From contig NZ_JAGQDF010000011.1 in assembly GCF_018069875.1 (NCBI RefSeq), positions 124,001-188,000 on the forward strand: DNA of 64,000 nucleotides, read 5' to 3'. The position numbers were made by a program, and so were the translations under genes. Origin of the DNA: Ideonella alba. GTDB taxonomy: Bacteria > Pseudomonadota > Gammaproteobacteria > Burkholderiales > Burkholderiaceae_C. Below the pieces are notes generated by a model. It was not told the DNA's origin. It made no database searches and worked only from the letters and a program-made list of their open reading frames with translations. Positions 1 to 64,000 of the stretch are shown here, piece by piece (positions within the stretch are counted from its first letter, which is position 1; each line of letters opens with the position of its first letter).

Positions 1-1
1 C

Positions 2-1231
2 GTCGGCGACAGCGAGAAGCTGCGCACCGGCCTGGAGGCCGTGCAGTCGGCGCTGGAATCGCAGGGCGGCCTGCGCGGCCTGCATGTGCTGCTGCTGGTG
101 GTGTCGCTGGCGGCGATGCTGGCCGGCGGTGTCGGCATCCTGCGCCTGTATGTGCGCGAACAGGCCCAGCGTGCGGTGCAGGCCGAGCAGCAGCGCCTGG
201 CGGCCGAGGAGCAGGAACGCGAGGCCAAGCGTGTCAACGACGCCAACCAGGCGGCGATTCTGCGGCTGATGAACGAGCTGCAGTCGGTGGCCGAGGGCGA
301 CCTGACCCAGCAGGCCACCGTGACCGAGGACATCACCGGCGCGATCGCCGACTCGGTGAACTACACGGTGGAGGAACTGCGCAACCTGGTGGCCCAGGTG
401 CAGGGCACGACCGAGCGGGTGGCGCAGACCACGCAGCAGGTCGAGTCCACCTCGACCGAGCTGCTGGCGGCCTCGTCCGAGCAGCTGCGCGAGATCCGCG
501 AGACCGGCGAGTCGGTGCTGCAGATGGCGGCGCGCATCAACCAGGTGTCGGCCGAGGCGCAGCAGACGGTGGACGTGGCGCGCCAGTCGCTGGAAGCCGC
601 GCTCAACGGCCGCCAGGCGGTGCAGGACACGATCGGCGGCATGAACGCGATCCGCGAGCAGATCCAGGAGACCTCCAAGCGCATCAAGCGGCTGGGCGAG
701 TCCTCGCAGGAGATCGGCGAAATCACCGAGCTGATCTCGGACATCACCGAGCAGACCAACGTGCTGGCGCTCAACGCCGCCATCCAGGCGGCCTCGGCCG
801 GTGAAGCCGGCCGCGGCTTCTCGGTGGTGGCCGAGGAAGTGCAGCGGCTGGCCGAACGCTCGGCCGACGCGACGCGGCAGATCGCGGCGCTGGTGAAGAC
901 GATTCAGACCGACACCCAGGACGCGGTGGCGGCCATGGAACACTCGACGCAGGGCGTGGTGCGCGGGGCCTCGCTGTCCGACGCCGCCGGCTCGGCGCTG
1001 GCCGACATCGACCGCGTGACGCGCGAACTCTCCAGCCTGATCGGCCGCATCTCCGAGCAGGCCCGCCGCGAGGCCGAGAGCGCCAACGTGGTGGCAGTCA
1101 ACATCCAGCACATCTTCGCCGTGACCGAGCAGACCGGCGAGGGCACGCGCTCCACCGCCCAGATGGTGCACGAGCTCTCGCGCAGCGCGCGCGAGCTGCG
1201 CCAGTCGGTCGACCGCTTCAAGATCGCCTGA
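2..1231 (+). CDS. pilJ: Type IV pilus methyl-accepting chemotaxis protein PilJ (C-terminal part)
   Basis: The reading frame is open from base 2, so the true start lies left of the window. What remains is one transmembrane helix ([18 protein letters not shown], about 25 residues in), a HAMP-like linker, and a full methyl-accepting signalling domain whose hairpin tip is near positions 760-830 ([20 protein letters not shown]). The protein is expected to sit in the inner membrane and relay surface or pilus signals to the ChpA/PilL kinase. The gene ends 12 bases before the giant hybrid kinase gene, the usual pil-chp order, which is why I call it PilJ rather than a generic receptor. The sensor half cannot be seen. 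Confidence 0.88.
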
Positions 1232-1243
1232 CGAGCGCGCCGC

Positions 1244-4200
1244 ATGCACGACCCGGCCCTGACCCCGGACACCCCGCCCGCCGACGGCGACCTGACCGCG
1301 CTGGCCTGGGTGCTGGACGAGCTGCGGCGCAGCCTGGACACCACCCACAAGGCGCTGCGCCGGCTGCTGCGCGACCAGGATCTGCGCGGCGGCAGCCAGG
1401 GCGAAGGCCTGGTCGCCACGCCCGCGCTGCAGCAGGCGCGCAGCCTGGTGCACCAGGGCTGCGGCGTGCTGTCGATGATCGGCCAGCCGGTGGCGGCCAC
1501 CTGCCTGTCGGCCAGCGAGCAGCTGCTGCAGCGTCTGGGGGCCGAGGGCTCGGCCTTGCAGGCCGACCAGGTGGCGGCGCTGGAGCGCCTGTCCTTCGCG
1601 CTGCTGGACTACCTGGGGCGGCGGCTCAACGGCCAGGAGGTGTCCTCGCTGGCGCTGTTCCCGGTCTACCGCACGGTCATGGGCATGGCCGGCGCCGAGC
1701 GCATCCATCCCGCCGACTTGTGGCAGGCGCCGGCGGCCGAGTCCCTGGCCGGTCTGGCGGCCGATGCCGCGCCGCTGCTGGCCGACGACCCGCGCGTGGG
1801 TGCCGCGATCGAGGGCTCGCTGCTGCCGGCGATGCGCGGCCAGGTCGACGCCCAGGCCCGGCTGAGCCGCATCTTCGCCGGCATGGCCAGTGGTGCGCCG
1901 GATGCCAGCCACGCGGTGCTGTGGCGCCTGGCCAGCGCCTTCTACGAGGCCCAGGCCTGGCGCCTGCTGAACCCGGACGTGCATGTGCAGCGCCTGGGCT
2001 CGCGCCTGCTGTCGCAGCTGCGGGCCAGTGCCAAGGGCGCCGACATCGTGCCGCAGCGCCTGCTGCAGGACCTGAGTTTCTTCTGTGCCCGTGCGCGCTC
2101 GGGCGGCCCGGAGGCCGCGCCGCGCCTGAACGCGGTGCGCCAGCAGCTGGCCCTGCCGGCGCTGGACCGGGTCGACTACGACGACAGTCCGCTGGGCCGC
2201 TTCGACCCGGCCCTGGTGCCGCAGGCGCGTCGGCGCTTTGCCGCCTTCAAGGACATCTGGGCCGTGGCCGCCTCGGGCGACGACGGCGTGCTGCCCGCCT
2301 GCAGCGAGCAGGTGGCGCTGGTGGCCGAGTCGGTGCGCCAGCTCTACCCGGGCGGTGACGCGCTGGCGCGGGCGCTGGTCGACGCGGTGCAGCACTGCGC
2401 CGGGGCGCAGAAGGCGCCGGGCGCCGAGCTGTCGATGGAAATGGCGACCGCGCTGCTGTGCCTGGATGCCTCGCTCGACGACCTCGGTCAGGCCGACCTG
2501 GGGGGGCGCATCCAACGCCTGTCGCAGCGTCTGCAGGGACTGCTGAGCGGGCAGGGCGCCGAGCCGATCGAGCCCTGGATGGAGGCGCTCTACCGCGAAG
2601 TCTCCGACCGCCAGACCATGGGCAGCGTGGTGCAGGAGCTGCGCGCCGCACTGGCCGAGGTCGAGCAGCAGCTCGACCGCTACCACCGCCACCCGCAGGA
2701 GCGCGAGCTGCTGATCCCGGTGCCGGCCCAGCTGGCCACGATGCGCGGCGTGCTGGGCGTGCTGGGCCTGGGCCCGGCCTCGCAGGCGGTGCAGCGCATG
2801 CGTCAGGACGTTGACCAGTTGCTGGCCGGCGATGACACCGGCGATGCCGCCGCCCGTCTGGCCGACAACCTGGGCGTGATGTCCTTCCTGATCGACCTGC
2901 TGGGCGTGCAGCCCCAGCTGGCGCGCACGCTGTTCCGCTTCGATGCCGACACCGGCCGCTTCAGCGCGGTGATGGGCCGCAGCCATGCCAGCACCGCGCC
3001 GGCCGCAGCGGCCGCCGAGCCGGCGCTGCGCGAACGCGCGCAGGCGCTGGCCGGCGACCTGGATCAGCAGGCGATCAGTCCGGCCGACCTGGCGCATCGC
3101 CTGGAGCTGCTGTCCCACCACGCCGTGGCCGCCGAGGACCCGGCGCTGGCCCAGGCCACCGCCCAGGCCCGCGAGGCGCTGCAGCAGGCCGAGTCGGCCG
3201 AAGCGGCGCGCGCCGACGTGGCCCAGGCCCTGCAGTCGCTGCGCGATGAGGCCCATGCCGCGCCGGTCAGCGCGCCGGCAGCGGCCGCCGTCGACGACGA
3301 CGAGGACATGCGCTCGGTCTTCTTCGAGGAAGCCGACGAGGTGGTGGCGCAGGCCCGCGACGCCCTGCAGGCCCTGGCCCAGCGGCCGGCCGATCTGGAG
3401 GCCATGACCACCGTCCGGCGGGCCTTCCACACCCTCAAGGGCAGCTCGCGCATGGTCCAGCTGCCGGCCTTCGGCGAGGCTGCCTGGGCCTGCGAGCGCC
3501 TCTACAACACCCGGCTGGCCCAGGCCGAAGCGGCGGTCGACGCCGAGCTGCGCCAGTTCACCACCGAGGCGCTGGACACCTTCCGGGACTGGACCGGTGC
3601 GCTGCGCGCGCTGGGCCACGACGGTCCGCACGATGGCCGCGCGCTGATCGCCCGCGCCGACGCGCTGCGCGCTCAGGCGCCGATGGGCCTGGGCGACGAG
3701 CCGGCGCTGGCACCGTCGGCCCCCGAACCCGCCGCCGGGCCGGACCTGGCGCCGCAGACGCTGCCCGAGCCGCCCGCCGAGCCGCTGGCCGAGGTGGCCG
3801 ATCCGGCCCCGGAGACCGGGGCCGTTGAGCTGGCGGCACTGGCTGAGCTGCCGGAAGGCCTGGAGGTGGTGGAGCCCGCGCCGCCGCTGGACGGCTTCGA
3901 TCTGCCCACCGAGCCGATGCCGCTCCCTGAGCTGCCGCCGATGCCCGGTCTGGACCTGGATCTGGACCTGACGCTGGATCTCGACCTCGGCGAGACGGCG
4001 GCGGCTGCATCGGCACCGCCCGCGGCCGAGCCGGAACCTGAGGTCACCGCGGCAGCCCCCGAGGCCGCCGCCGCGCCTGAGGCCGCACCGGTCGATTTCG
4101 AGCTGGACCTGGACGCCCTGGACGGCAGCCCCGCGCCGGCCCCGTCGGCGCCGGTGCTGACCCTGGTGCACGATGCCAGCCGCAGCGGCCCCGCCCCGGC

Positions 4201-7200
4201 CCCCGAACCCGACCCCGATGCCTTCAAGCAGGTTGGCGCGCTGCGCGTGCCGATCGCGCTGTTCAACATCTACCTCAACGAGGCCGACGAGCAGTCGCGC
4301 CGCCTGTCCACCGACCTGGCCGAGTGGCAGCACGAGCTCGAGCGGCCGGTCAGCGACACCGCGGTGGCCCTGGCGCACTCGCTGGCCGGCAATTCAGCCA
4401 CGGTCGGCTACCACGAGCTGTCGGCGCTGGCACGCCGCCTGGAACACCAGCTGGAGCATGCGCAGCAGCGCGGCCAGGGCCACCCGGCCGAGGCGCTGCT
4501 GTTCCTGGATGTGGCCGAGGAGATCCGCCGCCTGCTGCACCAGTTCGCCGCGGGCTTCCTGAAGCCGGTGCCGGCTGAACTGCTGGCCCGGCTGGACGCC
4601 CATGAGCAGCAGGCGGGCGCCCAGCGCCTGCACCCCGAGCCCGAAGCGCATGACGCCGCACCCAGCGCCGCGATCGGCTTCGAGGACACCGCGCTGGGCA
4701 CGGTCCAGTACACCCCGCTGACCCCGACCCGGCCGGCGGAGCCACCGTCCCCGCCGGCCGCAGCGTCCAGTCTGGCCCACGCCCCGGCGCTGTCGGTGTC
4801 GGATGTCGACGCGGTGGACGCGCTGGACGAGGAGCTGTTCGAGATCTTCGTCGACGAGGCCCGCGAGCTGTTGCCGCGCCTGGCCGAGCAGGTCCGGCAG
4901 TGGGACGCCGAACCCCACGAGCCCGGCCGCGGCATCGCCGCGATGCGCTCGCTGCACACCCTGAAGGGCGGCGCCCGGCTGGCCGGCGCGATGCGGCTGG
5001 GCGAGATGGCCCACCGCCTGGAAACCGCGGTCGAGCCGCTGACCGCGCGCGGCGCGCCCGATGCCGCCGCCTTTGCCCAGCTGCACGCCAGCGTCGACGC
5101 CCTGGCCGAGGAGCTGCAGCGCCTGCTGGACCGTCCGGCCGTCGACACCGCCAGCCGGCCGATGGCGCTGGACGAGGCCGCCAGCCGGCCGATGCCGCTG
5201 GAGCCGGTGGCGGCCCCGGCGCCCCAGGTGTCCGAGCAGCCGCCCGAGACCCTTCAGCCGGTCGCCCAGGCGGAGCCTGCCGAGCCCGCGGCCCCTGCGA
5301 CCAGCGCGCTGGCTGCCCCGCCCGTGGCCACGCAGGCCCCCGTCTGGGGCGAGGACCAGCCCCGCATCGATTGGAGCGCCTTTGCCCAGCCGGTCGATCC
5401 CCCGGCCTGGGCCGTGCTGGCCGATGCGGCGCCGGCCGGCCAGGCCCAGGTGCGGGTGCGCGCCGGCCTGCTGGATCGGCTGGTCAGCCATGCCGGCGAG
5501 GTGGGCACCGCGCGGGCGCGCATCGACGCCGAGGTCGGCCAGATGCGCGGCCAGCTGCGCGAGCTGACCGACAACCTCGAGCGCCTGCGCCGCCAGCTGC
5601 GCGACCTCGACCTGCAGGCCGAAACCCAGATGACCTCCCGCATGGAGGCCGCGCGGCAGTCCAACCAGGCCTTCGACCCGCTGGAGATGGACCGCTTCAC
5701 CCGCGTGCAGGAACTGACCCGCATGCTGACCGAGTCGGTCGGCGACGTGGGCACGGTGCAGCGCGGCCTGCAGCAGTCGCTGCAGACGGCCGAGGACCAG
5801 CTGGCCGCGCAGTCGCGCATGACGCGCGAGCTGCAGGACGACCTGCTGCGCGCCCGCATGGTGGAGTTCGACACCGTTTCCGACCGCCTCTACCGCGTGG
5901 TGCGCCAGGCGGCCAAGGAGACGGGCAAGCAGGTCCGGCTGGACCTGTCGGGCGGCAGCGCCGAACTGGACCGCAGCGTGCTGGACCGCATGACGCCAGC
6001 CTTCGAGCACCTGCTGCGCAATGCCGTGGTCCACGGCATCGAGCCGCCGGGTCTGCGCGAGGCCACCGGCAAATCGGCCACCGGCGCGATCGAGGTGGCG
6101 GTCCGCCCCTCGGGCAACGAGGTGCGCATCGAGGTGCGCGACGACGGCGCCGGCCTGGATCTGGCCCGCATCGCCGAGCGCGCCCGCGCCGCCGGCCTGC
6201 TGGGCGCCGAGGACCGGCCCACCGAGACCGAGCTGGCGCAGCTGATCTTCCGCCCCGGCTTCACCACCGCCGACGAGGTGACCGAGCTGGCCGGCCGCGG
6301 CATCGGCATGGACGTGGTGCGCTCCGAGGTGACCGCCATGGGCGGCCGCGTCGAGACCTCGTCGGCCACCGGCCAGGGCACCTCGTTCCGGCTGATCCTG
6401 CCGCTGACCACCGCCGTCACCCAGGTGGTGCCGCTGGACGTGGGCGGCCAGGTGGTGGCGGTGCCGTCGATCCTGGTCGAGCAGGTGCGGCGCATCACCC
6501 CGGCCGAACTGGAGGCCGCCTACACCAGCGGCGTGCTGGCCCACAACGGCCGCGATCTGCCCTTCTTCTGGCTGGGCGGGCTGCTGCAGCTGGCCGAGCG
6601 CGGCCAGGTCGAGGGCCGCACCGCCCAGGTGCTGGTGATCCGCTCGGCGGCGCAGCGGGTGGTGGTGCATGTGCGCGAGGTGCAGGGCAACCAGGAAGTG
6701 GTGGTCAAGAACCTTGGCCCGCAGCTGGCGCGCCTGCCGGGCCTGGCCGGCATGTCGCTGCTGCCCAACGGCCAGACGGTGCTGATCTACAACCCGGTGG
6801 CACTGGCCGCGGTCTACGGCGAACAGGCCCGCGCCCGCCTGACCCAGGCCAGCACCGCGGTGCCGCAGCACAGCCCGGTGGCCGACGCCCAGACCGAACC
6901 CTCGGCGCCGCTGGTGTTGGTGGTCGACGATTCACTGACCGTGCGGCGGGTCACCCAGCGCCTGCTGTTGCGCGAAGGCTACCGCGTGGCGCTGGCCCGC
7001 GACGGCCTGGAGGCGCTGGAAATGCTGGCCGCCGAGCGCCCGGCGCTGATGCTCAGCGACATCGAAATGCCGCGCATGGACGGCTTCGACCTGGTGCGCA
7101 ACGTGCGCGGCGAGCCGCGCTGGGCCGACCTGCCGGTGATCATGATCACCTCGCGCATCGCCCAGAAACACCGGGATCATGCACGTGAATTGGGCGTGGA

Positions 7201-7276
7201 CCATTATCTCGGCAAGCCTTACGATGAGGACACGCTGCTGGCGCTGGTGCGCCAGTCCGTGCTGGCGCCTGCCTGA
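1244..7276 (+). CDS. chpA: Hybrid chemotaxis kinase ChpA/PilL (multi-Hpt, CheA core, CheW, receiver)
   Basis: This 2010-residue CheA-type hybrid kinase is expected to control type IV pilus extension and twitching. The first ~650 residues are PilL-type helical modules. Hpt motifs follow at H729 (HTLKGSSRM), H1045 (HSLAGNSATV, where the usual Lys is Ala, so degenerate) and H1238 (HTLKGGARL). Between them lie long Pro/Ala/Glu linkers (about 830-990 and 1290-1390). The dimerisation and ATPase core follows with the N-box around N1593 (LLRNAVVHGIE), then a CheW-like domain (~1735-1870), then a C-terminal receiver with phospho-acceptor D1939 (LSDIEMPRMDG). Its length and domain order fit ChpA/PilL, though the number of Hpt copies varies within the family. 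It follows pilJ and is probably co-transcribed with it. Confidence 0.93.
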   Translation: MHDPALTPDTPPADGDLTALAWVLDELRRSLDTTHKALRRLLRDQDLRGGSQGEGLVATPALQQARSLVHQGCGVLSMIGQPVAATCLSASEQLLQRLGAEGSALQADQVAALERLSFALLDYLGRRLNGQEVSSLALFPVYRTVMGMAGAERIHPADLWQAPAAESLAGLAADAAPLLADDPRVGAAIEGSLLPAMRGQVDAQARLSRIFAGMASGAPDASHAVLWRLASAFYEAQAWRLLNPDVHVQRLGSRLLSQLRASAKGADIVPQRLLQDLSFFCARARSGGPEAAPRLNAVRQQLALPALDRVDYDDSPLGRFDPALVPQARRRFAAFKDIWAVAASGDDGVLPACSEQVALVAESVRQLYPGGDALARALVDAVQHCAGAQKAPGAELSMEMATALLCLDASLDDLGQADLGGRIQRLSQRLQGLLSGQGAEPIEPWMEALYREVSDRQTMGSVVQELRAALAEVEQQLDRYHRHPQERELLIPVPAQLATMRGVLGVLGLGPASQAVQRMRQDVDQLLAGDDTGDAAARLADNLGVMSFLIDLLGVQPQLARTLFRFDADTGRFSAVMGRSHASTAPAAAAAEPALRERAQALAGDLDQQAISPADLAHRLELLSHHAVAAEDPALAQATAQAREALQQAESAEAARADVAQALQSLRDEAHAAPVSAPAAAAVDDDEDMRSVFFEEADEVVAQARDALQALAQRPADLEAMTTVRRAFHTLKGSSRMVQLPAFGEAAWACERLYNTRLAQAEAAVDAELRQFTTEALDTFRDWTGALRALGHDGPHDGRALIARADALRAQAPMGLGDEPALAPSAPEPAAGPDLAPQTLPEPPAEPLAEVADPAPETGAVELAALAELPEGLEVVEPAPPLDGFDLPTEPMPLPELPPMPGLDLDLDLTLDLDLGETAAAASAPPAAEPEPEVTAAAPEAAAAPEAAPVDFELDLDALDGSPAPAPSAPVLTLVHDASRSGPAPAPEPDPDAFKQVGALRVPIALFNIYLNEADEQSRRLSTDLAEWQHELERPVSDTAVALAHSLAGNSATVGYHELSALARRLEHQLEHAQQRGQGHPAEALLFLDVAEEIRRLLHQFAAGFLKPVPAELLARLDAHEQQAGAQRLHPEPEAHDAAPSAAIGFEDTALGTVQYTPLTPTRPAEPPSPPAAASSLAHAPALSVSDVDAVDALDEELFEIFVDEARELLPRLAEQVRQWDAEPHEPGRGIAAMRSLHTLKGGARLAGAMRLGEMAHRLETAVEPLTARGAPDAAAFAQLHASVDALAEELQRLLDRPAVDTASRPMALDEAASRPMPLEPVAAPAPQVSEQPPETLQPVAQAEPAEPAAPATSALAAPPVATQAPVWGEDQPRIDWSAFAQPVDPPAWAVLADAAPAGQAQVRVRAGLLDRLVSHAGEVGTARARIDAEVGQMRGQLRELTDNLERLRRQLRDLDLQAETQMTSRMEAARQSNQAFDPLEMDRFTRVQELTRMLTESVGDVGTVQRGLQQSLQTAEDQLAAQSRMTRELQDDLLRARMVEFDTVSDRLYRVVRQAAKETGKQVRLDLSGGSAELDRSVLDRMTPAFEHLLRNAVVHGIEPPGLREATGKSATGAIEVAVRPSGNEVRIEVRDDGAGLDLARIAERARAAGLLGAEDRPTETELAQLIFRPGFTTADEVTELAGRGIGMDVVRSEVTAMGGRVETSSATGQGTSFRLILPLTTAVTQVVPLDVGGQVVAVPSILVEQVRRITPAELEAAYTSGVLAHNGRDLPFFWLGGLLQLAERGQVEGRTAQVLVIRSAAQRVVVHVREVQGNQEVVVKNLGPQLARLPGLAGMSLLPNGQTVLIYNPVALAAVYGEQARARLTQASTAVPQHSPVADAQTEPSAPLVLVVDDSLTVRRVTQRLLLREGYRVALARDGLEALEMLAAERPALMLSDIEMPRMDGFDLVRNVRGEPRWADLPVIMITSRIAQKHRDHARELGVDHYLGKPYDEDTLLALVRQSVLAPA

Positions 7277-7282
7277 ACGCCC

Positions 7283-8299
7283 ATGTCCGGCCTGATCGAG
7301 CAACTCACCCAGCTGACTGCGCTGCGCAACCGCGAGGAGATGGACCTGTGCCTGGCGCAGGCCATCCGCCTGCGGCTGGCGGCCGACGAGGTGCGCATCG
7401 CCCGCCTGCTGGGCGACGCGGGCGACGAGCGCTGGCTGGTGGGCGCCCAGGTCGGGCCGGCCGAACAGGCCAGTTGCGCCGATCCGTCCTGGGTCGAACT
7501 GCTCGACCTGCCGCCTCTGGACCAGCACCCCGACTGGCGTGACTGCATGCGCGCCCCCGAGCCGCCGGCACCCACACCCGGCGTGACGCTGCTGCCGCTG
7601 CGTGGCAGTGCCGGGGTGCTGGGCGTGGTTGAGGCGCGCACGGCAGTGGCGCCGGACGAGGCCGCGCTGGCCGATGTGCGCGGCCTGCTGGACATCTACC
7701 GCAACCTGGTCAGCCTGCTCGACTACACCGAGTGCGACACCCTGACCGGCCTGCTCAACCGCAAGAGCTTCGACGACACCTTCTACCGGGCTTCGGCGCT
7801 GCCCCTGAGCCAGATGGGCGACGAGCCCGAGCGGCGCGTGGTGCGTGAGCAGCGCTACTGGCTGGGCGTGGTCGACATCGACCACTTCAAGCAGGTCAAC
7901 GACCAGCACGGCCACCTGATCGGCGACGAGGTGCTGCTGCTGCTGTCGCGGGTGATGCGCCAGAGCTTTCGCGCGCTGGACAAGCTCTACCGCTTCGGCG
8001 GCGAGGAATTCGTGGTGCTGCTGCGCTGCCCGGGCGAGGACGAAGCCATGGCCGCGCTGCAGCGTTTTCGCGCCCAGGTCGAGGCCTTCGTCTTCCCGCG
8101 GGTGCAGCACGTCACGGTCAGCGTGGGCTACACCGATGTGCGCTCCGGCGACACGCCCCCGGCGGCGGTCGAGCGCGCCGACATGGCGGTCTACTACGCC
8201 AAGCGCCACGGCCGCAACCAGGTCCGCTCGCACGCCGCGCTGGTGCGCGAAGGCGAGCTCAGCGACCTGGTGCAGACCAGCGACGTCGAGTTCTTCTGA
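7283..8299 (+). CDS. GGDEF-domain diguanylate cyclase
   Basis: This 338-residue protein has a GAF-like N-terminal half (about 1-150) and a complete GGDEF domain. The active-site loop reads GGEEF at residues 239-243, and the metal/substrate motif VVDIDHFKQVNDQHGH precedes it, so synthesis of cyclic di-GMP from two GTP is likely. No transmembrane helix is visible, so it should be cytosolic. The start is only 6 bases after the chpA stop, so the gene probably belongs to the pil-chp transcript and links twitching signalling to c-di-GMP. Its stop codon directly abuts the stop codon of the converging photolyase gene. Confidence 0.9.
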   Translation: MSGLIEQLTQLTALRNREEMDLCLAQAIRLRLAADEVRIARLLGDAGDERWLVGAQVGPAEQASCADPSWVELLDLPPLDQHPDWRDCMRAPEPPAPTPGVTLLPLRGSAGVLGVVEARTAVAPDEAALADVRGLLDIYRNLVSLLDYTECDTLTGLLNRKSFDDTFYRASALPLSQMGDEPERRVVREQRYWLGVVDIDHFKQVNDQHGHLIGDEVLLLLSRVMRQSFRALDKLYRFGGEEFVVLLRCPGEDEAMAALQRFRAQVEAFVFPRVQHVTVSVGYTDVRSGDTPPAAVERADMAVYYAKRHGRNQVRSHAALVREGELSDLVQTSDVEFF

Positions 8300-9784
8300 T
8301 CAGGTCTTGGCGGCGCGCGCCACCGCGAAGCGCGCCAGCGTGCGCTGCCGGGCCTCGTCGTGGTTCACCACCGGCTCCGGGTAATCCACCCCCAGGCGCA
8401 GGCCGGCCTCGGCCAGCTCCAGCGGCTTGGCCAGCCAGGGCGCATGGATGGACTTGGCCGGCAGGCCGGCCAGTTGCGGCAGGTAGCGGCGGATGAACTT
8501 GCCCTCGGGGTCGAACTTCTCGCTCTGGCTGACCGGGTTGAAGATGCGGAAGTAGGGCTGGGCGTCGCAGCCGGTGCTGGCTGCCCACTGCCAGCCGCCG
8601 TTGTTGGCGGCCAGGTCGAAATCGTTCAGGTGCAGCGCAAACCAGGCCTCGCCGCGCCGCCAGTCGATCCCCAGGTCCTTGGTCAGGAAGCTGGCGGTGA
8701 CCATGCGCAGCCGGTTGTGCATGTAGCCGGTGCGGGCCAGTTGCAGCATCGCGGCATCCACCAGCGGGTAGCCGGTGCGGCCCTCGCACCAGGCGGCGAA
8801 CAGCGCGTCGGCATGCTTGCCGTGCTCCCAATGGATGGCGTCGTACTCGGGCTTGAAGGCGTGGCCCACCACCCGCGGGTGGTGGTGCAGGATCTGGTGG
8901 TAGAAGTCGCGCCAGACCAGCTCGGACAGCCAGACCTCGGCGCCGCGCGAGCCGCCCTGCATCCGGTGCCAGGCCTCGCGCGCCAGCCGCCGCACCGACA
9001 GCGTGCCGAAGCGCAGGTGGGTGCTCAGGTAGCTCGGGCCCTTGACGGCCGGGAAGTCGCGCGCCCGGTCGTAGCGGTCGATGCGGCCCAGGAAGTCGGC
9101 CAGCAGCTCGGCGCCGCCGGCGCTGCCGGCGGGCAGGTGCGGCTCATCGGCGGGCGGCGGCTCGAAGCCGATCTCGGCCAGCGTGGGCACGCCGGGCTCG
9201 CCCAGCGCATCGGGCCAGGGCGCCAGCGCCCCCGCGTGGTGGGCGACCGGCCAGGCCTTGAGGTAGAAGTCGGTGAGCTGGCGCAGCCAGGCGTTCTTGT
9301 AGGGCGTGAACACGCTGTAGGCGGTGCCGCTGCCGGTCAGCACCTCGCTGCGCTCGAAGACCACGTGGTCCTTCATCGTGTGCAGCACCACGCCCAGGTC
9401 GGCCAGGCGCCCGCGCACCGCGGCGTCGCGGGCCAGTGCGTCGGGCTCATCGTCGTGGCTGGCATAGACCGCCTGCACGCCCAGTTGGCTGGCCAACTGC
9501 GGGATCTGTGCGCGCGCGTCGCCGTGCCGCACGATCAGGTGCACCCGCTCCACGCCGTGGCTTCGGCCCAGCGCCTGCAACTGGCTGTCCAGGTCGACCA
9601 GGCTGGCGCGGATGAAGGCCACGCGGCGGTCGCGCCGGGGCAGGGCGTCGAGGATGGCGGTGTCGAAGACGAACACGCCATGCACCTGCCGCGCCGAGCG
9701 GCAGGCGGCGTAGAGGGCGGCGTGGTCCTCGGCGCGCAGGTCGCGTCGGAACCAGACCAGCGCATGGTCCAGGGCCTTGTGCAT
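8300..9784 (-). CDS. phrB: Deoxyribodipyrimidine photolyase
   Basis: This 494-residue class I cyclobutane pyrimidine dimer photolyase repairs UV damage using FAD and blue light. The antenna domain begins at once (ALVWFRRDLR near residue 9). The FAD-binding C-terminal domain carries the family signature GCDAQPYFRIFNPVSQ, preceded by WASTG. I chose the ATG at 9784 (MHKALDHALVWFRR). The reading frame stays open further upstream, but that part overlaps the divergent yqgE gene and has no photolyase similarity. It converges on the GGDEF gene with no spacer (stops at 8299/8300). Confidence 0.93.
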   Translation of the reverse strand: MHKALDHALVWFRRDLRAEDHAALYAACRSARQVHGVFVFDTAILDALPRRDRRVAFIRASLVDLDSQLQALGRSHGVERVHLIVRHGDARAQIPQLASQLGVQAVYASHDDEPDALARDAAVRGRLADLGVVLHTMKDHVVFERSEVLTGSGTAYSVFTPYKNAWLRQLTDFYLKAWPVAHHAGALAPWPDALGEPGVPTLAEIGFEPPPADEPHLPAGSAGGAELLADFLGRIDRYDRARDFPAVKGPSYLSTHLRFGTLSVRRLAREAWHRMQGGSRGAEVWLSELVWRDFYHQILHHHPRVVGHAFKPEYDAIHWEHGKHADALFAAWCEGRTGYPLVDAAMLQLARTGYMHNRLRMVTASFLTKDLGIDWRRGEAWFALHLNDFDLAANNGGWQWAASTGCDAQPYFRIFNPVSQSEKFDPEGKFIRRYLPQLAGLPAKSIHAPWLAKPLELAEAGLRLGVDYPEPVVNHDEARQRTLARFAVARAAKT

Positions 9785-9831
9785 CGGCCGAGTGTCGCCC
9801 GGATCGGCCAGCCCTGGCAGGCGGGGTGAAA

Positions 9832-9837
9832 TAGAAT
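9832..9837 (+). promoter_or_regulatory. Candidate -10 box (TAGAAT) of yqgE, leaderless arrangement
   Basis: A TAGAAT hexamer ends 7 bases before the ATG at 9845, so transcription would start at or next to the start codon. No convincing -35 hexamer is seen at 16-18 bases upstream. The same spacing recurs upstream of comF, trmL and the ubiH-like gene. Confidence 0.45.
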
Positions 9838-9844
9838 CGTGGGC

Positions 9845-10423
9845 ATGGCCTCGGACGGCATCAACCTCACCCACCAGTTCCTGATCGCCATGCCGGGCAT
9901 GCTGGACGGCCACTTCGCCGGTTCGGTGGTCTACCTCTGCGAGCACAACGCCCAGGGGGCGATGGGCCTGGTGATCAACAAGCCCACCGACATCACGCTC
10001 GGTTCCTTGTTCGAGAAGGTCGACCTGAGCCTGCCGGACGAGGCGCTGGCCGCCCAGCCGGTGTTCTTCGGTGGGCCGGTCCAGACCGAGCGCGGCTTCG
10101 TGCTGCACGAACCCCTGGGCGCGGACACCCCCGGCTTCGCCAGCACCCTGGCGGTGCCCGACGGACTGGCGATGACCACCAGCAAGGACGTGCTGGAGTC
10201 TGTTGCCGCCGGCCACGGGCCGCAGCGCCTGCTGGTCACGCTGGGCTACAGCGGCTGGGGCGCTGGCCAGCTCGAGGACGAGATCGGCCGCAACGGCTGG
10301 CTCACCGTGCCGGCCGATGCCGCGCTGGTGTTCGACACCCCCATCGAGCAGCGCTACCAGCGGGCGATGCAGCTGCTGGGCGTGGATCCGCGCATGCTGT
10401 CGCAGGAAGCGGGGCACGCGTGA
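9845..10423 (+). CDS. yqgE: UPF0301/YqgE (AlgH-like) family protein
   Basis: The 192-residue product matches the YqgE/AlgH family throughout: NLTHQFLIAMPGM at the N-terminus, VIYLCEH-type and MGLVINKP-type segments, then FGGPVQTERGFVLH. The family's biochemical role is not settled. A GTG at 9839 would add two residues, but the ATG at 9845 gives the family's usual MASD-type start. The gene overlaps ruvX by 4 bases, and the yqgE-ruvX pairing is common in proteobacteria. Confidence 0.92.
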   Translation: MASDGINLTHQFLIAMPGMLDGHFAGSVVYLCEHNAQGAMGLVINKPTDITLGSLFEKVDLSLPDEALAAQPVFFGGPVQTERGFVLHEPLGADTPGFASTLAVPDGLAMTTSKDVLESVAAGHGPQRLLVTLGYSGWGAGQLEDEIGRNGWLTVPADAALVFDTPIEQRYQRAMQLLGVDPRMLSQEAGHA

Positions 10424-10844
10424 GCGCGCCGAGCGCCCCCGCCCGCGCCACCGTCCCCCCGCCAGGCTCCCGCTTTCTCGCCTTCGATTTCGGCCTCAAG
10501 CGGGTGGGCGTGGCCAGCGGCAACCGCCTGCTCGGCGAAGGCCAGCCGCTGCGCACCATCGCCGCCGAAGGCGATGCCCGCTTTGCCGCCATCGGGCTGC
10601 TGATCCGCGAGTGGGAGCCCGACGCGCTGGTGGTGGGCGTGCCCTTCCACCCCGACGGCGCCGAGCACGACAATACCCGCCGTGCGCGCCGCTTCGCCCG
10701 CCAGCTGCACGGCCGCTTCGGCCTGCCGGTGCACGAGGTCGACGAGCGCTACACCACCACCGAGGCCCTGGCCGCCGGCGCGGCCGATGCCGACGCGGCC
10801 TCGGCCGCGATCATCCTGTCCCAATTCCTGCGGGAACACTGCGC

Positions 10845-10848
<4 letters not shown>
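10420..10848 (+). CDS. ruvX: Putative pre-16S rRNA nuclease / Holliday junction resolvase-like YqgF
   Basis: This 142-residue member of the RNase H-like YqgF family has a first acidic strand FDFGLKRVGVASG and a second conserved segment VDERYTTTEA. The family is linked to 5' maturation of 16S rRNA; the older annotation is Holliday junction resolvase. Translation probably starts at the GTG at 10420, which overlaps the yqgE stop (GTGA). The stop in turn overlaps the ATG of pyrR, so the three genes are likely translationally coupled. Confidence 0.93.
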
Positions 10849-11351
<503 letters not shown>

Positions 11352-11355
11352 CCTG

Positions 11356-12318
11356 ATGCTCTCCAAACGCAATCCGCAGCTCAACAGCCACGGCGAGCTG
11401 ATCCACCTGTTGTCGATCGAGGGCCTGCCGCGCGCGGTGCTGACCCACATCCTCGACACCGCCGGCACCTTCCTGTCGGTCAACGACCGCGAGGTCAAGA
11501 AAGTGCCGCTGCTGCGCGGCAAGAGCGTGTTCAACCTGTTCTTCGAGAACAGCACGCGCACCCGCACCACCTTCGAGATCGCCGCCAAGCGCCTGTCGGC
11601 CGACGTCATCAACCTGGACATCGCCAAGTCCAGCGCGTCCAAGGGCGAGAGCCTGCTCGACACCATCGCCAACCTCAGCGCGATGCATGCCGACATGTTC
11701 GTGGTGCGCCACTCCGAGAGCGGCGCGCCCTACCTGATCGCCCAGCACTGCGCGCCGCATGTGCACGTGGTCAATGCCGGTGACGGCCGTCATGCGCACC
11801 CCACGCAGGGCCTGCTGGACATGTACACCATCCGGCATTTCAAGAAGGACTTCACCCAGCTCAGCGTGGCCATCGTCGGCGACATCGTGCACTCGCGCGT
11901 GGCCCGCTCGGACATCCACGCGCTGACCACGCTGGGCGTGCCCGACATCCGCGCGGTGGGTCCCAAGACCCTGGTGCCGGGCGACCTGCGCGAGATGGGC
12001 GTGCGCGTGTGCCACGACATGGCCGAGGGCATCCGCGGCGCCGACGTGATCATCATGCTGCGCCTGCAGAACGAGCGCATGAGCGGCGCGATGTTGCCCA
12101 GTGCCGGCGAGTACTTCAAGCACTACGGCCTGACGCCCGACAAGCTGGCGCTGGCCAAGCCCGACTGCATCGTGATGCACCCGGGCCCGATCAACCGCGG
12201 CGTCGAGATCGACTCGGCCGTGGCCGACGGCACCCACAGCGTGATCCTGCCGCAGGTGACCTTCGGCATCGCGGTGCGCATGGCGGTCATGTCGATCATT
12301 GCAGGTAACGAAGCATGA
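11356..12318 (+). CDS. pyrB: Aspartate carbamoyltransferase catalytic subunit
   Basis: This 320-residue enzyme condenses carbamoyl phosphate with aspartate, the committed step of pyrimidine synthesis. The carbamoyl-phosphate loop [12 protein letters not shown] lies at about residues 63-74, and [12 protein letters not shown] supplies the conserved His-Pro-Thr-Gln segment. The gene starts 4 bases after pyrR, and its stop overlaps the start of the dihydroorotase-like gene (ATGA). This overlap is typical of the Pseudomonas-type PyrB/PyrC' dodecamer pair. Confidence 0.96.
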
Positions 12319-13619
12319 AGATCCTGATCAAAGGCGGCCGGGTGATCGACCCGGCCACCGGCCGCGACGAGCCCGCCGACGTGGCGGTGGCGGCCGGCCG
12401 CATCGTGGCGATCGGCCAGACCCCTACCGGCTTCGACGCCGCTCGTGTGATCGACGCCAGCGGCTGCATCGTCGCGCCCGGTCTGGTCGACCTGGCGGCG
12501 CGCCTGCGCGAGCCGGGCCATGAACACGAGGGCATGCTCGAGAGTGAGCTCAACGCGGCCGCCGCCGGCGGCGTGACCAGCCTGGTCTGCCCGCCCGACA
12601 CCGACCCCGCACTGGACGAGCCCGGCCTGGTCGACATGCTGAAGTTCCGCGCCCGCAAGCTCAGCCTGTGCCGCTTGTTCCCGCTGGGTGCGCTGACGCG
12701 TGGCCTGAAGGGCGAGGCGATCACCGAGATGGCCGAGCTCACCGAGAGCGGCTGCGTCGGCTTCTCGCAGGCCGAGGTGCCGATCCGTGACACCCTGGTG
12801 CTGCAGCGCGCGCTGCAGTACGCCGCCACCTACGGCTACACCGTGTGGCTGCGTCCCCAGGACAGCTGGCTGGGCAAGGGCGTGGCCGCCAGCGGCGCCG
12901 TGGCCACCCGCATGGGCCTGTCGGGCGTGCCGGTGGCGGCCGAGACCATCGCGCTGCACACCATCTTCGAGCTGATGCGGGTGACCGGCGCGCGGGTGCA
13001 CCTGTGCCGCCTGTCCAGCGCCGCCGGGGTTGAGCTGCTGCGCCGCGCCAAGGCCGAGGGCCTGAAGGTCACGGCCGACGTCAGCATCAACTCGCTGCAC
13101 CTGACCGACGTCGACATCGGCTACTTCAACCCGGCGATGCGCCTGAACCCCCCGCTGCGCCAGCAGGCCGACCGCGCCGCACTGCGCGCCGCGCTGGCCG
13201 ACGGCACGATCGACGCGCTGGTTTCCGACCACACGCCGGTGGAGGCCGACGCGAAGAACCTGCCCTTCGGCGAGGCCGAGCCCGGCGCCACCGGGCTGGA
13301 ACTGCTGCTGAGCATGGCGCTGAAATGGGGCCAGGACAGTGGCCTGGGCCTGGGCGAGACCTTGTCGCGCATCACCAGCCGCCCGGTGGCGGTGCTGGGC
13401 GAGGCGCTGGGTTCGCTGGCCGAAAGCGCGGGCCGCCTGGCCGAGGGCGGCGTGGCCGACCTGTGCGTGTTCGACCCCGCCGCCATCTGGCAGGTCGAGC
13501 CCGCCGGTCTGCGCAGCCAGGGCAAGCACACGCCCTTCGACTTCGCCACCAGCGGCACCGCGCTGCCGGGCCGGGTGCGCGCCACCGTGGTGGCCGGTAC
13601 CGTGGCCTACCAGGCCTGA
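12315..13619 (+). CDS. pyrX: Dihydroorotase-like PyrC' (PyrX), metal ligands missing
   Basis: The 434-residue protein has the amidohydrolase fold of type I dihydroorotase, but active-site metal ligands are gone. The expected D-x-H-x-H-x-REPG reads [10 protein letters not shown] at residues 59-68 (Ala61 and Arg63 in place of His). The usual CHVS-type motif reads CRLSS, and the VTPHH-type motif reads VTADVS. The later SDH segment (SDHTP) is retained. In Pseudomonas the inactive PyrC' is a structural partner needed by PyrB, and the 4-base overlap with pyrB here fits that role. A catalytic pyrC should then exist elsewhere in the genome. Annotation as an active dihydroorotase would be misleading. 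Confidence 0.87.
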
Positions 13620-14362
13620 TGCCGGCGCTGCGTGCGCTGGGCCGCAGCGTCGGCCTGGTGCTTCACGTGCTGCACGGCATGCTGCTGATGGCGCTGCTGT
13701 GGCGGCGCCTGGACGAGTCGGGCCGGCAGCAGCGCATCCAGTGGTGGAGCGCCAAGCTGCTGCGCCGCGCCGGGCTCACGCTGACCGTGCGCGGCGCCCC
13801 ACGCCCCGGTGGTGCGCTGCTGGTGGCCAACCACGTCAGCTGGCTGGATATTGCCGCCATCCATGCCGCCTGCCCGCAGGCGCGCTTCGTCAGCAAGGCC
13901 GACGTCAAGCGCTGGCCGCTGCTGGGCTGGCTGATCGCCGGCGCCGGCACGCTGTTCATCGAACGCGAGCGCAAGCGCGACGCGATGCGCATGGTCCACG
14001 AGATGGCTGCCGCGCTGCAACGCGGCGAGACCGTGGCAGTGTTCCCCGAAGGCACCACCGGCGCCGGCGCCACCGTGCTGCCCTTCCACGCCAACCTGCT
14101 GCAGGCCGCGATCGCGGTGGCCGCACCGATCCAGCCGGTGGCCCTGCGCTTTGCCGAGCCTGGCCAGCCCTTTTCGGTGGCGGCGCAGTACATCGGCGAC
14201 ACCACGTTGCTGCAGAGCCTGTGGCGCGTGCTGGCCGCGCAGGGCCTGAGCGTCGACGTCGATTTCCTGCCGCCGCAGGCCAGCGCGCATGCCGAGCGGC
14301 GTGCACTGGCGGCGGCGTTGCAGCAGCAGATCCAGCAGCGGCTGGATGAGCAAGTGGTCTGA
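13619..14362 (+). CDS. plsC: 1-acyl-sn-glycerol-3-phosphate acyltransferase
   Basis: This 247-residue membrane-associated acyltransferase is expected to convert lysophosphatidic acid to phosphatidic acid. The catalytic HX4D motif is NHVSWLD (about residues 63-69), and the substrate motif is FPEGTT (about 143-148). A hydrophobic N-terminal segment is present. The ATG at 13619 shares one base with the pyrX stop (TGATG), so plsC appears to be the last gene of the yqgE-pyr operon. Assignment to PlsC rather than another acyltransferase of the same superfamily rests on motifs and size. Confidence 0.85.
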   Translation: MPALRALGRSVGLVLHVLHGMLLMALLWRRLDESGRQQRIQWWSAKLLRRAGLTLTVRGAPRPGGALLVANHVSWLDIAAIHAACPQARFVSKADVKRWPLLGWLIAGAGTLFIERERKRDAMRMVHEMAAALQRGETVAVFPEGTTGAGATVLPFHANLLQAAIAVAAPIQPVALRFAEPGQPFSVAAQYIGDTTLLQSLWRVLAAQGLSVDVDFLPPQASAHAERRALAAALQQQIQQRLDEQVV

Positions 14363-14445
14363 CTGCAGAGGTTCGCGCGCAGCCAAGGCCTGAGCGGCCT
14401 GGGTCTGTCGTCGCAGACGGTGGCGGTCGGCTGCGCCGACGTCCA

Positions 14446-14469
14446 CGGTCCGGCTTGCAAGCCGGACCG
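14446..14469. repeat. Perfect 24-base palindrome
   Basis: Both 12-base halves are exact reverse complements (left half CGGTCCGGCTTG). A second hairpin with 10-base arms (CAGACAGTCC / GGACTGTCTG) and a 5-base loop follows at 14481-14505. Confidence 0.8.
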
Positions 14470-14536
14470 GCTCCGCGGGGCAGACAGTCCGCAGTGGACT
14501 GTCTGATGATCCCGCTCCGCCCCCTGTGGTGCTCGA

Positions 14537-14626
14537 ACTGCAGGGCGGCCCACAAACTCGCTCCGCTCGCCTGCGGCTCGCTCTGCTCAAACAATGTGGG
14601 CCAGTCAGAAGGGAATGCCCTGCAGT
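14537..14626. repeat. Long composite hairpin, 18-base left arm
   Basis: The left arm ACTGCAGGGC + GGCCCACA (14537-14554) pairs with TGTGGGCC (14595-14602) and GCCCTGCAGT (14617-14626). A 14-base bulge separates the two right-arm blocks. Confidence 0.7.
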
Positions 14627-14736
14627 CCTGCGCTCCTCGGCGCCCCCGACAGCGCCGCCAGTCCCTGGCCGCTCGGTCCTTGTCTGGGGCAGCCGTTGCG
14701 GGACTGCGCGCGTGGGCAGTCTCAAAACGGTGGCCA

Positions 14737-14822
14737 GCGAGGTGGGGGAAAGGGGTCGAACGAAGTCAAGGAGGAGGCCGCAGGCCGGGGGACATGAGAG
14801 AGACCCCTTTCTCCCACCTCGC
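14737..14822. repeat. Inverted repeat with 21-base arms
   Basis: Bases 14737-14757 are the reverse complement of 14802-14822 with one mismatch, separated by 44 bases. There is no T-run, so it is not a classic intrinsic terminator. It more likely belongs to a palindromic repeat family. Confidence 0.75.
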
Positions 14823-14893
14823 CTCAACCACCTCCGCGTGCAATGACTGCCATGGGCAGCCAGCTGCCATCTGATTGGGTCGCGCCGATCAGC

Positions 14894-16768
14894 CTATCGC
14901 GAGTGCGATGTCAACCTGGCCAGCGGCGTCGACGCGCTGACCCCCGGCGCCACGCGGCGGCGGCCCGGCGCTGGCACGGCGGGTTGCGTGCCGTCTTCGT
15001 TGGGGGCCTGGCGGCGCATGGCCACGCCCACCGCCAGGATGTCGATGACCAGCAGGTGCAGGATGCGGCTGACCATGGGCACATGGGTGGCCACGTCCTC
15101 GTCGTGGTCGACGATCAGCACCGCATCGGCCTTGCGGGCCAGCGGGCTCTGGCTGGCGGTGATGGCCACCACCGCGGCGCCGCGGGCGTGGGCGATGTCG
15201 ACCACCTCCAGCAGCTCGGGCACCTTGCCGGAGCTGCTGATCACCACCACCACGTCGCGCGGCCCCAGCACGCCGGCGGCCAGCACCTGCAGCCGCGGGT
15301 CGGTGCAGGCATTGCACCCAATGCCGAAACGCAGGAACTTGAACTGCGCGTCCTGGGCCACCACGCCGTAGTGGCCGCTGGCATGGAACTCGATGCGCTG
15401 AGCACCGTTGAGCAGCTCGATGGCCCGCTCGATCGACTCGCGGTTGAGCTGATCACGCACCTGCAGGATGGCCGAGGCGGTGTTGCCCAGCACCTTGGCG
15501 CCCAGCTCGTTCATCGAGTCGCTCTGCTGCACCTGCACGTGGCTGACCGGGATGGTGCCGGTCAGGCCCGAGGCCAGGCGCAGCTTGAAGTCGGACAGGC
15601 CCTCGCAGCCCAGCGAGCGGCAGAAGCGGATGACGGTGGGCTGGCTCACCTCGGCGGCGCGAGCGATCTCGGCGATCGGGTCGCCCAGCACGGTGCGCGG
15701 CTGGGCCAGCACGTGCTCGGCCACGCGCTTCTCGGCCGGCGACAGCCCCGGAATGGCGCGGCGGATCTGGTCGAGGATGGCGCTGCCGCTGCCGGTCTCC
15801 AGCGAGCGCAGCTGTGCCTCGAGGATGGCCGAGGCGCCCACGAACGTGGCGTTGGGCGCGGTGATCACGTAGGTGGGGATGGCCTTGACGTAGTCGGTGA
15901 AGCGGCCCTTGTCCTCGAAGCGGGCGCGGAAGGGCGAGCGGTCGAAGTACTCGCCCAGGCGTGGCACGATGCCGCCGCCGATGTAGATGCCGCCGAACGC
16001 ACCCAGGGTGACCGCCAGGTTGCTGGCCGCGGTGCCCAGCAGGCCGCAGAAGACCTCGAGCGTGTCCATGCAGACACGGTCGGCGCCGGCCAGCGCGCGC
16101 TGGGTGATGTCTGGCGCGGAAAGTGCTTCGGCCTTCACGCCGGCGTGCTCGGCCAGCGCGCGGTACATCAGCTCCAGGCCCGACCCCGACAACAGGCGCT
16201 CGAAGGACACATGCGAAAACTGCTTCCAGGCGAAGCGCAGGATGGCGATCTCGCGCTCGTCGTGCGGCGCGAAGCTGGTGTGGCCGCCTTCGGTGCCCAG
16301 TGCCACCCAGCCGTCGGCGGCCGGGATCAGGCCCGACACGCCCAGGCCCGAGCCGGAACCGAGCAGGCCGATCACGCTGGGCTCGCGCGGCGCACCGCTG
16401 CCCACCTGCCGGCGCTGCTCCACGCTCAGGCGCGGCAGGGCCATCGCCAGGGCCGTGAAGTCGTTGACCACCACCAGGGTCTCGAAGCCCAGGCGTTCGC
16501 GCATCTGCTCGATCGAGAACTGCCAGTGGTAGTTGGTCATCCGCACCAGGTCGCCATCCACCGGGTTGGCAATCGCCACCGCGGCGTGGCGGATCGTGGT
16601 GCTGGGCAGCCCGCCCAGGAAGGCGCTGATCGCGGCGTGAAAATCGGCGTGGTCGGCGCAGCGCAGCGACGCGGCGTGGTCGAATCGGCCTGGCGCGGTT
16701 TCCAGCGCGAAGCGGGCGTAGGTGCCGCCGATGTCGGCGATCAGGCGAGGGTGCTCGAAGGGCGTCAT
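14894..16768 (-). CDS. glk: Bifunctional glucokinase / RpiR-family regulator
   Basis: This 624-residue fusion has two parts. Residues 1-~325 are a ROK-unrelated bacterial glucokinase (LIADIGGTYARFAL phosphate loop, VVNDFTALAM with catalytic Asp, TEGGHTSFAP). Residues ~335-600 are an RpiR regulator with an N-terminal helix-turn-helix (IARAAEVSQPTVIRFCRSLG) and a C-terminal SIS sugar-phosphate domain (VVVVISSSGKVPELLEVVD). Such fusions are known in Burkholderiales and relate to the HexR group. The enzyme phosphorylates glucose, and the SIS domain could sense a downstream sugar phosphate, tying flux to transcription. It is divergent from a second glucokinase gene, with two candidate operators in between. 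About 35 C-terminal residues beyond the SIS domain are unassigned. Confidence 0.93.
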   Translation of the reverse strand: MTPFEHPRLIADIGGTYARFALETAPGRFDHAASLRCADHADFHAAISAFLGGLPSTTIRHAAVAIANPVDGDLVRMTNYHWQFSIEQMRERLGFETLVVVNDFTALAMALPRLSVEQRRQVGSGAPREPSVIGLLGSGSGLGVSGLIPAADGWVALGTEGGHTSFAPHDEREIAILRFAWKQFSHVSFERLLSGSGLELMYRALAEHAGVKAEALSAPDITQRALAGADRVCMDTLEVFCGLLGTAASNLAVTLGAFGGIYIGGGIVPRLGEYFDRSPFRARFEDKGRFTDYVKAIPTYVITAPNATFVGASAILEAQLRSLETGSGSAILDQIRRAIPGLSPAEKRVAEHVLAQPRTVLGDPIAEIARAAEVSQPTVIRFCRSLGCEGLSDFKLRLASGLTGTIPVSHVQVQQSDSMNELGAKVLGNTASAILQVRDQLNRESIERAIELLNGAQRIEFHASGHYGVVAQDAQFKFLRFGIGCNACTDPRLQVLAAGVLGPRDVVVVISSSGKVPELLEVVDIAHARGAAVVAITASQSPLARKADAVLIVDHDEDVATHVPMVSRILHLLVIDILAVGVAMRRQAPNEDGTQPAVPAPGRRRVAPGVSASTPLARLTSHSR

Positions 16769-16867
16769 GGGACGGCGGCCGCGGGGGCTGGGTTCGCCCG
16801 ATTGTCCACCAGCCGGCCAGGGGCCGGCCGGCGCATCGCACTGGGGTTGTCGGGGATGGATTTTGTT

Positions 16868-16882
16868 GGTAGCTTCACTACA
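16868..16882. promoter_or_regulatory. Candidate RpiR/HexR-type operator, site 1
   Basis: On the minus strand this reads TGTAGT-GAA-GCTACC, close to the palindrome TGTAGT-NNN-GCTACA found at other sugar genes in the window. It lies 100 bases upstream of the glk-rpiR start, in the divergent promoter region. Confidence 0.6.
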
Positions 16883-16933
16883 TTACCGACCAGCTTACCG
16901 GAAAGTGCTGCCGACACACCGGGTTCAAACGGG

Positions 16934-16948
16934 TGTAGTTTTGCTAAA
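16934..16948. promoter_or_regulatory. Candidate RpiR/HexR-type operator, site 2
   Basis: TGTAGT-TTT-GCTAAA, ending 8 bases before the ATG of the second glucokinase gene. One half-site base deviates from the shared palindrome. Its position would let a bound protein block transcription or initiation. Confidence 0.65.
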
Positions 16949-16956
16949 GTTGCTTC

Positions 16957-17970
16957 ATGAGTCCGGCGCACCTCGCCTCTGTTGACATGGCCGCCCCGCA
17001 CGGCCCCTGGCTGGTTGCCGACATCGGCGGCACCAACGCACGCCTGGGCTGGGTCGAAGGCCCCGGTGGCGATATCCGCCACGTACGCACCTTGCCGGTG
17101 CTGGGCCATGCGCACCCGCACGATGCGGTGCGGGCCTACCTGGCCCAGGTCGGGCCGCTGGTCGACGGCCCCGCGGTGCCGCGTCGCGCCGCGCTGGCCG
17201 TGGCCACCGCCGTGGGACACGACGAGGTGGCCTTCACCAACAGCCACTGGCGCTTCTCCGCCCGCGCGCTGCAGCAGACGCTGGGCCTGGAGCGCCTGCA
17301 GGTGCTCAATGACTTCGAGGCGCTGGCCCTGTCGCTGCCGCGGCTGGGGGCCGGACAGCTGCGCGCCATCGGCCCCGGCCTGCCGCGGCCCGAGGGCACG
17401 CTGGCCGTCATCGGCCCGGGCGCCGGTCTGGGCGTGGGTGGCGTCACCCGCACCCGCCACGGCTGGGTGGCGTTGCCGGGCGAAGGTGGCCATGCCACGC
17501 TGGCGCCGGCCGACGAGTTCGAGAGCGCGGTGCTGGCCGCCGCACGCACCCGCTTCGATCATGTCTCGGCCGAGCGGCTGCTCTCGGGCATCGGCCTGCC
17601 GGTGCTGCATGCCTCGGTGGCCGAGGCCATGGGGCAGGCGGTCGAGCTGTTGCCGGCCGAACAGATCGTCGAGCGCGGCGTGGCCGGCGCCGATGCGCTG
17701 TGCGAGCGCACCCTGGACACCTTCTGCGCGATGCTCGGCGGCTTCGCCGGCAGCGTGGCGCTCACGCTGGGCGCGCGCGGCGGCGTGTATGTGGGCGGCG
17801 GCATCGTGCCGCGCCTGGGCGAGCGCTTCTTCCAGTCGCGCTTCCGCGAGCGCTTCGAGGCCAAGGGGCGCTTCCGCGGCTACCTGCACGCCATCCCGAC
17901 CGCGCTGATCACCGACACGCTGGCCGCGCTCACCGGCGCCGCCTTCGCGATCGAGCAGGACGGCGTTTGA
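16957..17970 (+). CDS. glk: Glucokinase (stand-alone)
   Basis: This 337-residue glucokinase of the E. coli Glk type has the ATP loop VADIGGTNARLGW, the NSHWRFS segment, catalytic Asp in LNDFEALALSLPRLG, and the sugar-binding EGGHATLAP. It is a clear paralogue of the kinase half of the divergent fusion gene. The ATG at 16957 is used here. A second in-frame ATG at 16987 gives 327 residues, nearer the E. coli length, and neither has a good ribosome-binding site. The stop overlaps the likely TTG start of the MATE gene (TTGA). Its product would feed glucose released from maltodextrins into central metabolism. Confidence 0.93.
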   Translation: MSPAHLASVDMAAPHGPWLVADIGGTNARLGWVEGPGGDIRHVRTLPVLGHAHPHDAVRAYLAQVGPLVDGPAVPRRAALAVATAVGHDEVAFTNSHWRFSARALQQTLGLERLQVLNDFEALALSLPRLGAGQLRAIGPGLPRPEGTLAVIGPGAGLGVGGVTRTRHGWVALPGEGGHATLAPADEFESAVLAAARTRFDHVSAERLLSGIGLPVLHASVAEAMGQAVELLPAEQIVERGVAGADALCERTLDTFCAMLGGFAGSVALTLGARGGVYVGGGIVPRLGERFFQSRFRERFEAKGRFRGYLHAIPTALITDTLAALTGAAFAIEQDGV

Positions 17971-19334
17971 GCGGCCAGGGCGCAGCGCCGCGGCCGCGGC
18001 TGCTGCCGCTGATCTGGCCGCTGTACCTGGAGCTGTGGCTGGGCGTGGCCGTGGGCATCGTCGGCACCGCGCTGGCGGCGCGCGGCGGCGACGCGGCCGG
18101 CGGCGCCTTCGCGATCGCCCACCAGCTGGCGGCCATGCTCTTCGTGCTGTTTCGCATCATTGGCGCCGGTGCCAGCGTGGTGCTGACCCAGCGCCTGGGC
18201 GCCGGACAGCGCGACCAGGCCGATGCGGTGGCGCTGGCCACGCTGGGCGCCAGCACCTGGCTGGGGGGTGGCACGGGTCTGGCCTGTGTGCTCTTCGCAC
18301 ACCCCTTGCTGACGCTTCTGAACACGCCGCCCGAGGTGCTGCCGCTCGCTGCCCCGTTCCTTCGCCTGCTGGGCGCCTCACTGCTGCTGGACGCCTGGAA
18401 CGCGTCGATGGCGGCGGTGATGCGCTCGCACCTTCGGGCGCGGGACACGTTGATGGTGATCGTGGCGATGCATGCCACGCACCTGGCGCTGAGTCTGCCG
18501 CTGATGCTGGGCTGGGGACCGCTGCCGGCCTGGGGGCTGAGCGGCTTTGCGCTGGCCTTGCTGGTGTCGCGGGCGCTGGGCGTGGGCCTGCACCTGCTGC
18601 TGTGGGGCCGGCGCCTGCAGCTGCGCCCGCGGGCCGCCGACTGGTGGCGCCTGCCGCGCGCCGAGCTGGCCGCGGTGCTGCACATCGGCCTGCCTGGCGC
18701 GGCCGAGAACATCGCCTGGCGGCTGTGCTTCATGGCCAGCCTGGCGGTGGTGGGCCTGCTGGGCGCGGCGGCGCTGGCCACGCATGCCTACGTGATGCAG
18801 GTGATGATGGGCGTGCTGCTGTTCGGCGCGGCCACCGGCATCGCGGTGGAGATCGTGGTCGGCCACCTGGTGGGGGCCGGCCGGCTGCGCGAGGCCGACC
18901 GTCTGCTGCGCCGCGCGATGGGCGTGGGCCTGGCGGTCAGCACCGGGCTGGCCTTGGCGGTGGCGCTGGCCGGACCGTGGCTGATGCGGCTGTTCACCCG
19001 CGACGAGGCGATCATCGCCATGGGCGTGCGCCTGCTGTGGCTGACGGTGGCCGTCGAATCCGGCCGCACCTTCAACCTGGTGGTGATCAATGCACTGCGT
19101 GCCACCGGTGACGCGCGCTACCCGGTGATGGCCGGCACCGCGTCGATGCTGGTGGTGCTGGCCGGCGGCAGCTGGGCGCTGGGCATCGGCCTGGGTTGGG
19201 GCCTGCCCGGCCTGTGGGTGGCCTACGCGGCCGACGAGTGGCTGCGCGGCCTGCTGATGTGGCGGCGCTGGGTGCGGCTGCGCTGGGTGCCGTATGCGCG
19301 GGCCACGCATCGGCGCCTGCGGCCGGCTGCCTGA
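17967..19334 (+). CDS. MATE-family efflux protein
   Basis: This 455-residue integral membrane protein has about twelve hydrophobic helices and two similar halves, as in the MATE (NorM/DinF) multidrug and toxin exporters. No suitable ATG lies near the family's N-terminus. The TTG at 17967 overlaps the glk stop as TTGA and places the first helix (LIWPLYLELWLGVAVGIVGT) normally, so I take it as the start. The substrate is not predictable. Its coupling to the glucokinase gene is odd for a drug exporter; it may simply share the promoter or export a sugar-related compound. Confidence 0.82.
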   Translation: MSGQGAAPRPRLLPLIWPLYLELWLGVAVGIVGTALAARGGDAAGGAFAIAHQLAAMLFVLFRIIGAGASVVLTQRLGAGQRDQADAVALATLGASTWLGGGTGLACVLFAHPLLTLLNTPPEVLPLAAPFLRLLGASLLLDAWNASMAAVMRSHLRARDTLMVIVAMHATHLALSLPLMLGWGPLPAWGLSGFALALLVSRALGVGLHLLLWGRRLQLRPRAADWWRLPRAELAAVLHIGLPGAAENIAWRLCFMASLAVVGLLGAAALATHAYVMQVMMGVLLFGAATGIAVEIVVGHLVGAGRLREADRLLRRAMGVGLAVSTGLALAVALAGPWLMRLFTRDEAIIAMGVRLLWLTVAVESGRTFNLVVINALRATGDARYPVMAGTASMLVVLAGGSWALGIGLGWGLPGLWVAYAADEWLRGLLMWRRWVRLRWVPYARATHRRLRPAA

Positions 19335-19346
19335 ACTGGGACGCCC

Positions 19347-21908
19347 CTAGCGCAGCGTCAGCACCGGCGTGTCGTCCATCACCTTCGGCGCCCCCGGCTC
19401 GCCGCCGCCGAACGACCAGGCCAGCGGCTCGGGCGCCAGCGCGCGAAAGCCGCCGTCGTAGTCCCAGGTGCTGAGGTAGAGCCGGGCGCCCTGCAGGCTG
19501 GCCGGGCGGCCCAGCGCATCGGCGTCCAGCGTGAAGCGCACCAGGCGCCGCGCGGCGTCCACCTGCACCCGCGCTGAGGGCGCCACCGGCGTGCCTTCCT
19601 GCCGTGCGTCGGCGCCCGCCGGGCTGAACAGCGCGTTGGACCAGCCGTGCACACGCAGCCGGCGGTGCCAGACCATGCCCTCGGGCAGCGTGGCATCCTG
19701 GCCTGGCATCACGCGGGCGCCGCCAGCTTGACCGGGCAACTCGACGAACAGCGTGAAGGCCACGTGGTCGAATCCCTGCGATGGGTTCCAGGCGCGGCTG
19801 ATCGAGGCCATTTCCACCTCGACCTGCAAGGCGCCACCGGCGCGCCAGGCGCGCAGGGCGCGCACATCGCCGGGGCGGGTCGTGCCGAAGCTGGCATCCA
19901 GCGGATAGCGGTAGTGGCCGCTGGGGCCGCGGTCGTCCTCGGCGGGGTCGGCGTGCTCGGCCGCGGGCAGCCAGGGCTGCCACAGGCGAAGTGTCACCGG
20001 GGCGGACAGCGCGCCATCGCTGGCGCGCCAGGCCACCAGGCGGTGGCGGGCGTCGGGGTCGGTCCAGTCGCCGGCGTCCCAGCGCTGCTGCCAGCGGCCA
20101 TCCGGGCCGGGCTGCACCGTCACGGCGCGGTCCAGGCGGCCGTCGGCCACCAGCTGGAAGGGTGCCGCGCTGTCGGCGCGGCCGCTCAGCAGCACGCTGT
20201 CCTGCTGGATGCTGTCCGGCAGGGCGTCAATGCTCAGCGCGGCGCTGCGCGCCGCCACCGACGCGGCCGGGCCCGCCACCCGCCAGACCATGCCGGCGCG
20301 CGGCGGCAGCCGCAGGCTCAGCCGACCCTGGGCGTCCACCTGCAGGTCACCGGGCTGGCCGTGCAGGCCGAAGCGGCCCTGGAGCCGGGTGCCGGGGGGC
20401 AGGCCGGTGTCCAGCGCATCCAGCAGCAGCTCGTGCTCGGCGGTGTTCATCACCACCAGCGCGCGCTGGCCGCCGTGGTCGGTGCGCCAGGCCACGGCGC
20501 CGGCGCCTTCGGCCTGGGCCAGCAGCACCGTGGGTGTGCCGCGCGAGAACACGCGGCCATCACCGGCGCGCAGCGCGGCCAGCTCGCCCAGCAGCCGGTA
20601 CACCGGGGTGTGGGTGTCGAAACGGTCGCGCCCGCCGGAGCCGGCGCCGGCGGCGAACATGCTGGCGCGCGGCACGGTGAAGCCCTGCTCGGTGCCGTAG
20701 TAGATGACCGGGATGCCGGGCAGCGTGTAGATCGCCAGCAGGGCCTGCTTCAGGCCGGCTTCGCTGCCACCGGCCAGGAAGCGGTCGACATCGTGGTTGT
20801 CGACGAAGCTGGGCAGGCGCCAGGGGTCGCGGTGCAGGCGCATCATCGTCTGGATGCGCTCGCCCAGCTCGGCCGGCGGGCGGCCGCTGGCGAACACCGC
20901 GCCCAGCGCGCCGTAGAGCGGAAAGTTCAGCATGCCGCCCAGCTTGTCGGGGCCGGCGTAGGACTCGATCAGCCGGGTCTGCGCGTCCTGGCCCGGGCCG
21001 TCGATGCCGAAGCCTTCGCCGAAGGTGAAGAAGCTGGGCTTGCCAGCGGCGCGGGCCACCCGGGCGATGCCGGGCGCCTGCGGGTCGCGGGCGTGCATGA
21101 AATCGGTGAAGTACTCGGGGGGCACGTAGAAGGCGGTGTCCACCCGGAAGGCGTCGACACCCACCTCGCGCACCCAGTAGCCGTAGGAGCGGCGCAGCGC
21201 CTGCCGCACCAGCGGGTTCTCGGTGTTCAGGTCATCGAGCGAGGACATCTGCCGGTTCAGCACCTGCTGGCGGTCGGCGTAGTCGCTGACGTCCGGTGTC
21301 CAGTGGTAGACCCCGGCGCGGCGATCGGCCGCACGTCGCGGGTCGTTCAGCGAGAACGGCCACTGGCTCGGCCGGGCCACCGGCGGGCTGTCCGGGTGGG
21401 GCCAGTAGCCGGCCGTGGGGTCGTCGGCGCGCCACTCGCTGGGCCGGTAGCCGAAGTAGTTGCCGGTGTGGTTGACCACGATGTCCTGCACCAGCGTCAT
21501 GCCGCGGCCGTGCAGCGCACGCGCCAGTGCGCGGTAGTCGGCCAGCGTGCCCAGGTGGGGGTCCACCTTCATGAAGTGCTCGGCCCAGTAGCCGTGGTAG
21601 CCCGCGCTGTGGCCCGACGGGTCCAGCCACTGGTTGGCCACCGGCGGCGTGATCCACACCCCGGTGGCGCCCAACCCCCGCACGTAGTCCAGCCGGCGCT
21701 GCAGGCCGGCGAAATCGCCGCCCTGGTAATGCTCCAGGCTGCCCGGGCGGAACTCTCCACGGCCTTGGTCGTTGTTGCGCGGGTTGCCGTCGTCAAAGCG
21801 GTCGGTCAGCACGAAGTACAGCACCTGGTCGCGCCAGTCGACGGGGGCCGCAGTGACCGGCGTGGCCGCGCCCAGGGTGGCCAGCAGGGTCCAGACAAGG
21901 AGTTTCAT
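19347..21908 (-). CDS. Secreted GH13 alpha-amylase with C-terminal glucodextranase-like module
   Basis: This 853-residue protein has a Sec signal peptide (MKLLVWTLLATLGAATPVTA, cleavage near 21). The GH13 barrel shows DIVVNH (142-147), nucleophile D257 in GVDAFRVD, acid/base E298 in FGEGF, and the NHD motif at 371-373. All three catalytic carboxylates are present. After a beta domain, the last ~230 residues resemble the C-terminal domain of glucodextranase/DOMON-type modules that may bind carbohydrate. It should cleave starch or maltodextrin outside the inner membrane. I start at the ATG at 21908 because the signal peptide begins there; the frame is open upstream. A perfectly spaced candidate operator lies 17 bases upstream of this ATG. 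Confidence 0.92.
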   Translation of the reverse strand: MKLLVWTLLATLGAATPVTAAPVDWRDQVLYFVLTDRFDDGNPRNNDQGRGEFRPGSLEHYQGGDFAGLQRRLDYVRGLGATGVWITPPVANQWLDPSGHSAGYHGYWAEHFMKVDPHLGTLADYRALARALHGRGMTLVQDIVVNHTGNYFGYRPSEWRADDPTAGYWPHPDSPPVARPSQWPFSLNDPRRAADRRAGVYHWTPDVSDYADRQQVLNRQMSSLDDLNTENPLVRQALRRSYGYWVREVGVDAFRVDTAFYVPPEYFTDFMHARDPQAPGIARVARAAGKPSFFTFGEGFGIDGPGQDAQTRLIESYAGPDKLGGMLNFPLYGALGAVFASGRPPAELGERIQTMMRLHRDPWRLPSFVDNHDVDRFLAGGSEAGLKQALLAIYTLPGIPVIYYGTEQGFTVPRASMFAAGAGSGGRDRFDTHTPVYRLLGELAALRAGDGRVFSRGTPTVLLAQAEGAGAVAWRTDHGGQRALVVMNTAEHELLLDALDTGLPPGTRLQGRFGLHGQPGDLQVDAQGRLSLRLPPRAGMVWRVAGPAASVAARSAALSIDALPDSIQQDSVLLSGRADSAAPFQLVADGRLDRAVTVQPGPDGRWQQRWDAGDWTDPDARHRLVAWRASDGALSAPVTLRLWQPWLPAAEHADPAEDDRGPSGHYRYPLDASFGTTRPGDVRALRAWRAGGALQVEVEMASISRAWNPSQGFDHVAFTLFVELPGQAGGARVMPGQDATLPEGMVWHRRLRVHGWSNALFSPAGADARQEGTPVAPSARVQVDAARRLVRFTLDADALGRPASLQGARLYLSTWDYDGGFRALAPEPLAWSFGGGEPGAPKVMDDTPVLTLR

Positions 21909-21924
21909 GGGACGCACGTGTAGA

Positions 21925-21939
21925 TGTAGTTGGGCTACA
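21925..21939. promoter_or_regulatory. Candidate RpiR/HexR-type operator, site 3 (amylase)
   Basis: TGTAGT-TGG-GCTACA, the best match in the window to the shared palindrome (arms TGTAGT/TGTAGC, extended by A and T on either side). It lies 17 bases from the amylase ATG in the region divergent from the TonB receptor gene. Confidence 0.7.
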
Positions 21940-22058
21940 TATCGACGGTGCTTTCTCTGCTGGAGAACCACCGTCTGTGTGGAATCCTACCTGTTCTACC
22001 GAGGAAGATGGGGCTTTTCCGTGTCGCTGGACGGCCACTCTTAGGGTTTTCACAAAGT

Positions 22059-22085
22059 TTGACGCTCAGCTAGTTTTGGTACAAA
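22059..22085 (+). promoter_or_regulatory. Candidate sigma-70 promoter of the TonB receptor gene
   Basis: TTGACG at 22059-22064 and TACAAA at 22080-22085 are separated by 15 bases, slightly short of optimal. The weaker operator-like sequence 22069-22083 occupies the spacer and the -10 box, which would suit repression. Confidence 0.4.
22069..22083. promoter_or_regulatory. Weak candidate RpiR/HexR-type operator, site 4
   Basis: GCTAGT-TTT-GGTACA matches TGTAGT-NNN-GCTACA at 9 of 12 arm positions. It is supported mainly by its location in the promoter of the TonB receptor gene, 111 bases before the GTG start. Confidence 0.4.
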
Positions 22086-22194
22086 TGCGTCGTTCCAATC
22101 GTTGGCGCGATCTGTGTCGTGCCCTGTCCGGGCGCCACCACAGTCGGCGCCCGCCCCCGCCAAGAGACCTTTCGTCCAGAGAAGGAGTACCCCG

Positions 22195-24978
22195 GTGAAG
22201 CCCCAGTCCCACCCGCGCTCGCGCCGCCACTGTCCCACCCCGCTGACCGCCACCGCGGTGGGCGCCGCCCTGCTGGTCTCGGCTTTCGCCGCCCAGGCCC
22301 AGGACACCCAGACCATCACCGTCACCGGCATCCGCAAGGGCATCGAAGACGCGATCTCGGTGAAGCGCAATGCCGATGGTGTCGTCGAAGCCATCAGTGC
22401 CGAGGACATCGGCAAGCTGCCCGACACCACGATCGCCGAGTCCCTGTCCCGGCTGCCGGGTCTGACCACCCAACGCACCAAGGACGGCCGCGCTTCCAGC
22501 ATCAGCATCCGTGGCCTGGGTCCCGACTTCAATGGCTACCTGTTGAACGGGCGCGAGCAGACCAGCATCGGCGACAGCCGCGGTGTTGACCTCAGCGTCT
22601 ACCCTGCCGAACTCATCAGCGGCGCCACCGTCTACAAGACCAGTGACGCGTCCTTGATGACCGCCGGCCTGGCTGGCACGATCGACACGCGCCTGATCAA
22701 TCCGCTGGACTTCCCCAACAGGGTGATCTACGGCAGTGTGCAGAAAGACAGCACCGGCCGGGGCCTGCCCAACGAAGGCAGTGGCAAGCGCTACAGCCTG
22801 TCCTACATCGACCAGTTCGCCGATCGCACCATCGGTCTGGCTCTGGGCTTCGTCCATTCCGATGGCACGACCAACCAGCTGGGCACCGGCGGCTGGGGTG
22901 AGGCCACGGTCGATGCCACGCTGACCAATGGCCAGGTGGTCAATGGCGTCAAGATCCCGGCCCCCTGGGGTGCGGGTCTGGACTTCAGCAGCCAGCGCGT
23001 CAAGGACGACCGTGACGGTGTGGCCGCCATCCTGGCCTACCGTCCGAACAAGGATTTCAACAGCCAGCTGGACTTGTTCTACTCGAAGATCAAGACCTAC
23101 ACCAAGAAGCAGTTCGTCAAGGGCGGCCTCGGAGGTCCGATCACCAACGCCACGGTGGTCAACGGTGTGGCCACCAAGGGCACCTACAGCAATGTGTCGC
23201 TGGTCGACTACATCGAGGGCATCAGCGACAACGACGAGGTGATGTCGGCAGGCTGGCGGAACACGCTCAAGCTGCAGAACGGCTGGAAGGCGTCGGTGGA
23301 CCTGAGCCACAACTCCGCCAAGCGCATCGAGCGCGATGTCGAAGCCTACGCCGGCACGCTGACCACCGATACCCTGACCTTTGACCACACCGGCGGCGGC
23401 ACGCCTCGCCTGACGCTGGGCAGCCCGCTGAACTACACCAATGCCAACACGATCGCCGTGCGTGATCAGACCGGCTGGAGCGGTGTGAACTACCCGGACG
23501 GCACGCCGGTGCCGCAGGCGGGCTACACCAAGGGCCCGACGATCGAGGACAAGGTCAACGCCATCCGCGTGGACTTCACCAAGGATCTGTCTGGCGGCAT
23601 GTTCACCGACGTGCAGTTTGGTGCCAACTACACGGTCCGCACGAAGGACCGCACCAGCGATGAAGGCCTGATCGTCTCCGCCAGCGGTGTGGGTCGTGAC
23701 CGCATTCCCTTCCCCGCGGGCTCCTACATCGAGAAGAACGTTGGCGGCACCGGTCTCGACATGCTGACCTTTGATCCGCAAGCGGGTCTGTGGGCCGGTG
23801 CGAAGCTGCTGCGCAAGTACAACGACGACATCCTGTCCAAGACCTGGGGCGTCGAGGAGAAGGTCACCACGGCCTACGCCAAGCTCAACGTTGACACCGA
23901 GCTGTCGGGCATCCCGGTGCGCGGCAATGTGGGCCTGCAGCTGGTCAACACGGATCAAAGCTCCAAGGGCTACCGCGCCGAGGTCGGCTCTGGCGTGGTG
24001 CTGAACAACCCCGCCAAGGGCTTGAGCACGGCCGGTACCACCTACCTGGATGTGCTGCCCTCCTTGAACTTGACCGGCGATCTGGGCGATGGCAACCAGG
24101 TGCGTCTGTCGGTGTCGCAGCAGATTGCGCGGCCGACCATGACCGACATGCGCAATTCGTTCGCGGCGTCGGTGGACACCAACGCGGCCAACTCGACGTT
24201 CGGCAAGTTTGTGGGCTCCGCGGGCAACCCGGAACTCAAGCCGTTCAAGGCCAAGGCGCTGGACCTGTCCTACGAGAAGTACTTCGGCAAGAAGGGCTAC
24301 CTGAGTGCCGCGGCCTTCTACAAGAAGCTGGACACCTACATCACGCCGCAGACGCTGGTCAATTACGACTTCACGAAGTACGCACAAGCCCTGGGTCTGA
24401 CGATCCCGCCTGCCGGCCCGATCGGAACGCTGACCACTTCGGTCAACGGCAACGGCGGCAACCTGTATGGCGTCGAGCTGACGGCCTCGGTGCCGTTCAA
24501 CCTGGCGGCGGCCTTCCTGGATGGCTTCGGTGGCAGCATCAGCTACGCCGACACCCAGAGCTCGGTGAAGCTGCCCAACGTGCTCGGCAAGAACCCGAAC
24601 CAGCAGGTGTCGAAGGCCGATGGCGAGATTCCGCTGCCGGGTCTGTCTCGCAAGAACGCCAAGCTGATGCTCTACTATGAGAAGGCCGGCTTCAGTGCCT
24701 TTGTCGCGCAGAACTACCGCTCGACCTACATCGGCAGCGTGGCCAACGACGCCGTGGGCGGCTACCCGACGCTGCGCTACATCGAGGGCTCGTCCTGGGT
24801 GTCTGCGCAGGTGGGCTACGAGATGCAGGAGGGGCCGCTGAAGGGTCTGGGTCTGCGCCTGGAGGGCAACAACCTGAACAAGCCGGTCTACCGTCAGCTC
24901 AAGGCTGATGGCAAGACCGTCGACACCGAGACCAAGACCGGTGCTTCGCTCTCGTTGAAGGTCAACTACAAGTTCTGA
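22195..24978 (+). CDS. TonB-dependent outer membrane receptor (Xanthomonas/Caulobacter carbohydrate type)
   Basis: This 927-residue receptor has a signal peptide (LTATAVGAALLVSAFAAQA), a TonB-box/N-terminal region TITVTGIRKGIEDAISVKR, a plug with SISIRGLGPDFNGYLLNGRE, and a long beta-barrel ending in an aromatic residue (LKVNYKF). The plug sequence and size fit the TIGR01782 group, which includes the Caulobacter maltodextrin receptor MalA. I choose the GTG at 22195 because GAAGGAG at 22181-22187 is ideally spaced and the signal peptide follows. The neighbouring secreted amylase and maltose-type ABC operon point to maltodextrin uptake; the ligand itself is inferred. Confidence 0.93.
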   Translation: MKPQSHPRSRRHCPTPLTATAVGAALLVSAFAAQAQDTQTITVTGIRKGIEDAISVKRNADGVVEAISAEDIGKLPDTTIAESLSRLPGLTTQRTKDGRASSISIRGLGPDFNGYLLNGREQTSIGDSRGVDLSVYPAELISGATVYKTSDASLMTAGLAGTIDTRLINPLDFPNRVIYGSVQKDSTGRGLPNEGSGKRYSLSYIDQFADRTIGLALGFVHSDGTTNQLGTGGWGEATVDATLTNGQVVNGVKIPAPWGAGLDFSSQRVKDDRDGVAAILAYRPNKDFNSQLDLFYSKIKTYTKKQFVKGGLGGPITNATVVNGVATKGTYSNVSLVDYIEGISDNDEVMSAGWRNTLKLQNGWKASVDLSHNSAKRIERDVEAYAGTLTTDTLTFDHTGGGTPRLTLGSPLNYTNANTIAVRDQTGWSGVNYPDGTPVPQAGYTKGPTIEDKVNAIRVDFTKDLSGGMFTDVQFGANYTVRTKDRTSDEGLIVSASGVGRDRIPFPAGSYIEKNVGGTGLDMLTFDPQAGLWAGAKLLRKYNDDILSKTWGVEEKVTTAYAKLNVDTELSGIPVRGNVGLQLVNTDQSSKGYRAEVGSGVVLNNPAKGLSTAGTTYLDVLPSLNLTGDLGDGNQVRLSVSQQIARPTMTDMRNSFAASVDTNAANSTFGKFVGSAGNPELKPFKAKALDLSYEKYFGKKGYLSAAAFYKKLDTYITPQTLVNYDFTKYAQALGLTIPPAGPIGTLTTSVNGNGGNLYGVELTASVPFNLAAAFLDGFGGSISYADTQSSVKLPNVLGKNPNQQVSKADGEIPLPGLSRKNAKLMLYYEKAGFSAFVAQNYRSTYIGSVANDAVGGYPTLRYIEGSSWVSAQVGYEMQEGPLKGLGLRLEGNNLNKPVYRQLKADGKTVDTETKTGASLSLKVNYKF

Positions 24979-25002
24979 TCCCCGACCGGGCGTCTTGAAC
25001 CA

Positions 25003-25038
25003 GCCCCTTGTCCGGCTTGCCCGGCAAGGGGCTTCTTC
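25003..25038 (+). terminator. Probable intrinsic terminator after the TonB receptor gene
   Basis: GCCCCTTG (25003-25010) pairs with CAAGGGGC (25025-25032). Inner CCGG/CCGG arms lengthen the stem, and TTCTTC follows. It sits 25 bases after the stop codon. Confidence 0.7.
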
Positions 25039-25094
25039 ATGGCGGCGCTGGTTGACAATCGGCTCTGACGGCTTGCATCACTCCTGCTGACATC

Positions 25095-26600
25095 ATGGAC
25101 CATACCCCCCTGCGCAACATCGTCATCGTTGGCGGTGGCACATCCGGCTGGATGACCGCCGCGGCGCTGTCCAAGGTCCTCAAGGGCCGCTACGAGATCA
25201 CCCTGATCGAGTCCGAGGAGATCAGCACCATCGGGGTCGGCGAGGCCACGATCCCGATGATCTCGGTGTTCAACCGGATGCTCGAGATTGATGAGAACGA
25301 GTTTGTGCGGCAGACCCAGGCCTCGTTCAAGCTCGGCATCGAGTTCGTCAACTGGGGCCGCCTGGGAGACCGCTACATCCACGGGTTCGGTGTCATCGGG
25401 CAGGACAACTGGACGGTCGACTTCCATCAGTACTGGCTCAAGCAATACCTGGCCGGCAAGGCCAAGGAACTCGAGCATTACTCGATCAACACGCTGGCCT
25501 GTCGGCACAACAAGTTCATGCGGGCGCGGGCGGACATGCCCAATTCACCGCTGTCCCAGATTGCCTACGCCTTCCACTTTGACGCTTCCCTGTATGCGCG
25601 CTTCTTGAGGCAATACAGCGAGCAGCGCGGTGTGCGCCGCGTGGAGGGGATCATCACTGATGTCTCCGTGCGCCCCGCCGACGGGCACATCGAGGCCGTC
25701 ACCTTGAAGAATGGGCAACGCATCGAGGGCGATCTGTTCATCGACTGCTCAGGCATGCGCGCCCTGCTGATCGAGCAGACGCTGCAGGCCGGCTATGAGG
25801 ACTGGTCGCATTGGTTGCCCTGCGACCGCGCGCTGGCGGTGCCCTGCGCCTCGGTGCCCGAGATCACGCCTTACACCCGATCGACCGCGCGCGATGCCGG
25901 CTGGCAATGGCGCATCCCCCTGCAGCATCGCACGGGCAACGGCCTGGTCTATGCCAGTCGCTTCATGAGCGACGACGAGGCGCGTGGCGTGCTGCTGGGC
26001 AACCTGGACGGCGCGCCCCTGGCCGAGCCCCGGGCCATCCGCTTCGTGCCAGGGCGGCGGCGCAAGACCTGGGATCGCAACGTGGTGTCGATCGGTCTGG
26101 CCAGCGGCTTCATCGAGCCCCTCGAGTCCACCAGCATCCACCTGGTACAGATGGGCATCGCCCACCTGCTCACCTACTTTCCCGCAACGGGTTTCTCGCA
26201 GCCCGACATCGACGAGTACAACCGGACGATGCAACTGGAGTACGAGTGGGTGCGCGACTTCATCATCCTCCACTACAAGGCCACCGAGCGCAACGACACG
26301 CCGTTCTGGGACTACTGCCGCACGATGGACATTCCGGCCTCGTTGCAGCACCGGATCGACCTGTTCCGCACCCACGGCCGCGTCTTCCGCGAGGGCAACG
26401 AGCTGTTCACCAAGGTCAGCTGGCTGCAGGTGATGCACGGCCAGCGCATCCGGCCTCAGGCCTACCACCCGCTTACGGACCTGCTGGATGAAAAGGAGAT
26501 CGCGGACTATCTGGATGAGGTGTCAGGTGTCATCGCGGCCTGTGTGGAAGTGATGCCGAGCCACAACCGTTACATCGCAGAGAACTGCGCGGCGCGATGA
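25095..26600 (+). CDS. Tryptophan halogenase family FAD protein
   Basis: This 501-residue member of the flavin-dependent tryptophan halogenase family has the FAD loop GGGTSG at 13-18. SFKLGIEF places a lysine at position 79, the same number as the catalytic Lys of PrnA. WQWRIP is at 270-275 (the family WxWxIP motif), and FIEPLEST places Glu344 near the PrnA catalytic Glu. It therefore has all landmarks of an active halogenase. Many such paralogues lie beside TonB receptors of carbohydrate loci in Xanthomonas and Caulobacter, and their substrate is unknown; a biosynthetic cluster is absent here. A partner flavin reductase is not encoded nearby. Confidence 0.88.
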   Translation: MDHTPLRNIVIVGGGTSGWMTAAALSKVLKGRYEITLIESEEISTIGVGEATIPMISVFNRMLEIDENEFVRQTQASFKLGIEFVNWGRLGDRYIHGFGVIGQDNWTVDFHQYWLKQYLAGKAKELEHYSINTLACRHNKFMRARADMPNSPLSQIAYAFHFDASLYARFLRQYSEQRGVRRVEGIITDVSVRPADGHIEAVTLKNGQRIEGDLFIDCSGMRALLIEQTLQAGYEDWSHWLPCDRALAVPCASVPEITPYTRSTARDAGWQWRIPLQHRTGNGLVYASRFMSDDEARGVLLGNLDGAPLAEPRAIRFVPGRRRKTWDRNVVSIGLASGFIEPLESTSIHLVQMGIAHLLTYFPATGFSQPDIDEYNRTMQLEYEWVRDFIILHYKATERNDTPFWDYCRTMDIPASLQHRIDLFRTHGRVFREGNELFTKVSWLQVMHGQRIRPQAYHPLTDLLDEKEIADYLDEVSGVIAACVEVMPSHNRYIAENCAAR

Positions 26601-26615
26601 GCGCCGCGCTTTCCT
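26587..26615 (+). terminator. Intrinsic terminator overlapping the halogenase stop codon
   Basis: Perfect 9-base arms GCGCGGCGC (26587-26595) and GCGCCGCGC (26601-26609) enclose a 5-base loop that contains the TGA stop. TTTCCT follows. Confidence 0.65.
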
Positions 26616-26631
26616 GACCCTCGGTAGCTCT

Positions 26632-27873
26632 TTAGTCTGCGGTGATTAGGAGTGGCGAGTTGGTCATGTTGGTGCCAGAAAACCTAGGCTTGCAGAAGGC
26701 GCCATCAGAACGCCAAACGCCTACGGAGGTAGTTGCGCCTGGAGCAAGCGTACTCGCGGGGAAAGCCACTATGTTTGCTGGGCCTGCCGTGCAGGCCACC
26801 GCAAGGCCGCTGATTGTTCCAGATCCGGTATTCTTTACTTGGAAATTGATATAGCCTGGTCCGCCATAACCTGACACGCTGAGCATTCCCTCTCCGGGGA
26901 CGAAACCTCCCGGAAGGGTTGAAAGCTTCTTGTCCCAGGCCGTCTTAGGAAAGAAATCAGCTCGCCCGTCGCCATCACCGTCGACTGTGATTGTGTCGGT
27001 GGCAGCAAGCAATCCAGTCCATGAATTATTATACGCCATTCCGCATCCATCGCTGAAAGCTTCGACGCGGTAGGTCAGCGGTTTCCCAAGGGGAACGAAC
27101 TGCGGATCATAGTCGTAAAATGGGCCGCCAACACCCGTCGGAAGGTCCGACAAAGCGGGAATCCCCAACTTCAGTTGCAGTTTCAGGAAGTCAAAGCTGA
27201 ACGGAATTCCTCCGGTTCCTGAGACCACTTGACTGGTGGACTCGAAAACCTTTAGAAGCTTGTCGCCTCGGTAAATCCGGTAGCCGGCTTCGTTATCAAC
27301 CGTATCGGTGCTGATGGTGCACGATGCTGGTGCGTTCCGATCATATCGAACTCCTCCGATGATCTCGGTCCACGAACACATAGTCCCTGGAAGAACCTTG
27401 GTTCCGTACGGCGGACAGGTGCAGGTGGTTTTCTGGCAGGCTAGCCGTTGAGTCCGCCGTTCCCAGGTGAGGCGAGCGACCGAGTAACTCGGGGCATAGC
27501 TGGCCACCAAGCCGAGAGTGGCAGTCTTCGTGCTGGAGTATCCCCCAAGGTCATTCTCAATCAGCGACAAGAGTTCACTCGCCTTTTGATCATTGGATTT
27601 ATTTGTACTGGTGAAAATCCTGTACATCTGATCTGCCCCGAATCGCGACATCTTTGCTCTGCATTTTGGGTCGGCAAGGCAGTTGTCAAGCGATCCTGCG
27701 GCGACTTCGCCGATGCGTCCAAAATTTGCCTTTAGATACTCTGAGACAGCATTGGTCGGTACAATCTTGATGTTGGCTGGCCATTTTTCTGTGAACGTAT
27801 AGTTTTGGGCAACTGCCGTGTTGCCAAGAAAAAATACAGACCCCAGAATCGCTATAACTTTTAAAAATCTCAT
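26632..27873 (-). CDS. Orphan secreted protein, AT-rich, cysteine-containing
   Basis: I do not recognise this 413-residue protein. It has a clear signal peptide (MRFLKVIAILGSVFFLGNTAVA). The mature part has a cysteine cluster (LACQKTTCTCPPYG, then MCSW), a fibronectin-like stretch around GYRIYRGDKLLKVFE, and an acidic DGDGDGRADFF segment resembling a calcium-binding loop. The last ~80 residues are Gly/Ser/Thr-rich and look like a beta-sandwich. Base composition differs sharply: two 60-base lines I counted are 45-48% GC, against roughly two thirds or more in neighbours. It points against the flanking genes, is alone in its direction, and interrupts the sugar locus, all consistent with recent acquisition. 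Confidence 0.75.
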   Translation of the reverse strand: MRFLKVIAILGSVFFLGNTAVAQNYTFTEKWPANIKIVPTNAVSEYLKANFGRIGEVAAGSLDNCLADPKCRAKMSRFGADQMYRIFTSTNKSNDQKASELLSLIENDLGGYSSTKTATLGLVASYAPSYSVARLTWERRTQRLACQKTTCTCPPYGTKVLPGTMCSWTEIIGGVRYDRNAPASCTISTDTVDNEAGYRIYRGDKLLKVFESTSQVVSGTGGIPFSFDFLKLQLKLGIPALSDLPTGVGGPFYDYDPQFVPLGKPLTYRVEAFSDGCGMAYNNSWTGLLAATDTITVDGDGDGRADFFPKTAWDKKLSTLPGGFVPGEGMLSVSGYGGPGYINFQVKNTGSGTISGLAVACTAGPANIVAFPASTLAPGATTSVGVWRSDGAFCKPRFSGTNMTNSPLLITAD

Positions 27874-28051
27874 TTTTTCCCTAGTTGATTTGCGCCAAGC
27901 ATGTTTTGATTGGCGAACGCGAATTTAACTGAAACCAATTGCTTTCGGGTTGGGTACTGGTACCCGTAAGCGATAGTTGCTGCGGTTGGTTTGGCATCTT
28001 GTCTCCTGCCTGCTACGCAAGCTGTGACTGACGGCACTTGTTGCCTTCGAA

Positions 28052-28066
28052 TGTAGTAAAGATACT
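28052..28066. promoter_or_regulatory. Candidate RpiR/HexR-type operator, site 5 (distal)
   Basis: TGTAGT-AAA-GATACT has one perfect and one partial half-site. It lies 101 bases upstream of the stronger site at the same operon, a spacing that could allow cooperative binding or looping. Confidence 0.45.
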
Positions 28067-28152
28067 TGCGAATGGCTGGCTGAAACGCGTCGCGATCGGC
28101 GGGTTTCTACCTATGAAGTGCGATCTCGATTGCTGGGCCTATCTGAGTAAAA

Positions 28153-28167
28153 TGTAGCAAAACTACA
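28153..28167. promoter_or_regulatory. Candidate RpiR/HexR-type operator, site 6 (ABC operon)
   Basis: TGTAGC-AAA-ACTACA is the exact inverted form of TGTAGT-TTT-GCTACA and ends 11 bases before the binding-protein ATG. It is nearly identical to site 2 at the second glucokinase gene, read on the other strand. Confidence 0.7.
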
Positions 28168-28178
28168 CTCCACATCTG

Positions 28179-29378
28179 ATGATTCGACGTCGCCATGTGG
28201 CTTGGTCCAGCCTCTTGTTGGCCGCGGGGGTGGTCGCGCCTGTCCGCGCCGCCGACCGCCGCCCGCTGGTGATCTGGTACAGCGTCGAAGGCGCCAAGGC
28301 CGTGCGCCGCATCGGCGAGGCCTTCACCGCCGCCACCGGTGTGCCGGTGGTGGTGGAGACCCCCGACGGCATTCCGGCGCGCTTCCAGCAGGCGGCCTCG
28401 GGCGGCAAGGGGCCGGACATCTGCACCTTCCCGCACGACCGCATTGGCGAGTACGTGGCCGGCGGCCTGGTGCATGCGGTGAGCCCGTCGCGCGCGCTGC
28501 TGGCCGACATTGACCCGCTGGCCTGGCGCGCGATGCGCTGGCGCGGCCGGGACTGGGGCTACCCGTACGCGATCGACGCGGTCACGCTGATCTACAACAA
28601 GGCGCTGGTGCCGCGGCCGCCGGTCAGCTTCGACGAGGTGTTCGAGATCGAGGCGCGGCTGTCGCGCCAGGGTCGGCACGCCATCGTCTGGGACTACACC
28701 AACAACTACTTCACCTGGCCGCTGCTGGCAGCCGGCGGCGGCTATGCCTTCCGGCAGCGCGAGGACGGCAGCTACGACCCGAACGACGTGGGCGTGGCCA
28801 ACCCCGGCGCGCTGCGCGGCGCCGAGCTGCTGGCGCGCCTGGTGGCCGAGGGCGTGATGCCGCCCGGCTCGGGCTACGCCGAGATGGAGGCCGCGATGGC
28901 CCAGGGCCGCGCGGCGATGATGATCAACGGCGCCTGGTCCTGGGTGAACCTGCAGCGCGCCGGCATCGATTTCGGCGTCAGCCGCATCCCGGCGGTGGCC
29001 GGTCACCGCGCCGCACCGTTCATCGGCGTGCGCGGCTTCCTGATCAACCGCGCCAGTGCGCAGCGCGAGGTGGCGGCCGAGTTCATCGAGCACTGGCTGC
29101 TGCGCCCTGAGGGCCTGCGCCTGCTGGACAGCGCCGAGCCGCTGGGCGCACCGGCCAGCCGGGCCCTGTTCGCCGAGCTGCGCGCGCGGCCCGGTCTGGG
29201 CGACAAGGTGGCCGGCATCATGGACTCGGCGCGCGACGGCCTGCCGATCCCGCCCTTGCCCGAGATGGGCCGTTTCTGGAGTGCGATGAAGGCCGCGCTG
29301 ACCAACCTCACCGAGGGTCGCCAGACCCCGCGCGAAGCGCTTCAGGCGGCCGAGCGCCGCATCCGGGACAGCGCATGA
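28179..29378 (+). CDS. malE: Maltose/maltodextrin-type ABC substrate-binding protein
   Basis: This 399-residue family 1 solute-binding protein has an N-terminal signal peptide (LLLAAGVVAPVRA) and MalE-like segments WYSVEGAKAVRRIGEAF, PDICTFPHDRIGEY and GYPYAIDAVTLIYNKALV. No lipobox is seen, so it should be free in the periplasm. Two permease and two GH13 genes follow in one overlapping chain, making an alpha-glucan ligand likely; the symbol malE is by analogy. The stop overlaps the next start (ATGA). A strong candidate operator sits directly upstream. Confidence 0.9.
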   Translation: MIRRRHVAWSSLLLAAGVVAPVRAADRRPLVIWYSVEGAKAVRRIGEAFTAATGVPVVVETPDGIPARFQQAASGGKGPDICTFPHDRIGEYVAGGLVHAVSPSRALLADIDPLAWRAMRWRGRDWGYPYAIDAVTLIYNKALVPRPPVSFDEVFEIEARLSRQGRHAIVWDYTNNYFTWPLLAAGGGYAFRQREDGSYDPNDVGVANPGALRGAELLARLVAEGVMPPGSGYAEMEAAMAQGRAAMMINGAWSWVNLQRAGIDFGVSRIPAVAGHRAAPFIGVRGFLINRASAQREVAAEFIEHWLLRPEGLRLLDSAEPLGAPASRALFAELRARPGLGDKVAGIMDSARDGLPIPPLPEMGRFWSAMKAALTNLTEGRQTPREALQAAERRIRDSA

Positions 29379-30748
29379 GTGGCCGATCCTCCCCCGCCTG
29401 GCGCTACCTGCTGCCGGCATTGGCCGCGGCGGCGGTGTTCGTCGTCTTCCCGATGCTCTACACGCTGAGCCTGGGTTTCACCAACTACAGCGCCCGCAAC
29501 CTGCTGTCATTCGAGCGTGCGCGCGCCCAGTTGCTGGAGGAGCGCCTGGTGCAGCCCGGCAGCGAGCGCGCCTTCACGCTGCATGCTGACGGCGCGCGCT
29601 GGCGCGTGGCCTTGCCGGCCGAGGACGGCCAGGCGGCGCTGGTCACGGCGCCGCTGACGCTGGACAGCCCCGAGACCCGCGCCGTGCCGCTGCAGCCGCT
29701 GGCCGACACCGCGCTGACCCCGGCCGCCCCGCCGGCCCAGGTGGTCGAGCGCGTGCCGGCGCTGCGTGCGCTGCAGCTGACCACGCCCGACGGCCAGACA
29801 CTGAGCCTGCAGTCGCTGCGCCATGTGGCGCCTTCGCGGCCGCTCTACACCCTGCGCGACGATGGCGCGCTGGTCGACACCCTGACCGCCACCGCCTACC
29901 GGCCCGACATGGCCGAGGGCTTCTTCACCAGCGAGGCCGGCGACCAGCTGCAGCCGGGCTTTCGCGTGGCCGTGGGCTGGCGCCACTACCAGCGCATCTT
30001 CAGCGACGGCCGCTTCCAGGAGCCCTTCGCCAGCGTCTTCCTGTGGACCGTGGCCTTCTCGGCGCTGACGGTGCTGGGCGTCACCGCGCTGGGCCTGCTG
30101 CTGGCCGTGCTGCTGAACTGGGAGGCGCTGGAGGGCCGCGCTGCCTACCGCCTGGTGCTGTTCCTGCCCTATGCGGTGCCAGGCTTCATCTCGATCCTGG
30201 TGTTCAAGGGCCTGTTCAACCAGAACCTGGGCGAGATCAACCTGATCCTGAACGGGCTGTTCGGCATCAAGCCGGCCTGGTTCACCGATCCGGCGCTGGC
30301 CCGCACGATGCTGCTGATCGTCAACATCTGGCTGGGCTTCCCCTACATGATGGTGCTGTGCTCGGGTCTGATCAAGGCGATCCCGGGTGATCTGGTCGAG
30401 GCCTCGGCGGTGCTGGGCGCCGGGCCGCTGACGCACTTCCGCCGCGTCACGCTGCCCTTGATCCTGAAGCCGCTGACGCCGCTGCTCATCAGCGCCTTCG
30501 CCTTCAACTTCAACAACTTCGTGCTGGTCAGCCTGCTCACCGCCGGCGGCCCCGACCGGGTGGACACCGCGCTGCCGGTGGGTGGCACCGACATCCTGGT
30601 CAGCTACACCTGGCGCATCGCCTTCCAGGACTCGGGCCAGCAGTTCGGCCTGGCGGCGGCCATCTCCACCGTGATCTTCCTGATCGTGGCGGCCATCACG
30701 CTGGTGCAGATGCGCTTCACCAGGATCAACGACGAACCCGCGCGCTGA
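29375..30748 (+). CDS. malF: Maltose-type ABC transporter permease MalF-like
   Basis: This 457-residue inner-membrane permease has one N-terminal helix, then about 165 residues of periplasmic domain (~45-205) reminiscent of the MalF P2 loop, then about six helices. The cytoplasmic coupling (EAA) motif reads EASAVLGAGPLTHFRRVTLP. The long periplasmic insertion supports MalF over a generic sugar permease. It pairs with the MalG-like protein, while the ATPase they need is not in the window. It overlaps malE by 4 bases. Confidence 0.9.
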   Translation: MSGRSSPAWRYLLPALAAAAVFVVFPMLYTLSLGFTNYSARNLLSFERARAQLLEERLVQPGSERAFTLHADGARWRVALPAEDGQAALVTAPLTLDSPETRAVPLQPLADTALTPAAPPAQVVERVPALRALQLTTPDGQTLSLQSLRHVAPSRPLYTLRDDGALVDTLTATAYRPDMAEGFFTSEAGDQLQPGFRVAVGWRHYQRIFSDGRFQEPFASVFLWTVAFSALTVLGVTALGLLLAVLLNWEALEGRAAYRLVLFLPYAVPGFISILVFKGLFNQNLGEINLILNGLFGIKPAWFTDPALARTMLLIVNIWLGFPYMMVLCSGLIKAIPGDLVEASAVLGAGPLTHFRRVTLPLILKPLTPLLISAFAFNFNNFVLVSLLTAGGPDRVDTALPVGGTDILVSYTWRIAFQDSGQQFGLAAAISTVIFLIVAAITLVQMRFTRINDEPAR

Positions 30749-30753
30749 CCGAC

Positions 30754-31644
30754 ATGCCCATCGTCCAAAGCCGATCCCAGCGCTGGCGCAAGCTGGCCGC
30801 CCACGCCTTCCTGCTGGCGCTGTGTGCCGTGGTGCTGTTTCCCTTCCTGGTGGTGGTGTCGGTGTCGCTGCGGCCGGGCAACTTCGCCGCCGGTTCATTG
30901 ATCCCGGAGACCATCAGCTGGGAGCACTGGCGCTACGTGCTGGGCCTGCCCTACGCCGCGCCCGATGGCCGCCTCGTCGAGCCCGACCTGCCGGTGCTGC
31001 GCTGGCTGTGGAACTCGGTCAAGGTGGCCACGGTGTCGGGCCTGGTCACGCTGCTGCTCTCCACCACCGCCGCCTATGCGCTGGCGCGCATGCGCTTCCG
31101 GGGCCGGCGCCAGGTGTTGACGGGTCTGATGCTGATGCAGATGTTCCCGGCCGTGCTGGCGCTGGTGGCGATCTACGCCATCTTCGACCGCCTGGGCGCC
31201 GCCGTGCCAGCGATCGGCCTGAACACCCATGCCTCGCTGGTGCTGGCCTACTCGGGCGGCATCGCCATGCACGTGTGGACGATCAAGGGCTACTACGACA
31301 CCCTGCCCACCGAGATCGAGGAGGCCGCCCGCGTCGACGGCGCCGGCACCTGGACCACCTTCTGGCGCGTGCTGCTGCCGATGGCGCTGCCCATTCTGGC
31401 GGTGGTCTTCCTGCTGGCCTTCATCGGCGCGGTGATCGAGTACCCGGTGGCCTCGGTGCTGCTGACGCAGCAGGACCAGCTGACGCTGGCCGTGGGCGCC
31501 AAGCTCTTCGTGCACGAGCACAACTTCCGCTGGGGCGACTTCGCCGCCGCCGCCATCCTCTCGGGCCTGCCGATCACCGCGGTGTTCCTGCTGGCGCAGC
31601 GCTGGCTGATCGCCGGCCTGGCCGCCGGCGGCGTCAAGGGATGA
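30754..31644 (+). CDS. malG: Maltose-type ABC transporter permease MalG-like
   Basis: This 296-residue permease has six predicted helices and the coupling motif EAARVDGAGTWTTFWRVLLP near residue 190, with an N-terminal cytoplasmic stretch then LLALCAVVLFPFLVVVSVS. The length matches E. coli MalG (296 residues). It starts 5 bases after malF and overlaps the first GH13 gene of the operon by 4 bases (ATGA). Confidence 0.92.
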   Translation: MPIVQSRSQRWRKLAAHAFLLALCAVVLFPFLVVVSVSLRPGNFAAGSLIPETISWEHWRYVLGLPYAAPDGRLVEPDLPVLRWLWNSVKVATVSGLVTLLLSTTAAYALARMRFRGRRQVLTGLMLMQMFPAVLALVAIYAIFDRLGAAVPAIGLNTHASLVLAYSGGIAMHVWTIKGYYDTLPTEIEEAARVDGAGTWTTFWRVLLPMALPILAVVFLLAFIGAVIEYPVASVLLTQQDQLTLAVGAKLFVHEHNFRWGDFAAAAILSGLPITAVFLLAQRWLIAGLAAGGVKG

Positions 31645-32975
31645 GGCGCCGCCACTTCAACCTGGCCGCGTCGCTGACGCCGGTCCTTGCCTGCCTGCCC
31701 ACGATGAGCCACGCCGCCCTGCCTGCCGCCCAGACCCACCTGGACTGGACCCGCAGCGCCAACATCTACGAAGTCAACATCCGCCAGTACACGCCCGAGG
31801 GCACGCTGCGCGCCTTCATGGCCCACCTGCCGCGGCTGCGCCGCATGGGCGTGGACATCCTGTGGCTGATGCCGATCCAGCCGATCGGCCTGCAGGAGCG
31901 CAAGGGCACGCTGGGCAGCTACTACTCGATCCGCGACTACACCGCGGTGAACCCCGAGTTCGGCACGCTGGACGATGCGCGGGCGCTGGTGCGCGAGGCG
32001 CACGCGATGGGCTTCAAGGTGATCCTCGACTGGGTGGCCAACCACACCGCCTGGGACCACCCCTGGACCCAGGCGCACACCGACTGGTACAAGCTCGATG
32101 CGAAGGGCCGGATCTTCCCGGTCACCTTCAATGCCGGCACGCCGCAGGTCGAGTACTGGACCGATGTGGTGGCGCTGAACTACGCCAGCGCCGCGCTGCG
32201 CCGGGCGATGATCGACGCGATGGCCTTCTGGGTTCGCGAGGCCGACTTCGACGGCTTCCGCTGCGACGTGGCCGGCCTGGTGCCCACCGACTTCTGGGAC
32301 CACGCACGCGCCGAGCTGGACGCGATCAAGCCGATGTTCATGCTGGCCGAGTGGTCCGAGGTGGACCTGCACGAGCGGGCCTTCGACATGACCTACGGCT
32401 GGGACCTGACGGACGTGCTCACGAAGGTCGCCAAGGGCCAGGCCGATGCGCGCGACCTGGCCGCCTGGGTGCGCCAGCCGCCGCTCAGCAAGGCCGGCCA
32501 GGCCTTCCCGAAGAGCGCCTACCGGATGCGCTTCACCAGCAACCACGACCACAACTCCTGGCATGGCCACGACGGTGAGCTCTACGGTGACGCCTTCCCG
32601 GCGATGGCGGTGCTGGCCGCCACGCTGCCCGGCATGCCGCTGATCCTGGGCGGCCAGGAGGCGGGGCTGCGCAAGCGCCTGGCCTTCTTCGAAAAGGACA
32701 CGATGGATCTGTCGAGCTTCCCGCACGAGGCGCTCTACACCCGGCTGCTGGCGCTCAAGCATGCGCACCCGGCGCTGTGGAACGGCCAGTACGGCGCCGA
32801 CGTCGAACTGCTGGACGCCGGCAACCCCGCGGTGTTCGCCTTCCGCCGCCGCCAGGGCAGCGACCAGGTCACGGTGGTGGTCAACGTCAGCGACCAGCCG
32901 CAGGACGTGGCGCTGGCGGCGCTGCCCGGGGTGCAGCGCCTGGCGCCCTGGGCCTGGCAGATCGACGCGCCATGA
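31641..32975 (+). CDS. Exported GH13 alpha-amylase family enzyme
   Basis: This 444-residue GH13 enzyme retains its catalytic set: DWVANH (130-135), nucleophile D209 in DGFRCDV, acid/base E237 in MLAEW, and D303 in SNHDH. The N-terminus (MRRRHFNLAASLTPVLACLP to SHA) looks like a signal peptide with an Arg-rich n-region, so it is probably periplasmic and may cut maltodextrins beside the binding protein. It is shorter than the amylase at 19347-21908 and lacks that enzyme's C-terminal module. ATGA overlaps join it to malG and to the next gene. Exact specificity (amylase, cyclomaltodextrinase or maltogenic) cannot be read from motifs. Confidence 0.88.
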   Translation: MRRRHFNLAASLTPVLACLPTMSHAALPAAQTHLDWTRSANIYEVNIRQYTPEGTLRAFMAHLPRLRRMGVDILWLMPIQPIGLQERKGTLGSYYSIRDYTAVNPEFGTLDDARALVREAHAMGFKVILDWVANHTAWDHPWTQAHTDWYKLDAKGRIFPVTFNAGTPQVEYWTDVVALNYASAALRRAMIDAMAFWVREADFDGFRCDVAGLVPTDFWDHARAELDAIKPMFMLAEWSEVDLHERAFDMTYGWDLTDVLTKVAKGQADARDLAAWVRQPPLSKAGQAFPKSAYRMRFTSNHDHNSWHGHDGELYGDAFPAMAVLAATLPGMPLILGGQEAGLRKRLAFFEKDTMDLSSFPHEALYTRLLALKHAHPALWNGQYGADVELLDAGNPAVFAFRRRQGSDQVTVVVNVSDQPQDVALAALPGVQRLAPWAWQIDAP

Positions 32976-34603
32976 CCAGCGCCGCGCCCTGGTGGCAGGA
33001 CACGGTCATCTACCAGGTCTACCTGCGCAGCTTCCAGGACAGCAATGGCGACGGCATCGGCGACCTGCCGGGCCTGGCGAGCCGCTTGGACGACCTGCGG
33101 GACCTGGGCGTGCAGGCGATCTGGATCACGCCCTTCTTCCCCTCGCCCAACGCCGACTTCGGCTACGACGTCAGCGACTACTGCGATGTGGCGCCCGAGT
33201 ACGGCACGCTGGCCGACTGGGACGCGCTGGTGCGCCAGGCCCGGCAGCGCGGCATGCGCCTGCTGGTGGATTTCGTGCTCAACCACACCTCCGACCAGCA
33301 CCCCTGGTTCCGCGAGGCCTGCAGCTCGCCCCAGCACCCGCGGCGCGACTGGTATGTCTGGCGCGATGGCCCCCCCGATGGCGGCCCGCCCACCAACTGG
33401 CGCTCGGTGTTCGGCGGCCCGGCCTGGACGCACGAGCCGCGCAGCGGCCAGTGGTACTACCACGCCTTCCTGCCGCAGCAGCCCGACCTGAACTGGCACC
33501 ACCCGGGCGTGCGCGCGGCGATGGCCGATGTCGCGCGCTTCTGGCTGCGCCGCGGTGCCAGCGGATTTCGCCTGGACGCCACCGCCTTCCTCTTCGAGGA
33601 CCCCGACTGGCCGGACGACCCGGACCCCGACCGGCAGCCCCCCTGGCCGCTGCAGCCCTTCAACAGCAACCGGCCCGAGAACCACGGCGTGCTGCGCGAA
33701 CTGCGCGCGGTGCTGGCCGAGTTCGACGCCGGTTTCGACGATGAGCGCGTGCTGCTGGGCGAGTCCACCACCGACACCCTGACCGAGCTGCGCGCCGCCT
33801 ACGGCGAGCAGGGCGACGAGATCCAACTGCCGATGAACTTCGTCTACGCGCGCCACTGGCAGCGCGATGCGCCGTTCTTCCAGCGGCTGATCGACGACAC
33901 CCAGGCGCTGCTGCACGACCGCACGCCGGTGAGCTTCTTCAGCAACCACGACCACTGGCGCCAGTGGAGCGCCTTTGGCGACGGCGTGCACAACGACGCC
34001 ATCGCCCGGCTGACGGCGGCCATGACGCTGCTGCAGCGTGGCACCGCCCTGGTCTACTACGGCGAGGAGATCGGCATGGGCGACCTGCCCGACGCCGAGC
34101 TGGCCGCCGCGCCGCTGGGCCCGAGCCGCCCCCGGGCCGACCCACGCGACCGCGCCCGCACGCCGATGCAGTGGGACGCTGGCACCCACGCCGGCTTCAG
34201 CCTGGGCACGCCGTGGCTGCCGCTGCCGCGCACCTGGGGTGATCGCCATGTGGCGGCGCAGCGCGCCGACCCCCACTCGCTGTGGCACTGGTACCGCGCG
34301 CTGATCGCCCTCAAGCGGGACGACCCGGCGCTGCACGCCGGCGCCCATTGGCCGCTGCACGCCGACCAGAGCTCGGTGCTGGCGTTCGGCCGCCGCTCGG
34401 CGGACGGCACGCTGGCGCTGGTGCTGCTGAACTGGGGCGAGCAGGCCTGCGAGGTGGCCGTGCAGGGCCTGCCCGCAGGCACCGGCCCCACCGCCGAGGT
34501 GCTGCTGGCCAGCCCGCCGATCGCCGCGCCGCAGCGGCTGGACCGGGTGCCGCTGTCACCCTTTGGCGTGGCTGTGCTGCGCCCACAGGGGATGAACGCA
34601 TGA
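32972..34603 (+). CDS. GH13 alpha-glucosidase (oligo-1,6-glucosidase group)
   Basis: This 543-residue cytoplasmic enzyme of GH13 has the start typical of alpha-glucosidases (WWQDTVIYQVYLRSFQDSNG), region II nucleophile D202 in GFRLDA, acid/base E264 in LLGES, and D327 in SNHDH. The segment SNGDGIGDL is a probable calcium or structural motif. No signal peptide is seen, so it should release glucose from imported maltodextrins and feed the two glucokinases. Whether it attacks alpha-1,4 or alpha-1,6 bonds is not clear. It overlaps both neighbours by 4 bases. Confidence 0.9.
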   Translation: MTSAAPWWQDTVIYQVYLRSFQDSNGDGIGDLPGLASRLDDLRDLGVQAIWITPFFPSPNADFGYDVSDYCDVAPEYGTLADWDALVRQARQRGMRLLVDFVLNHTSDQHPWFREACSSPQHPRRDWYVWRDGPPDGGPPTNWRSVFGGPAWTHEPRSGQWYYHAFLPQQPDLNWHHPGVRAAMADVARFWLRRGASGFRLDATAFLFEDPDWPDDPDPDRQPPWPLQPFNSNRPENHGVLRELRAVLAEFDAGFDDERVLLGESTTDTLTELRAAYGEQGDEIQLPMNFVYARHWQRDAPFFQRLIDDTQALLHDRTPVSFFSNHDHWRQWSAFGDGVHNDAIARLTAAMTLLQRGTALVYYGEEIGMGDLPDAELAAAPLGPSRPRADPRDRARTPMQWDAGTHAGFSLGTPWLPLPRTWGDRHVAAQRADPHSLWHWYRALIALKRDDPALHAGAHWPLHADQSSVLAFGRRSADGTLALVLLNWGEQACEVAVQGLPAGTGPTAEVLLASPPIAAPQRLDRVPLSPFGVAVLRPQGMNA

Positions 34604-35358
34604 AAGTCCTGGTGACTGGCCTGAATGGCACGCTGGCGCCGGTGCTGGCGGCGCGCCTGCGCGCCGATGGCCACGAGGTCATCGGCTGGGACCGGGCGCG
34701 CCAGCCGGTGGACGACGAGACCGCCGGCCGCGCCTGGCTCGACCAGGTGCGCCCCGATGCCATCGCCCACCTGGCCACGGGCGATGCGCACTGGGCCGGC
34801 TGGATGGCCTGGTGGGCGGCGCAGGGCGACCGGCCCTTCGTGTTCACCAGCACCGCCATGGTCTTCGACGCCCAGCCCGACGGGCCCCACCAGCCCAGCG
34901 ACACGCGCACGGCGCGCGACGCCTACGGCCGCGGCAAGATCGTCTGCGAGGACGCCATCCGCCGCGCCCACCCCTTTGCCTGCATCGCCCGCCTGGGCTG
35001 GCAGATCGACCTGAGCCGTGGCGGCAACACCATGCTGGCCACGCTGGAGCGCTGGCAGCAGGAGCAGGGCGTGATCGAGGCCAGCCGCCACTGGCGACCG
35101 GCCTGTTCCTTCATCGACGACACGGTCGAGGCGCTGGCCCAGCTGCTGCAGGATCCGCTGCCGGGCGTGCTGCACCTGGACAGCAATGCCGGCGACGGCT
35201 GGCGCTTCGACCGCATCGCGCGCGCCCTGGCGCGCGCCGCGGGCCGCGACCACTGGCGGGTGCAGGCGGTGGACGGCTACCGCCACGACCAGCGGCTGCA
35301 GGGCGGCGCGCTGCGTCTGCCGCCGCTGAGCGAACGGCTGGCCCTGGCGCGGGCCTGA
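34600..35358 (+). CDS. NAD(P)-dependent epimerase/dehydratase-like SDR
   Basis: This 252-residue extended-type short-chain dehydrogenase has the Rossmann motif VTGLNGTLAP at the N-terminus, the strand STAMVFDAQP, and a YGRGK (YxxxK) active site with an upstream Ser/Thr. It resembles dTDP-4-dehydrorhamnose reductase-type proteins in size and order. It is the last gene of the six-gene maltodextrin operon, coupled by ATGA to the glucosidase. An alpha-glucan pathway has no textbook need for an SDR, so its substrate is unknown. Confidence 0.78.
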   Translation: MKVLVTGLNGTLAPVLAARLRADGHEVIGWDRARQPVDDETAGRAWLDQVRPDAIAHLATGDAHWAGWMAWWAAQGDRPFVFTSTAMVFDAQPDGPHQPSDTRTARDAYGRGKIVCEDAIRRAHPFACIARLGWQIDLSRGGNTMLATLERWQQEQGVIEASRHWRPACSFIDDTVEALAQLLQDPLPGVLHLDSNAGDGWRFDRIARALARAAGRDHWRVQAVDGYRHDQRLQGGALRLPPLSERLALARA

Positions 35359-35367
35359 GCACGCGAC

Positions 35368-36108
35368 TCAGTCGATGCGCCAGCGCAGCGCGCGCAGCTG
35401 CTCGTAGGCAGGGCGGCAGGCTTCGGCCACCTCGGCGGCGTGTCCCGTCAGCACGGGGGCCTCGTCGGCCGCCCGCTCGAAGCCGGTGGAGCGCCACACC
35501 GCGGCGTACCAGTGCGGGGCCCAGACGCCATCCGAGGCGCGCGGCCCGGCCGGCCACTGCAGCATGCCGGGGCGGAAGTCCAGGTCCAGGTGGGCGCACA
35601 GCGCGCGCAGATGGGCCTCGGGGCGCTGCAGGAAGTCAGCGCTGTCGATGATCGTCGGCACCTGGCCGTGGCGCGCCTGCAGGTGCTCCAGCAAGCGCAT
35701 TTGCTGCAGCACGCCCAGGTCCTCGGGCGCCACCTCGGCGCGCGACTTCACGTAGGAGGCCACCACCCGCACCGGGTCGCGGATCAGCAGCACGTTGTGC
35801 AGGCCGTCCACCCAGTCCAGGGCCAGGCCGGCCGGCAGGTGATGCGCCATGTGCTTCTGGTACCAGACCGGCAGCCCGCCCGGCACCGGGCCCAGCAGCT
35901 GGGCCACCACGCGCGCGGGGTCGCATTCGCCCTGGGCGATGATCTCGTCGCGGCCGGGATGGTCCAGACCGGTGGCGGCCAGGTAGGCGGCATAGAGCGG
36001 CTCGTCGCTGACCGCGCAGTCGCCGCGGTTCTCCCAGGAGCGCATCATCGCGGTGCTGATGTTGCGCGGCCCGCTCCACATGGCCACGCGCAGCGGGGTC
36101 TGCGTCAC
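35368..36108 (-). CDS. P-loop sulfotransferase-like protein paired with the aminotransferase
   Basis: This 246-residue protein begins with a sulfotransferase-like P-loop (MWSGPRNISTAMMRSW) and has a second nucleotide-binding segment NVLLIRDPVRVVASYVKS, both typical of PAPS-dependent sulfotransferases. The GTG start at 36108 overlaps the stop of the aminotransferase gene (GTGA on the minus strand). As I recall, plant branched-chain aminotransferase-like proteins fuse the same two domains, so a joint function is plausible. Actual sulfotransfer is unproven, and a nucleotide-binding role in another reaction is possible. Confidence 0.75.
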   Translation of the reverse strand: MTQTPLRVAMWSGPRNISTAMMRSWENRGDCAVSDEPLYAAYLAATGLDHPGRDEIIAQGECDPARVVAQLLGPVPGGLPVWYQKHMAHHLPAGLALDWVDGLHNVLLIRDPVRVVASYVKSRAEVAPEDLGVLQQMRLLEHLQARHGQVPTIIDSADFLQRPEAHLRALCAHLDLDFRPGMLQWPAGPRASDGVWAPHWYAAVWRSTGFERAADEAPVLTGHAAEVAEACRPAYEQLRALRWRID

Positions 36109-37037
36109 GCCGTGCTCCCGGCCCGGGCGGCGGCCACGTCGCGGCGCACCAGGTCGGCATAGAGTGCCTGCAGGCGCTGCACCATCGGGCCGGGCACCAT
36201 GTCGAAGGCCCGGCCGTCGACCGAGCGCACCGGCGCCACACCGGCGTAGGTGCCGGTGCAGAAGGCCTCGTCGGCGCTGTAGACCTGGGTCAGGCTGAAG
36301 TTCTTCTCAAAGGCCGGAATGCCGGCCTCGCGGCAGACCTGCAGCACGTTGGCGCGGGTGATGCCGCCCAGGCAGTAGTCGCCGCTGCTGGTCCAGACCT
36401 CGCCCTTCCTGACGATGAAGAAGTGGGTGGAGTTGCAGGTGGCGACAAAGCCGTGCGGGTCCAGCATCAGCGCCTCGTCGGCCCCCGCCTCGGTGGCCTG
36501 GATGCAGGCGGTGATGCAGTTGATCTTGCTGTGGCTGTTGAGCTTGGGGTCCTGCACGTCGGGCGCGCCGCGGCGCACATGCACGGTGAACAGCTTCAGG
36601 CCCTGGGCCAGCAACTCGGGCTTGGGGCGCTTGAACTCGGGCAGGATCACCACGGTGGCGTTGCCGATGCAGGCGCGCGGGTCCTGGTAGGGCGTGCGCT
36701 TGATGCCGCGCGTGACCATCAGCCGCACATGCACGCCGTCGTGCATGCCGTTGGCGGCCAGGGTCTCGCGCAGCGCGGCAGCCAGTTGCGCGCGGCTCAG
36801 GCCGATGTCCAGCGCCAGCGCGCGGGCGCCTTCGAACAGCCGGTCCAGATGGGCGGCCAGGAAGACCGGCTCGCCGTCCACCACGCGCAGGCCCTCCCAG
36901 ACGCCATCGCCCAGCACGAAGCCGCTGTCGAAGACCGACACCACCGCCTCGGCGCGTGGCAACAGCCGACCGTTGATCCAGATGCGGATGTCCGCATTGC
37001 GCGGGTCGTCGTGGAAGTCGTGGATGCTCTGGGCCAT
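36105..37037 (-). CDS. Class IV aminotransferase (branched-chain/D-amino acid type)
   Basis: This 310-residue PLP enzyme of fold type IV shows WINGRLLPRAEAVVSVFDSGF at the N-terminus, the PLP lysine within LNSHSKINCI, the ring-stacking EALMLDPHGFVAT strand, and GGITRANVLQVC phosphate-binding turn. The K-I-N-x surroundings differ from standard IlvE (K-x-L-N-Y...), so the product may be a D-amino acid or aminodeoxychorismate-lyase-like enzyme. I use the ATG at 37037 (MAQSIHDF); the frame is open for another 65 codons without similarity. It overlaps the sulfotransferase-like gene by 4 bases. Confidence 0.82.
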   Translation of the reverse strand: MAQSIHDFHDDPRNADIRIWINGRLLPRAEAVVSVFDSGFVLGDGVWEGLRVVDGEPVFLAAHLDRLFEGARALALDIGLSRAQLAAALRETLAANGMHDGVHVRLMVTRGIKRTPYQDPRACIGNATVVILPEFKRPKPELLAQGLKLFTVHVRRGAPDVQDPKLNSHSKINCITACIQATEAGADEALMLDPHGFVATCNSTHFFIVRKGEVWTSSGDYCLGGITRANVLQVCREAGIPAFEKNFSLTQVYSADEAFCTGTYAGVAPVRSVDGRAFDMVPGPMVQRLQALYADLVRRDVAAARAGSTA

Positions 37038-37110
37038 CGTCAAGCGGGGGATACTGGTGATGCGCCGCAGTCTACGCGGCCGGACCCTGTTGCATGCGAA
37101 GGAGACCCTG

Positions 37111-37761
37111 ATGAGCGGACGCACTGTCGTGCTGGCCGGCGCCACCGGCCTGGTGGGCCAGCACCTGCTGCAGGGGCTGCTGGCCGATCCCGGCGTGGCG
37201 CAGGTGATCAGCCTGGGCCGCCGGCCCGCCACGCTGTCACACCCGCGGCTGCAGGCCCTGGTGGTGGATTTTGCTGCGCTGCCCGCGCTGCCGCCCAGCG
37301 ACGAGGTCTACCTGGCGCTGGGCACGACGATCAAGGTGGCAGGCAGCCAGGCCGCCTTCCGCGCGGTGGACTTCGACGCCAACCTGGCCGTGGCGCGTGC
37401 CGCGCTGGCGGCGGGAGCGCGCCGAGCCGGGCTGGTCAGCGCGATGGGTGCCGATGCGCGCTCGGCGGTCTTCTACAGCCGGGTCAAGGGCGAACTGGAG
37501 GACACGCTGGCCGCGCTGCCCTTCGACGGGCTGCTGATCGCCCGGCCATCAATGCTGGAGGGTGACCGCGCGGCCCTGGGCCAGCCCGAGCGGCCGGGTG
37601 AGCGCTGGGCCTCGGCGCTGGGCCGCTGGCTGGGTCCGCTGGTGCCGGCGAACTACCGGCCGATCCCGGCCGCGGCGGTGGCGGCCGCCCTGCGGGCGGG
37701 CGTGCCCACGGTGCAGGGGCGGCAGGTGCTGCTGTCCGGGGCGCTGCGGCGCCCGCGCTGA
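37111..37761 (+). CDS. NAD(P)-binding Rossmann-fold oxidoreductase-like protein
   Basis: This 216-residue protein of the atypical SDR/NmrA-like kind has VVLAGATGLVGQHLLQGLL (glycine-rich loop), ALGTTIKVAGSQAAFRAVD, and VSAMGADARSAVFYSRVKGELE, which carries the Y-x-x-V-K active-site pattern. It resembles the HTATIP2-like group. A GAAGGAG ribosome-binding site precedes the ATG at 37111, which settles the start. It is monocistronic as far as can be seen; the substrate is unknown. Confidence 0.82.
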   Translation: MSGRTVVLAGATGLVGQHLLQGLLADPGVAQVISLGRRPATLSHPRLQALVVDFAALPALPPSDEVYLALGTTIKVAGSQAAFRAVDFDANLAVARAALAAGARRAGLVSAMGADARSAVFYSRVKGELEDTLAALPFDGLLIARPSMLEGDRAALGQPERPGERWASALGRWLGPLVPANYRPIPAAAVAAALRAGVPTVQGRQVLLSGALRRPR

Positions 37762-37768
37762 GCGGGTC

Positions 37769-37951
37769 TCAGGCCGGGTCGCCCGGCACGCCGCCCATCA
37801 GCACGCAGGCCAGCTCCAGCCGGCGCCACAGGTGCTCGGGCATCGCCAGGATGCCTTCGGGGGTGCGCTCGCGCATGACCCAGTCGCGGATCTCGGCGTG
37901 CTGCGCCGGGCTCAGCAGGTGGCGCTCCAGCATCTCGTCGAGGGTCTGCAT
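37769..37951 (-). CDS. Small conserved-looking protein, 60 residues
   Basis: The 60-residue product (MQTLDEMLERHLLSPAQHAE at the start) is helical and acidic with no membrane segment. An excellent ribosome-binding site (GGAGGAG, 7 bases upstream on the minus strand) supports expression from the ATG at 37951. The longer open frame upstream is proline-rich noise. It lies just downstream of gpmA, in the same direction. I recognise no domain. Confidence 0.6.
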   Translation of the reverse strand: MQTLDEMLERHLLSPAQHAEIRDWVMRERTPEGILAMPEHLWRRLELACVLMGGVPGDPA

Positions 37952-38030
37952 CGCGGGCTCCTCCGGGGGTGGCGTGCCGCGATGATCGCACGGACGCGGG
38001 CCGCCGTGGCGGCCCGCAGCGGGCGCTGGT

Positions 38031-38777
38031 TCAGGCCTTCTTGCCCTGGGCCGCGACCGCGGCGGCGGCGGCGGCCGCCGCGGCGGCATCGCCCAGGTAG
38101 TAGCTGCGGATCGGCTTGAGATCAGCGCCCAGCTCGTAGACCAGCGGAATGCCGTTGGGGATGTTCAGGCCCACGATGTCGGCGTCGCTGATGTCGTCCA
38201 GGTACTTGACCAGCGCGCGGATCGAGTTGCCATGGGCGGCCAGCACGATGCGCTGGCCGGCACGGATCGCCGGGGCCAGGGTGTCGTTCCAGCAGGGCAG
38301 CACGCGGGCCACGGTGTCCTTCAGGCACTCGGTCAGCGGCACCTGCTCGGGGGCCAGGCGCGCATAGCGCGGGTCCTGGCGCTGGCCGCGCGGGTCGGCG
38401 GCGTCCAGCGGGGGCGGCGGGGTGTCGTAGCTGCGGCGCCAGATCAGCACCTGCTCGTCGCCGTACTGCTTGGCCATGTCGGCCTTGTTCAGGCCCTGCA
38501 GGCCGCCGTAGTGGCGCTCGTTCAGACGCCAGTCCTTGACCACCGGCAGCCAGGCGCGGTCCATGCCGTCGAGCACATGGTTGAGGGTGTGGATCGCGCG
38601 CTTGAGCACCGAGGTGTAGGCGACGTCGAACTCATAGCCCTCGGCCTTCAGCAACTGTCCGGCCGACAGGGCCTGCGACACGCCGGTGGGCGTGAGCTCC
38701 ACGTCGGTCCAGCCGGTGAAGCGGTTCTCGAGGTTCCAGGTCGATTCGCCGTGGCGGATCAGCACGAGCTTGTACAT
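38031..38777 (-). CDS. gpmA: 2,3-bisphosphoglycerate-dependent phosphoglycerate mutase
   Basis: This 248-residue glycolytic enzyme interconverts 3- and 2-phosphoglycerate. The phosphohistidine motif [10 protein letters not shown] is at residues 6-15, [13 protein letters not shown] follows, and the second catalytic His lies in [10 protein letters not shown]. An alanine run (about ten Ala, from GCG/GCC repeats) near the C-terminus before QGKKA is unusual and probably disordered. The gene diverges from the rhodanese gene. Confidence 0.95.
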
Positions 38778-38833
38778 GGCGGTGAAGGGCGGGTGTGAAG
38801 GCCCGCGTCAGACTTGGTGCAAACCCCGAATTC

Positions 38834-38839
38834 TATAAT
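38834..38839 (+). promoter_or_regulatory. Consensus -10 box (TATAAT) before the rhodanese gene
   Basis: A perfect TATAAT lies 41 bases before the GTG start at 38881, in the gpmA/rhodanese divergent region. A TTGGTG at 38814-38819 is only 14 bases away, so the -35 element is uncertain. On the other strand the overlapping bases 38829-38834 read TAGAAT and may serve gpmA. Confidence 0.5.
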
Positions 38840-38880
38840 CCGGGCGCTTTGCTCTTCCTGACTTTCCAAAGGCCTGCCCC

Positions 38881-39288
38881 GTGCAATTCGTGATCGAGAA
38901 CTGGATGCTGATCCTCGTCGCCGTCGTCTCCGGCGCGCTGCTGCTGCGTGGCAGCCTGCAAGGGGGCTCGGGCGTGTCGCCGGCCGAGGCGGTGCGCCTG
39001 ATGAACCACGAGAAGGCCACGGTGATCGATGTCTGCGAGCCGGCCGAGTTCGAGCAGGGCCACATCGGTGGCGCACGCAGCGTGCCGCTGGGCAGCCTGG
39101 ACGAGGCCAAGGGCCTGCCCAGCAACAAGGCGCTGCCGCTGCTGGTGACCTGTGCCTCGGGCGCGCGCGCCCAGCGCGCCGCGGCGGTGCTGCGCAAGCA
39201 GGGCTACCAGGACGTGCGCGTGCTGGCCGGCGGCATGCGGGCCTGGCGCGAGGCCAGCCTGCCGGTGGTCACCGGCGCCAAGGGCTGA
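38881..39288 (+). CDS. Membrane-anchored rhodanese-like protein
   Basis: This 135-residue protein has an N-terminal transmembrane helix (WMLILVAVVSGALLL) followed by one rhodanese domain. The active-site loop CASGARA contains the catalytic Cys, and the conserved DVCEPAEFEQGHIGGA is intact. It may move sulfane sulfur at the membrane. GTG is the start codon. It heads the rhodanese-grxC-secB-gpsA order, frequent in Burkholderiales and gammaproteobacteria. Confidence 0.9.
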   Translation: MQFVIENWMLILVAVVSGALLLRGSLQGGSGVSPAEAVRLMNHEKATVIDVCEPAEFEQGHIGGARSVPLGSLDEAKGLPSNKALPLLVTCASGARAQRAAAVLRKQGYQDVRVLAGGMRAWREASLPVVTGAKG

Positions 39289-39398
39289 ACGGCGCGGGCG
39301 GATCCGGGTCGGCGGACCAGGGTTTTGTGCGCGCTGCGCTGCAGTCTTGCGGCGGCGCGCCGACAATACCGGTGACCGAACCCACCAGCGTGTCTTCC

Positions 39399-39659
39399 AT
39401 GAACAAGGTCAAGATGTACACGACCCAGGTCTGCCCGTACTGCGTGCGGGCCAAGGCCTTGCTGTCGCAGCGCGGCGTGGCCGAGATCGAGGAAATCCGC
39501 GTCGACCTCGACCCCGTGCAGCGCGACCAGATGATGAGCCTGACCGGCCGCCGCACGGTCCCGCAGATCTTCATCGGCGAGACCCACGTCGGCGGCTGCG
39601 ACGACCTGGTGGCACTCGACCAGCGCGGTGGCCTGATGCCGCTGCTGCAGGGCGCCTGA
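39399..39659 (+). CDS. grxC: Glutaredoxin 3
   Basis: This 86-residue thioredoxin-fold protein has the dithiol active site CPYC (residues 12-15 region, MYTTQVCPYCVRAK), the cis-Pro TVPQIF and the GG glutathione-binding turn HVGGCDDL. It reduces protein disulfides and ribonucleotide reductase using glutathione. The ATG at 39399 is preferred to earlier in-frame codons that lack similarity. Confidence 0.95.
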   Translation: MNKVKMYTTQVCPYCVRAKALLSQRGVAEIEEIRVDLDPVQRDQMMSLTGRRTVPQIFIGETHVGGCDDLVALDQRGGLMPLLQGA

Positions 39660-39789
39660 GCGGCCGGTCCCGGCCACCTCCCGCGCTGCCGCCGGGCCGC
39701 CTGGTCCGCGCGCTACACTCTGCGGTTGACCCAGGCTGGCCGCCATGTCCGGCGGCCGGCCGTTGTCGTCTTTGCAGAAAGCTTTCCCC

Positions 39790-40251
39790 ATGGCCGACCA
39801 AGAACTCGCCCCCGTGTTCCAGCTGCAGCGCATGTACCTGAAGGACCTGTCGCTGGAGCAGCCCAATTCGCCCCAGATCCTGCTCGAGCAGCAACAGCCG
39901 CAGGTCGACATCCAGCTGGCGATGGGCGCCGAGGGCATCGCCGACGGCGTCTACGAGGTGGCGGTCACCGCCACCGTGACCACCAAGATCGGTGAGCGCA
40001 CGCTGTTCCTGGTTGAGGCCAAGCAGGCCGGCATCTTCGAGCTGCGCAACCTGCCCGAAGACCAGATCCAGGGCATCCTGGGCGTGGTCTGCCCGCAGAT
40101 GGTCTACCCGTACCTGCGCGCCATCGTGTCGGATGTCTGCACGCGCGCCGGCTTCCCGCCGATCCTGCTGGCCGAGGTGAACTTCCAGGCCATGTACGAA
40201 GCCCAGCTGCAACAGGCGGCCGGCGACGGCGCCGCGCCCGCCGTCAACTGA
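39790..40251 (+). CDS. secB: Protein-export chaperone SecB
   Basis: This 153-residue tetrameric chaperone keeps preproteins unfolded for SecA. It has the family N-terminus [19 protein letters not shown], and the C-terminal half has [24 protein letters not shown]-type sequence split across residues 105-130. Length is normal. It lies between grxC and gpsA as in many proteobacteria, with gpsA 14 bases downstream. Confidence 0.96.
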
Positions 40252-40265
40252 TCGCCTGACCCCGG

Positions 40266-41240
40266 ATGCGTCTGGCCATCCTGGGCGCTGGCGCGTGGGG
40301 CTCTGCGCTGGCGGTGGCCGCGGCCTCGTGGCACGAGGTCTGCCTCTGGGCCCGTGACCCGGCGCAGGCCGCCGCGATGCAGAGCGCGCGCGAGAACGCG
40401 CGCTACCTGCCTGGCGTGCCGCTGCCGGCGCGCGTGAGCGTCACCGCCGACCTGCAGCAGGCGCTGGCGGCCGGCCCCAACCTGTGCGTGCTGGCCACGC
40501 CGATGGCGGCGCTGCGCGGCATGCTGGGCATGCTGCAGGGCCCGACGCCGGTGCTGTGGCTGTGCAAGGGTTTCGAGGCGGGCAGCGGCCTGCTGGGCCA
40601 CGAGATCGCGGCGGCCTGCGCACCGGGCCTGACCTGCGGCATCCTGTCCGGCCCCAGCTTCGCACAGGAGGTGGCCGCCGGCCTGCCAGCCGCGCTGGTG
40701 GTGGCCAGTCCCGAGACCCAGGTGCGCGAGCGGGCGGTCGAGGCCTTCCACCGTGGCGCGCTGCGCATCTACAGCTCCACCGACCCGATCGGGGTGGAGG
40801 TGGGCGGCGCGGTGAAGAACGTGCTGGCGATCGCCACCGGCGTGTGCGACGGCCTGCAGCTGGGTCTGAACGCCCGCGCTGCGCTGATCACCCGCGGCCT
40901 GGCCGAGATGACCCGCCTGGGCGTGGCCCTGGGCGCCCGCACCGACACCTTCGCCGGCCTGGCCGGGCTGGGCGATCTGGTGCTCACCGCCACCGGCGAC
41001 CTGTCGCGCAACCGGCGCGTCGGCCTGCTGCTGGCCGAGGGCCTGGATCTGAGCGGCATCCTGCAGCGCCTGGGCCATGTGGCCGAGGGCGTCTACAGCG
41101 CGGCCACCGTGGTGCAGCGCGCCGCGGCGCTGGGCGTGGACATGCCGATTGCGCAGGGCGTGCACGCGCTGCTGCAGGGTCAGGTGGATGCCCGCCAGCT
41201 GGTGGAGCTGCTGATGCGCCGCGAGGCGCGGGCCGAATAG
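40266..41240 (+). CDS. gpsA: Glycerol-3-phosphate dehydrogenase [NAD(P)+]
   Basis: This 324-residue cytosolic enzyme makes sn-glycerol 3-phosphate for phospholipids. It has the NAD(P) loop [13 protein letters not shown], the catalytic lysine segment [19 protein letters not shown], and [21 protein letters not shown]. Length is near the family norm (~330). It probably shares a transcript with secB. Confidence 0.95.
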
Positions 41241-41250
41241 CGCCGCCGGC

Positions 41251-42408
41251 TCAGCCGGGCTGCAGCAGCCACTGCATCTCGACCAGCGGCAGTGGGTAGG
41301 CCAGCTCGCTGCGCCAGCCGCGCCAGGCCTGCCCGGACAGGCCGGCCAGCGACAGCGCGTGGCGCAGCACGGCCGCATGGTCCGGCAGCTCGTCCGGCGG
41401 TGTGGCCAGGGGGTCGGTGCCCAGCTCCGTCAAGGGCGCCTGCAGGGCCAGGCGCCGGTGGTGCGGTTGGTCCGGGGTGGCGTCGGGCAGTTGCACCCCC
41501 GAGGGCGAGGGCAGCTGGAACAGCGTGTCGGCGCGGGCGCCGGGCCACAGGTCGCGGGCCAGGTAGAGCTCGCGCCAGACGCGCTTGCAGGGCGTGTGCA
41601 GCATGTAGTTGCGCAGCCGTTGCCAGCCTTCGGCCCGCGCCAGCGGCAGCGCGTGGCGCACCTGGTAGGCGGTGTCCAGCGCGTCGGGCAGCGGGTCCAG
41701 CTCGGGCGGCAGCACCAGCGTGGTCACCGGGCCGTCCTGGATGACCTGCAGCGCCACCGCCGGACCGAGCAGGTAGTCGGCCGGATCGCCCTGGCCGTGC
41801 AGCGGGGCCATCGTGGTGCCGTCGGTGGCGGCGGTGCGCGGCATCACGCTCAGCAGCGGCACGGCCACGTCCGGCTGCACCCGCCACAGGCCGCGGCGGC
41901 GGTGCACCTCCAGCGCGTCGACCCAGGGGCCCTCGGCCGAGGGCCACAGGAACAGCGCCGAGGCGATGGTGTCGCAGCCGTGGCCGAACAGGTAGGACTG
42001 GGCCTTGAACACCGCCTGGCGCGAGGCATGGCCCAGGCGTTCTCGCACCAGGCGCGAGCCGCAGCCCAGCTGCGCTTCCAGGGTCTGGCGGCTGCCGGGC
42101 AGGCTGTCGAGCAGCTGCTGGTAGCCGTCGACCGCAGCAGCGGCGCTGGCGGTGTCGCTGCCACGACCCAGGGCGGCGTCGAGCAGCTTGCGCAGCCCGG
42201 TGGGCGAGGGCAGGTGGTGGACGAACTCGCCATCGCTGCCGCTGGCACAGGCGCGCACCAGGCGGCTGGCGAGGCTCTTGTCCAGGCCCAGCTCACGGGT
42301 CAGCCGCACGCCGCGCGCCGGCCGTCCGGCGTGCGCATCCATCAGCGGGCCGAGGGTGGCTCGCAGCTGCTGCACGACGGTGGTGGCGTCCGGGAGTCGG
42401 TCATTCAT
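41251..42408 (-). CDS. Unrecognised cytosolic protein with possible N-terminal helix-turn-helix
   Basis: I do not recognise this 385-residue protein. It has no signal peptide or membrane helix. Residues ~35-60 (RGVRLTRELGLDKSLASRLV) look like a helix-turn-helix. The rest is mixed alpha/beta without familiar motifs. The ATG at 42408 (MNDRLPDATT) is chosen; an in-frame start 16 codons upstream lacks similarity clues. It converges with gpsA and runs parallel to the HAF-like gene, from which it is separated by ~90 bases. Codon use matches the host. Confidence 0.6.
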   Translation of the reverse strand: MNDRLPDATTVVQQLRATLGPLMDAHAGRPARGVRLTRELGLDKSLASRLVRACASGSDGEFVHHLPSPTGLRKLLDAALGRGSDTASAAAAVDGYQQLLDSLPGSRQTLEAQLGCGSRLVRERLGHASRQAVFKAQSYLFGHGCDTIASALFLWPSAEGPWVDALEVHRRRGLWRVQPDVAVPLLSVMPRTAATDGTTMAPLHGQGDPADYLLGPAVALQVIQDGPVTTLVLPPELDPLPDALDTAYQVRHALPLARAEGWQRLRNYMLHTPCKRVWRELYLARDLWPGARADTLFQLPSPSGVQLPDATPDQPHHRRLALQAPLTELGTDPLATPPDELPDHAAVLRHALSLAGLSGQAWRGWRSELAYPLPLVEMQWLLQPG

Positions 42409-42498
42409 GGGTGGGGTGCGCTCTGCCTGGCGCCTGCCGCCTATTGTCCCCAGCAATCGAGGCGTACAAACGGATACATCCAGCGCTTCCAGGGGGGC

Positions 42499-43650
42499 TC
42501 AGCGGGCGGCGGGACGAGGCAGGCGCACCAGCAGCGCGCGGTAGCTGCCCGGGATCTGCCGGTCCAGCGTGGCCAGGGCCAGGGTGCGGCCATCGCCACT
42601 GACGGCGCTGACCTCGAAGACCTGGTAGCGCCTGGGCAGGTCAATGCCCTGGGCGCTGAGGAAGGCGCGTGCCTCCATCAGCCCGGTGGCCGGCGTCCAG
42701 ACCCAGCCCGAGGACTGCGGGCTGAACGTGGTGCGGCCGAAGCCCACCACCACCTGGCCGTCATCGGACAGGCCCAGCGCATAGGCCGAGCCGTCCCATT
42801 CGGTGCCGGGCAGCACGCCCAGCAGCTGGCGCTGCCAGGCGCCGCTGCCGTCGGCCGTCCACATCACCGCCGACTCGACGCCGGTGCTGGCGTCCCAGGC
42901 CTGGCCGACGATGCGGGTGCCGGCCGCGTCCACCGCGGCGGCTTCGCTGGGCCAGTCGCTGAGTTCCAGCAGCTGGCGCTGGCCGTGGATCCAGACCGCG
43001 GCCTGGCGCATGCCCCATTCCAGGTGCTCGTCCCAGCCCACCATCACGCGGCCGTCGTGGTTGGCATCGTCGATGCGGCTGGACCGCCCGCCGCTGCCCT
43101 GGTCCTTGACCCCCTTGCGCGCGGTCCAGGCGCTGCCGTGCGCCAGGCCGTCCTTCTTGCCGGCGCGCCAGTACAGGCCGGTGACCACCTTTCCGTTGCC
43201 CGACATGCCGTAGACACCCGCCTGGTCCAGGTCCATCTGGCCGGCGTCGCGGGGCAGCGGCCACAGCACCTGCCAGCCGGTGGCCGCCGTCCAGCGTCCC
43301 TGGATGCCGAACTGGCCGCTGTCGTCGAGGATGCTGCTGGCGATCACCTCGCCGTCGGCCGAGATCGCCGGCGTGCCGCTGTACAGGCCGATCGCGGTGG
43401 TGGCCCGGCCCAGCGGCACCTGGCCGTCCTCGGCGCGCCAGCGGAAAGTCTGGAAGTCGGCCGACAGCTGGCCGGTGGCGGTGCGGCCGTCGGCCGACAG
43501 GTCGGTGACCCAGCCGTCGCCGATCACGGTGTAGGGCTTGGCCAGCGCCGGTGCGGCGGGCTGCAGCAGGCCGGCGGCCAGCGCCAGCGCGGTGGCGGCC
43601 TGGCGCAGGCCGAAACAGCGGCCAAGCGCTGACAGGGGGGATGTGTGCAT
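42499..43650 (-). CDS. Exported HAF-repeat-like protein
   Basis: This 383-residue protein has a signal peptide (ATALALAAGLLQPAAPALA) and about seven repeats of ~40-50 residues. They contain variants of ISADGEVIASS, LSDDGQVVVGFG, MSGNGKVVTGLYW and VSGDGRTLALA alternating with W-x-A/W-x-P strands. This is the pattern of the extracellular HAF repeat family and beta-propellers. Function is unknown; it is expected in the periplasm or outside. A GGAGG ribosome-binding site precedes the ATG at 43650. Confidence 0.75.
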   Translation of the reverse strand: MHTSPLSALGRCFGLRQAATALALAAGLLQPAAPALAKPYTVIGDGWVTDLSADGRTATGQLSADFQTFRWRAEDGQVPLGRATTAIGLYSGTPAISADGEVIASSILDDSGQFGIQGRWTAATGWQVLWPLPRDAGQMDLDQAGVYGMSGNGKVVTGLYWRAGKKDGLAHGSAWTARKGVKDQGSGGRSSRIDDANHDGRVMVGWDEHLEWGMRQAAVWIHGQRQLLELSDWPSEAAAVDAAGTRIVGQAWDASTGVESAVMWTADGSGAWQRQLLGVLPGTEWDGSAYALGLSDDGQVVVGFGRTTFSPQSSGWVWTPATGLMEARAFLSAQGIDLPRRYQVFEVSAVSGDGRTLALATLDRQIPGSYRALLVRLPRPAAR

Positions 43651-43807
43651 CGCGAGATCCTCCAGGACGCCGGGTGCGCCCTTGCATGGCAGCCACTCTA
43701 GGCCGTTCTCAAAGAATCTTCAAGAGTTCTCCAGGAGAAATTTGCTCAGGGCTTTCCAGCACGCTGGCGCCGCCGCTCGCCGCTCGCCGGCGCAGGCGAA
43801 CCCGCGC

Positions 43808-43834
43808 TTAGCACTCATTTGCCAAGAGTGCTAA
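43808..43834. promoter_or_regulatory. Perfect CIRCE element (HrcA operator) at rpoH
   Basis: TTAGCACTC (43808-43816), nine spacer bases, GAGTGCTAA (43826-43834): an exact match to the CIRCE consensus bound by the heat-shock repressor HrcA. It lies 42 bases upstream of the rpoH ATG. Core promoter elements appear to overlap it: TTAGCA (43808-43813) as -35 and TAATAT (43832-43837) as -10, with an 18-base spacer. Confidence 0.92.
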
Positions 43835-43876
43835 TATTGTTGGAACCAACGGGCCTCGTGCCTCTCCAACTTCGCC

Positions 43877-44800
43877 ATGACCCAGCACTCCACTGCCACC
43901 GCCGTCGCCCTGCGTGACCCTTGGGCCCTGGTGCCCTCGCTCGGCAATCTGGACGCCTACATCTCGGCCGTCAACCAGCTGCCGCTGCTGACGCAGGAAG
44001 AGGAAACCCGCTTCGCCCGCGCGCTGCGCGACGAGGGCGACCTGCAGGCCGCCAGCCGCCTGGTGCTGTCGCACCTGCGCCTGGTGGTGGCGGTGTCGCG
44101 CCAGTACCTGGGCTACGGCCTGCCGCAGGGCGACCTGATCCAGGAAGGCAACGTCGGCCTGATGAAGGCGGTCAAGCGCTTCGACCCTGAACAGGGCGTG
44201 CGCCTGGTCAGCTACGCGCTGCACTGGATCAAGGCCGAGATCCACGAGTACATCCTGAAGAACTGGCGCATGGTCAAGGTGGCCACCACCAAGGCCCAGC
44301 GCAAGCTGTTCTTCAACCTGCGCTCGATGAAGCGCCACCTCAAGAGCGACGCCGCCGAGGGCGACACCTACCGCCAGGCCCTGTCGGCCGACGAGGTCGC
44401 GCGCGTGGCCGCCGAGCTGGACGTGCGCCCCGAGGACGTGGTCGAGATGGAGACCCGGCTGGCCGGCGCCGACGTGGCCCTGGAGCCGCAGGACGACGAC
44501 CGCGAGGACAGCGTCGCCCCGATCGCCTACCTGGCCGACGAGCGCCAGGAGCCCACCCGCGTGCTGGAATCGCGCCGCCGCGAAGCGCTGTCCACCCACG
44601 GCGTGGCGCATGCGCTGGAGCAGCTCGATGCGCGCAGCCGCCGCATCGTCGAGGAGCGCTGGCTCAAGGTCAACGACGACAGCAGCGGCGGCATGACGCT
44701 GCACGAACTGGCCGCCGAGTACGGCGTCAGCGCCGAGCGCATCCGCCAGATCGAGGTGGCGGCGCTGAAGAAGATGCGCAAGGCCCTGGAAGCGGCCTGA
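43877..44800 (+). CDS. rpoH: RNA polymerase heat-shock sigma factor sigma-32
   Basis: This 307-residue sigma-70 family member has region 2 (LVLSHLRLVVAVSRQYLGYGLPQGDLIQEGN part by part), the RpoH box just after (residues ~130-140, KAQRKLFFNLRS), and region 4 helix-turn-helix LAAEYGVSAERIRQIEVAALKK. The RpoH box QRKLFFNLR identifies it as sigma-32 rather than the housekeeping factor. It directs chaperone and protease genes under heat shock. The CIRCE element in its promoter suggests additional HrcA control. Confidence 0.96.
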   Translation: MTQHSTATAVALRDPWALVPSLGNLDAYISAVNQLPLLTQEEETRFARALRDEGDLQAASRLVLSHLRLVVAVSRQYLGYGLPQGDLIQEGNVGLMKAVKRFDPEQGVRLVSYALHWIKAEIHEYILKNWRMVKVATTKAQRKLFFNLRSMKRHLKSDAAEGDTYRQALSADEVARVAAELDVRPEDVVEMETRLAGADVALEPQDDDREDSVAPIAYLADERQEPTRVLESRRREALSTHGVAHALEQLDARSRRIVEERWLKVNDDSSGGMTLHELAAEYGVSAERIRQIEVAALKKMRKALEAA

Positions 44801-44823
44801 CCCGGGTCCGCCCCGCGCTGTGA

Positions 44824-44851
44824 CGACGGCCCCGACGGGGCCGTCGGCGTT
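44824..44851 (+). terminator. Probable terminator after rpoH
   Basis: 10-base arms CGACGGCCCC / GGGGCCGTCG with a 3-base loop begin 24 bases after the rpoH stop and are followed by GCGTTTC. The T-run is short, so efficiency is uncertain. The converging sco gene ends right beside it. Confidence 0.6.
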
Positions 44852-45448
44852 TCAGGCAGCTTCCTTCAGCAGCACGCGCAGGTCATGTGCCAGCGTCTCG
44901 GCGCCAGCGCCATAACGGCTGAACACGCGGATGCGGCCCTGGGGATCGAACACATAGGAGCCCGCCGTGTGGTCCACGGTGTAGCTGCCCTCGGTCTTGC
45001 CCGGCACCTTGGCGTAGAAGACCTTGAACTCCTTTGCCGCGGCCTGCGTCTGCTCTGGCGTGCCGCGCAGCGCGATGAAGCCGGCCTTGAAGCTCTCGGC
45101 ATAGGCGCCCAGCACCTCGGGCGTGTCGCGCTCGGGATCAACGCTGACGAAGATGCCCTGGACACGCTCGCCATCGGCGCCCAGCAGCTGCCGGGCGGCG
45201 GCCAGCTCGGCCATCGAGGTGGGGCAGACGTCCGGACACTGGGTGTAGCCGAAGAACACCACCACCACCTTGCCCTTGAAGTCGCCCAGGTGGCGCTCCT
45301 GGCCGCTGGGGTCTTTCAGGTCGAGGTGGCGGGCGTATTCAGCCCCGGTGATGTCGATGCCCTTGAACGGGCTGGGGCTCGGCCCGCCCGGCCGACAGGC
45401 GGCCAGGGCGGTGAGCAGGCTGAGGCTGAGGAGCAGGCGTCGGCGCAT
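44852..45448 (-). CDS. SCO1/SenC copper chaperone lipoprotein (first copy)
   Basis: This 198-residue Sco protein has a lipoprotein signal (LLTALAAC, lipobox Cys near residue 18), thioredoxin fold, copper-binding CPDVC with its partner His in VDHTAGSYVF. It delivers copper to the CuA site of cytochrome c oxidase. The ATG at 45448 is used since the lipoprotein signal starts there. It lies 28 bases downstream of ctaB, in the same direction. Confidence 0.93.
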   Translation of the reverse strand: MRRRLLLSLSLLTALAACRPGGPSPSPFKGIDITGAEYARHLDLKDPSGQERHLGDFKGKVVVVFFGYTQCPDVCPTSMAELAAARQLLGADGERVQGIFVSVDPERDTPEVLGAYAESFKAGFIALRGTPEQTQAAAKEFKVFYAKVPGKTEGSYTVDHTAGSYVFDPQGRIRVFSRYGAGAETLAHDLRVLLKEAA

Positions 45449-45476
45449 CGGGGAAGGGGCCCCGCGCGCCGCCGCA

Positions 45477-46358
45477 TCAGACCAGGTAGTGGTCGACCAG
45501 CAGCGCCGCGAACAGGGCGGCCAGGTAGAGGATCGAGAACTTGAAGGTGCTGCGCGCCCAGGCATCGGAGTAGTGGGTCAGCAGCTTCACCGCACGGTAG
45601 AGGAAGACGCCGCCCAGGCCCAGTGCGCAGACCAGGTAGGGTAACCCATTCATGCCGATCACATAGGGCATGACCGTGACGACGATCAGGGCCAGCGTGT
45701 ACGCCACGATCGAGCGCCGGGTGTAAAGCGAGCCGTGGGTGACCGGCAGCATCGGCAGGCCGGCGCGCTCGTAGTCCTTGGTGCGGTACAGCGCCAGCGA
45801 CCAGAAATGCGGCGGCGTCCACATGAAGATGATCAGGAACAGCAGCCAGGCCTCGGCCGGCACGGTGCCGGTCACCGCCGACCAGCCCAGCACCGGCGGC
45901 ATCGCGCCCGAGGCGCCGCCGATCACGATGTTCTGCGGCGTGGCCGGCTTGAGCCACAGCGTGTAGATGAAGGCGTAACCGACGAAGGTGCCGAAGGTCA
46001 GCCACATCGTCAGCGGGTTGACGAAATAGTGCAGCAGCACCAGACCGCTGCCCCCCACCAGGAAGGCGAAGGTCACCGTCTGGCGCGAGCTGATCACGCC
46101 TGAGGGCAGGGGCCGACCCCGGGTGCGCGCCATCTGCGCGTCAATGTGCCGCTCGAGCAGGCAGTTCACGGCGGCCGCCGATCCGGCGGTCAGCGCGATG
46201 CCCAGCGTGCCGAACACCAGCACCTGCAGCGACGGCACGCCCGGCGTCGCCAGGAACATGCCGATGACCGCGCAGAACACGATCAGCGACACCACGCGCG
46301 GCTTGGCCAGCGAAAGAAACTGGCTGACGGCACTCTTGCCGACGACGGAGGTGTTCAT
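45477..46358 (-). CDS. ctaB: Protoheme IX farnesyltransferase (heme O synthase)
   Basis: This 293-residue UbiA-family membrane enzyme has about nine helices and the prenyl-diphosphate motif [20 protein letters not shown], followed by a second loop [17 protein letters not shown]. It farnesylates heme B to heme O, the substrate of the CtaA enzyme encoded at 55967-57067. The ATG at 46358 ([10 protein letters not shown]) starts the conserved part. It is unusual only in being about 9.6 kb away from ctaA and on the other strand. Confidence 0.94.
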
Positions 46359-46607
46359 GAGTGAGATCTTCAAGGGGCTCTGCGGCGGGCAGAGCAATAA
46401 CCCAGGCACGCACTCTGCCACAACGAAAGGGCACTCAAGGCTGGGGCTGACACCGATGGATTGTGCGGCCATAAGCGGCCTAGCCGGTGTCCGCCAGCGC
46501 CCCGGCCCGGGGTCGGGCCCAGCCCGGCCGCCACCGATCCCGCGCCGCCCGGCACAGGGGCAGGCTTGTGGTCTACTGCGCGGTCGCTGAAATCCTCGGT
46601 TACTGCA

Positions 46608-47966
46608 ATGAGTGTGGATGCTTGGAACATCAGGGCCCCTTCGGGAGGGGCTTCGGCCCTGGCCAGGGGGCAGTTGTGGCTGGGCGTGGCGGCCCTGGTC
46701 GGTGCTGGCTTGCTGGCCGTGGTGCTGGTGTTGTCGCGCACCCCCGGTGCCTCGGCGCTGTTCTCCTCGACCAACCTCTTCCGGGCCGCGCTGGTCGTGC
46801 ACGTGGACCTGTCGGTGCTGGTCTGGTTCATGGCCTTCGCCGGCGTGCTGACCAGCATCGTCACGCCGGACCGCTGGGTGCCGATGGGCTGGCTGGCCTG
46901 GGCCCTGGCGGCCCTGGGCACCTGTCTGATGCTGGTGTCACCGTTCCTGGATGGCGCGCAACCGCTGCTGAACAACTACATCCCGGTGCTGGACCAAGGG
47001 GTGTTCCTGGCCGGCCTGCTGGCCTGCGGCGCCGGCTTCGGGATGACCCTGCTGCGCTGCCTGCTGCTCAACGGCTCCGGGCCGGAGTGGCCGGCGGGCG
47101 AGCGGGCGCTTCGGCAGGGTGTGCGCCTGGCGGCACTGGCGGGCGCGATGGCGTGGCTGGCGTTTGGCTGGACCTGGCTGCAGCTGCCGGCGACGCAGGG
47201 CACCGCCTATTTCGAGCTGCTCTTCTGGGGGCCCGGCCACGTGTTGCAGTTTCAACACGCCCTGCTGCTGGGCGTGGCCTGGCTGTGGCTGGTGCATGGG
47301 CTGGGCGCGCAGCCGCCCGTGTCGCAGGGGCGCTGGCTGCGCTGGGCGGTGATGCTGGCGGCCGTGCCGCTGGCCGCCGTGCCGGTGTTGTACGTCGTGT
47401 GGCCGGTGGGCAGCCCCGGCCATCTGGCGGCGTTCACCGAGCTGATGCAGTGGGGTCATCTGTGGATGCTGCCCCTGGGCGCGCTGGTGTTGACCGCGCT
47501 GCCGGGCGTCTGGCGCGCGGCGCCCAGCCCGCAGCGCTCCGCGCTGTTGTTCTCGCTGCTGCTGTTTGCCACCGGCGGCGTGCTGGCGTACATGATTCGC
47601 GGGGTCAACGTGGTGGTGCCGGCGCATTACCACGGCTCCATCGTCGGCGTCACGCTGGCGTTCATGGGCCTCACCTATGCGCTGTTGCCGCTGCTGGGCT
47701 ATCGACCGGTCCAGGCCGCCTGGGCCCGCTGGCAGCCCGTGGTCTACGGTGGCGGTCAGTTGATGCACATCCTGGGGCTGGCCTGGTCCGGCGGCTATGG
47801 CGTGCAGCGCAAGGTGGCCGGAGCGCAGCAGGTGCTGACGACCCTGCCGGAGAAGATCGGCATGGGCATGATGGGCCTGGGCGGCTTGATCGCCATCATT
47901 GGCGGCGTGATGTTCGCGTGGGCCTGCATCCAAAGCATGAGACCACGGGCGGTGGCCGAGGGCTGA
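46608..47966 (+). CDS. Unusual heme-copper oxidase subunit I-like membrane protein
   Basis: This 452-residue protein has about 12 transmembrane helices and recognisable subunit-I landmarks. H65 in [14 protein letters not shown] (helix II low-spin heme ligand), H211 in [10 protein letters not shown] (helix VI CuB ligand position) and H340/H342 in [19 protein letters not shown] (helix X, compare VVAHFHY of CtaD) are all present. Two features are missing: the helix VI tyrosine (aa3 HPEVY) and an adjacent His-His pair in helix VII. Only separated H272 and H284 are seen. It could be a divergent oxidase, a NO-reductase-like enzyme or a non-catalytic heme protein. It is followed 2 bases later by its own sco gene and has no subunit II/III partner beside it. 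Confidence 0.75.
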
Positions 47967-47968
47967 AC

Positions 47969-48598
47969 ATGGGCCAAGCCCGGGTGTCTCGAGCCGTTTG
48001 GCTGCGTGCGGCCACGTGCGTTCCCCTGCTCTGGCTGCTGGGGTGCGACCAGCCGGCGGCCCCCCGCGCCACCCCATGGCGTGGCACCGACCTGAGCGGC
48101 ACCGACCTGGACCGTGACGGCCTGGCCCAGGCCCTGTCCGACCACACCGGACAAGCCCGGCGGCTGGACGGTTTCCGGGGGCAGCTGGTGGTGCTGTTCT
48201 TCGGCTACACCCAGTGTCCCGACGTGTGTCCGACGGTGCTCGGCACCATGAGTCAGGCCATGCAACAGCTGGGCGAGGACGCGCACAAGGTGCAGGTCGT
48301 GTTCGTGACGATCGATCCCGAGCGCGATACGCAGGTCCTGCTGGCCCAGTACCTGGGGGCCTTTCATGCGGGCTTTCTCGGTCTGCGCGGCGATGCCGCC
48401 GCCACGGCCCGCGTGGCCAGGACCTTCAAGGTGCACTATGAGAAGCGCCCGGGCACTTCACCCGGTCAATACGCCATGGATCACTCCACGGGCAGCTATG
48501 TGCTGGATGCGCACGGCCGCCTGAGGCTGTACTTCACGCACGGTGAGAGCAGCGCGGCCATCGCGCAGGACCTGCGCCAGCTGATGGCCGAACGCTAG
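47969..48598 (+). CDS. SCO1/SenC copper chaperone lipoprotein (second copy)
   Basis: This 209-residue Sco protein has a lipoprotein signal ending LLWLLGC, then CPDVC copper ligands in FFGYTQCPDVCP and the partner His in MDHSTGSYVL. It lies 2 bases after the heme-copper oxidase-like gene and is probably dedicated to metallating it. It is a paralogue of the copy at 44852-45448. Its stop codon overlaps the stop of the converging TlpA-like gene. Confidence 0.92.
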   Translation: MGQARVSRAVWLRAATCVPLLWLLGCDQPAAPRATPWRGTDLSGTDLDRDGLAQALSDHTGQARRLDGFRGQLVVLFFGYTQCPDVCPTVLGTMSQAMQQLGEDAHKVQVVFVTIDPERDTQVLLAQYLGAFHAGFLGLRGDAAATARVARTFKVHYEKRPGTSPGQYAMDHSTGSYVLDAHGRLRLYFTHGESSAAIAQDLRQLMAER

Positions 48599-49170
48599 GG
48601 CTGGGCCGCGAGCAGGGTCCTGAGCTGCTGCTCCAGGGCCGGCTCGGACAGAGGGCCCAGGTGCACCGCTGCCAAGCGTCCGTCGCGACCGAAGAAGGCC
48701 GTGAAGGGCATCGCCTGGGCCGAATTTCCCCAGGCCACGCTGAGCTCCAGCAGGTCCACCCCGCCCATCAGCAAGGGGTAGCTGAGCGGATGCTCCGCCT
48801 CGAACCGGGCGACGTTGTCCGGCGTGTCGATCGACAGCCCGACCATCTGCACGCCTTGGGGGCCGAAGGTCGTCTGCGCCCGCGAGAACACCGGCATCTC
48901 TTCCCGGCAGGGTGGGCACCAGGTCGCCCAGAAATTCAGCACCAGCACCTTGCCGCGCCAGGCCTGCAGCGCCTGTTGCCGGCCCCGCGCGTCAGGCAGG
49001 GTGAGCGACCAGACGGCCCCGGGCTGTGTTGTCGCCATGGGCGGGGCCGACGCTGGCTGCTGGCGGGCGGACGGGCGTGTCGCCCACAGGCTGGCACCGG
49101 CCATCGCGGCCAGCAGTGCCACCACCACGGCAACGAGAAGCAGTGGGGCGATCGCCTTGTTGCGGCTCAT
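48595..49170 (-). CDS. TlpA/ResA-type membrane-anchored thiol-disulfide oxidoreductase
   Basis: This 191-residue protein has an uncleaved N-terminal helix (LLLVAVVVALLAAMAGASLW), then a periplasmic thioredoxin fold with WATWCPPC. In Bradyrhizobium a TlpA protein reduces Sco and CoxB thiols during CuA assembly, so its place between the sco and coxB genes is meaningful. It could also serve cytochrome c maturation. It converges with the second sco gene with a 4-base overlap of stop codons. Confidence 0.9.
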   Translation of the reverse strand: MSRNKAIAPLLLVAVVVALLAAMAGASLWATRPSARQQPASAPPMATTQPGAVWSLTLPDARGRQQALQAWRGKVLVLNFWATWCPPCREEMPVFSRAQTTFGPQGVQMVGLSIDTPDNVARFEAEHPLSYPLLMGGVDLLELSVAWGNSAQAMPFTAFFGRDGRLAAVHLGPLSEPALEQQLRTLLAAQP

Positions 49171-49488
49171 GGCCAGAGGTTGTGATGGGCCAAGGTCTGG
49201 GGCATGCGAGTCACGCGGCCGGGACCGGGTGGATGACAGCCGCCAGCGGTGGGCAGCGGGCCTGTCTGATCCTTATCAAGCAGGGCCTGCGGCTTGTCCA
49301 AACATCTGGCGACGGGCTTGGCGATAGCTGGAATCCCTGACAAGTCCCCCCTGGCAGGGCGTGCTAACCTCGTCCGGGGGAACCGAGCAGACTGAGCCAT
49401 TGCTTTGAGCATTATCAATGGCCAGTGCCATTTTTCATGCGGCGGCTCAAGGAGCGCGTCGGCGTGAGGTCTAGGTCCGGAGGAAAGA
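49171..49488. other. 318-base leader region upstream of the aa3 oxidase operon
   Basis: No credible coding frame. A small hairpin AATGGC-CAGT-GCCATT (49417-49432) followed by TTT could be a weak terminator or attenuator for the coxB transcript. A nested CCATTG/CAATGG pair (49397-49421) overlaps it and could compete. No clear -35/-10 pair was identified; the divergent TlpA-like gene must also start from here. Confidence 0.4.
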
Positions 49489-50637
49489 ATGACGAGAGGC
49501 ACGTTCAAGAAATTCGTTGGCATTGAGGCATGGCTGGTGTTGGCGCTGGCCCTCTTTGCCGGCGCAGCGAACGCCGCGTGGGACATCAATCTGCAGGAGC
49601 CGGTGACCAGCACCGCGCGCCGGATCTACGAGCTGCACACCTTCCTGACATGGCTGATCTTCGCCATCTTCGTGGGTGTTTTCGGCGTGGTCACCTACTC
49701 GCTGATCATGCACACCCGCAAGCGCGGGCACAAGGCGGCGACCTTCCACGACAACACCACGATCGAGATCGTCTGGACGGTCATCCCCGCGATCATCCTG
49801 GTGATGATTGCCTTCCCGGCCACCAAGGCCCTGGTTGCTGCGCGCGACACCAGCCAGCCTGACATCACCGTCAAGGCCACCGGCTACCAGTGGAAGTGGG
49901 GCTACGAGTACATGACCGGCGATGCCGCCGGCGTGAAGTTCATCAGCGCGCTGGCCACGCCGCAGAACCAGATCCGCGAGAACGCACCCAAGGGCGAGCA
50001 CTACCTGCTGGAGGTGGATCGCCACCTGGTCGTGCCTGTCAACAAGAAGGTCCGCGTGCTGACCACCTCGGCCGACGTCATCCACGCCTGGTCGGTGCCG
50101 GCCTTTGGCGTCAAGACCGACGCCGTGCCGGGCTTTGTGCGCGACACCTGGTTCAAGGCGGAGAAGGAAGGCATCTACCGCGGCCAGTGTTCGGAACTGT
50201 GCGGCAAGGACCACGGCTTCATGCCCGTGGTGGTGGAAGTGGTCTCCGAGGCAAAGTACGCCGAGTGGATCGCCGAGCAGAAGAAGGCCATGGCGGCGGG
50301 CGCCGAAGATCCCAACAAGACCTATGCCCTGGACGAATTGGTGGCCAGGGGTGAGAAGGTCTACGCGGCGAACTGCGCGGCCTGCCACCAGCCCACCGGC
50401 AAGGGCCTGCCGCCGGTGTTCCCGGCGCTCGACGGCTCGGCGATCGTCAAGGGTCCCAAGGAGAACCACCTGAAGATCGTGCTCAACGGGAAGCCCAACA
50501 CGGCCATGGCAGCCTTCGGTGCGCAACTGAGCGATCTGGACATCGCCTCGGTCGTGGCCTATGAGCGCCACGCCTGGAGCAACCAGTTGAACGATGCCAT
50601 CCAACCGGCCGAGGTCAAGGCCCTGCGTGCCAAGTGA
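49489..50637 (+). CDS. ctaC: Cytochrome c oxidase subunit II with fused cytochrome c domain
   Basis: This 382-residue aa3/caa3-type subunit II has a signal/first hydrophobic segment, two membrane helices, and a CuA cupredoxin domain whose ligands include C234, C238, H242 and M245 (CSELCGKDHGFM). A C-terminal class I cytochrome c domain has CAACH at 296-300. It accepts electrons from cytochrome c and passes them to heme a in CtaD. A strong ribosome-binding site (GGAGGA, 8 bases upstream) supports the ATG at 49489. First gene of the oxidase operon. Confidence 0.97.
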   Translation: MTRGTFKKFVGIEAWLVLALALFAGAANAAWDINLQEPVTSTARRIYELHTFLTWLIFAIFVGVFGVVTYSLIMHTRKRGHKAATFHDNTTIEIVWTVIPAIILVMIAFPATKALVAARDTSQPDITVKATGYQWKWGYEYMTGDAAGVKFISALATPQNQIRENAPKGEHYLLEVDRHLVVPVNKKVRVLTTSADVIHAWSVPAFGVKTDAVPGFVRDTWFKAEKEGIYRGQCSELCGKDHGFMPVVVEVVSEAKYAEWIAEQKKAMAAGAEDPNKTYALDELVARGEKVYAANCAACHQPTGKGLPPVFPALDGSAIVKGPKENHLKIVLNGKPNTAMAAFGAQLSDLDIASVVAYERHAWSNQLNDAIQPAEVKALRAK

Positions 50638-50696
50638 CGGGCCAGCATGGCCACTGACACCAGCATCCCGTTTGGCGCATTGAGGACGTTTTGAAC

Positions 50697-52325
50697 ATGC
50701 AAGCAAACCAAGAAGCCCTGGCGGGCGGACACTCGGCTCACCACCACCACGACGACCACGGCCACCATGGCCGGGCGCCTGGCCTGGTCGGTTGGTTCAC
50801 CACCACCAACCACAAGGACATCGGCACGATGTACCTGTGGTTCAGCTTCGCGATGTTCCTGGTCGGCGGCGCGATGTCGCTGGTCATCCGGGCCGAACTG
50901 CTCTCGCCTGGCTTGCAGTACGTCTCGCCCGAGTTCTACAACCAGATGCTGACGCTGCACGCGCTGATCATGGTGTTCGGCGCGATCATGCCGGCCTTCG
51001 TCGGGTTCGCGAACTGGATGATCCCGATGATGGTGGGCGCGTCCGACATGGCCTTCGCGCGCATGAACAACTGGAGCTTCTGGCTGCTGCCGCCTGCGGG
51101 CATCCTGCTGGTCTCGTCGTTGCTGGTGCCAGGCGGCGCCGCGGGCACGGGCTGGACCTTGTACCCGCCGCTGTCGGTGCAGATGGGCATTGGCATGGAC
51201 ATGGCCATCTTCGCCATCCACATCCTGGGCATGTCCTCGATCATGGGGTCGATCAACATCATCACCACGATCCTGAACATGCGCGCGCCCGGCATGAAGC
51301 TGATGAACATGCCCATGTTCTGCTGGACCTGGCTGGTGACGGCCTTCCTGCTGATCGCCTCCATGCCCATCCTGGCCGGCGCGGTCACGATGCTGCTGAC
51401 CGACCGTCACTTCGGCACCAGCTTCTTCAACGCCGCCGGCGGTGGTGACCCGGTGCTGTTCCAGCACATCTTCTGGTTCTTCGGCCACCCCGAGGTCTAC
51501 ATCATCGCCCTGCCGGCCTTCGGCGTGGTGTCGCATGTGATCCCGGCCTTCTCGCGCAAGCCGCTGTTCGGCTACACCTCGATGGTGTACGCGATCGCCG
51601 CCATCGGCCTGATCTCGTTCGGCGTCTGGGCCCACCACATGTATGTGACCGGGCTGCCGCTGACGGGCCAGCTGTACTTCATGTATGCCACCCTGCTGAT
51701 CGCCGTGCCCACCGGGGTCAAGGTGTTCAACTGGGTGTCCACGATGTGGCGGGGCGAGCTCACCTTCGAGACCCCGATGCTCTTCGCGCTGGGCTTCCTG
51801 TTCCTGTTCACCGTGGGTGGCCTGACCGGCCTGGTGCTGGCGATCACGGCGGTGGATGTGCAGATGCAGGACACCTACTACGTGGTGGCCCACTTCCACT
51901 ACGTGATGGTGGCCGGCGCCTTGTTCTCGGCCTACGCGGGCACCTACTACTGGCTGCCCAAGTGGTGTGGCCACATGTACGACGAGAGCCTCGGCAAGCT
52001 GCACTTCTGGCTCTCCATCGTCTTCTTCAACGTCGCCTTCTTCCCGCAGCATTTCCTGGGCCTGGCGGGCATGCCCCGGCGCATCCCCGACTACGCCCAG
52101 CAGTTCACCGACTTCAATGCGGTGTCCAGCATTGGCGCCTTCGGCTTCGGCGTGAGCCAGCTGATCTTCCTGTGGGTGGTGCTGAAGGCCATCCGTGGCG
52201 GTCCGGCCGCTCCGGCCAAGGTCTGGGATGGCGCCGAGGGCCTGGAATGGACGGTGCCGTCGCCTGCGCCGTACCACACGTTTGAAGACCCGCCCAAGCT
52301 GCCGCAAGGCACGGCCAGCCACTGA
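50697..52325 (+). CDS. ctaD: Cytochrome c oxidase subunit I (aa3 type)
   Basis: This 542-residue catalytic subunit has NHKDIGTMYL in helix I, LHALIMVFGAIM (low-spin heme His), FGHPEVYIIALP (CuB His and cross-linked Tyr), WAHHMYVTG (CuB His pair) and VVAHFHYVMVAG (heme ligands), all intact. The N-terminus is rich in His and Asp (GGHSAHHHHDDHGHHG), which may bind metal during assembly. I use the ATG at 50697; a TTG two codons earlier is an alternative. It reduces O2 to water and pumps protons. Confidence 0.97.
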   Translation: MQANQEALAGGHSAHHHHDDHGHHGRAPGLVGWFTTTNHKDIGTMYLWFSFAMFLVGGAMSLVIRAELLSPGLQYVSPEFYNQMLTLHALIMVFGAIMPAFVGFANWMIPMMVGASDMAFARMNNWSFWLLPPAGILLVSSLLVPGGAAGTGWTLYPPLSVQMGIGMDMAIFAIHILGMSSIMGSINIITTILNMRAPGMKLMNMPMFCWTWLVTAFLLIASMPILAGAVTMLLTDRHFGTSFFNAAGGGDPVLFQHIFWFFGHPEVYIIALPAFGVVSHVIPAFSRKPLFGYTSMVYAIAAIGLISFGVWAHHMYVTGLPLTGQLYFMYATLLIAVPTGVKVFNWVSTMWRGELTFETPMLFALGFLFLFTVGGLTGLVLAITAVDVQMQDTYYVVAHFHYVMVAGALFSAYAGTYYWLPKWCGHMYDESLGKLHFWLSIVFFNVAFFPQHFLGLAGMPRRIPDYAQQFTDFNAVSSIGAFGFGVSQLIFLWVVLKAIRGGPAAPAKVWDGAEGLEWTVPSPAPYHTFEDPPKLPQGTASH

Positions 52326-52456
52326 TGAACGTCATGAAACCTGATCTGGAGCAGCAGCGCCGCGGCAACCGCCGCGTCGGCCTGGCGCTCACCGCGCTGG
52401 CCTTGGCGGTGTTCGTCACCACCATCGTCCGGCAGTGGATGTCGGGCGGTCTCTGA
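52325..52456 (+). CDS. Small single-helix cytochrome oxidase assembly protein
   Basis: The 43-residue product begins MNVMKPDLEQQRRGNRRVG, with one membrane helix (ALTALALAVFVTTIV) and a short tail. Its ATG overlaps the ctaD stop by one base (TGATG), and ctaG follows 9 bases later. This is the position of the small oxidase assembly proteins annotated in other Burkholderiales. Its molecular role is unknown. Confidence 0.75.
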   Translation: MNVMKPDLEQQRRGNRRVGLALTALALAVFVTTIVRQWMSGGL

Positions 52457-52465
52457 GGTCTGATC

Positions 52466-53044
52466 GTGGCCAGCCCCAAGCTGTCGAGCACCAATGCCCG
52501 CCTGGCCGCCGGCCTGGGCGTGCTGGCCTGCGCGGCGTTCGGCTTTGCCTACCTGCAGCCGCCCCTGTACCGGGCCTTCTGCGAATGGACCGGGATCAAC
52601 GATGTGCAGAAGGCCGACGACTTCCAGGCGTCGTCGGTGGCAGGTCGCCCGGTCACGATCGAGTTTGACGCCAACACCCATGGCCAGGGTCTGCGCTTCA
52701 TCAGCCTGCACAACGCGGTGCAGGCCCGCACCGGCGAGCTGGTGCAGGTGTCGTTCCGGGTCCAGAACACGTCCGACCGTCCCATCACCGGCCAGGCCGT
52801 GCCCAGCTACGGGCCCAGGCATGCCGCCAATTTCGTCAAGAAGCTGGAGTGCTTCTGTTTCAGGCAGCAGACCTTTGCGCCTGGCGAGGTGCGTGACATG
52901 CCGGTGGTGTTCGCGCTGGACCGTCAATTGCCCGACGACGTGGTCACCGTGACCCTGTCCTACACCTTCTTCGAGGTTCCGGGCACGTCGGCGGACGCTG
53001 CAGCCGCTGCGAAACCCTTGAGCGGCCCGGCCAAAGGAACATGA
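52466..53044 (+). CDS. ctaG: Cytochrome c oxidase assembly protein CtaG/Cox11
   Basis: This 192-residue copper chaperone for the CuB site has an N-terminal membrane helix (LAAGLGVLACAAFGFAYLQP), then a periplasmic immunoglobulin-like domain with the copper motif ECFCF and QTFAPGE nearby. The start is GTG at 52466. Its stop overlaps the ATG of the DUF2970 gene. Confidence 0.95.
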   Translation: MASPKLSSTNARLAAGLGVLACAAFGFAYLQPPLYRAFCEWTGINDVQKADDFQASSVAGRPVTIEFDANTHGQGLRFISLHNAVQARTGELVQVSFRVQNTSDRPITGQAVPSYGPRHAANFVKKLECFCFRQQTFAPGEVRDMPVVFALDRQLPDDVVTVTLSYTFFEVPGTSADAAAAAKPLSGPAKGT

Positions 53045-53268
53045 GCAAAGCGCCAGCCATGCCCAAAGCCGCACCACCTGCCACACCGGGTTTCCTGCGG
53101 CTGATTCGCACCGTCGGTGCCGCCATGTTCGGTATCCGCGGGCGGAAGAGCCACGAACAAGATATGCCGTCCTTGTCGCCACTTCAGCTCATCGTGACCG
53201 CCCTGGTGTTCATGCTGATCTTTGTGGTGTCCGTCGTGTCGATTGCCAGCTATGTGGTTGGCCAATGA
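53041..53268 (+). CDS. DUF2970 family small membrane protein
   Basis: This 75-residue protein has FLRLIRTVGAAMFGIRGRKS followed by one C-terminal helix (LIVTALVFMLIFVVSVVSIA), matching the DUF2970 pattern. It overlaps ctaG by 4 bases. The family regularly lies between ctaG and ctaE in betaproteobacteria, but a function has not been shown to my knowledge. Confidence 0.85.
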   Translation: MSKAPAMPKAAPPATPGFLRLIRTVGAAMFGIRGRKSHEQDMPSLSPLQLIVTALVFMLIFVVSVVSIASYVVGQ

Positions 53269-53332
53269 ATCAGCGGTGCGCGATCCATTCAGCGCCCATG
53301 AGAAGTCCTGAGAACTAAAGGAGCCCATCCCC

Positions 53333-54193
53333 ATGAGCAGCCACACCGCCGCCTCACGCTATTACGTCCCGCAGCCCTCCTACTGGCCGATGGTCGGCTC
53401 AGCCGCCCTGTTGCTGCTGGCCATCGGTGCGGTGCTGTCGATGAACAAGATCTCCTACGGCGGCCTGGTGCTGCTGGCGGGCTTCGTGGTGCTGCTGGTC
53501 ATGCTGTTCGGCTGGTTCGGCCGCGTCATCGACGAGTCCGAGGGCGGGCAGTACAACCTGCAGGTGGACCGTTCCTTCCGCTGGTCCATGGGCTGGTTCA
53601 TCTTCTCGGAGGTGATGTTCTTCGTCGCCTTCTTCGGCGCCCTGTTCTATGTGCGCGTGCTGTCGGTGCCGGAACTGGCCAGCGCCTCGCAGGAACTGTT
53701 GTGGGGCGGCTTCAGCGGCCATTGGCCCAGCGCCGGTCCGGTGGCCGAGGCGGCGAAGACCGAGATCCACGCCGTGCCCGCCATGGGCATCCCCTTGCTC
53801 AACACGATCCTGCTGCTGAGTTCAGGTGCCACGCTGACCTGGGCGCACTGGGGCATGCTCAAGAACAACCGCCGTCAGCTGAACCTGGGCCTGTTCCTCA
53901 CCATCGCCCTGGGTCTGACCTTCCTGGGGTGCCAGGCATACGAGTACGTCGAGGCCTATTCGCACGGTCTGAAGCTGAGCACCGGCGTGTATGGCTCCAC
54001 GTTCTTCATGCTCACCGGCTTCCACGGCTTCCACGTTACCCTGGGCGCCACCATGCTGGTCGTCATCTGGCTGCGCAGCCTGAAGGGCCACTTCACGCCT
54101 GAGCGCCACTTTGCCTTCGAGGCGGTGGCCTGGTACTGGCACTTCGTTGACGTGGTGTGGCTGGGCCTGTTCATCGTCATCTACATGCTCTGA
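53333..54193 (+). CDS. ctaE: Cytochrome c oxidase subunit III
   Basis: This 286-residue subunit has seven helices. Signature segments are YWPMVGSAALLLLAIG, FRWSMGWFIFSEVMFFVAFF, and the C-terminal half FFMLTGFHGFHVTLG and WYWHFVDVVWLGLFIVIY. A strong AAGGAG site lies before the ATG at 53333. It completes the aa3 oxidase begun by ctaC and ctaD. Confidence 0.97.
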   Translation: MSSHTAASRYYVPQPSYWPMVGSAALLLLAIGAVLSMNKISYGGLVLLAGFVVLLVMLFGWFGRVIDESEGGQYNLQVDRSFRWSMGWFIFSEVMFFVAFFGALFYVRVLSVPELASASQELLWGGFSGHWPSAGPVAEAAKTEIHAVPAMGIPLLNTILLLSSGATLTWAHWGMLKNNRRQLNLGLFLTIALGLTFLGCQAYEYVEAYSHGLKLSTGVYGSTFFMLTGFHGFHVTLGATMLVVIWLRSLKGHFTPERHFAFEAVAWYWHFVDVVWLGLFIVIYML

Positions 54194-54279
54194 GCCCGGG
54201 GACGGGCAGCGGCTGGGGCGGGGCGCGGGTTCAGCCCCCCGCCGCGTCCGGCGCTTCTTCAGCCGTTTCTTTGGCCGCG

Positions 54280-54480
54280 TCAGGACGCCAGGCCGTGGGT
54301 CCAACCCAGGTACCTGGCCGTCATCAAGGCCACCAGCAGCGCGACCGACAAGGCCACACGCCAGGTCAGGGCGCGCACGGCCTTTTCCCGGTTCGGGCCC
54401 TGGTCGTGGAAAATGAACAGCAGCGCGCGGCCCAGGTTGTAGACGATGGCCAGGAACATCAAGATGACAAACAGTCGCAT
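54280..54480 (-). CDS. DUF2909-type twin-transmembrane protein
   Basis: The 66-residue product has two helices: LFVILMFLAIVYNLGRALLF, and a second one around ALSVALLVALMTARYLGW. The pattern and its position between ctaE and surf1, on the opposite strand, fit the DUF2909 family of betaproteobacterial oxidase clusters. The frame is open upstream, but the ATG at 54480 begins the conserved part. Role unknown. Confidence 0.8.
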   Translation of the reverse strand: MRLFVILMFLAIVYNLGRALLFIFHDQGPNREKAVRALTWRVALSVALLVALMTARYLGWTHGLAS

Positions 54481-54649
54481 GGCCTGAATTGAACGGCAGT
54501 CGGTGTGCTCGCGAGTGTGCCATCCCGGCGTGGGCCCGCAGCGCGGCGTGAACCCTTGGCCACACCACGGCCACAAGACCCTCCGAGGTCACTTGCCATG
54601 ACCGCCCCGACGCTGCCTGCCAGCGGCCAGATCTGCTGACCACCCCCAC

Positions 54650-55375
54650 ATGAGTTCCTTACGCACTGCGCCCCGACCGCGCCGATGGGGTCTGTGGTTG
54701 GTTGTGCTGGCCTGTGCCGTGTGTCTGGGCATGTCGGCGTTCCAGCTCTGGCGTGCCCACGTCAAGGCCCAGCGCTACGACCAGATCCAGGCCGCCATCG
54801 CGTCGGGCCCCGTGTCGCTGAACGAGGTGCAAGCCCGGGGCGGGGACCTGGGCGCCCTGCCACTGCACACGCTGACCCTGCGTGGCACCTGGCTGCCCGA
54901 GCACACCCTCTTTCTCGACAACCAGATTCGGCGTCGATGGGTGGGCTATCACGTGCTCACGCCCTTCCGGCTGGAGGGCAGCGCGCTCGTCGTGCTGGTC
55001 AATCGTGGCTGGGTGCAGGCGCCGCGCCTGCGCAGTGACCTGCCCCAGGTGGTCACGACGCCGGGGCTCGTGCAACTGACCGGCCAGGCGCGGCCCTTCC
55101 CGCAGCGCGTCTTTGAGCTGGCGCCCGACGTGTCGCCGGGCCGTGTCTGGCAGCATGTTACTGAAGATCGCTACCGGGCCAGATCCGGCCTGGCGGCGAC
55201 CGACCGCATCGCCCCCTTCCTGTTGCTGCAACTCAGCCCGTCCGAGGACGGACTGGCACGCGAGTGGGAGGAGCCGCAACACCCCGCACTGCACCACCTG
55301 GGCTATGCCGCCATGTGGTTGGTGTTTGCCTTGCTCGCCATCGGCTATGGTTGGTTGAGCAGGAGTCGACCTTGA
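54650..55375 (+). CDS. SURF1 family cytochrome oxidase assembly protein
   Basis: This 241-residue protein has two membrane helices at its ends (LWLVVLACAVCLGMSAFQLW and YAAMWLVFALLAIGYGWL) and a periplasmic domain with LRGTWLPEHTLFLDNQ and VLVNRGWV, the Surf1 signature. It helps insert heme a into subunit I. Its stop overlaps the probable TTG start of the next gene. Confidence 0.93.
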   Translation: MSSLRTAPRPRRWGLWLVVLACAVCLGMSAFQLWRAHVKAQRYDQIQAAIASGPVSLNEVQARGGDLGALPLHTLTLRGTWLPEHTLFLDNQIRRRWVGYHVLTPFRLEGSALVVLVNRGWVQAPRLRSDLPQVVTTPGLVQLTGQARPFPQRVFELAPDVSPGRVWQHVTEDRYRARSGLAATDRIAPFLLLQLSPSEDGLAREWEEPQHPALHHLGYAAMWLVFALLAIGYGWLSRSRP

Positions 55376-55950
55376 ACCCGTCCCACACCACAAGCCCTTC
55401 CCAACGCAGCGGCCGGCGCACGCTGCTGCTGATCGCCGCCATCTGCCTGCTGCCGCTGCTGGCGGCCGTGGTGCTTCGCCTGGTGTGGACGCCGCCCAAG
55501 CCAGACAGCCTGGGTGAGCTGCTGCCGCCGCAAGCGCTGGCCTATGACCGGCTGGTGGGCGCGGATGGTCGCCCCTGGCCGCACGAGCAGGTGGCGGATC
55601 GCTGGCTGATCGTCTACGCCTCACCCGGCCAGTGCGATGCGGCCTGCCAGGAAACGCTCTACCTGACCCGCCAGTCGCGCACCGCCCAGGGCAAGGCCAG
55701 CCTGCGGCTGGGCCGCTTGTGGGTGCTGACCGACGATACCCAGCCCGACCCGGCCTTGCTGGCAGCGCACCCGGATCTGCAATGGGCCAGGCTGGTCCAG
55801 CCCGGTGACCTGCCAGAACTGGGCGGCGTGAACCAGGCGCCCCGTCACCTGTTCCTGGTGGACCGGCGCGGCCAGATCGTGATGCGCTACAGCGACCACC
55901 CGGAGCCCATGGCCTTCATCAAGGAACTGGGGCGCCTGATCAAGTTCTGA
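55372..55950 (+). CDS. Sco-like transmembrane oxidase assembly protein
   Basis: This 192-residue protein has one N-terminal helix (LLLIAAICLLPLLAAVVLRL) and a thioredoxin-like domain with a C-x3-C pair (GQCDAAC) as in Sco proteins. The later strand HLFLVDRRGQIVMRY lacks the Sco partner His motif DHTxG. The start is most likely TTG at 55372, which overlaps the surf1 stop (TTGA) and has CAGGAG 8 bases upstream; no suitable ATG exists. It sits between surf1 and ctaA, so a role in oxidase assembly is likely, possibly in thiol rather than copper transfer. Confidence 0.75.
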   Translation: MNPSHTTSPSQRSGRRTLLLIAAICLLPLLAAVVLRLVWTPPKPDSLGELLPPQALAYDRLVGADGRPWPHEQVADRWLIVYASPGQCDAACQETLYLTRQSRTAQGKASLRLGRLWVLTDDTQPDPALLAAHPDLQWARLVQPGDLPELGGVNQAPRHLFLVDRRGQIVMRYSDHPEPMAFIKELGRLIKF

Positions 55951-55966
55951 CGACCTGCGCGACGCC

Positions 55967-57067
55967 ATGCCCCCCGTTCACACCGCTGATGCCTGGCTGC
56001 GCCTGGCGCTGCTGGCCATGGCACTGGCCGCCGTGCCACTGGCATGGTGGTGGTTTCGGCAGCGTCGGCAGCCCATGGCACGGCGGCTGGCGGCGCTCAC
56101 CGCGCTGACCCTGTTCCTGACCCTGGACCTGATCGCCTTTGGTGCCTTCACGCGCCTGAGCGACTCGGGCCTGGGCTGCCCCGATTGGCCGGGCTGCTAT
56201 GGCCGGGCCAGCCCGGTGGGCGCGAGTGCGCACATTGCGGCGGCCGAGGCCGTGCTGCCCGATGGCCCGGTGACGCAGACCAAGGCCTGGATCGAGATGA
56301 CCCATCGCTACCTGGCCATGGCAGTGGGTCTGCTGATCCTGATCAGCGCCGTGGCCAGCTGGCGGCACCGGCAGGTGCTGCCGCACTCGTGGCTCTGGAG
56401 CCTGGGCACGCTGGCCTGGGTGATCGTGCAAGGCCTGTTCGGCAAGTACACGGTGACGCTCAAGCTGTATCCGGCCATCGTCACCCTGCACTTGCTGGGC
56501 GCGGTGACCCTGCTGGCCTTGCTGGTGATCCAGCATGCGTCGTTCACACGCCGCGCTGAGGCGCCCATCCCGGCGGCCACGGCGCGCTGGCTGCCCTGGG
56601 CCCTGGTGGCCCTGGTCATGCAGATCGCGCTGGGTGGCTGGGTCAGCACCAACTATGCCGTGCTGGCGTGCCAGGACTTTCCGGGCTGCAACGGCGACGG
56701 CTGGCCGACCATGGCCTGGACCGAGGGCTTCGCGCTGCTGCGCGAACTGGGCCACACCGCCGACGGCCGCATCCTGTCCTTCGAGGCGCTGGTGGCGATC
56801 CACTGGACCCATCGGCTGTTTGCGCTGATGGCTGCCCTGGCGGTGGGGACCGTGGCCGTGTGCCTGTGGCGCGTGCCAGGCTGGCGCCGGCCGGCAGCGT
56901 GGCTGGCCGGTCTGCTGCTGCTGCAGGTGCTGACCGGGCTGAGCAACGTGGTGCTGCGCTGGCCGTTGCTGGGCGCGCTGATGCACACCGTCGGGGCCGC
57001 CAGCCTGGCGGGCGTGCTGGTGTCGGTGATCGCGCGGCGGCGCTTCAGCGCTTCGGCCGGTTCCTGA
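55967..57067 (+). CDS. ctaA: Heme A synthase
   Basis: This 366-residue eight-helix membrane enzyme oxidises the C8 methyl of heme O. It shows GAFTRLSDSGLGCPDWPGCYG (conserved Glu/Arg-Leu-Ser loop and Cys pair) and a His in EMTHRYLAM. The second half mirrors it with QIALGGWVSTNYAVLACQDF and IHWTHRLFAL. It provides heme A for CtaD, using heme O made by the distant ctaB product. The 3' end overlaps the converging bioC-like gene by 23 bases. Confidence 0.95.
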   Translation: MPPVHTADAWLRLALLAMALAAVPLAWWWFRQRRQPMARRLAALTALTLFLTLDLIAFGAFTRLSDSGLGCPDWPGCYGRASPVGASAHIAAAEAVLPDGPVTQTKAWIEMTHRYLAMAVGLLILISAVASWRHRQVLPHSWLWSLGTLAWVIVQGLFGKYTVTLKLYPAIVTLHLLGAVTLLALLVIQHASFTRRAEAPIPAATARWLPWALVALVMQIALGGWVSTNYAVLACQDFPGCNGDGWPTMAWTEGFALLRELGHTADGRILSFEALVAIHWTHRLFALMAALAVGTVAVCLWRVPGWRRPAAWLAGLLLLQVLTGLSNVVLRWPLLGALMHTVGAASLAGVLVSVIARRRFSASAGS

Positions 57068-57902
57068 GCATGGCGCTCATGTCGTCGAGGCCGATGCGAA
57101 CCTCGGCGCTGACGGCCGGCCCGCGGTCCAGGCCACGGATGGCGTGCCCGTAGACCAGTTCCAGGCGCAGCGCGATGCGGCCCTGCGCGTCGGCGCGCGC
57201 TGACAGCGCGTCCAGCAGCCGTTGCCGCCACGACGGCGTGCGCAGGCCGCTGAAGCGCGCCGGGTCGGCGTTGGCGCCGAGCTCGCGCAACTCGGCCAGC
57301 AGCGCCTCGGGCGACGACCAGGTCAGGGTCAGCGTCTCCTGGTCCATCACCGGGCCCTCGTAGCCGGCGGCCACCAGCATGTCGCCCAGGTCGTGCATGT
57401 CGACCAGCGGTGCCATCGGCGAGCCCCAGCCCGCCTGGCTGTAGAGCTGGCGCAACTCGTCCAGCGTGCCGGGGCCCAGGGTGCTGAACATCAGCGCGCC
57501 CTGCGGCGCCAGACGCCGGCGCCAATCGGCCAGCAGCGCCGGCGGATCGGCGGCCCAGTGCAGTTGCATCACCGACCACAGCAGGTCGGCTTCACCATCG
57601 GCCAGCGCGGTCGGCGCGGGGGTCAGCAGGCGCTGCCACCAGCGCCCGCCCGGTGGCGGCGCACCGGCGCGGTCGATCTGCGCGCCGGGACAGGCCTCGG
57701 CCAGGACCGAGGCCGGGCCGCCTGCGCTGCCGGACAGGTCCAGCACCCGCCGAGGCGCCTGACGGAACACGACCAGGCGCTCGGCCAGTCGGCGCGCGGA
57801 TTCGGCATGCAGCCAGGGCGCGGCGCCGGCCCGCTGCTGACGCCCCTGCACGCGCTGCGCGGTCCGGGCGTCCAGCGCGCGAGGGGCGGGAGAGGTACTC
57901 AT
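57045..57902 (-). CDS. bioC: Malonyl-ACP O-methyltransferase-like protein (BioC)
   Basis: This 285-residue SAM-dependent methyltransferase has the glycine-rich SAM loop VLDLSGSAGGPASVLAEA, post-I acidic segment, LLWSVMQLHWAADPPALL, and LVDMHDLGDMLVAAGYEGPVMDQE, typical of beta/gammaproteobacterial BioC. BioC starts pimelate synthesis for biotin by methylating malonyl-ACP. The ATG at 57902 is next to the divergent comF promoter. No other bio gene is in the window, so the assignment is by sequence pattern only. Confidence 0.8.
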   Translation of the reverse strand: MSTSPAPRALDARTAQRVQGRQQRAGAAPWLHAESARRLAERLVVFRQAPRRVLDLSGSAGGPASVLAEACPGAQIDRAGAPPPGGRWWQRLLTPAPTALADGEADLLWSVMQLHWAADPPALLADWRRRLAPQGALMFSTLGPGTLDELRQLYSQAGWGSPMAPLVDMHDLGDMLVAAGYEGPVMDQETLTLTWSSPEALLAELRELGANADPARFSGLRTPSWRQRLLDALSARADAQGRIALRLELVYGHAIRGLDRGPAVSAEVRIGLDDMSAMLRNRPKR

Positions 57903-57912
57903 GGCGCGGCAG

Positions 57913-57918
57913 TATATT
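57913..57918 (+). promoter_or_regulatory. Candidate -10 box (TATATT) of comF, overlapping one for bioC
   Basis: TATATT ends 6 bases before the comF ATG at 57925. On the other strand bases 57911-57916 read TATACT and end 8 bases before the bioC ATG. Both transcripts could be leaderless or nearly so and would compete for polymerase. Confidence 0.45.
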
Positions 57919-57924
57919 GAGGCC

Positions 57925-58629
57925 ATGCCGCCGCCCGCCGCCCTGGGGACATGGCTGCCAGCTTGGCGGCCCGCGCCGCCGCCGCAGGTCTGCGCGGTCT
58001 GCGGCGGCTGGGCGCGCGGCCCGGCCTGCCCGGACTGCCTGGCCCGCTTCGCGGCGCCGCGGCCGCGCTGCGGGCGCTGCGCGCTGCCCCTGCCGGCCGG
58101 GCAGCCGCTGTGCGGGCGCTGCCAGCTGTCGCCGCCGCCCTTCAGCCGCGCGGTGGTGGCGCTGGACTATGGATTTCCATGGGACCGCCTGGTGTCACGC
58201 TGGAAGCAGTCGGGCGACCTGGCGCTGACGGGTCTGTTCGCGCTGCTGATGCGTCCGGTGCTGTCGGCCGAGCCGCCGGTGGACGCGGTGCTGCCCATGC
58301 CCGCCTCACCTGCGCGCCTGCGCGAGCGCGGCTACGACCAGGCGCTGCTGCTGGCCCGCGCGGTGGACGCGCGCGCCGATGGCGGCCTGCTGCGCCGCTG
58401 GCGCGACACGCCGCACCAGACCGGCCTGGACCGGGCTGCGCGCCAGGCCAATCTGCGCGGCGCCTTCATGCTGGCGCCGGGCCGGCGTGCCGAGGTGCAG
58501 GGGCGCCACCTGGCGCTGGTCGATGACGTGATGACCACCGGCGCCAGCGTCACCGAGGCCAGCCGGGTGCTGCGTGAGGCCGGCGCCGCCTCGGTCAGCC
58601 TGTGGCTGCTGGCGCGCACCCCCGAGTGA
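57925..58629 (+). CDS. comF: ComF-family phosphoribosyltransferase-like protein
   Basis: This 234-residue protein has two Cys4-type zinc ribbons near the N-terminus (CAVCGG...CPDC and CGRC...CGRC), then a type I phosphoribosyltransferase fold with PMPASPARLRERGYDQALLLA and the PRPP-type loop LALVDDVMTTGASV. ComF is involved in DNA uptake in several bacteria. I prefer the ATG at 57925; an in-frame ATG at 57901 overlaps the divergent bioC start and lies upstream of the likely -10 box. Confidence 0.88.
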   Translation: MPPPAALGTWLPAWRPAPPPQVCAVCGGWARGPACPDCLARFAAPRPRCGRCALPLPAGQPLCGRCQLSPPPFSRAVVALDYGFPWDRLVSRWKQSGDLALTGLFALLMRPVLSAEPPVDAVLPMPASPARLRERGYDQALLLARAVDARADGGLLRRWRDTPHQTGLDRAARQANLRGAFMLAPGRRAEVQGRHLALVDDVMTTGASVTEASRVLREAGAASVSLWLLARTPE

Positions 58630-58636
58630 GCGGGCC

Positions 58637-58642
58637 GACAAT
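58637..58642 (+). promoter_or_regulatory. Candidate -10 box (GACAAT) of trmL
   Basis: GACAAT ends 6 bases before the trmL ATG at 58649. It is weak as a hexamer and supported mainly by the same spacing at other genes of the window. Confidence 0.3.
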
Positions 58643-58648
58643 CGGGCC

Positions 58649-59116
58649 ATGTTCCGCATTGTCCTGGTCCACCCCGAGATCCCGCCCAACACCGGCAACG
58701 TCATTCGCCTGGCGGCCAACACCGGTTGCGCGCTGCACCTGATCGAGCCGCTGGGCTTCTCGATGGACGACAAGCTGCTGCGCCGCGCCGGCCTGGACTA
58801 CCACGAGTACGCGCCGGTGCGCCGGCATGCCGACTGGGACGCTTTCGTGGCGGCCGAGCAGCCCGACCCGGCGCGCTGCTTCGCCTTCACCACCCGCGGC
58901 AGCCGGCCGCTGGGCGAACTGGCGTGGCAGCCGGGCGACGTGCTGGTCTTCGGGGCGGAGAGCGTCGGTCTGCCGGCCGCGCTGCGCGAGCGCTTCCCGC
59001 CCGCGCAACGAGTCCGGTTGCCGATGCGGCCGGGTCAGCGCAGCCTGAACCTGAGCAATGCCGTGGCGGTGGCGGTGTTCGATGCCTGGCGCAGCCAGGG
59101 CTATGCCGGCAGCTGA
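58649..59116 (+). CDS. trmL: tRNA (cytidine(34)-2'-O)-methyltransferase
   Basis: This 155-residue SPOUT-class methyltransferase has HPEIPPNTGNVIRLAANTG at the N-terminus and the knot motifs LVFGAESVGLP and LPMRPGQRSLNLSNAVAV, the TrmL/YibK pattern. It methylates the wobble base of tRNA-Leu isoacceptors. It is 19 bases after comF. Confidence 0.94.
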   Translation: MFRIVLVHPEIPPNTGNVIRLAANTGCALHLIEPLGFSMDDKLLRRAGLDYHEYAPVRRHADWDAFVAAEQPDPARCFAFTTRGSRPLGELAWQPGDVLVFGAESVGLPAALRERFPPAQRVRLPMRPGQRSLNLSNAVAVAVFDAWRSQGYAGS

Positions 59117-59133
59117 GCCGTTGCCTTCGACCC

Positions 59134-62100
59134 TCAGACCAGCTCGTCCACCAGCGCCAGCAGACGCGCGATGTCCACCGGCTTGGTGACGTAGCCGCGC
59201 ACGCCAGCCGCCTGGGCGCTGGCCAGGCGCTCCTGGGTGGCGTCGGCCGACACGGCCAGCACCGGCACCTCGGCCAGGCGCGGGTCGGCGCGCCAGCGGG
59301 CCAGCACCTCCAGGCCGTCCATGTCGGGCAGGTGCATGTCCAGCAGCAGCAGGTCAGGCAACTGGGCGCGGGCGGCGGCCAGGCCTTCGGCGCCGGTGGC
59401 GGCCACCGTCAGGCTCAGCCAGGGCCGCTGCGCGAGCACGCCGCGCATCACCTCGGCATTGGTTTCGTTGTCCTCGATGTAGAGCACATGGGCGGGCGCA
59501 CGCACCGGCACCGGCGCACCCGCCGTGGCGGGCGCGGCCTCCGAGGCCGGGTCGGCGCCGGCGGCCGGCAGGCACAGGCGGAACACCGAGCCCTGGCCCG
59601 GCGCGCTGCGCGCCTGCAGCTGGCCGCCCATGGCCTCGGCCAGGCGCAGGCTGATCACCAGACCCAGGCCGGTGCCTTCGACACCCGAATGCTCGCGGCC
59701 CAGCCGGTTGAAGGGCTCGAACAGATGGGCCAGCTGCTCCGGCGTCAGGCCCTCGCCCTCATCGGCCACCTCGATGCACACGCCGTCCCCGTGATCGACC
59801 ACGCTGCAGCGCACCGCGCCACCCTCGCGGTTGTACTTGGCGGCATTGCTCAGCAGGTTGGTCAGGATCTGGCGCAGGCGCAGCGGATCGGCCCAGACCC
59901 GCCGGGTGCTCTGGCTGCGCACCGGCTCAAAGACCAGGCGGCGGGGGGCCGCCGTGGGCGCCAGCATGGTGATGCATTCCTGCAGCAGCACGGCCGGGTC
60001 CACCGACTGCGGGCTCAGCCGCAACTCGCCCGATTCGATGCGCGCCAGGTCCATCATTTCGTTGATCAGACCCAGCAGGTGCCAGCCGGCCTGCTGCACC
60101 TGGTCGTTCCACTCGCGCTGGCGCGGCGTCAGCGCCGGTGAGCGCTCCAGGCCCAGCAGCTGGCCAAAGCCCAGGATGGCGTTCAGCGGCGTGCGCAGCT
60201 CGTGGCTGATGCGCGACAGGAATTCGCTCTTGGCGCGGCTGGCGGCCTCGGCGCTTTCGCGCGCACGCTCGGCCTGGGCCAGACGCAGGTGCTCGGTGAC
60301 GTCCTCGATCACGCCCACCACATGGTGCGGCCGGCCCTCGGCGTCGCGCAGCAGGCCCAGGGTGACCTGCACTTCCAGCGGCTCGGCGCCCTCGCGCTGC
60401 AGCTGGCGCCGCGCCTGCCACAGGCCGCGGGTGTCGGCCAGTTGCGCCACCAGCGCGCGGTCATGGCCTTCGGGGCCGGGCAGCAGGCGCGCCAGGCTCA
60501 GGCGGGCCAGCGCCTCGGCGCCGTCCGGCGGCAGACCCAGCATCGTGCGCAGGCGTGGGTTGGCCTCGCGCAGCCGGCCTTCCAGGTCGGCATAGACCAC
60601 GCCGGTGGGGATGTTGTCCACGATGGCGCGCCAGCGGGCCTCGCTGTCGCGCAGCCGCTCCTCGGCGCGGCGGCGTTCCTGCACCTCGTGGCGCAGGTCG
60701 CTGGTGCGCTCGGCCACCGCGTCCTCGACGCGCCGCTGGCGGCCGGTGATCGACAGCAGCAGCATGCCCAGCAGGCCGGCGAACAGCAGGCCGCCCACGC
60801 CGAACAGGCCGGTCAGCCACGGTGCATCGTCCGGCACCTGGCTGGGCGCGGCGCTGAGCCGCAGCTCCCAGCTGCGGCCGCCGAAGCTGGTCAGGCGGCG
60901 GTAGCTGAGATGGCCGGCCGGCAGGGCAGCGGCGCAGGCCGGTGGGCCGGCCAGCAGGGCCCGCGGTCCCTGGCCGTCGCGATCGACCAGGCAGGCTGTC
61001 AGGTAGGGCGGCGCGGTGGCCATGATGCGCGACAGCGTTTCACCGGTGCGCAGGGTCACGAAGGCCACGCCCTCCAGCCGGGCCCGCGGACCCTGGCCCA
61101 GCACCTGGCCGTCCGGCCGCATCACCGCGCGGTAGACCACCACGCCGGTCTCGTCGCCCAGCGCCTGGGTCAGGCGGAAGCCTTCGCTGGCACGGGCCTG
61201 TTCGTCCGCCAGTGCGCGTCCGATGGCCTGGCGAACCGCCGGGATCGACAACTGGTTGACGCCCAGCGCCACCTGGTTCGGGCCGAGCGGCGTGATGCGG
61301 CGCATGGCCACCACGTCCTCGTCGTCGGCGGTCAGGCTGGGCGGCGCGTCGGCGCGGTTGAACACCCGCCAGGCCCGACCATCCCGGGCGGCGATCCGGG
61401 CCTGGGCAGCGGCCAGATCCGCGCGCATCAGCCGCTGACCGAAGCCCAGCGCCACCAGGTGCGGCGACTCCTTGAGCCAGGCCTGGGCGGCGCGGTCGAA
61501 CTCGTCCACGGTGACGTCGTCCGAGGCCAGGTACAGGCCGTGGATGGCCTCCAGTGCATGCAGCGGCGTGCGCAGGCCCCAGTCGAAGACGTCGGCGGTG
61601 CGGGTGGCGTCGCGCTCGAAGGCGCTGCGCAGGCGCTGGGCGTCACCCCGGCCGACCAGCAGCGTGGTGGTGGCCACCGCGGCCACCAGCGCCAACATCG
61701 GCAGCGCCACCGTCAGCCGGCGCGAGCGCCACAGGTGCGCCGGCTGGCCGACCAGCGTGAGCGCGATCGGCGCACCCAGCAGCACGCCCAGTGCGTCGCC
61801 AGTCCACCAGGACAGCCAGGTGCTGACCAGGGCGTCGCGGCCCAGCGCGCCGGTGCCGCCCAGCACCGACACGGCCACGCTGGCGCTGACGGTGCAGGCC
61901 AGCACGCCGGCCAGCAGGAACAGCTGCAGCACGTCGCGCGGCTCGGACAGGTCGCGCGGCGGCCGCAGTCGGCGGCGCACCAGACGTGCGCCCAGCTCGG
62001 CCTGGGCCGCCGCACCCAGCGCGATCAGGCCACCGCTGAGCAGGCTGATCCAGTCGGTCTGGCCGCGGGCACTGCCCAGCAGGGTGTTGACGGCGAAGGC

Positions 62101-62316
62101 CCCCAGCAGGCTGCCCACCCAGCCGGCGCGCCCCCAGGTCAGTGTGGCGACCAGGGCGATGCCGGTCGACGGGTACAAGGGGGCCGCGAACGACGGTGGC
62201 GCCGCCAGCCACAGCGCCAGGGCCGCCGTGGCGGCGTAAGCCAGCGCGGTCAGCAGCGCCACCCCGGCCTGGCGGGCCAGGGCGCTGGGGGCGTTCTCGG
62301 CGTGGCCGGAGCTCAT
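59134..62316 (-). CDS. MASE1-CHASE-PAS hybrid sensor histidine kinase
   Basis: This 1060-residue membrane kinase has, in order, a MASE1 multi-helix sensor (~15-240), a periplasmic CHASE domain (~245-490), another helix (LFGVGGLLFAGLLGMLLLSI), and a PAS domain (~560-680). A histidine kinase core follows with phospho-acceptor H705 in SHELRTPLN and ATPase boxes NLLSNAAKYN and GTGLGLVIS, then a C-terminal receiver with D993 in LLLDMHLPDMDG. The domain set suggests sensing of small extracellular ligands such as adenine derivatives or peptides. No output regulator is encoded next to it, so an Hpt protein or phosphotransfer partner must lie elsewhere. Confidence 0.9.
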   Translation of the reverse strand: MSSGHAENAPSALARQAGVALLTALAYAATAALALWLAAPPSFAAPLYPSTGIALVATLTWGRAGWVGSLLGAFAVNTLLGSARGQTDWISLLSGGLIALGAAAQAELGARLVRRRLRPPRDLSEPRDVLQLFLLAGVLACTVSASVAVSVLGGTGALGRDALVSTWLSWWTGDALGVLLGAPIALTLVGQPAHLWRSRRLTVALPMLALVAAVATTTLLVGRGDAQRLRSAFERDATRTADVFDWGLRTPLHALEAIHGLYLASDDVTVDEFDRAAQAWLKESPHLVALGFGQRLMRADLAAAQARIAARDGRAWRVFNRADAPPSLTADDEDVVAMRRITPLGPNQVALGVNQLSIPAVRQAIGRALADEQARASEGFRLTQALGDETGVVVYRAVMRPDGQVLGQGPRARLEGVAFVTLRTGETLSRIMATAPPYLTACLVDRDGQGPRALLAGPPACAAALPAGHLSYRRLTSFGGRSWELRLSAAPSQVPDDAPWLTGLFGVGGLLFAGLLGMLLLSITGRQRRVEDAVAERTSDLRHEVQERRRAEERLRDSEARWRAIVDNIPTGVVYADLEGRLREANPRLRTMLGLPPDGAEALARLSLARLLPGPEGHDRALVAQLADTRGLWQARRQLQREGAEPLEVQVTLGLLRDAEGRPHHVVGVIEDVTEHLRLAQAERARESAEAASRAKSEFLSRISHELRTPLNAILGFGQLLGLERSPALTPRQREWNDQVQQAGWHLLGLINEMMDLARIESGELRLSPQSVDPAVLLQECITMLAPTAAPRRLVFEPVRSQSTRRVWADPLRLRQILTNLLSNAAKYNREGGAVRCSVVDHGDGVCIEVADEGEGLTPEQLAHLFEPFNRLGREHSGVEGTGLGLVISLRLAEAMGGQLQARSAPGQGSVFRLCLPAAGADPASEAAPATAGAPVPVRAPAHVLYIEDNETNAEVMRGVLAQRPWLSLTVAATGAEGLAAARAQLPDLLLLDMHLPDMDGLEVLARWRADPRLAEVPVLAVSADATQERLASAQAAGVRGYVTKPVDIARLLALVDELV

Positions 62317-62353
62317 CGTGGGGCGCTGGCAGGCGCGCAGGCCGGAAGCAGGC

Positions 62354-63448
62354 TCAGACGTTGAACAGGAAGTTCATCACGTCGCCATCCTTGACGACGT
62401 ACTCCTTGCCTTCGGCGCGCATCTTGCCGGCATCCTTGGCGCCCTGCTCGCCCTTGAACTGGATGAAGTCCTCGTAGGCGATGGTCTGGGCGCGGATGAA
62501 ACCACGTTCGAAATCGCCATGGATGACCCCGGCAGCCTGCGGCGCGGTGTCACCGATGTGGATGGTCCAGGCGCGCACCTCCTTCACGCCGGCGGTGAAG
62601 TAGGTCTGCAGGCCCAGCAGCTTGAAGGCGGCGCGGATCAGGCGGTTCAGGCCCGGCTCGTCCTGGCCCATCTCGGCCAGGAAGAGGGCGCGGTCCTCGT
62701 CATCCATCTCGGCCAGCTCGCTCTCGGTCTTGGCACAGATGGCCACCACCTCGCCCTTCTGGGCGGCGGCATACTCGCGCAGGCGGTCGAGGAAGGGGTT
62801 GTTCTCGAAACCGGTCTCGGCCACGTTGCCGACGAACATCGCCGGCTTGGCGGTGATCAGGCACAGCGGCTTGAGCAGCACCCACTCTTCCTTGCTGAAC
62901 TCGACCGAGCGCACCGGCCTGGCTTCGTCCAGCGCGGCGCGGCACTTCTCGAGCACCTTGACCAGGGCCGCCGCCTCCTTGTCGTTGCCGCTCTTGGCCG
63001 CCTTGGTGTAGCGCTGCAGGCTCTTCTCAACCGTGCTCAGGTCGGCCAGGCACAGCTCGGTCTGGATGACCTCGATGTCGGCGATCGGGTCGACCTTGCC
63101 GGCCACGTGGATCACGTTCTCGTCCTCGAAGCAGCGCACCACGTTGACGATCGCGTCGGTCTCGCGGATGTGGCTGAGGAACTGGTTGCCCAGGCCTTCG
63201 CCCTTGCTGGCGCCCGCCACCAGACCGGCGATGTCGACGAACTCGACGATGGCCGGCAGCACCCGCTCGGGCTGGACGATCTGGGCCAGCGCGGCCAGGC
63301 GCGGATCGGGCACCTCGACCACGCCCACATTGGGCTCGATCGTGCAGAAGGGGTAGTTCTCGGCGGCGATGCCGGCCTTCGTCAGGGCATTGAACAGGGT
63401 GGACTTGCCGACGTTGGGCAGGCCAACGATGCCGCACTTGAGGCTCAT
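62354..63448 (-). CDS. ychF: Redox-regulated ATPase YchF (Obg-like)
   Basis: This 364-residue P-loop protein has GLPNVGKS at 9-16, [17 protein letters not shown] (switch region), a coiled-coil insertion, and a C-terminal TGS domain ([13 protein letters not shown] to the end MNFLFNV). YchF hydrolyses ATP and binds ribosomes. The conserved part and normal length set the start at the ATG at 63448; the frame is open a little further upstream. Confidence 0.97.
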
Positions 63449-63516
63449 GGGGATTCCTGGGGTTCTGGGGGGCGCTGGAGGTTTCCAGGCATAACCCGCC
63501 ATTTTAGGGCGGTGCC

Positions 63517-63522
63517 TACAAT
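63517..63522 (+). promoter_or_regulatory. Candidate -10 box (TACAAT) of the ubiH-like gene
   Basis: TACAAT ends 6 bases before the ATG at 63529, so the transcript would start at the start codon. No good -35 hexamer was seen. Confidence 0.45.
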
Positions 63523-63528
63523 GCCGGG

Positions 63529-64000
63529 ATGGTTTCGCCCGACGTTCGCATCCTCGGCACCGGCATCGTCAGCCGCGCCGCTGCGCTGGCGCTGTCGCAC
63601 GACGGCTTGTCGGTGGCGGTGCAGCGCCGCGCCGCGCCAACGTCGGCCGACCTGCGTGCCTATGCGCTGAATGCCGCGTCGGTGGCCTTGCTCGAGCGCC
63701 TGCGCGTCTGGGACAGCCTGCCCGCCGATGCCCGCACCGCCGTGCAGGACATGCGTGTGCAGGGCGACCAGGGCGCGGTGATCGGCTTCTCGGCCTGGCA
63801 GCAGGGCGTGGACGCGCTGGCCTGGATCGTCGACGCAGCCGCGCTGGAAGACACGCTGGAGGCCGCGCTGCGCTTCGCCCCGCGCATCAGCGTGCAGGAC
63901 GAGCCCGCTGCAGCGGCGCTCACCGTGATCGCCGAGGGCAAGGCCTCGGCCGCCCGTGAGGCGCTGGGGGTGCGCTTCGAGCGCCACGGCTACGGCCACC
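63529..64000 (+). CDS. UbiH/Coq6-family FAD-dependent hydroxylase (N-terminal part)
   Basis: The first 157 codons are present and the gene runs off the right edge. [16 protein letters not shown] is a dinucleotide-binding start with the usual spacing, and [22 protein letters not shown] is a typical segment of UbiH/UbiF ubiquinone hydroxylases. The usual GAG/GGG loop reads GTG, so the family is reasonably clear but the exact ring position hydroxylated is not. It diverges from ychF. Confidence 0.75.

Follow-up and report, generated by a model that had tools for sequence, protein, structure and literature searches.

The question raised by this 64-kb stretch of Ideonella DNA (the window) is whether a short palindrome that recurs upstream of its sugar genes is the operator of a regulator encoded at the same locus, namely a glucokinase fused to an RpiR-type transcription factor, and how far the regulon of that protein might reach.

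A palindrome recurs at starch and maltodextrin promoters

The features of the window that bear on this question are as follows. Note that the distances between sites and genes depend on start codons chosen by us, which in part differ from the mechanical ORF starts.

14894..16768, minus strand: glucokinase-RpiR fusion, 624 aa (domain search); the proposed regulator
16868..16882: predicted operator GGTAGCTTCACTACA, 1 mismatch, in the divergent promoter between the fusion and glucokinase 2
16934..16948: predicted operator TGTAGTTTTGCTAAA, 1 mismatch, 8 bases 5' of the glucokinase 2 ATG (16957)
16957..17970, plus strand: second, unfused glucokinase, Glk2 (domain search)
17967..19334, plus strand: MATE-type transporter of uncertain start; a mechanical ORF from 17700 overlaps Glk2
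19347..21908, minus strand: GH13 alpha-amylase with a Glucodextran_C domain; start 21908 is our choice (mechanical ORF start, 21971)
21925..21939: predicted operator TGTAGTTGGGCTACA, exact (0 mismatches), 16 bases 5' of the minus-strand amylase ATG (21908)
22069..22083: weak site GCTAGTTTTGGTACA, 3 mismatches, in the TonB receptor promoter; candidate only, 111 bases upstream of the GTG at 22195 (mechanical ORF start, 22102)
22195..24978, plus strand: TonB-dependent receptor, TonB-Xanth-Caul subfamily; start 22195 is our choice
25095..26600, plus strand: tryptophan-halogenase-like flavoprotein
28052..28066: partial predicted operator TGTAGTAAAGATACT, 2 mismatches, 112 bases upstream of malE
28153..28167: predicted operator TGTAGCAAAACTACA, exact (0 mismatches), 11 bases 5' of the malE ATG (28179)
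28179..29378, plus strand: malE (exceeds the NCBIfam cut-off)
29375..30748, plus strand: malF (exceeds the NCBIfam cut-off)
30754..31644, plus strand: malG (exceeds the NCBIfam cut-off)
31641..32975, plus strand: GH13 alpha-amylase family protein
32777..34603, plus strand: GH13 ORF; the real start is probably more downstream

Glk2 and the MATE-type transporter are probably co-transcribed. The six palindromes had been listed in a sequence-only reading of the window, and on re-reading the letters we found each of them in its place. Scored against TGTAGTNNNGCTACA (best of both strands), they are not six equivalent sites; those at 22069 and 28052, already described as weak and partial, have 3 and 2 mismatches, respectively. 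The statement that there were no others holds for the good sites only, as matches with 2 mismatches, no better than the one at 28052, are also present within ORFs (24956, 45244 and 48195). With up to 3 mismatches allowed, the window contains 39 matches versus 15.45 (sd 4.42) in shuffled sequence, and 0 of 100 shuffles reached 39. (A promoter scan returned no sigma-70 pattern near the sites.)

Across the genome, the symmetric form TGTAGYNNNRCTACA occurs exactly at 4 places versus 0.06 expected under a first-order Markov model built from 179 kb of the genome; the palindromes are thus real and far above chance expectation. All 4 exact places are at starch/maltodextrin promoters (2 in the window and 2 on one other contig), so that a search for equally good matches at unrelated genes yielded none among the exact sites. 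Allowing one mismatch gave 35 places, of which 25 lie within ORFs, 5 at maltodextrin or tonB-like genes, 2 at zwf/edd, and 3 have no assigned gene. The sites are spread over contigs C2, C11 (two loci), C30 and probably C22. The earlier suggestion of a local maltodextrin regulon is therefore supported as far as the maltodextrin and starch genes are concerned, whereas a regulon confined to one locus is ruled out.

The fusion belongs to a known fold but appears to have a new set of targets

The fusion reads, in one frame, Glucokinase (residues 9-317; PF02685, 364.2 bits), HTH_6 (331-401; 66.2 bits, Pfam cut-off 28.3) and SIS (453-579; 50.2 bits, cut-off 25). Its NDF and EGGH motifs, which we take to be those of the glucokinase active site, both line up with those of glucokinases of solved structure (1q18, for example). 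Domain order is that of the bifunctional glucokinase-HexR model PRK14101 of NCBIfam, which the fusion matches with 829.1 bits over residues 6-592, below the curated cut-off of 920; the score against the NCBIfam HexR model PRK11302 (232 bits) is likewise below its cut-off of 296. The RpiR halves of 26 fusions form a single clade in our tree with support of 1.00 (the listing of fusions has 87 rows, in which some genomes appear twice).

HexR, a member of the RpiR family, is a KDPG-responsive repressor of zwf/edd/eda. It shares with the fusion the HTH_6 and SIS architecture and the layout of a 15-bp palindrome, but it has no kinase part, and the apparent targets of the fusion are starch/maltodextrin genes. 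The predicted sites of the fusion are 15-bp TGTAR-type palindromes near target starts, as is typical of HexR/RccR-like regulators; the palindrome had been called RpiR/HexR-like in style, and the word is indeed of the known HexR/RccR type. Among solved structures, the one closest to the RpiR half is RccR of Pseudomonas (PDB 8k3b; 200 bits), an unfused protein that controls aceEF and the glyoxylate shunt. As far as the relevant portion of PMC5489143 goes, RccR binds the 15-bp aceE sites TGTAGTTTTACTACT/TGTAGTAAAACTACA by ChIP-seq and SPR, and these are the same word as the predicted sites of the fusion. In Paraburkholderia xenovorans LB400, a glucokinase-HexR fusion gene is described, in an extract of PMC12568896, as part of zwf1-pgl-glk, whereas the Ideonella fusion sits in the maltodextrin regulon that it apparently controls, and zwf adjoins a second HexR. 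The fold and the DNA word (HexR, RccR), and the fusion itself (Paraburkholderia, with zwf), are thus already known. In the open papers searched we found no description of this fusion regulon, of operator words split between two paralogues, or of a starch/maltodextrin regulator for these Burkholderiales.

We infer, with a probability of roughly 0.85, that the sites are operators through which the fusion controls the starch/maltodextrin pathway, and that HexR keeps a related word at zwf and edd-eda. In particular, the HexR-like DNA-binding domain of the fusion would recognise TGTAGY-NNN-RCTACA, frequently in pairs, and would most likely repress the pathway until sugar arrives. Proposed targets are the fusion's own gene, glucokinase 2, the TonB receptor, the amylases, malEFG, malK-malEFG2, glgP with the genes that follow it, two pullulanases and, with less certainty, a tonB-like gene. 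The HexR adjoining zwf would go with TGTAAY-NNN-RTTACA at zwf and edd-eda, such that one symmetric base pair of the operator would separate the two regulons. If so, a likely main regulator of starch and maltodextrin utilisation can be named for one group of Burkholderiales, and the fusion would be a natural example of an enzyme joined to a transcription factor that governs the enzyme's own pathway. Together with HexR it would form a natural pair of paralogues with operator words differing at one symmetric position, so that inducer and specificity switch alike are open to direct testing.

Placement of the sites favours repression

The same regulator and sites might instead serve mainly in activation, or in a dual role, with a tetramer bridging paired sites at a spacing of about 87 bp. 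A second site (up to 2 mismatches) lies 86-89 bp away in 14 of 23 malK/glgP and pullulanase/GH13 promoters examined, where any second site within 160 bp to either side would be expected by chance in 0.4% of cases for 1 mismatch and 5% for 2 mismatches, and RccR forms a tetramer in the crystal, according to the structural part of PMC10810197. However, the spacing is missing in 9 of the 23 promoters, and the malK/glgP and malE promoters of this genome have spacings of 114 and 101 bp, respectively. Moreover, the malE and glucokinase 2 sites stop 8-11 bases short of the start codon, a position that better fits a block, and HexR and RccR are repressors of their targets in the account excerpted from PMC5489143. 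We therefore consider a mainly activating or dual role unlikely.

Two paralogues go with two operator words

The genome encodes two proteins with an RpiR HTH, the fusion and a stand-alone HexR directly downstream of zwf. On contigs other than that of the fusion, zwf and edd carry the A-type word TGTAAYNNNRTTACA with one mismatch, so that positions 5/11 are A-T there and G-C in the word of the fusion. Judged by these sites alone, with A-type words and the genome's own HexR adjoining zwf, the fusion does not appear to control zwf and edd/eda.

Might the stand-alone HexR bind the G-type sites in place of the fusion, extending a global HexR regulon to maltodextrin? HexR-type proteins elsewhere do go with TGTAG-type words: at zwf/edd/hexR of 18 loci with a solo regulator of the Q376/C388 type, we counted 58 half-sites of the G type and 18 of the A type (kinship ignored), with 2 of the 18 loci tied. 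G-type words are not exclusive to fusions, as solo HexR of other families also have them at zwf/edd. The HexR of this genome, however, is K376/Y388, and K/Y loci with sites (9 loci in 8 genomes, kinship ignored, own zwf and own edd entered as two) show 20 half-sites of the A type and 0 of the G type, and no site was seen at another 8 K/Y loci. In addition, among 65 family genomes in which an RpiR match is present and a fusion-class protein absent, 3 have an exact G-type site, and the fusion gene itself is flanked by sites in 69 of 80 related fusion loci. That HexR binds the sites instead of the fusion is thus highly improbable.

A code of one residue, with Q376 specifying the G-type word, proved too simple: the two Q/Y loci disagree with it, one being A-type and the other tied, the single E/Y locus counted is mostly G, and RccR has E at the equivalent of position 376 and yet a G-type word. 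N/F loci are A-type and Q/F loci mostly G-type. Residues 376 and 388 jointly appear to fit operator type better than 376 alone, with exceptions. (The count covered relatives and 40 regions fetched for 64 match rows, not every row, with L147, which has two regulators, and L200 and L205, which have no recognised HTH, set aside.) Fusions are not always G-type, because a distant one (L197, D376/Y388) has A-type sites 5' of it.

Sites are conserved and track the fusion

In loci in which the fusion and Glk2 diverge, conservation of the sites is strong: with TGTARYNNNRYTACA at up to 1 mismatch, at least 1 site lies between the genes in 69/69 such loci and at least 2 in 68/69 (the loci are related), and the reversed pattern gave 1/69. 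In the remaining 11 of the 80 fusion loci a divergent Glk2 is missing, and a search of 400 bp showed no site; two of these come after glgP-glgB-glgX-malQ. Where the fusion follows edd-eda-zwf (L047/L058, L166), no site was found at up to 1 mismatch.

At individual sites, the one at 16934-16948 reads GGTAGCAAAACTACA on the opposite strand in many relatives, and the amylase-promoter site is identical in the I. aquatica-like genome G012 and TGTAGTTGGACTACA in G004. G012 carries TGTAGTCAAACTACC where the site at 28153 aligns; it also has GGTAGTCAAACTACA 118 bases upstream of its malE match, close to, not on, the place where 28052 aligns. The site at 22069 is unchanged in G012, which is little informative because the entire 300-bp region is 94% identical.

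Exact sites also co-occur with the fusion, which supports its earlier nomination as the regulator insofar as comparative data suggest it. Among relatives, an exact site is present in 8/8 fusion genomes versus 2/16 others (p=6e-5), and among 120 sampled family genomes in 17/22 with a fusion-class protein versus 5/98 without (p=2.9e-12), 5 of the 22 having none. (Fusion-class denotes a threshold of 290 bits, which we set once the scores had shown a gap from 296 down to 246 bits.) The 16 other genomes of this class have 39 exact sites, of which 35 accompany genes for maltodextrin use, amylases, the fusion, Glk2 or TonB receptors, 2 are near tonB-like/exbB genes and 2 are without explanation (L247, L250); at such pathway genes, the non-fusion genomes of the family sample have 0/5.

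These data bear on whether an unrelated regulator, such as a MalR of the LacI type, a common class of maltodextrin repressor, owns the palindrome with the fusion merely nearby. In the sections of PMC4052901 on this pathway, the maltodextrin regulators described include MalR, MdxR and MalI, which belong to the LacI-type family and not to that of the fusion. Besides tracking the fusion, however, the word matches that given for the RpiR protein RccR in the excerpt of PMC5489143, and where the fusion adjoins zwf, in two genomes of other families (L147, L167), the zwf site is exact G-type. An unrelated owner is therefore likewise very improbable. A chance origin, or one as repeats with no regulatory role, for which the many one-mismatch matches within ORFs might speak, is extremely unlikely given the excess of exact sites, their conservation and their co-occurrence with the fusion.

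Ligand contacts differ between the fusion and HexR

To compare ligand contacts, we used the KDPG-contact residues S139, H148, R152, H164, S183, S185 and S188 of RccR (K270 and R277 lie outside the alignment). The stand-alone HexR retains 7/7, whereas the fusion has Y, F, R, R, S, S and V, such that S139, H148, H164 and S188 are replaced by Y, F, R and V. These four are kept in 0/80 fusions, R152 and S183 in 80/80, and S185 in 61/80. Because the contacts are mostly replaced, the inducer of the fusion may be something other than KDPG; our guess is glucose-6-phosphate, perhaps produced by the attached kinase.

A more elaborate, tentative possibility is that the fusion is a flux sensor whose kinase half turns maltodextrin-derived glucose into glucose-6-phosphate, which would be passed to, or raised near, the SIS domain and thereby release the starch regulon, while two residues within or next to the recognition helix, 376 and 388, would set the operator word and prevent cross-talk. 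This is weakened because the zwf-adjacent fusion of G020 shares both changes (its contact residues are C, Q, R, Q, S, S and L, and it already has the G-type word) and because the L197 fusion is A-type. Neither the loss of KDPG contacts nor the G-type word can thus be tied to the move to maltodextrin. Fusion loci bear names such as Ideonella, Roseateles, Rubrivivax, Paucibacter and Undibacterium.

Sites in the Ideonella alba genome

The source genome comprises 5.51 Mb in 36 contigs, with the window corresponding to C2:124001-188000. The identities of the genes in the region, as read by Pfam and NCBIfam, are as follows:

14894-16768, minus strand: glucokinase-RpiR fusion
Plus strand: second glucokinase (Glk2) and MATE transporter
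Minus strand: GH13 amylase, divergent from the TonB receptor
Plus strand: TonB receptor and tryptophan-halogenase-like gene
Downstream of the halogenase-like gene: malE-malF-malG, then two GH13 genes

MalE, MalF and MalG passed the NCBIfam cut-offs, and the fusion shares 99% protein identity with its Ideonella aquatica counterpart.

The six palindromes that the sequence-only reading had placed at carbohydrate promoters and tentatively assigned to the fusion are all present, with no mismatch to the proposed consensus in two, one in two, two in one and three in one. The symmetric form TGTAGYNNNRCTACA occurs exactly at four places in the entire genome (0.06 expected), two of them in the window and two on contig C11. 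One C11 site lies between malK-malE2-malF2-malG2-amylase (minus strand) and glgP-glgB-'glgX'-malQ (plus strand), and the other where the starts of a GH13 gene and a pullulanase gene face each other. (Note that the label 'glgX' is our own; Pfam gave CBM_48 only.) Mechanical gene calls were used to inspect each of the 35 genomic places that differ from TGTARYNNNRYTACA by one mismatch; 25 fell within ORFs and 10 elsewhere, the latter being:

Two places: the fusion/Glk2 pair
One place: second site of the first pullulanase gene, 10 bases before the likely ATG, inside a longer mechanical ORF
C30:167336: upstream of the second pullulanase gene
C22:528205: upstream of a tonB-like gene (labelled by reading) that is truncated by the end of the contig
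Two places: zwf and edd, the edd site overlapping the 5' end of a divergent mechanical ORF
Three places: no assigned gene

Two RpiR proteins and two putative operator words

There are two RpiR HTH proteins in this genome, the fusion and a HexR whose gene is directly 3' of zwf. The sites upstream of zwf (CGTAACTTAATTACA) and of edd-eda (TGTAACCAAGTTACC), with one mismatch each, have A-T, not G-C, at positions 5 and 11; we refer to TGTAAY-NNN-RTTACA as the A-type word and to TGTAGY-NNN-RCTACA as the G-type word. Among 24 relatives, six of the eight exact A-type places are at zwf or edd. In the six other fusion genomes of the same genus, 12 of 13 exact G-type places lie beside genes of the maltodextrin, amylase/TonB-receptor, fusion or glucokinase kind; for the remaining one (contig C26 of G004), the nearest pullulanase match is ~1.1 kb away. 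We infer that, in the Burkholderiales group of this fusion and its 216 relatives, the fusion took over maltodextrin control and another HexR holds zwf and edd. The DNA word and protein fold, like the glucokinase-RpiR fusion itself, are already known; in open-licence papers we found neither a maltodextrin/starch regulon for such a fusion nor an operator split between it and HexR, either of which may have been predicted earlier in a database.

The site accompanies the fusion in related genomes

Exact sites were found in 8/8 fusion genomes vs 2/16 without the fusion among the 24 relatives (p=6e-5), and in 17/22 genomes with a fusion-class protein vs 5/98 without among 120 sampled family genomes (p=2.9e-12), the two sets sharing G000, G010 and G014. 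In the family sample, 16 other fusion-class genomes contain 39 exact sites. Genes of the maltodextrin, amylase, Glk2/fusion or TonB-receptor type account for 35 of these, with LamB-GH13-MalK (G281) and a GH13 gene (G230) among them. Another two, in two genera, precede a tonB-like gene that has exbB (identified by Pfam) after it, and the last two are unexplained. None of the five exact sites in non-fusion family genomes is near matches to those gene types.

At the fusion locus itself, Glk2 divergently adjoins the fusion in 69 of the 80 loci fetched (the best 80 of 216 relatives). With up to one mismatch allowed, all 69 of these intergenic regions contain at least one site and 68 contain two, vs 1/69 for the reversed control pattern. 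Where a divergent Glk2 is missing (11 loci), sites are absent up to 400 bases from the fusion, which comes after glgP-glgB-glgX-malQ in two of them (L037 and L074) and after edd-eda-zwf in two others (L047 and L058). TonB-receptor matches were near the fusion in 52 of the 80 loci, many of which are cut by contig ends.

Taken together, the tonB-like genes before exbB in those two other genera and the one at this genome's contig end have the word upstream (L239:3558, L251:3370 and L018:8206), which suggests that the starch receptor has a TonB system of its own under shared control. The tonB-like proteins preceding exbB had no Pfam match.

Residues that covary with the operator

Residue 376 of the fusion sits in a conserved VS-x-PTVxRFCR stretch and is Q in 87/87 aligned fusion rows and K in 10 Ideonella-type HexR proteins; residue 388 is C in the same 87 rows and Y in Ideonella-type HexR. 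Distant fusions differ at the two positions (Q/F, Q/A and D/Y). K/Y regulators are associated with 0 G and 20 A half-sites (nine zwf/edd/hexR loci in eight genomes; eight more K/Y loci had no site), and unfused Q/C regulators with 58 G and 18 A half-sites (18 zwf/edd/hexR loci). RccR has E and C at these places and a G-type word. Among HexR-type regulators (L110-L205), the operator base at 5/11 varies together with residues 376 and 388, which sit in the recognition helix or next to it; there are exceptions, and the counts ignore kinship.

Ancestry of the fusion

In a 73-domain tree with a midpoint root, the RpiR halves of 26 fusions form one clade with support of 1.00. In two loci from genomes of other families (L147 and L167), the fusion adjoins zwf and an exact G-type word is present at zwf, as would be expected if the fusion owns the G-type word and formerly served zwf. 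Two loci do not fit a rule this simple: a distant fusion with D376/Y388 is preceded by A-type sites (L197), and another that adjoins zwf is without a site (L166). For Paraburkholderia, PMC12568896 describes a zwf1-pgl-glk cluster that encodes a glucokinase-HexR protein.

In several other families (L172, L174, L175, L179 and others) a glucokinase-like match lies directly 5' of an unfused HexR, perhaps the arrangement that gave rise to the fusion. Separately, fusions have in common a C-terminal tail (like PLARLTSHSR; window 14894-14950) that is found in none of the HexR rows listed for the KDPG-contact alignment; the pattern L[AS]R[LMI]TSH matches 46/80 fusions, and many of the other 34 resemble variants.

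Possible inducer and mode of action

KDPG is a signal for HexR and RccR (PMC5489143), and the KDPG contacts of RccR come from its structure (PMC10810197). The genome's own HexR keeps 7/7 of the contacts within the alignment. Its fusion keeps the equivalents of R152, S183 and S185, with S139, H148, H164 and S188 replaced by Y, F, R and V; these four are kept in 0/80 fusions. Judged from these replacements, KDPG is probably not the inducer of the fusion, in which a phosphate site may remain. Note that the same four contacts are also lost in the zwf-adjoining fusion of G020, so that the loss is not linked to maltodextrin. Because the attached glucokinase keeps its NDF and EGGH motifs, glucose-6-phosphate is an attractive, as yet unproven, candidate ligand.

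The sites at malE and Glk2 end 8-11 bases upstream of the ATG, which favours repression; a promoter scan gave no sigma-70 pattern near the sites. In 14 of 23 malK/glgP and pullulanase/GH13 promoters examined, a second site is 86-89 bases away, a spacing that suggests two dimers held together. Paired operators were seen at L016:8282, L017:9654, L159, L164 and L227-L248, and a further degenerate element of the TGTAGAnnATATACA type is present 110-114 bp away at malK/glgP in most of 16 loci.

Other features of the starch cluster

The MATE-family transporter ORF (17700-19334) overlaps the end of Glk2. No malK was present among the genes scanned with the window's malEFG operon (28179-34603); a malK (L016:7009-8199) adjoins the second malEFG on contig C11, and one ATPase may be common to both transporters. 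Between the halogenase gene and malE is a 413-aa ORF (26632-27873, minus strand), set in a stretch of lower GC (0.47-0.58 per 500 bp), with no match in Pfam or NCBIfam. It is probably a recent insertion, since in the I. aquatica-like genome G012 (L153) the corresponding gap is too small for a counterpart. Identity to G012 is only 46% for the TonB receptor and 63% for the halogenase-like protein (window 22195-26600 vs L153:11398-15804), whereas it is 92-99% for the remaining neighbouring genes and 94% for the TonB receptor promoter, consistent with either replacement or fast evolution of the two divergent genes.
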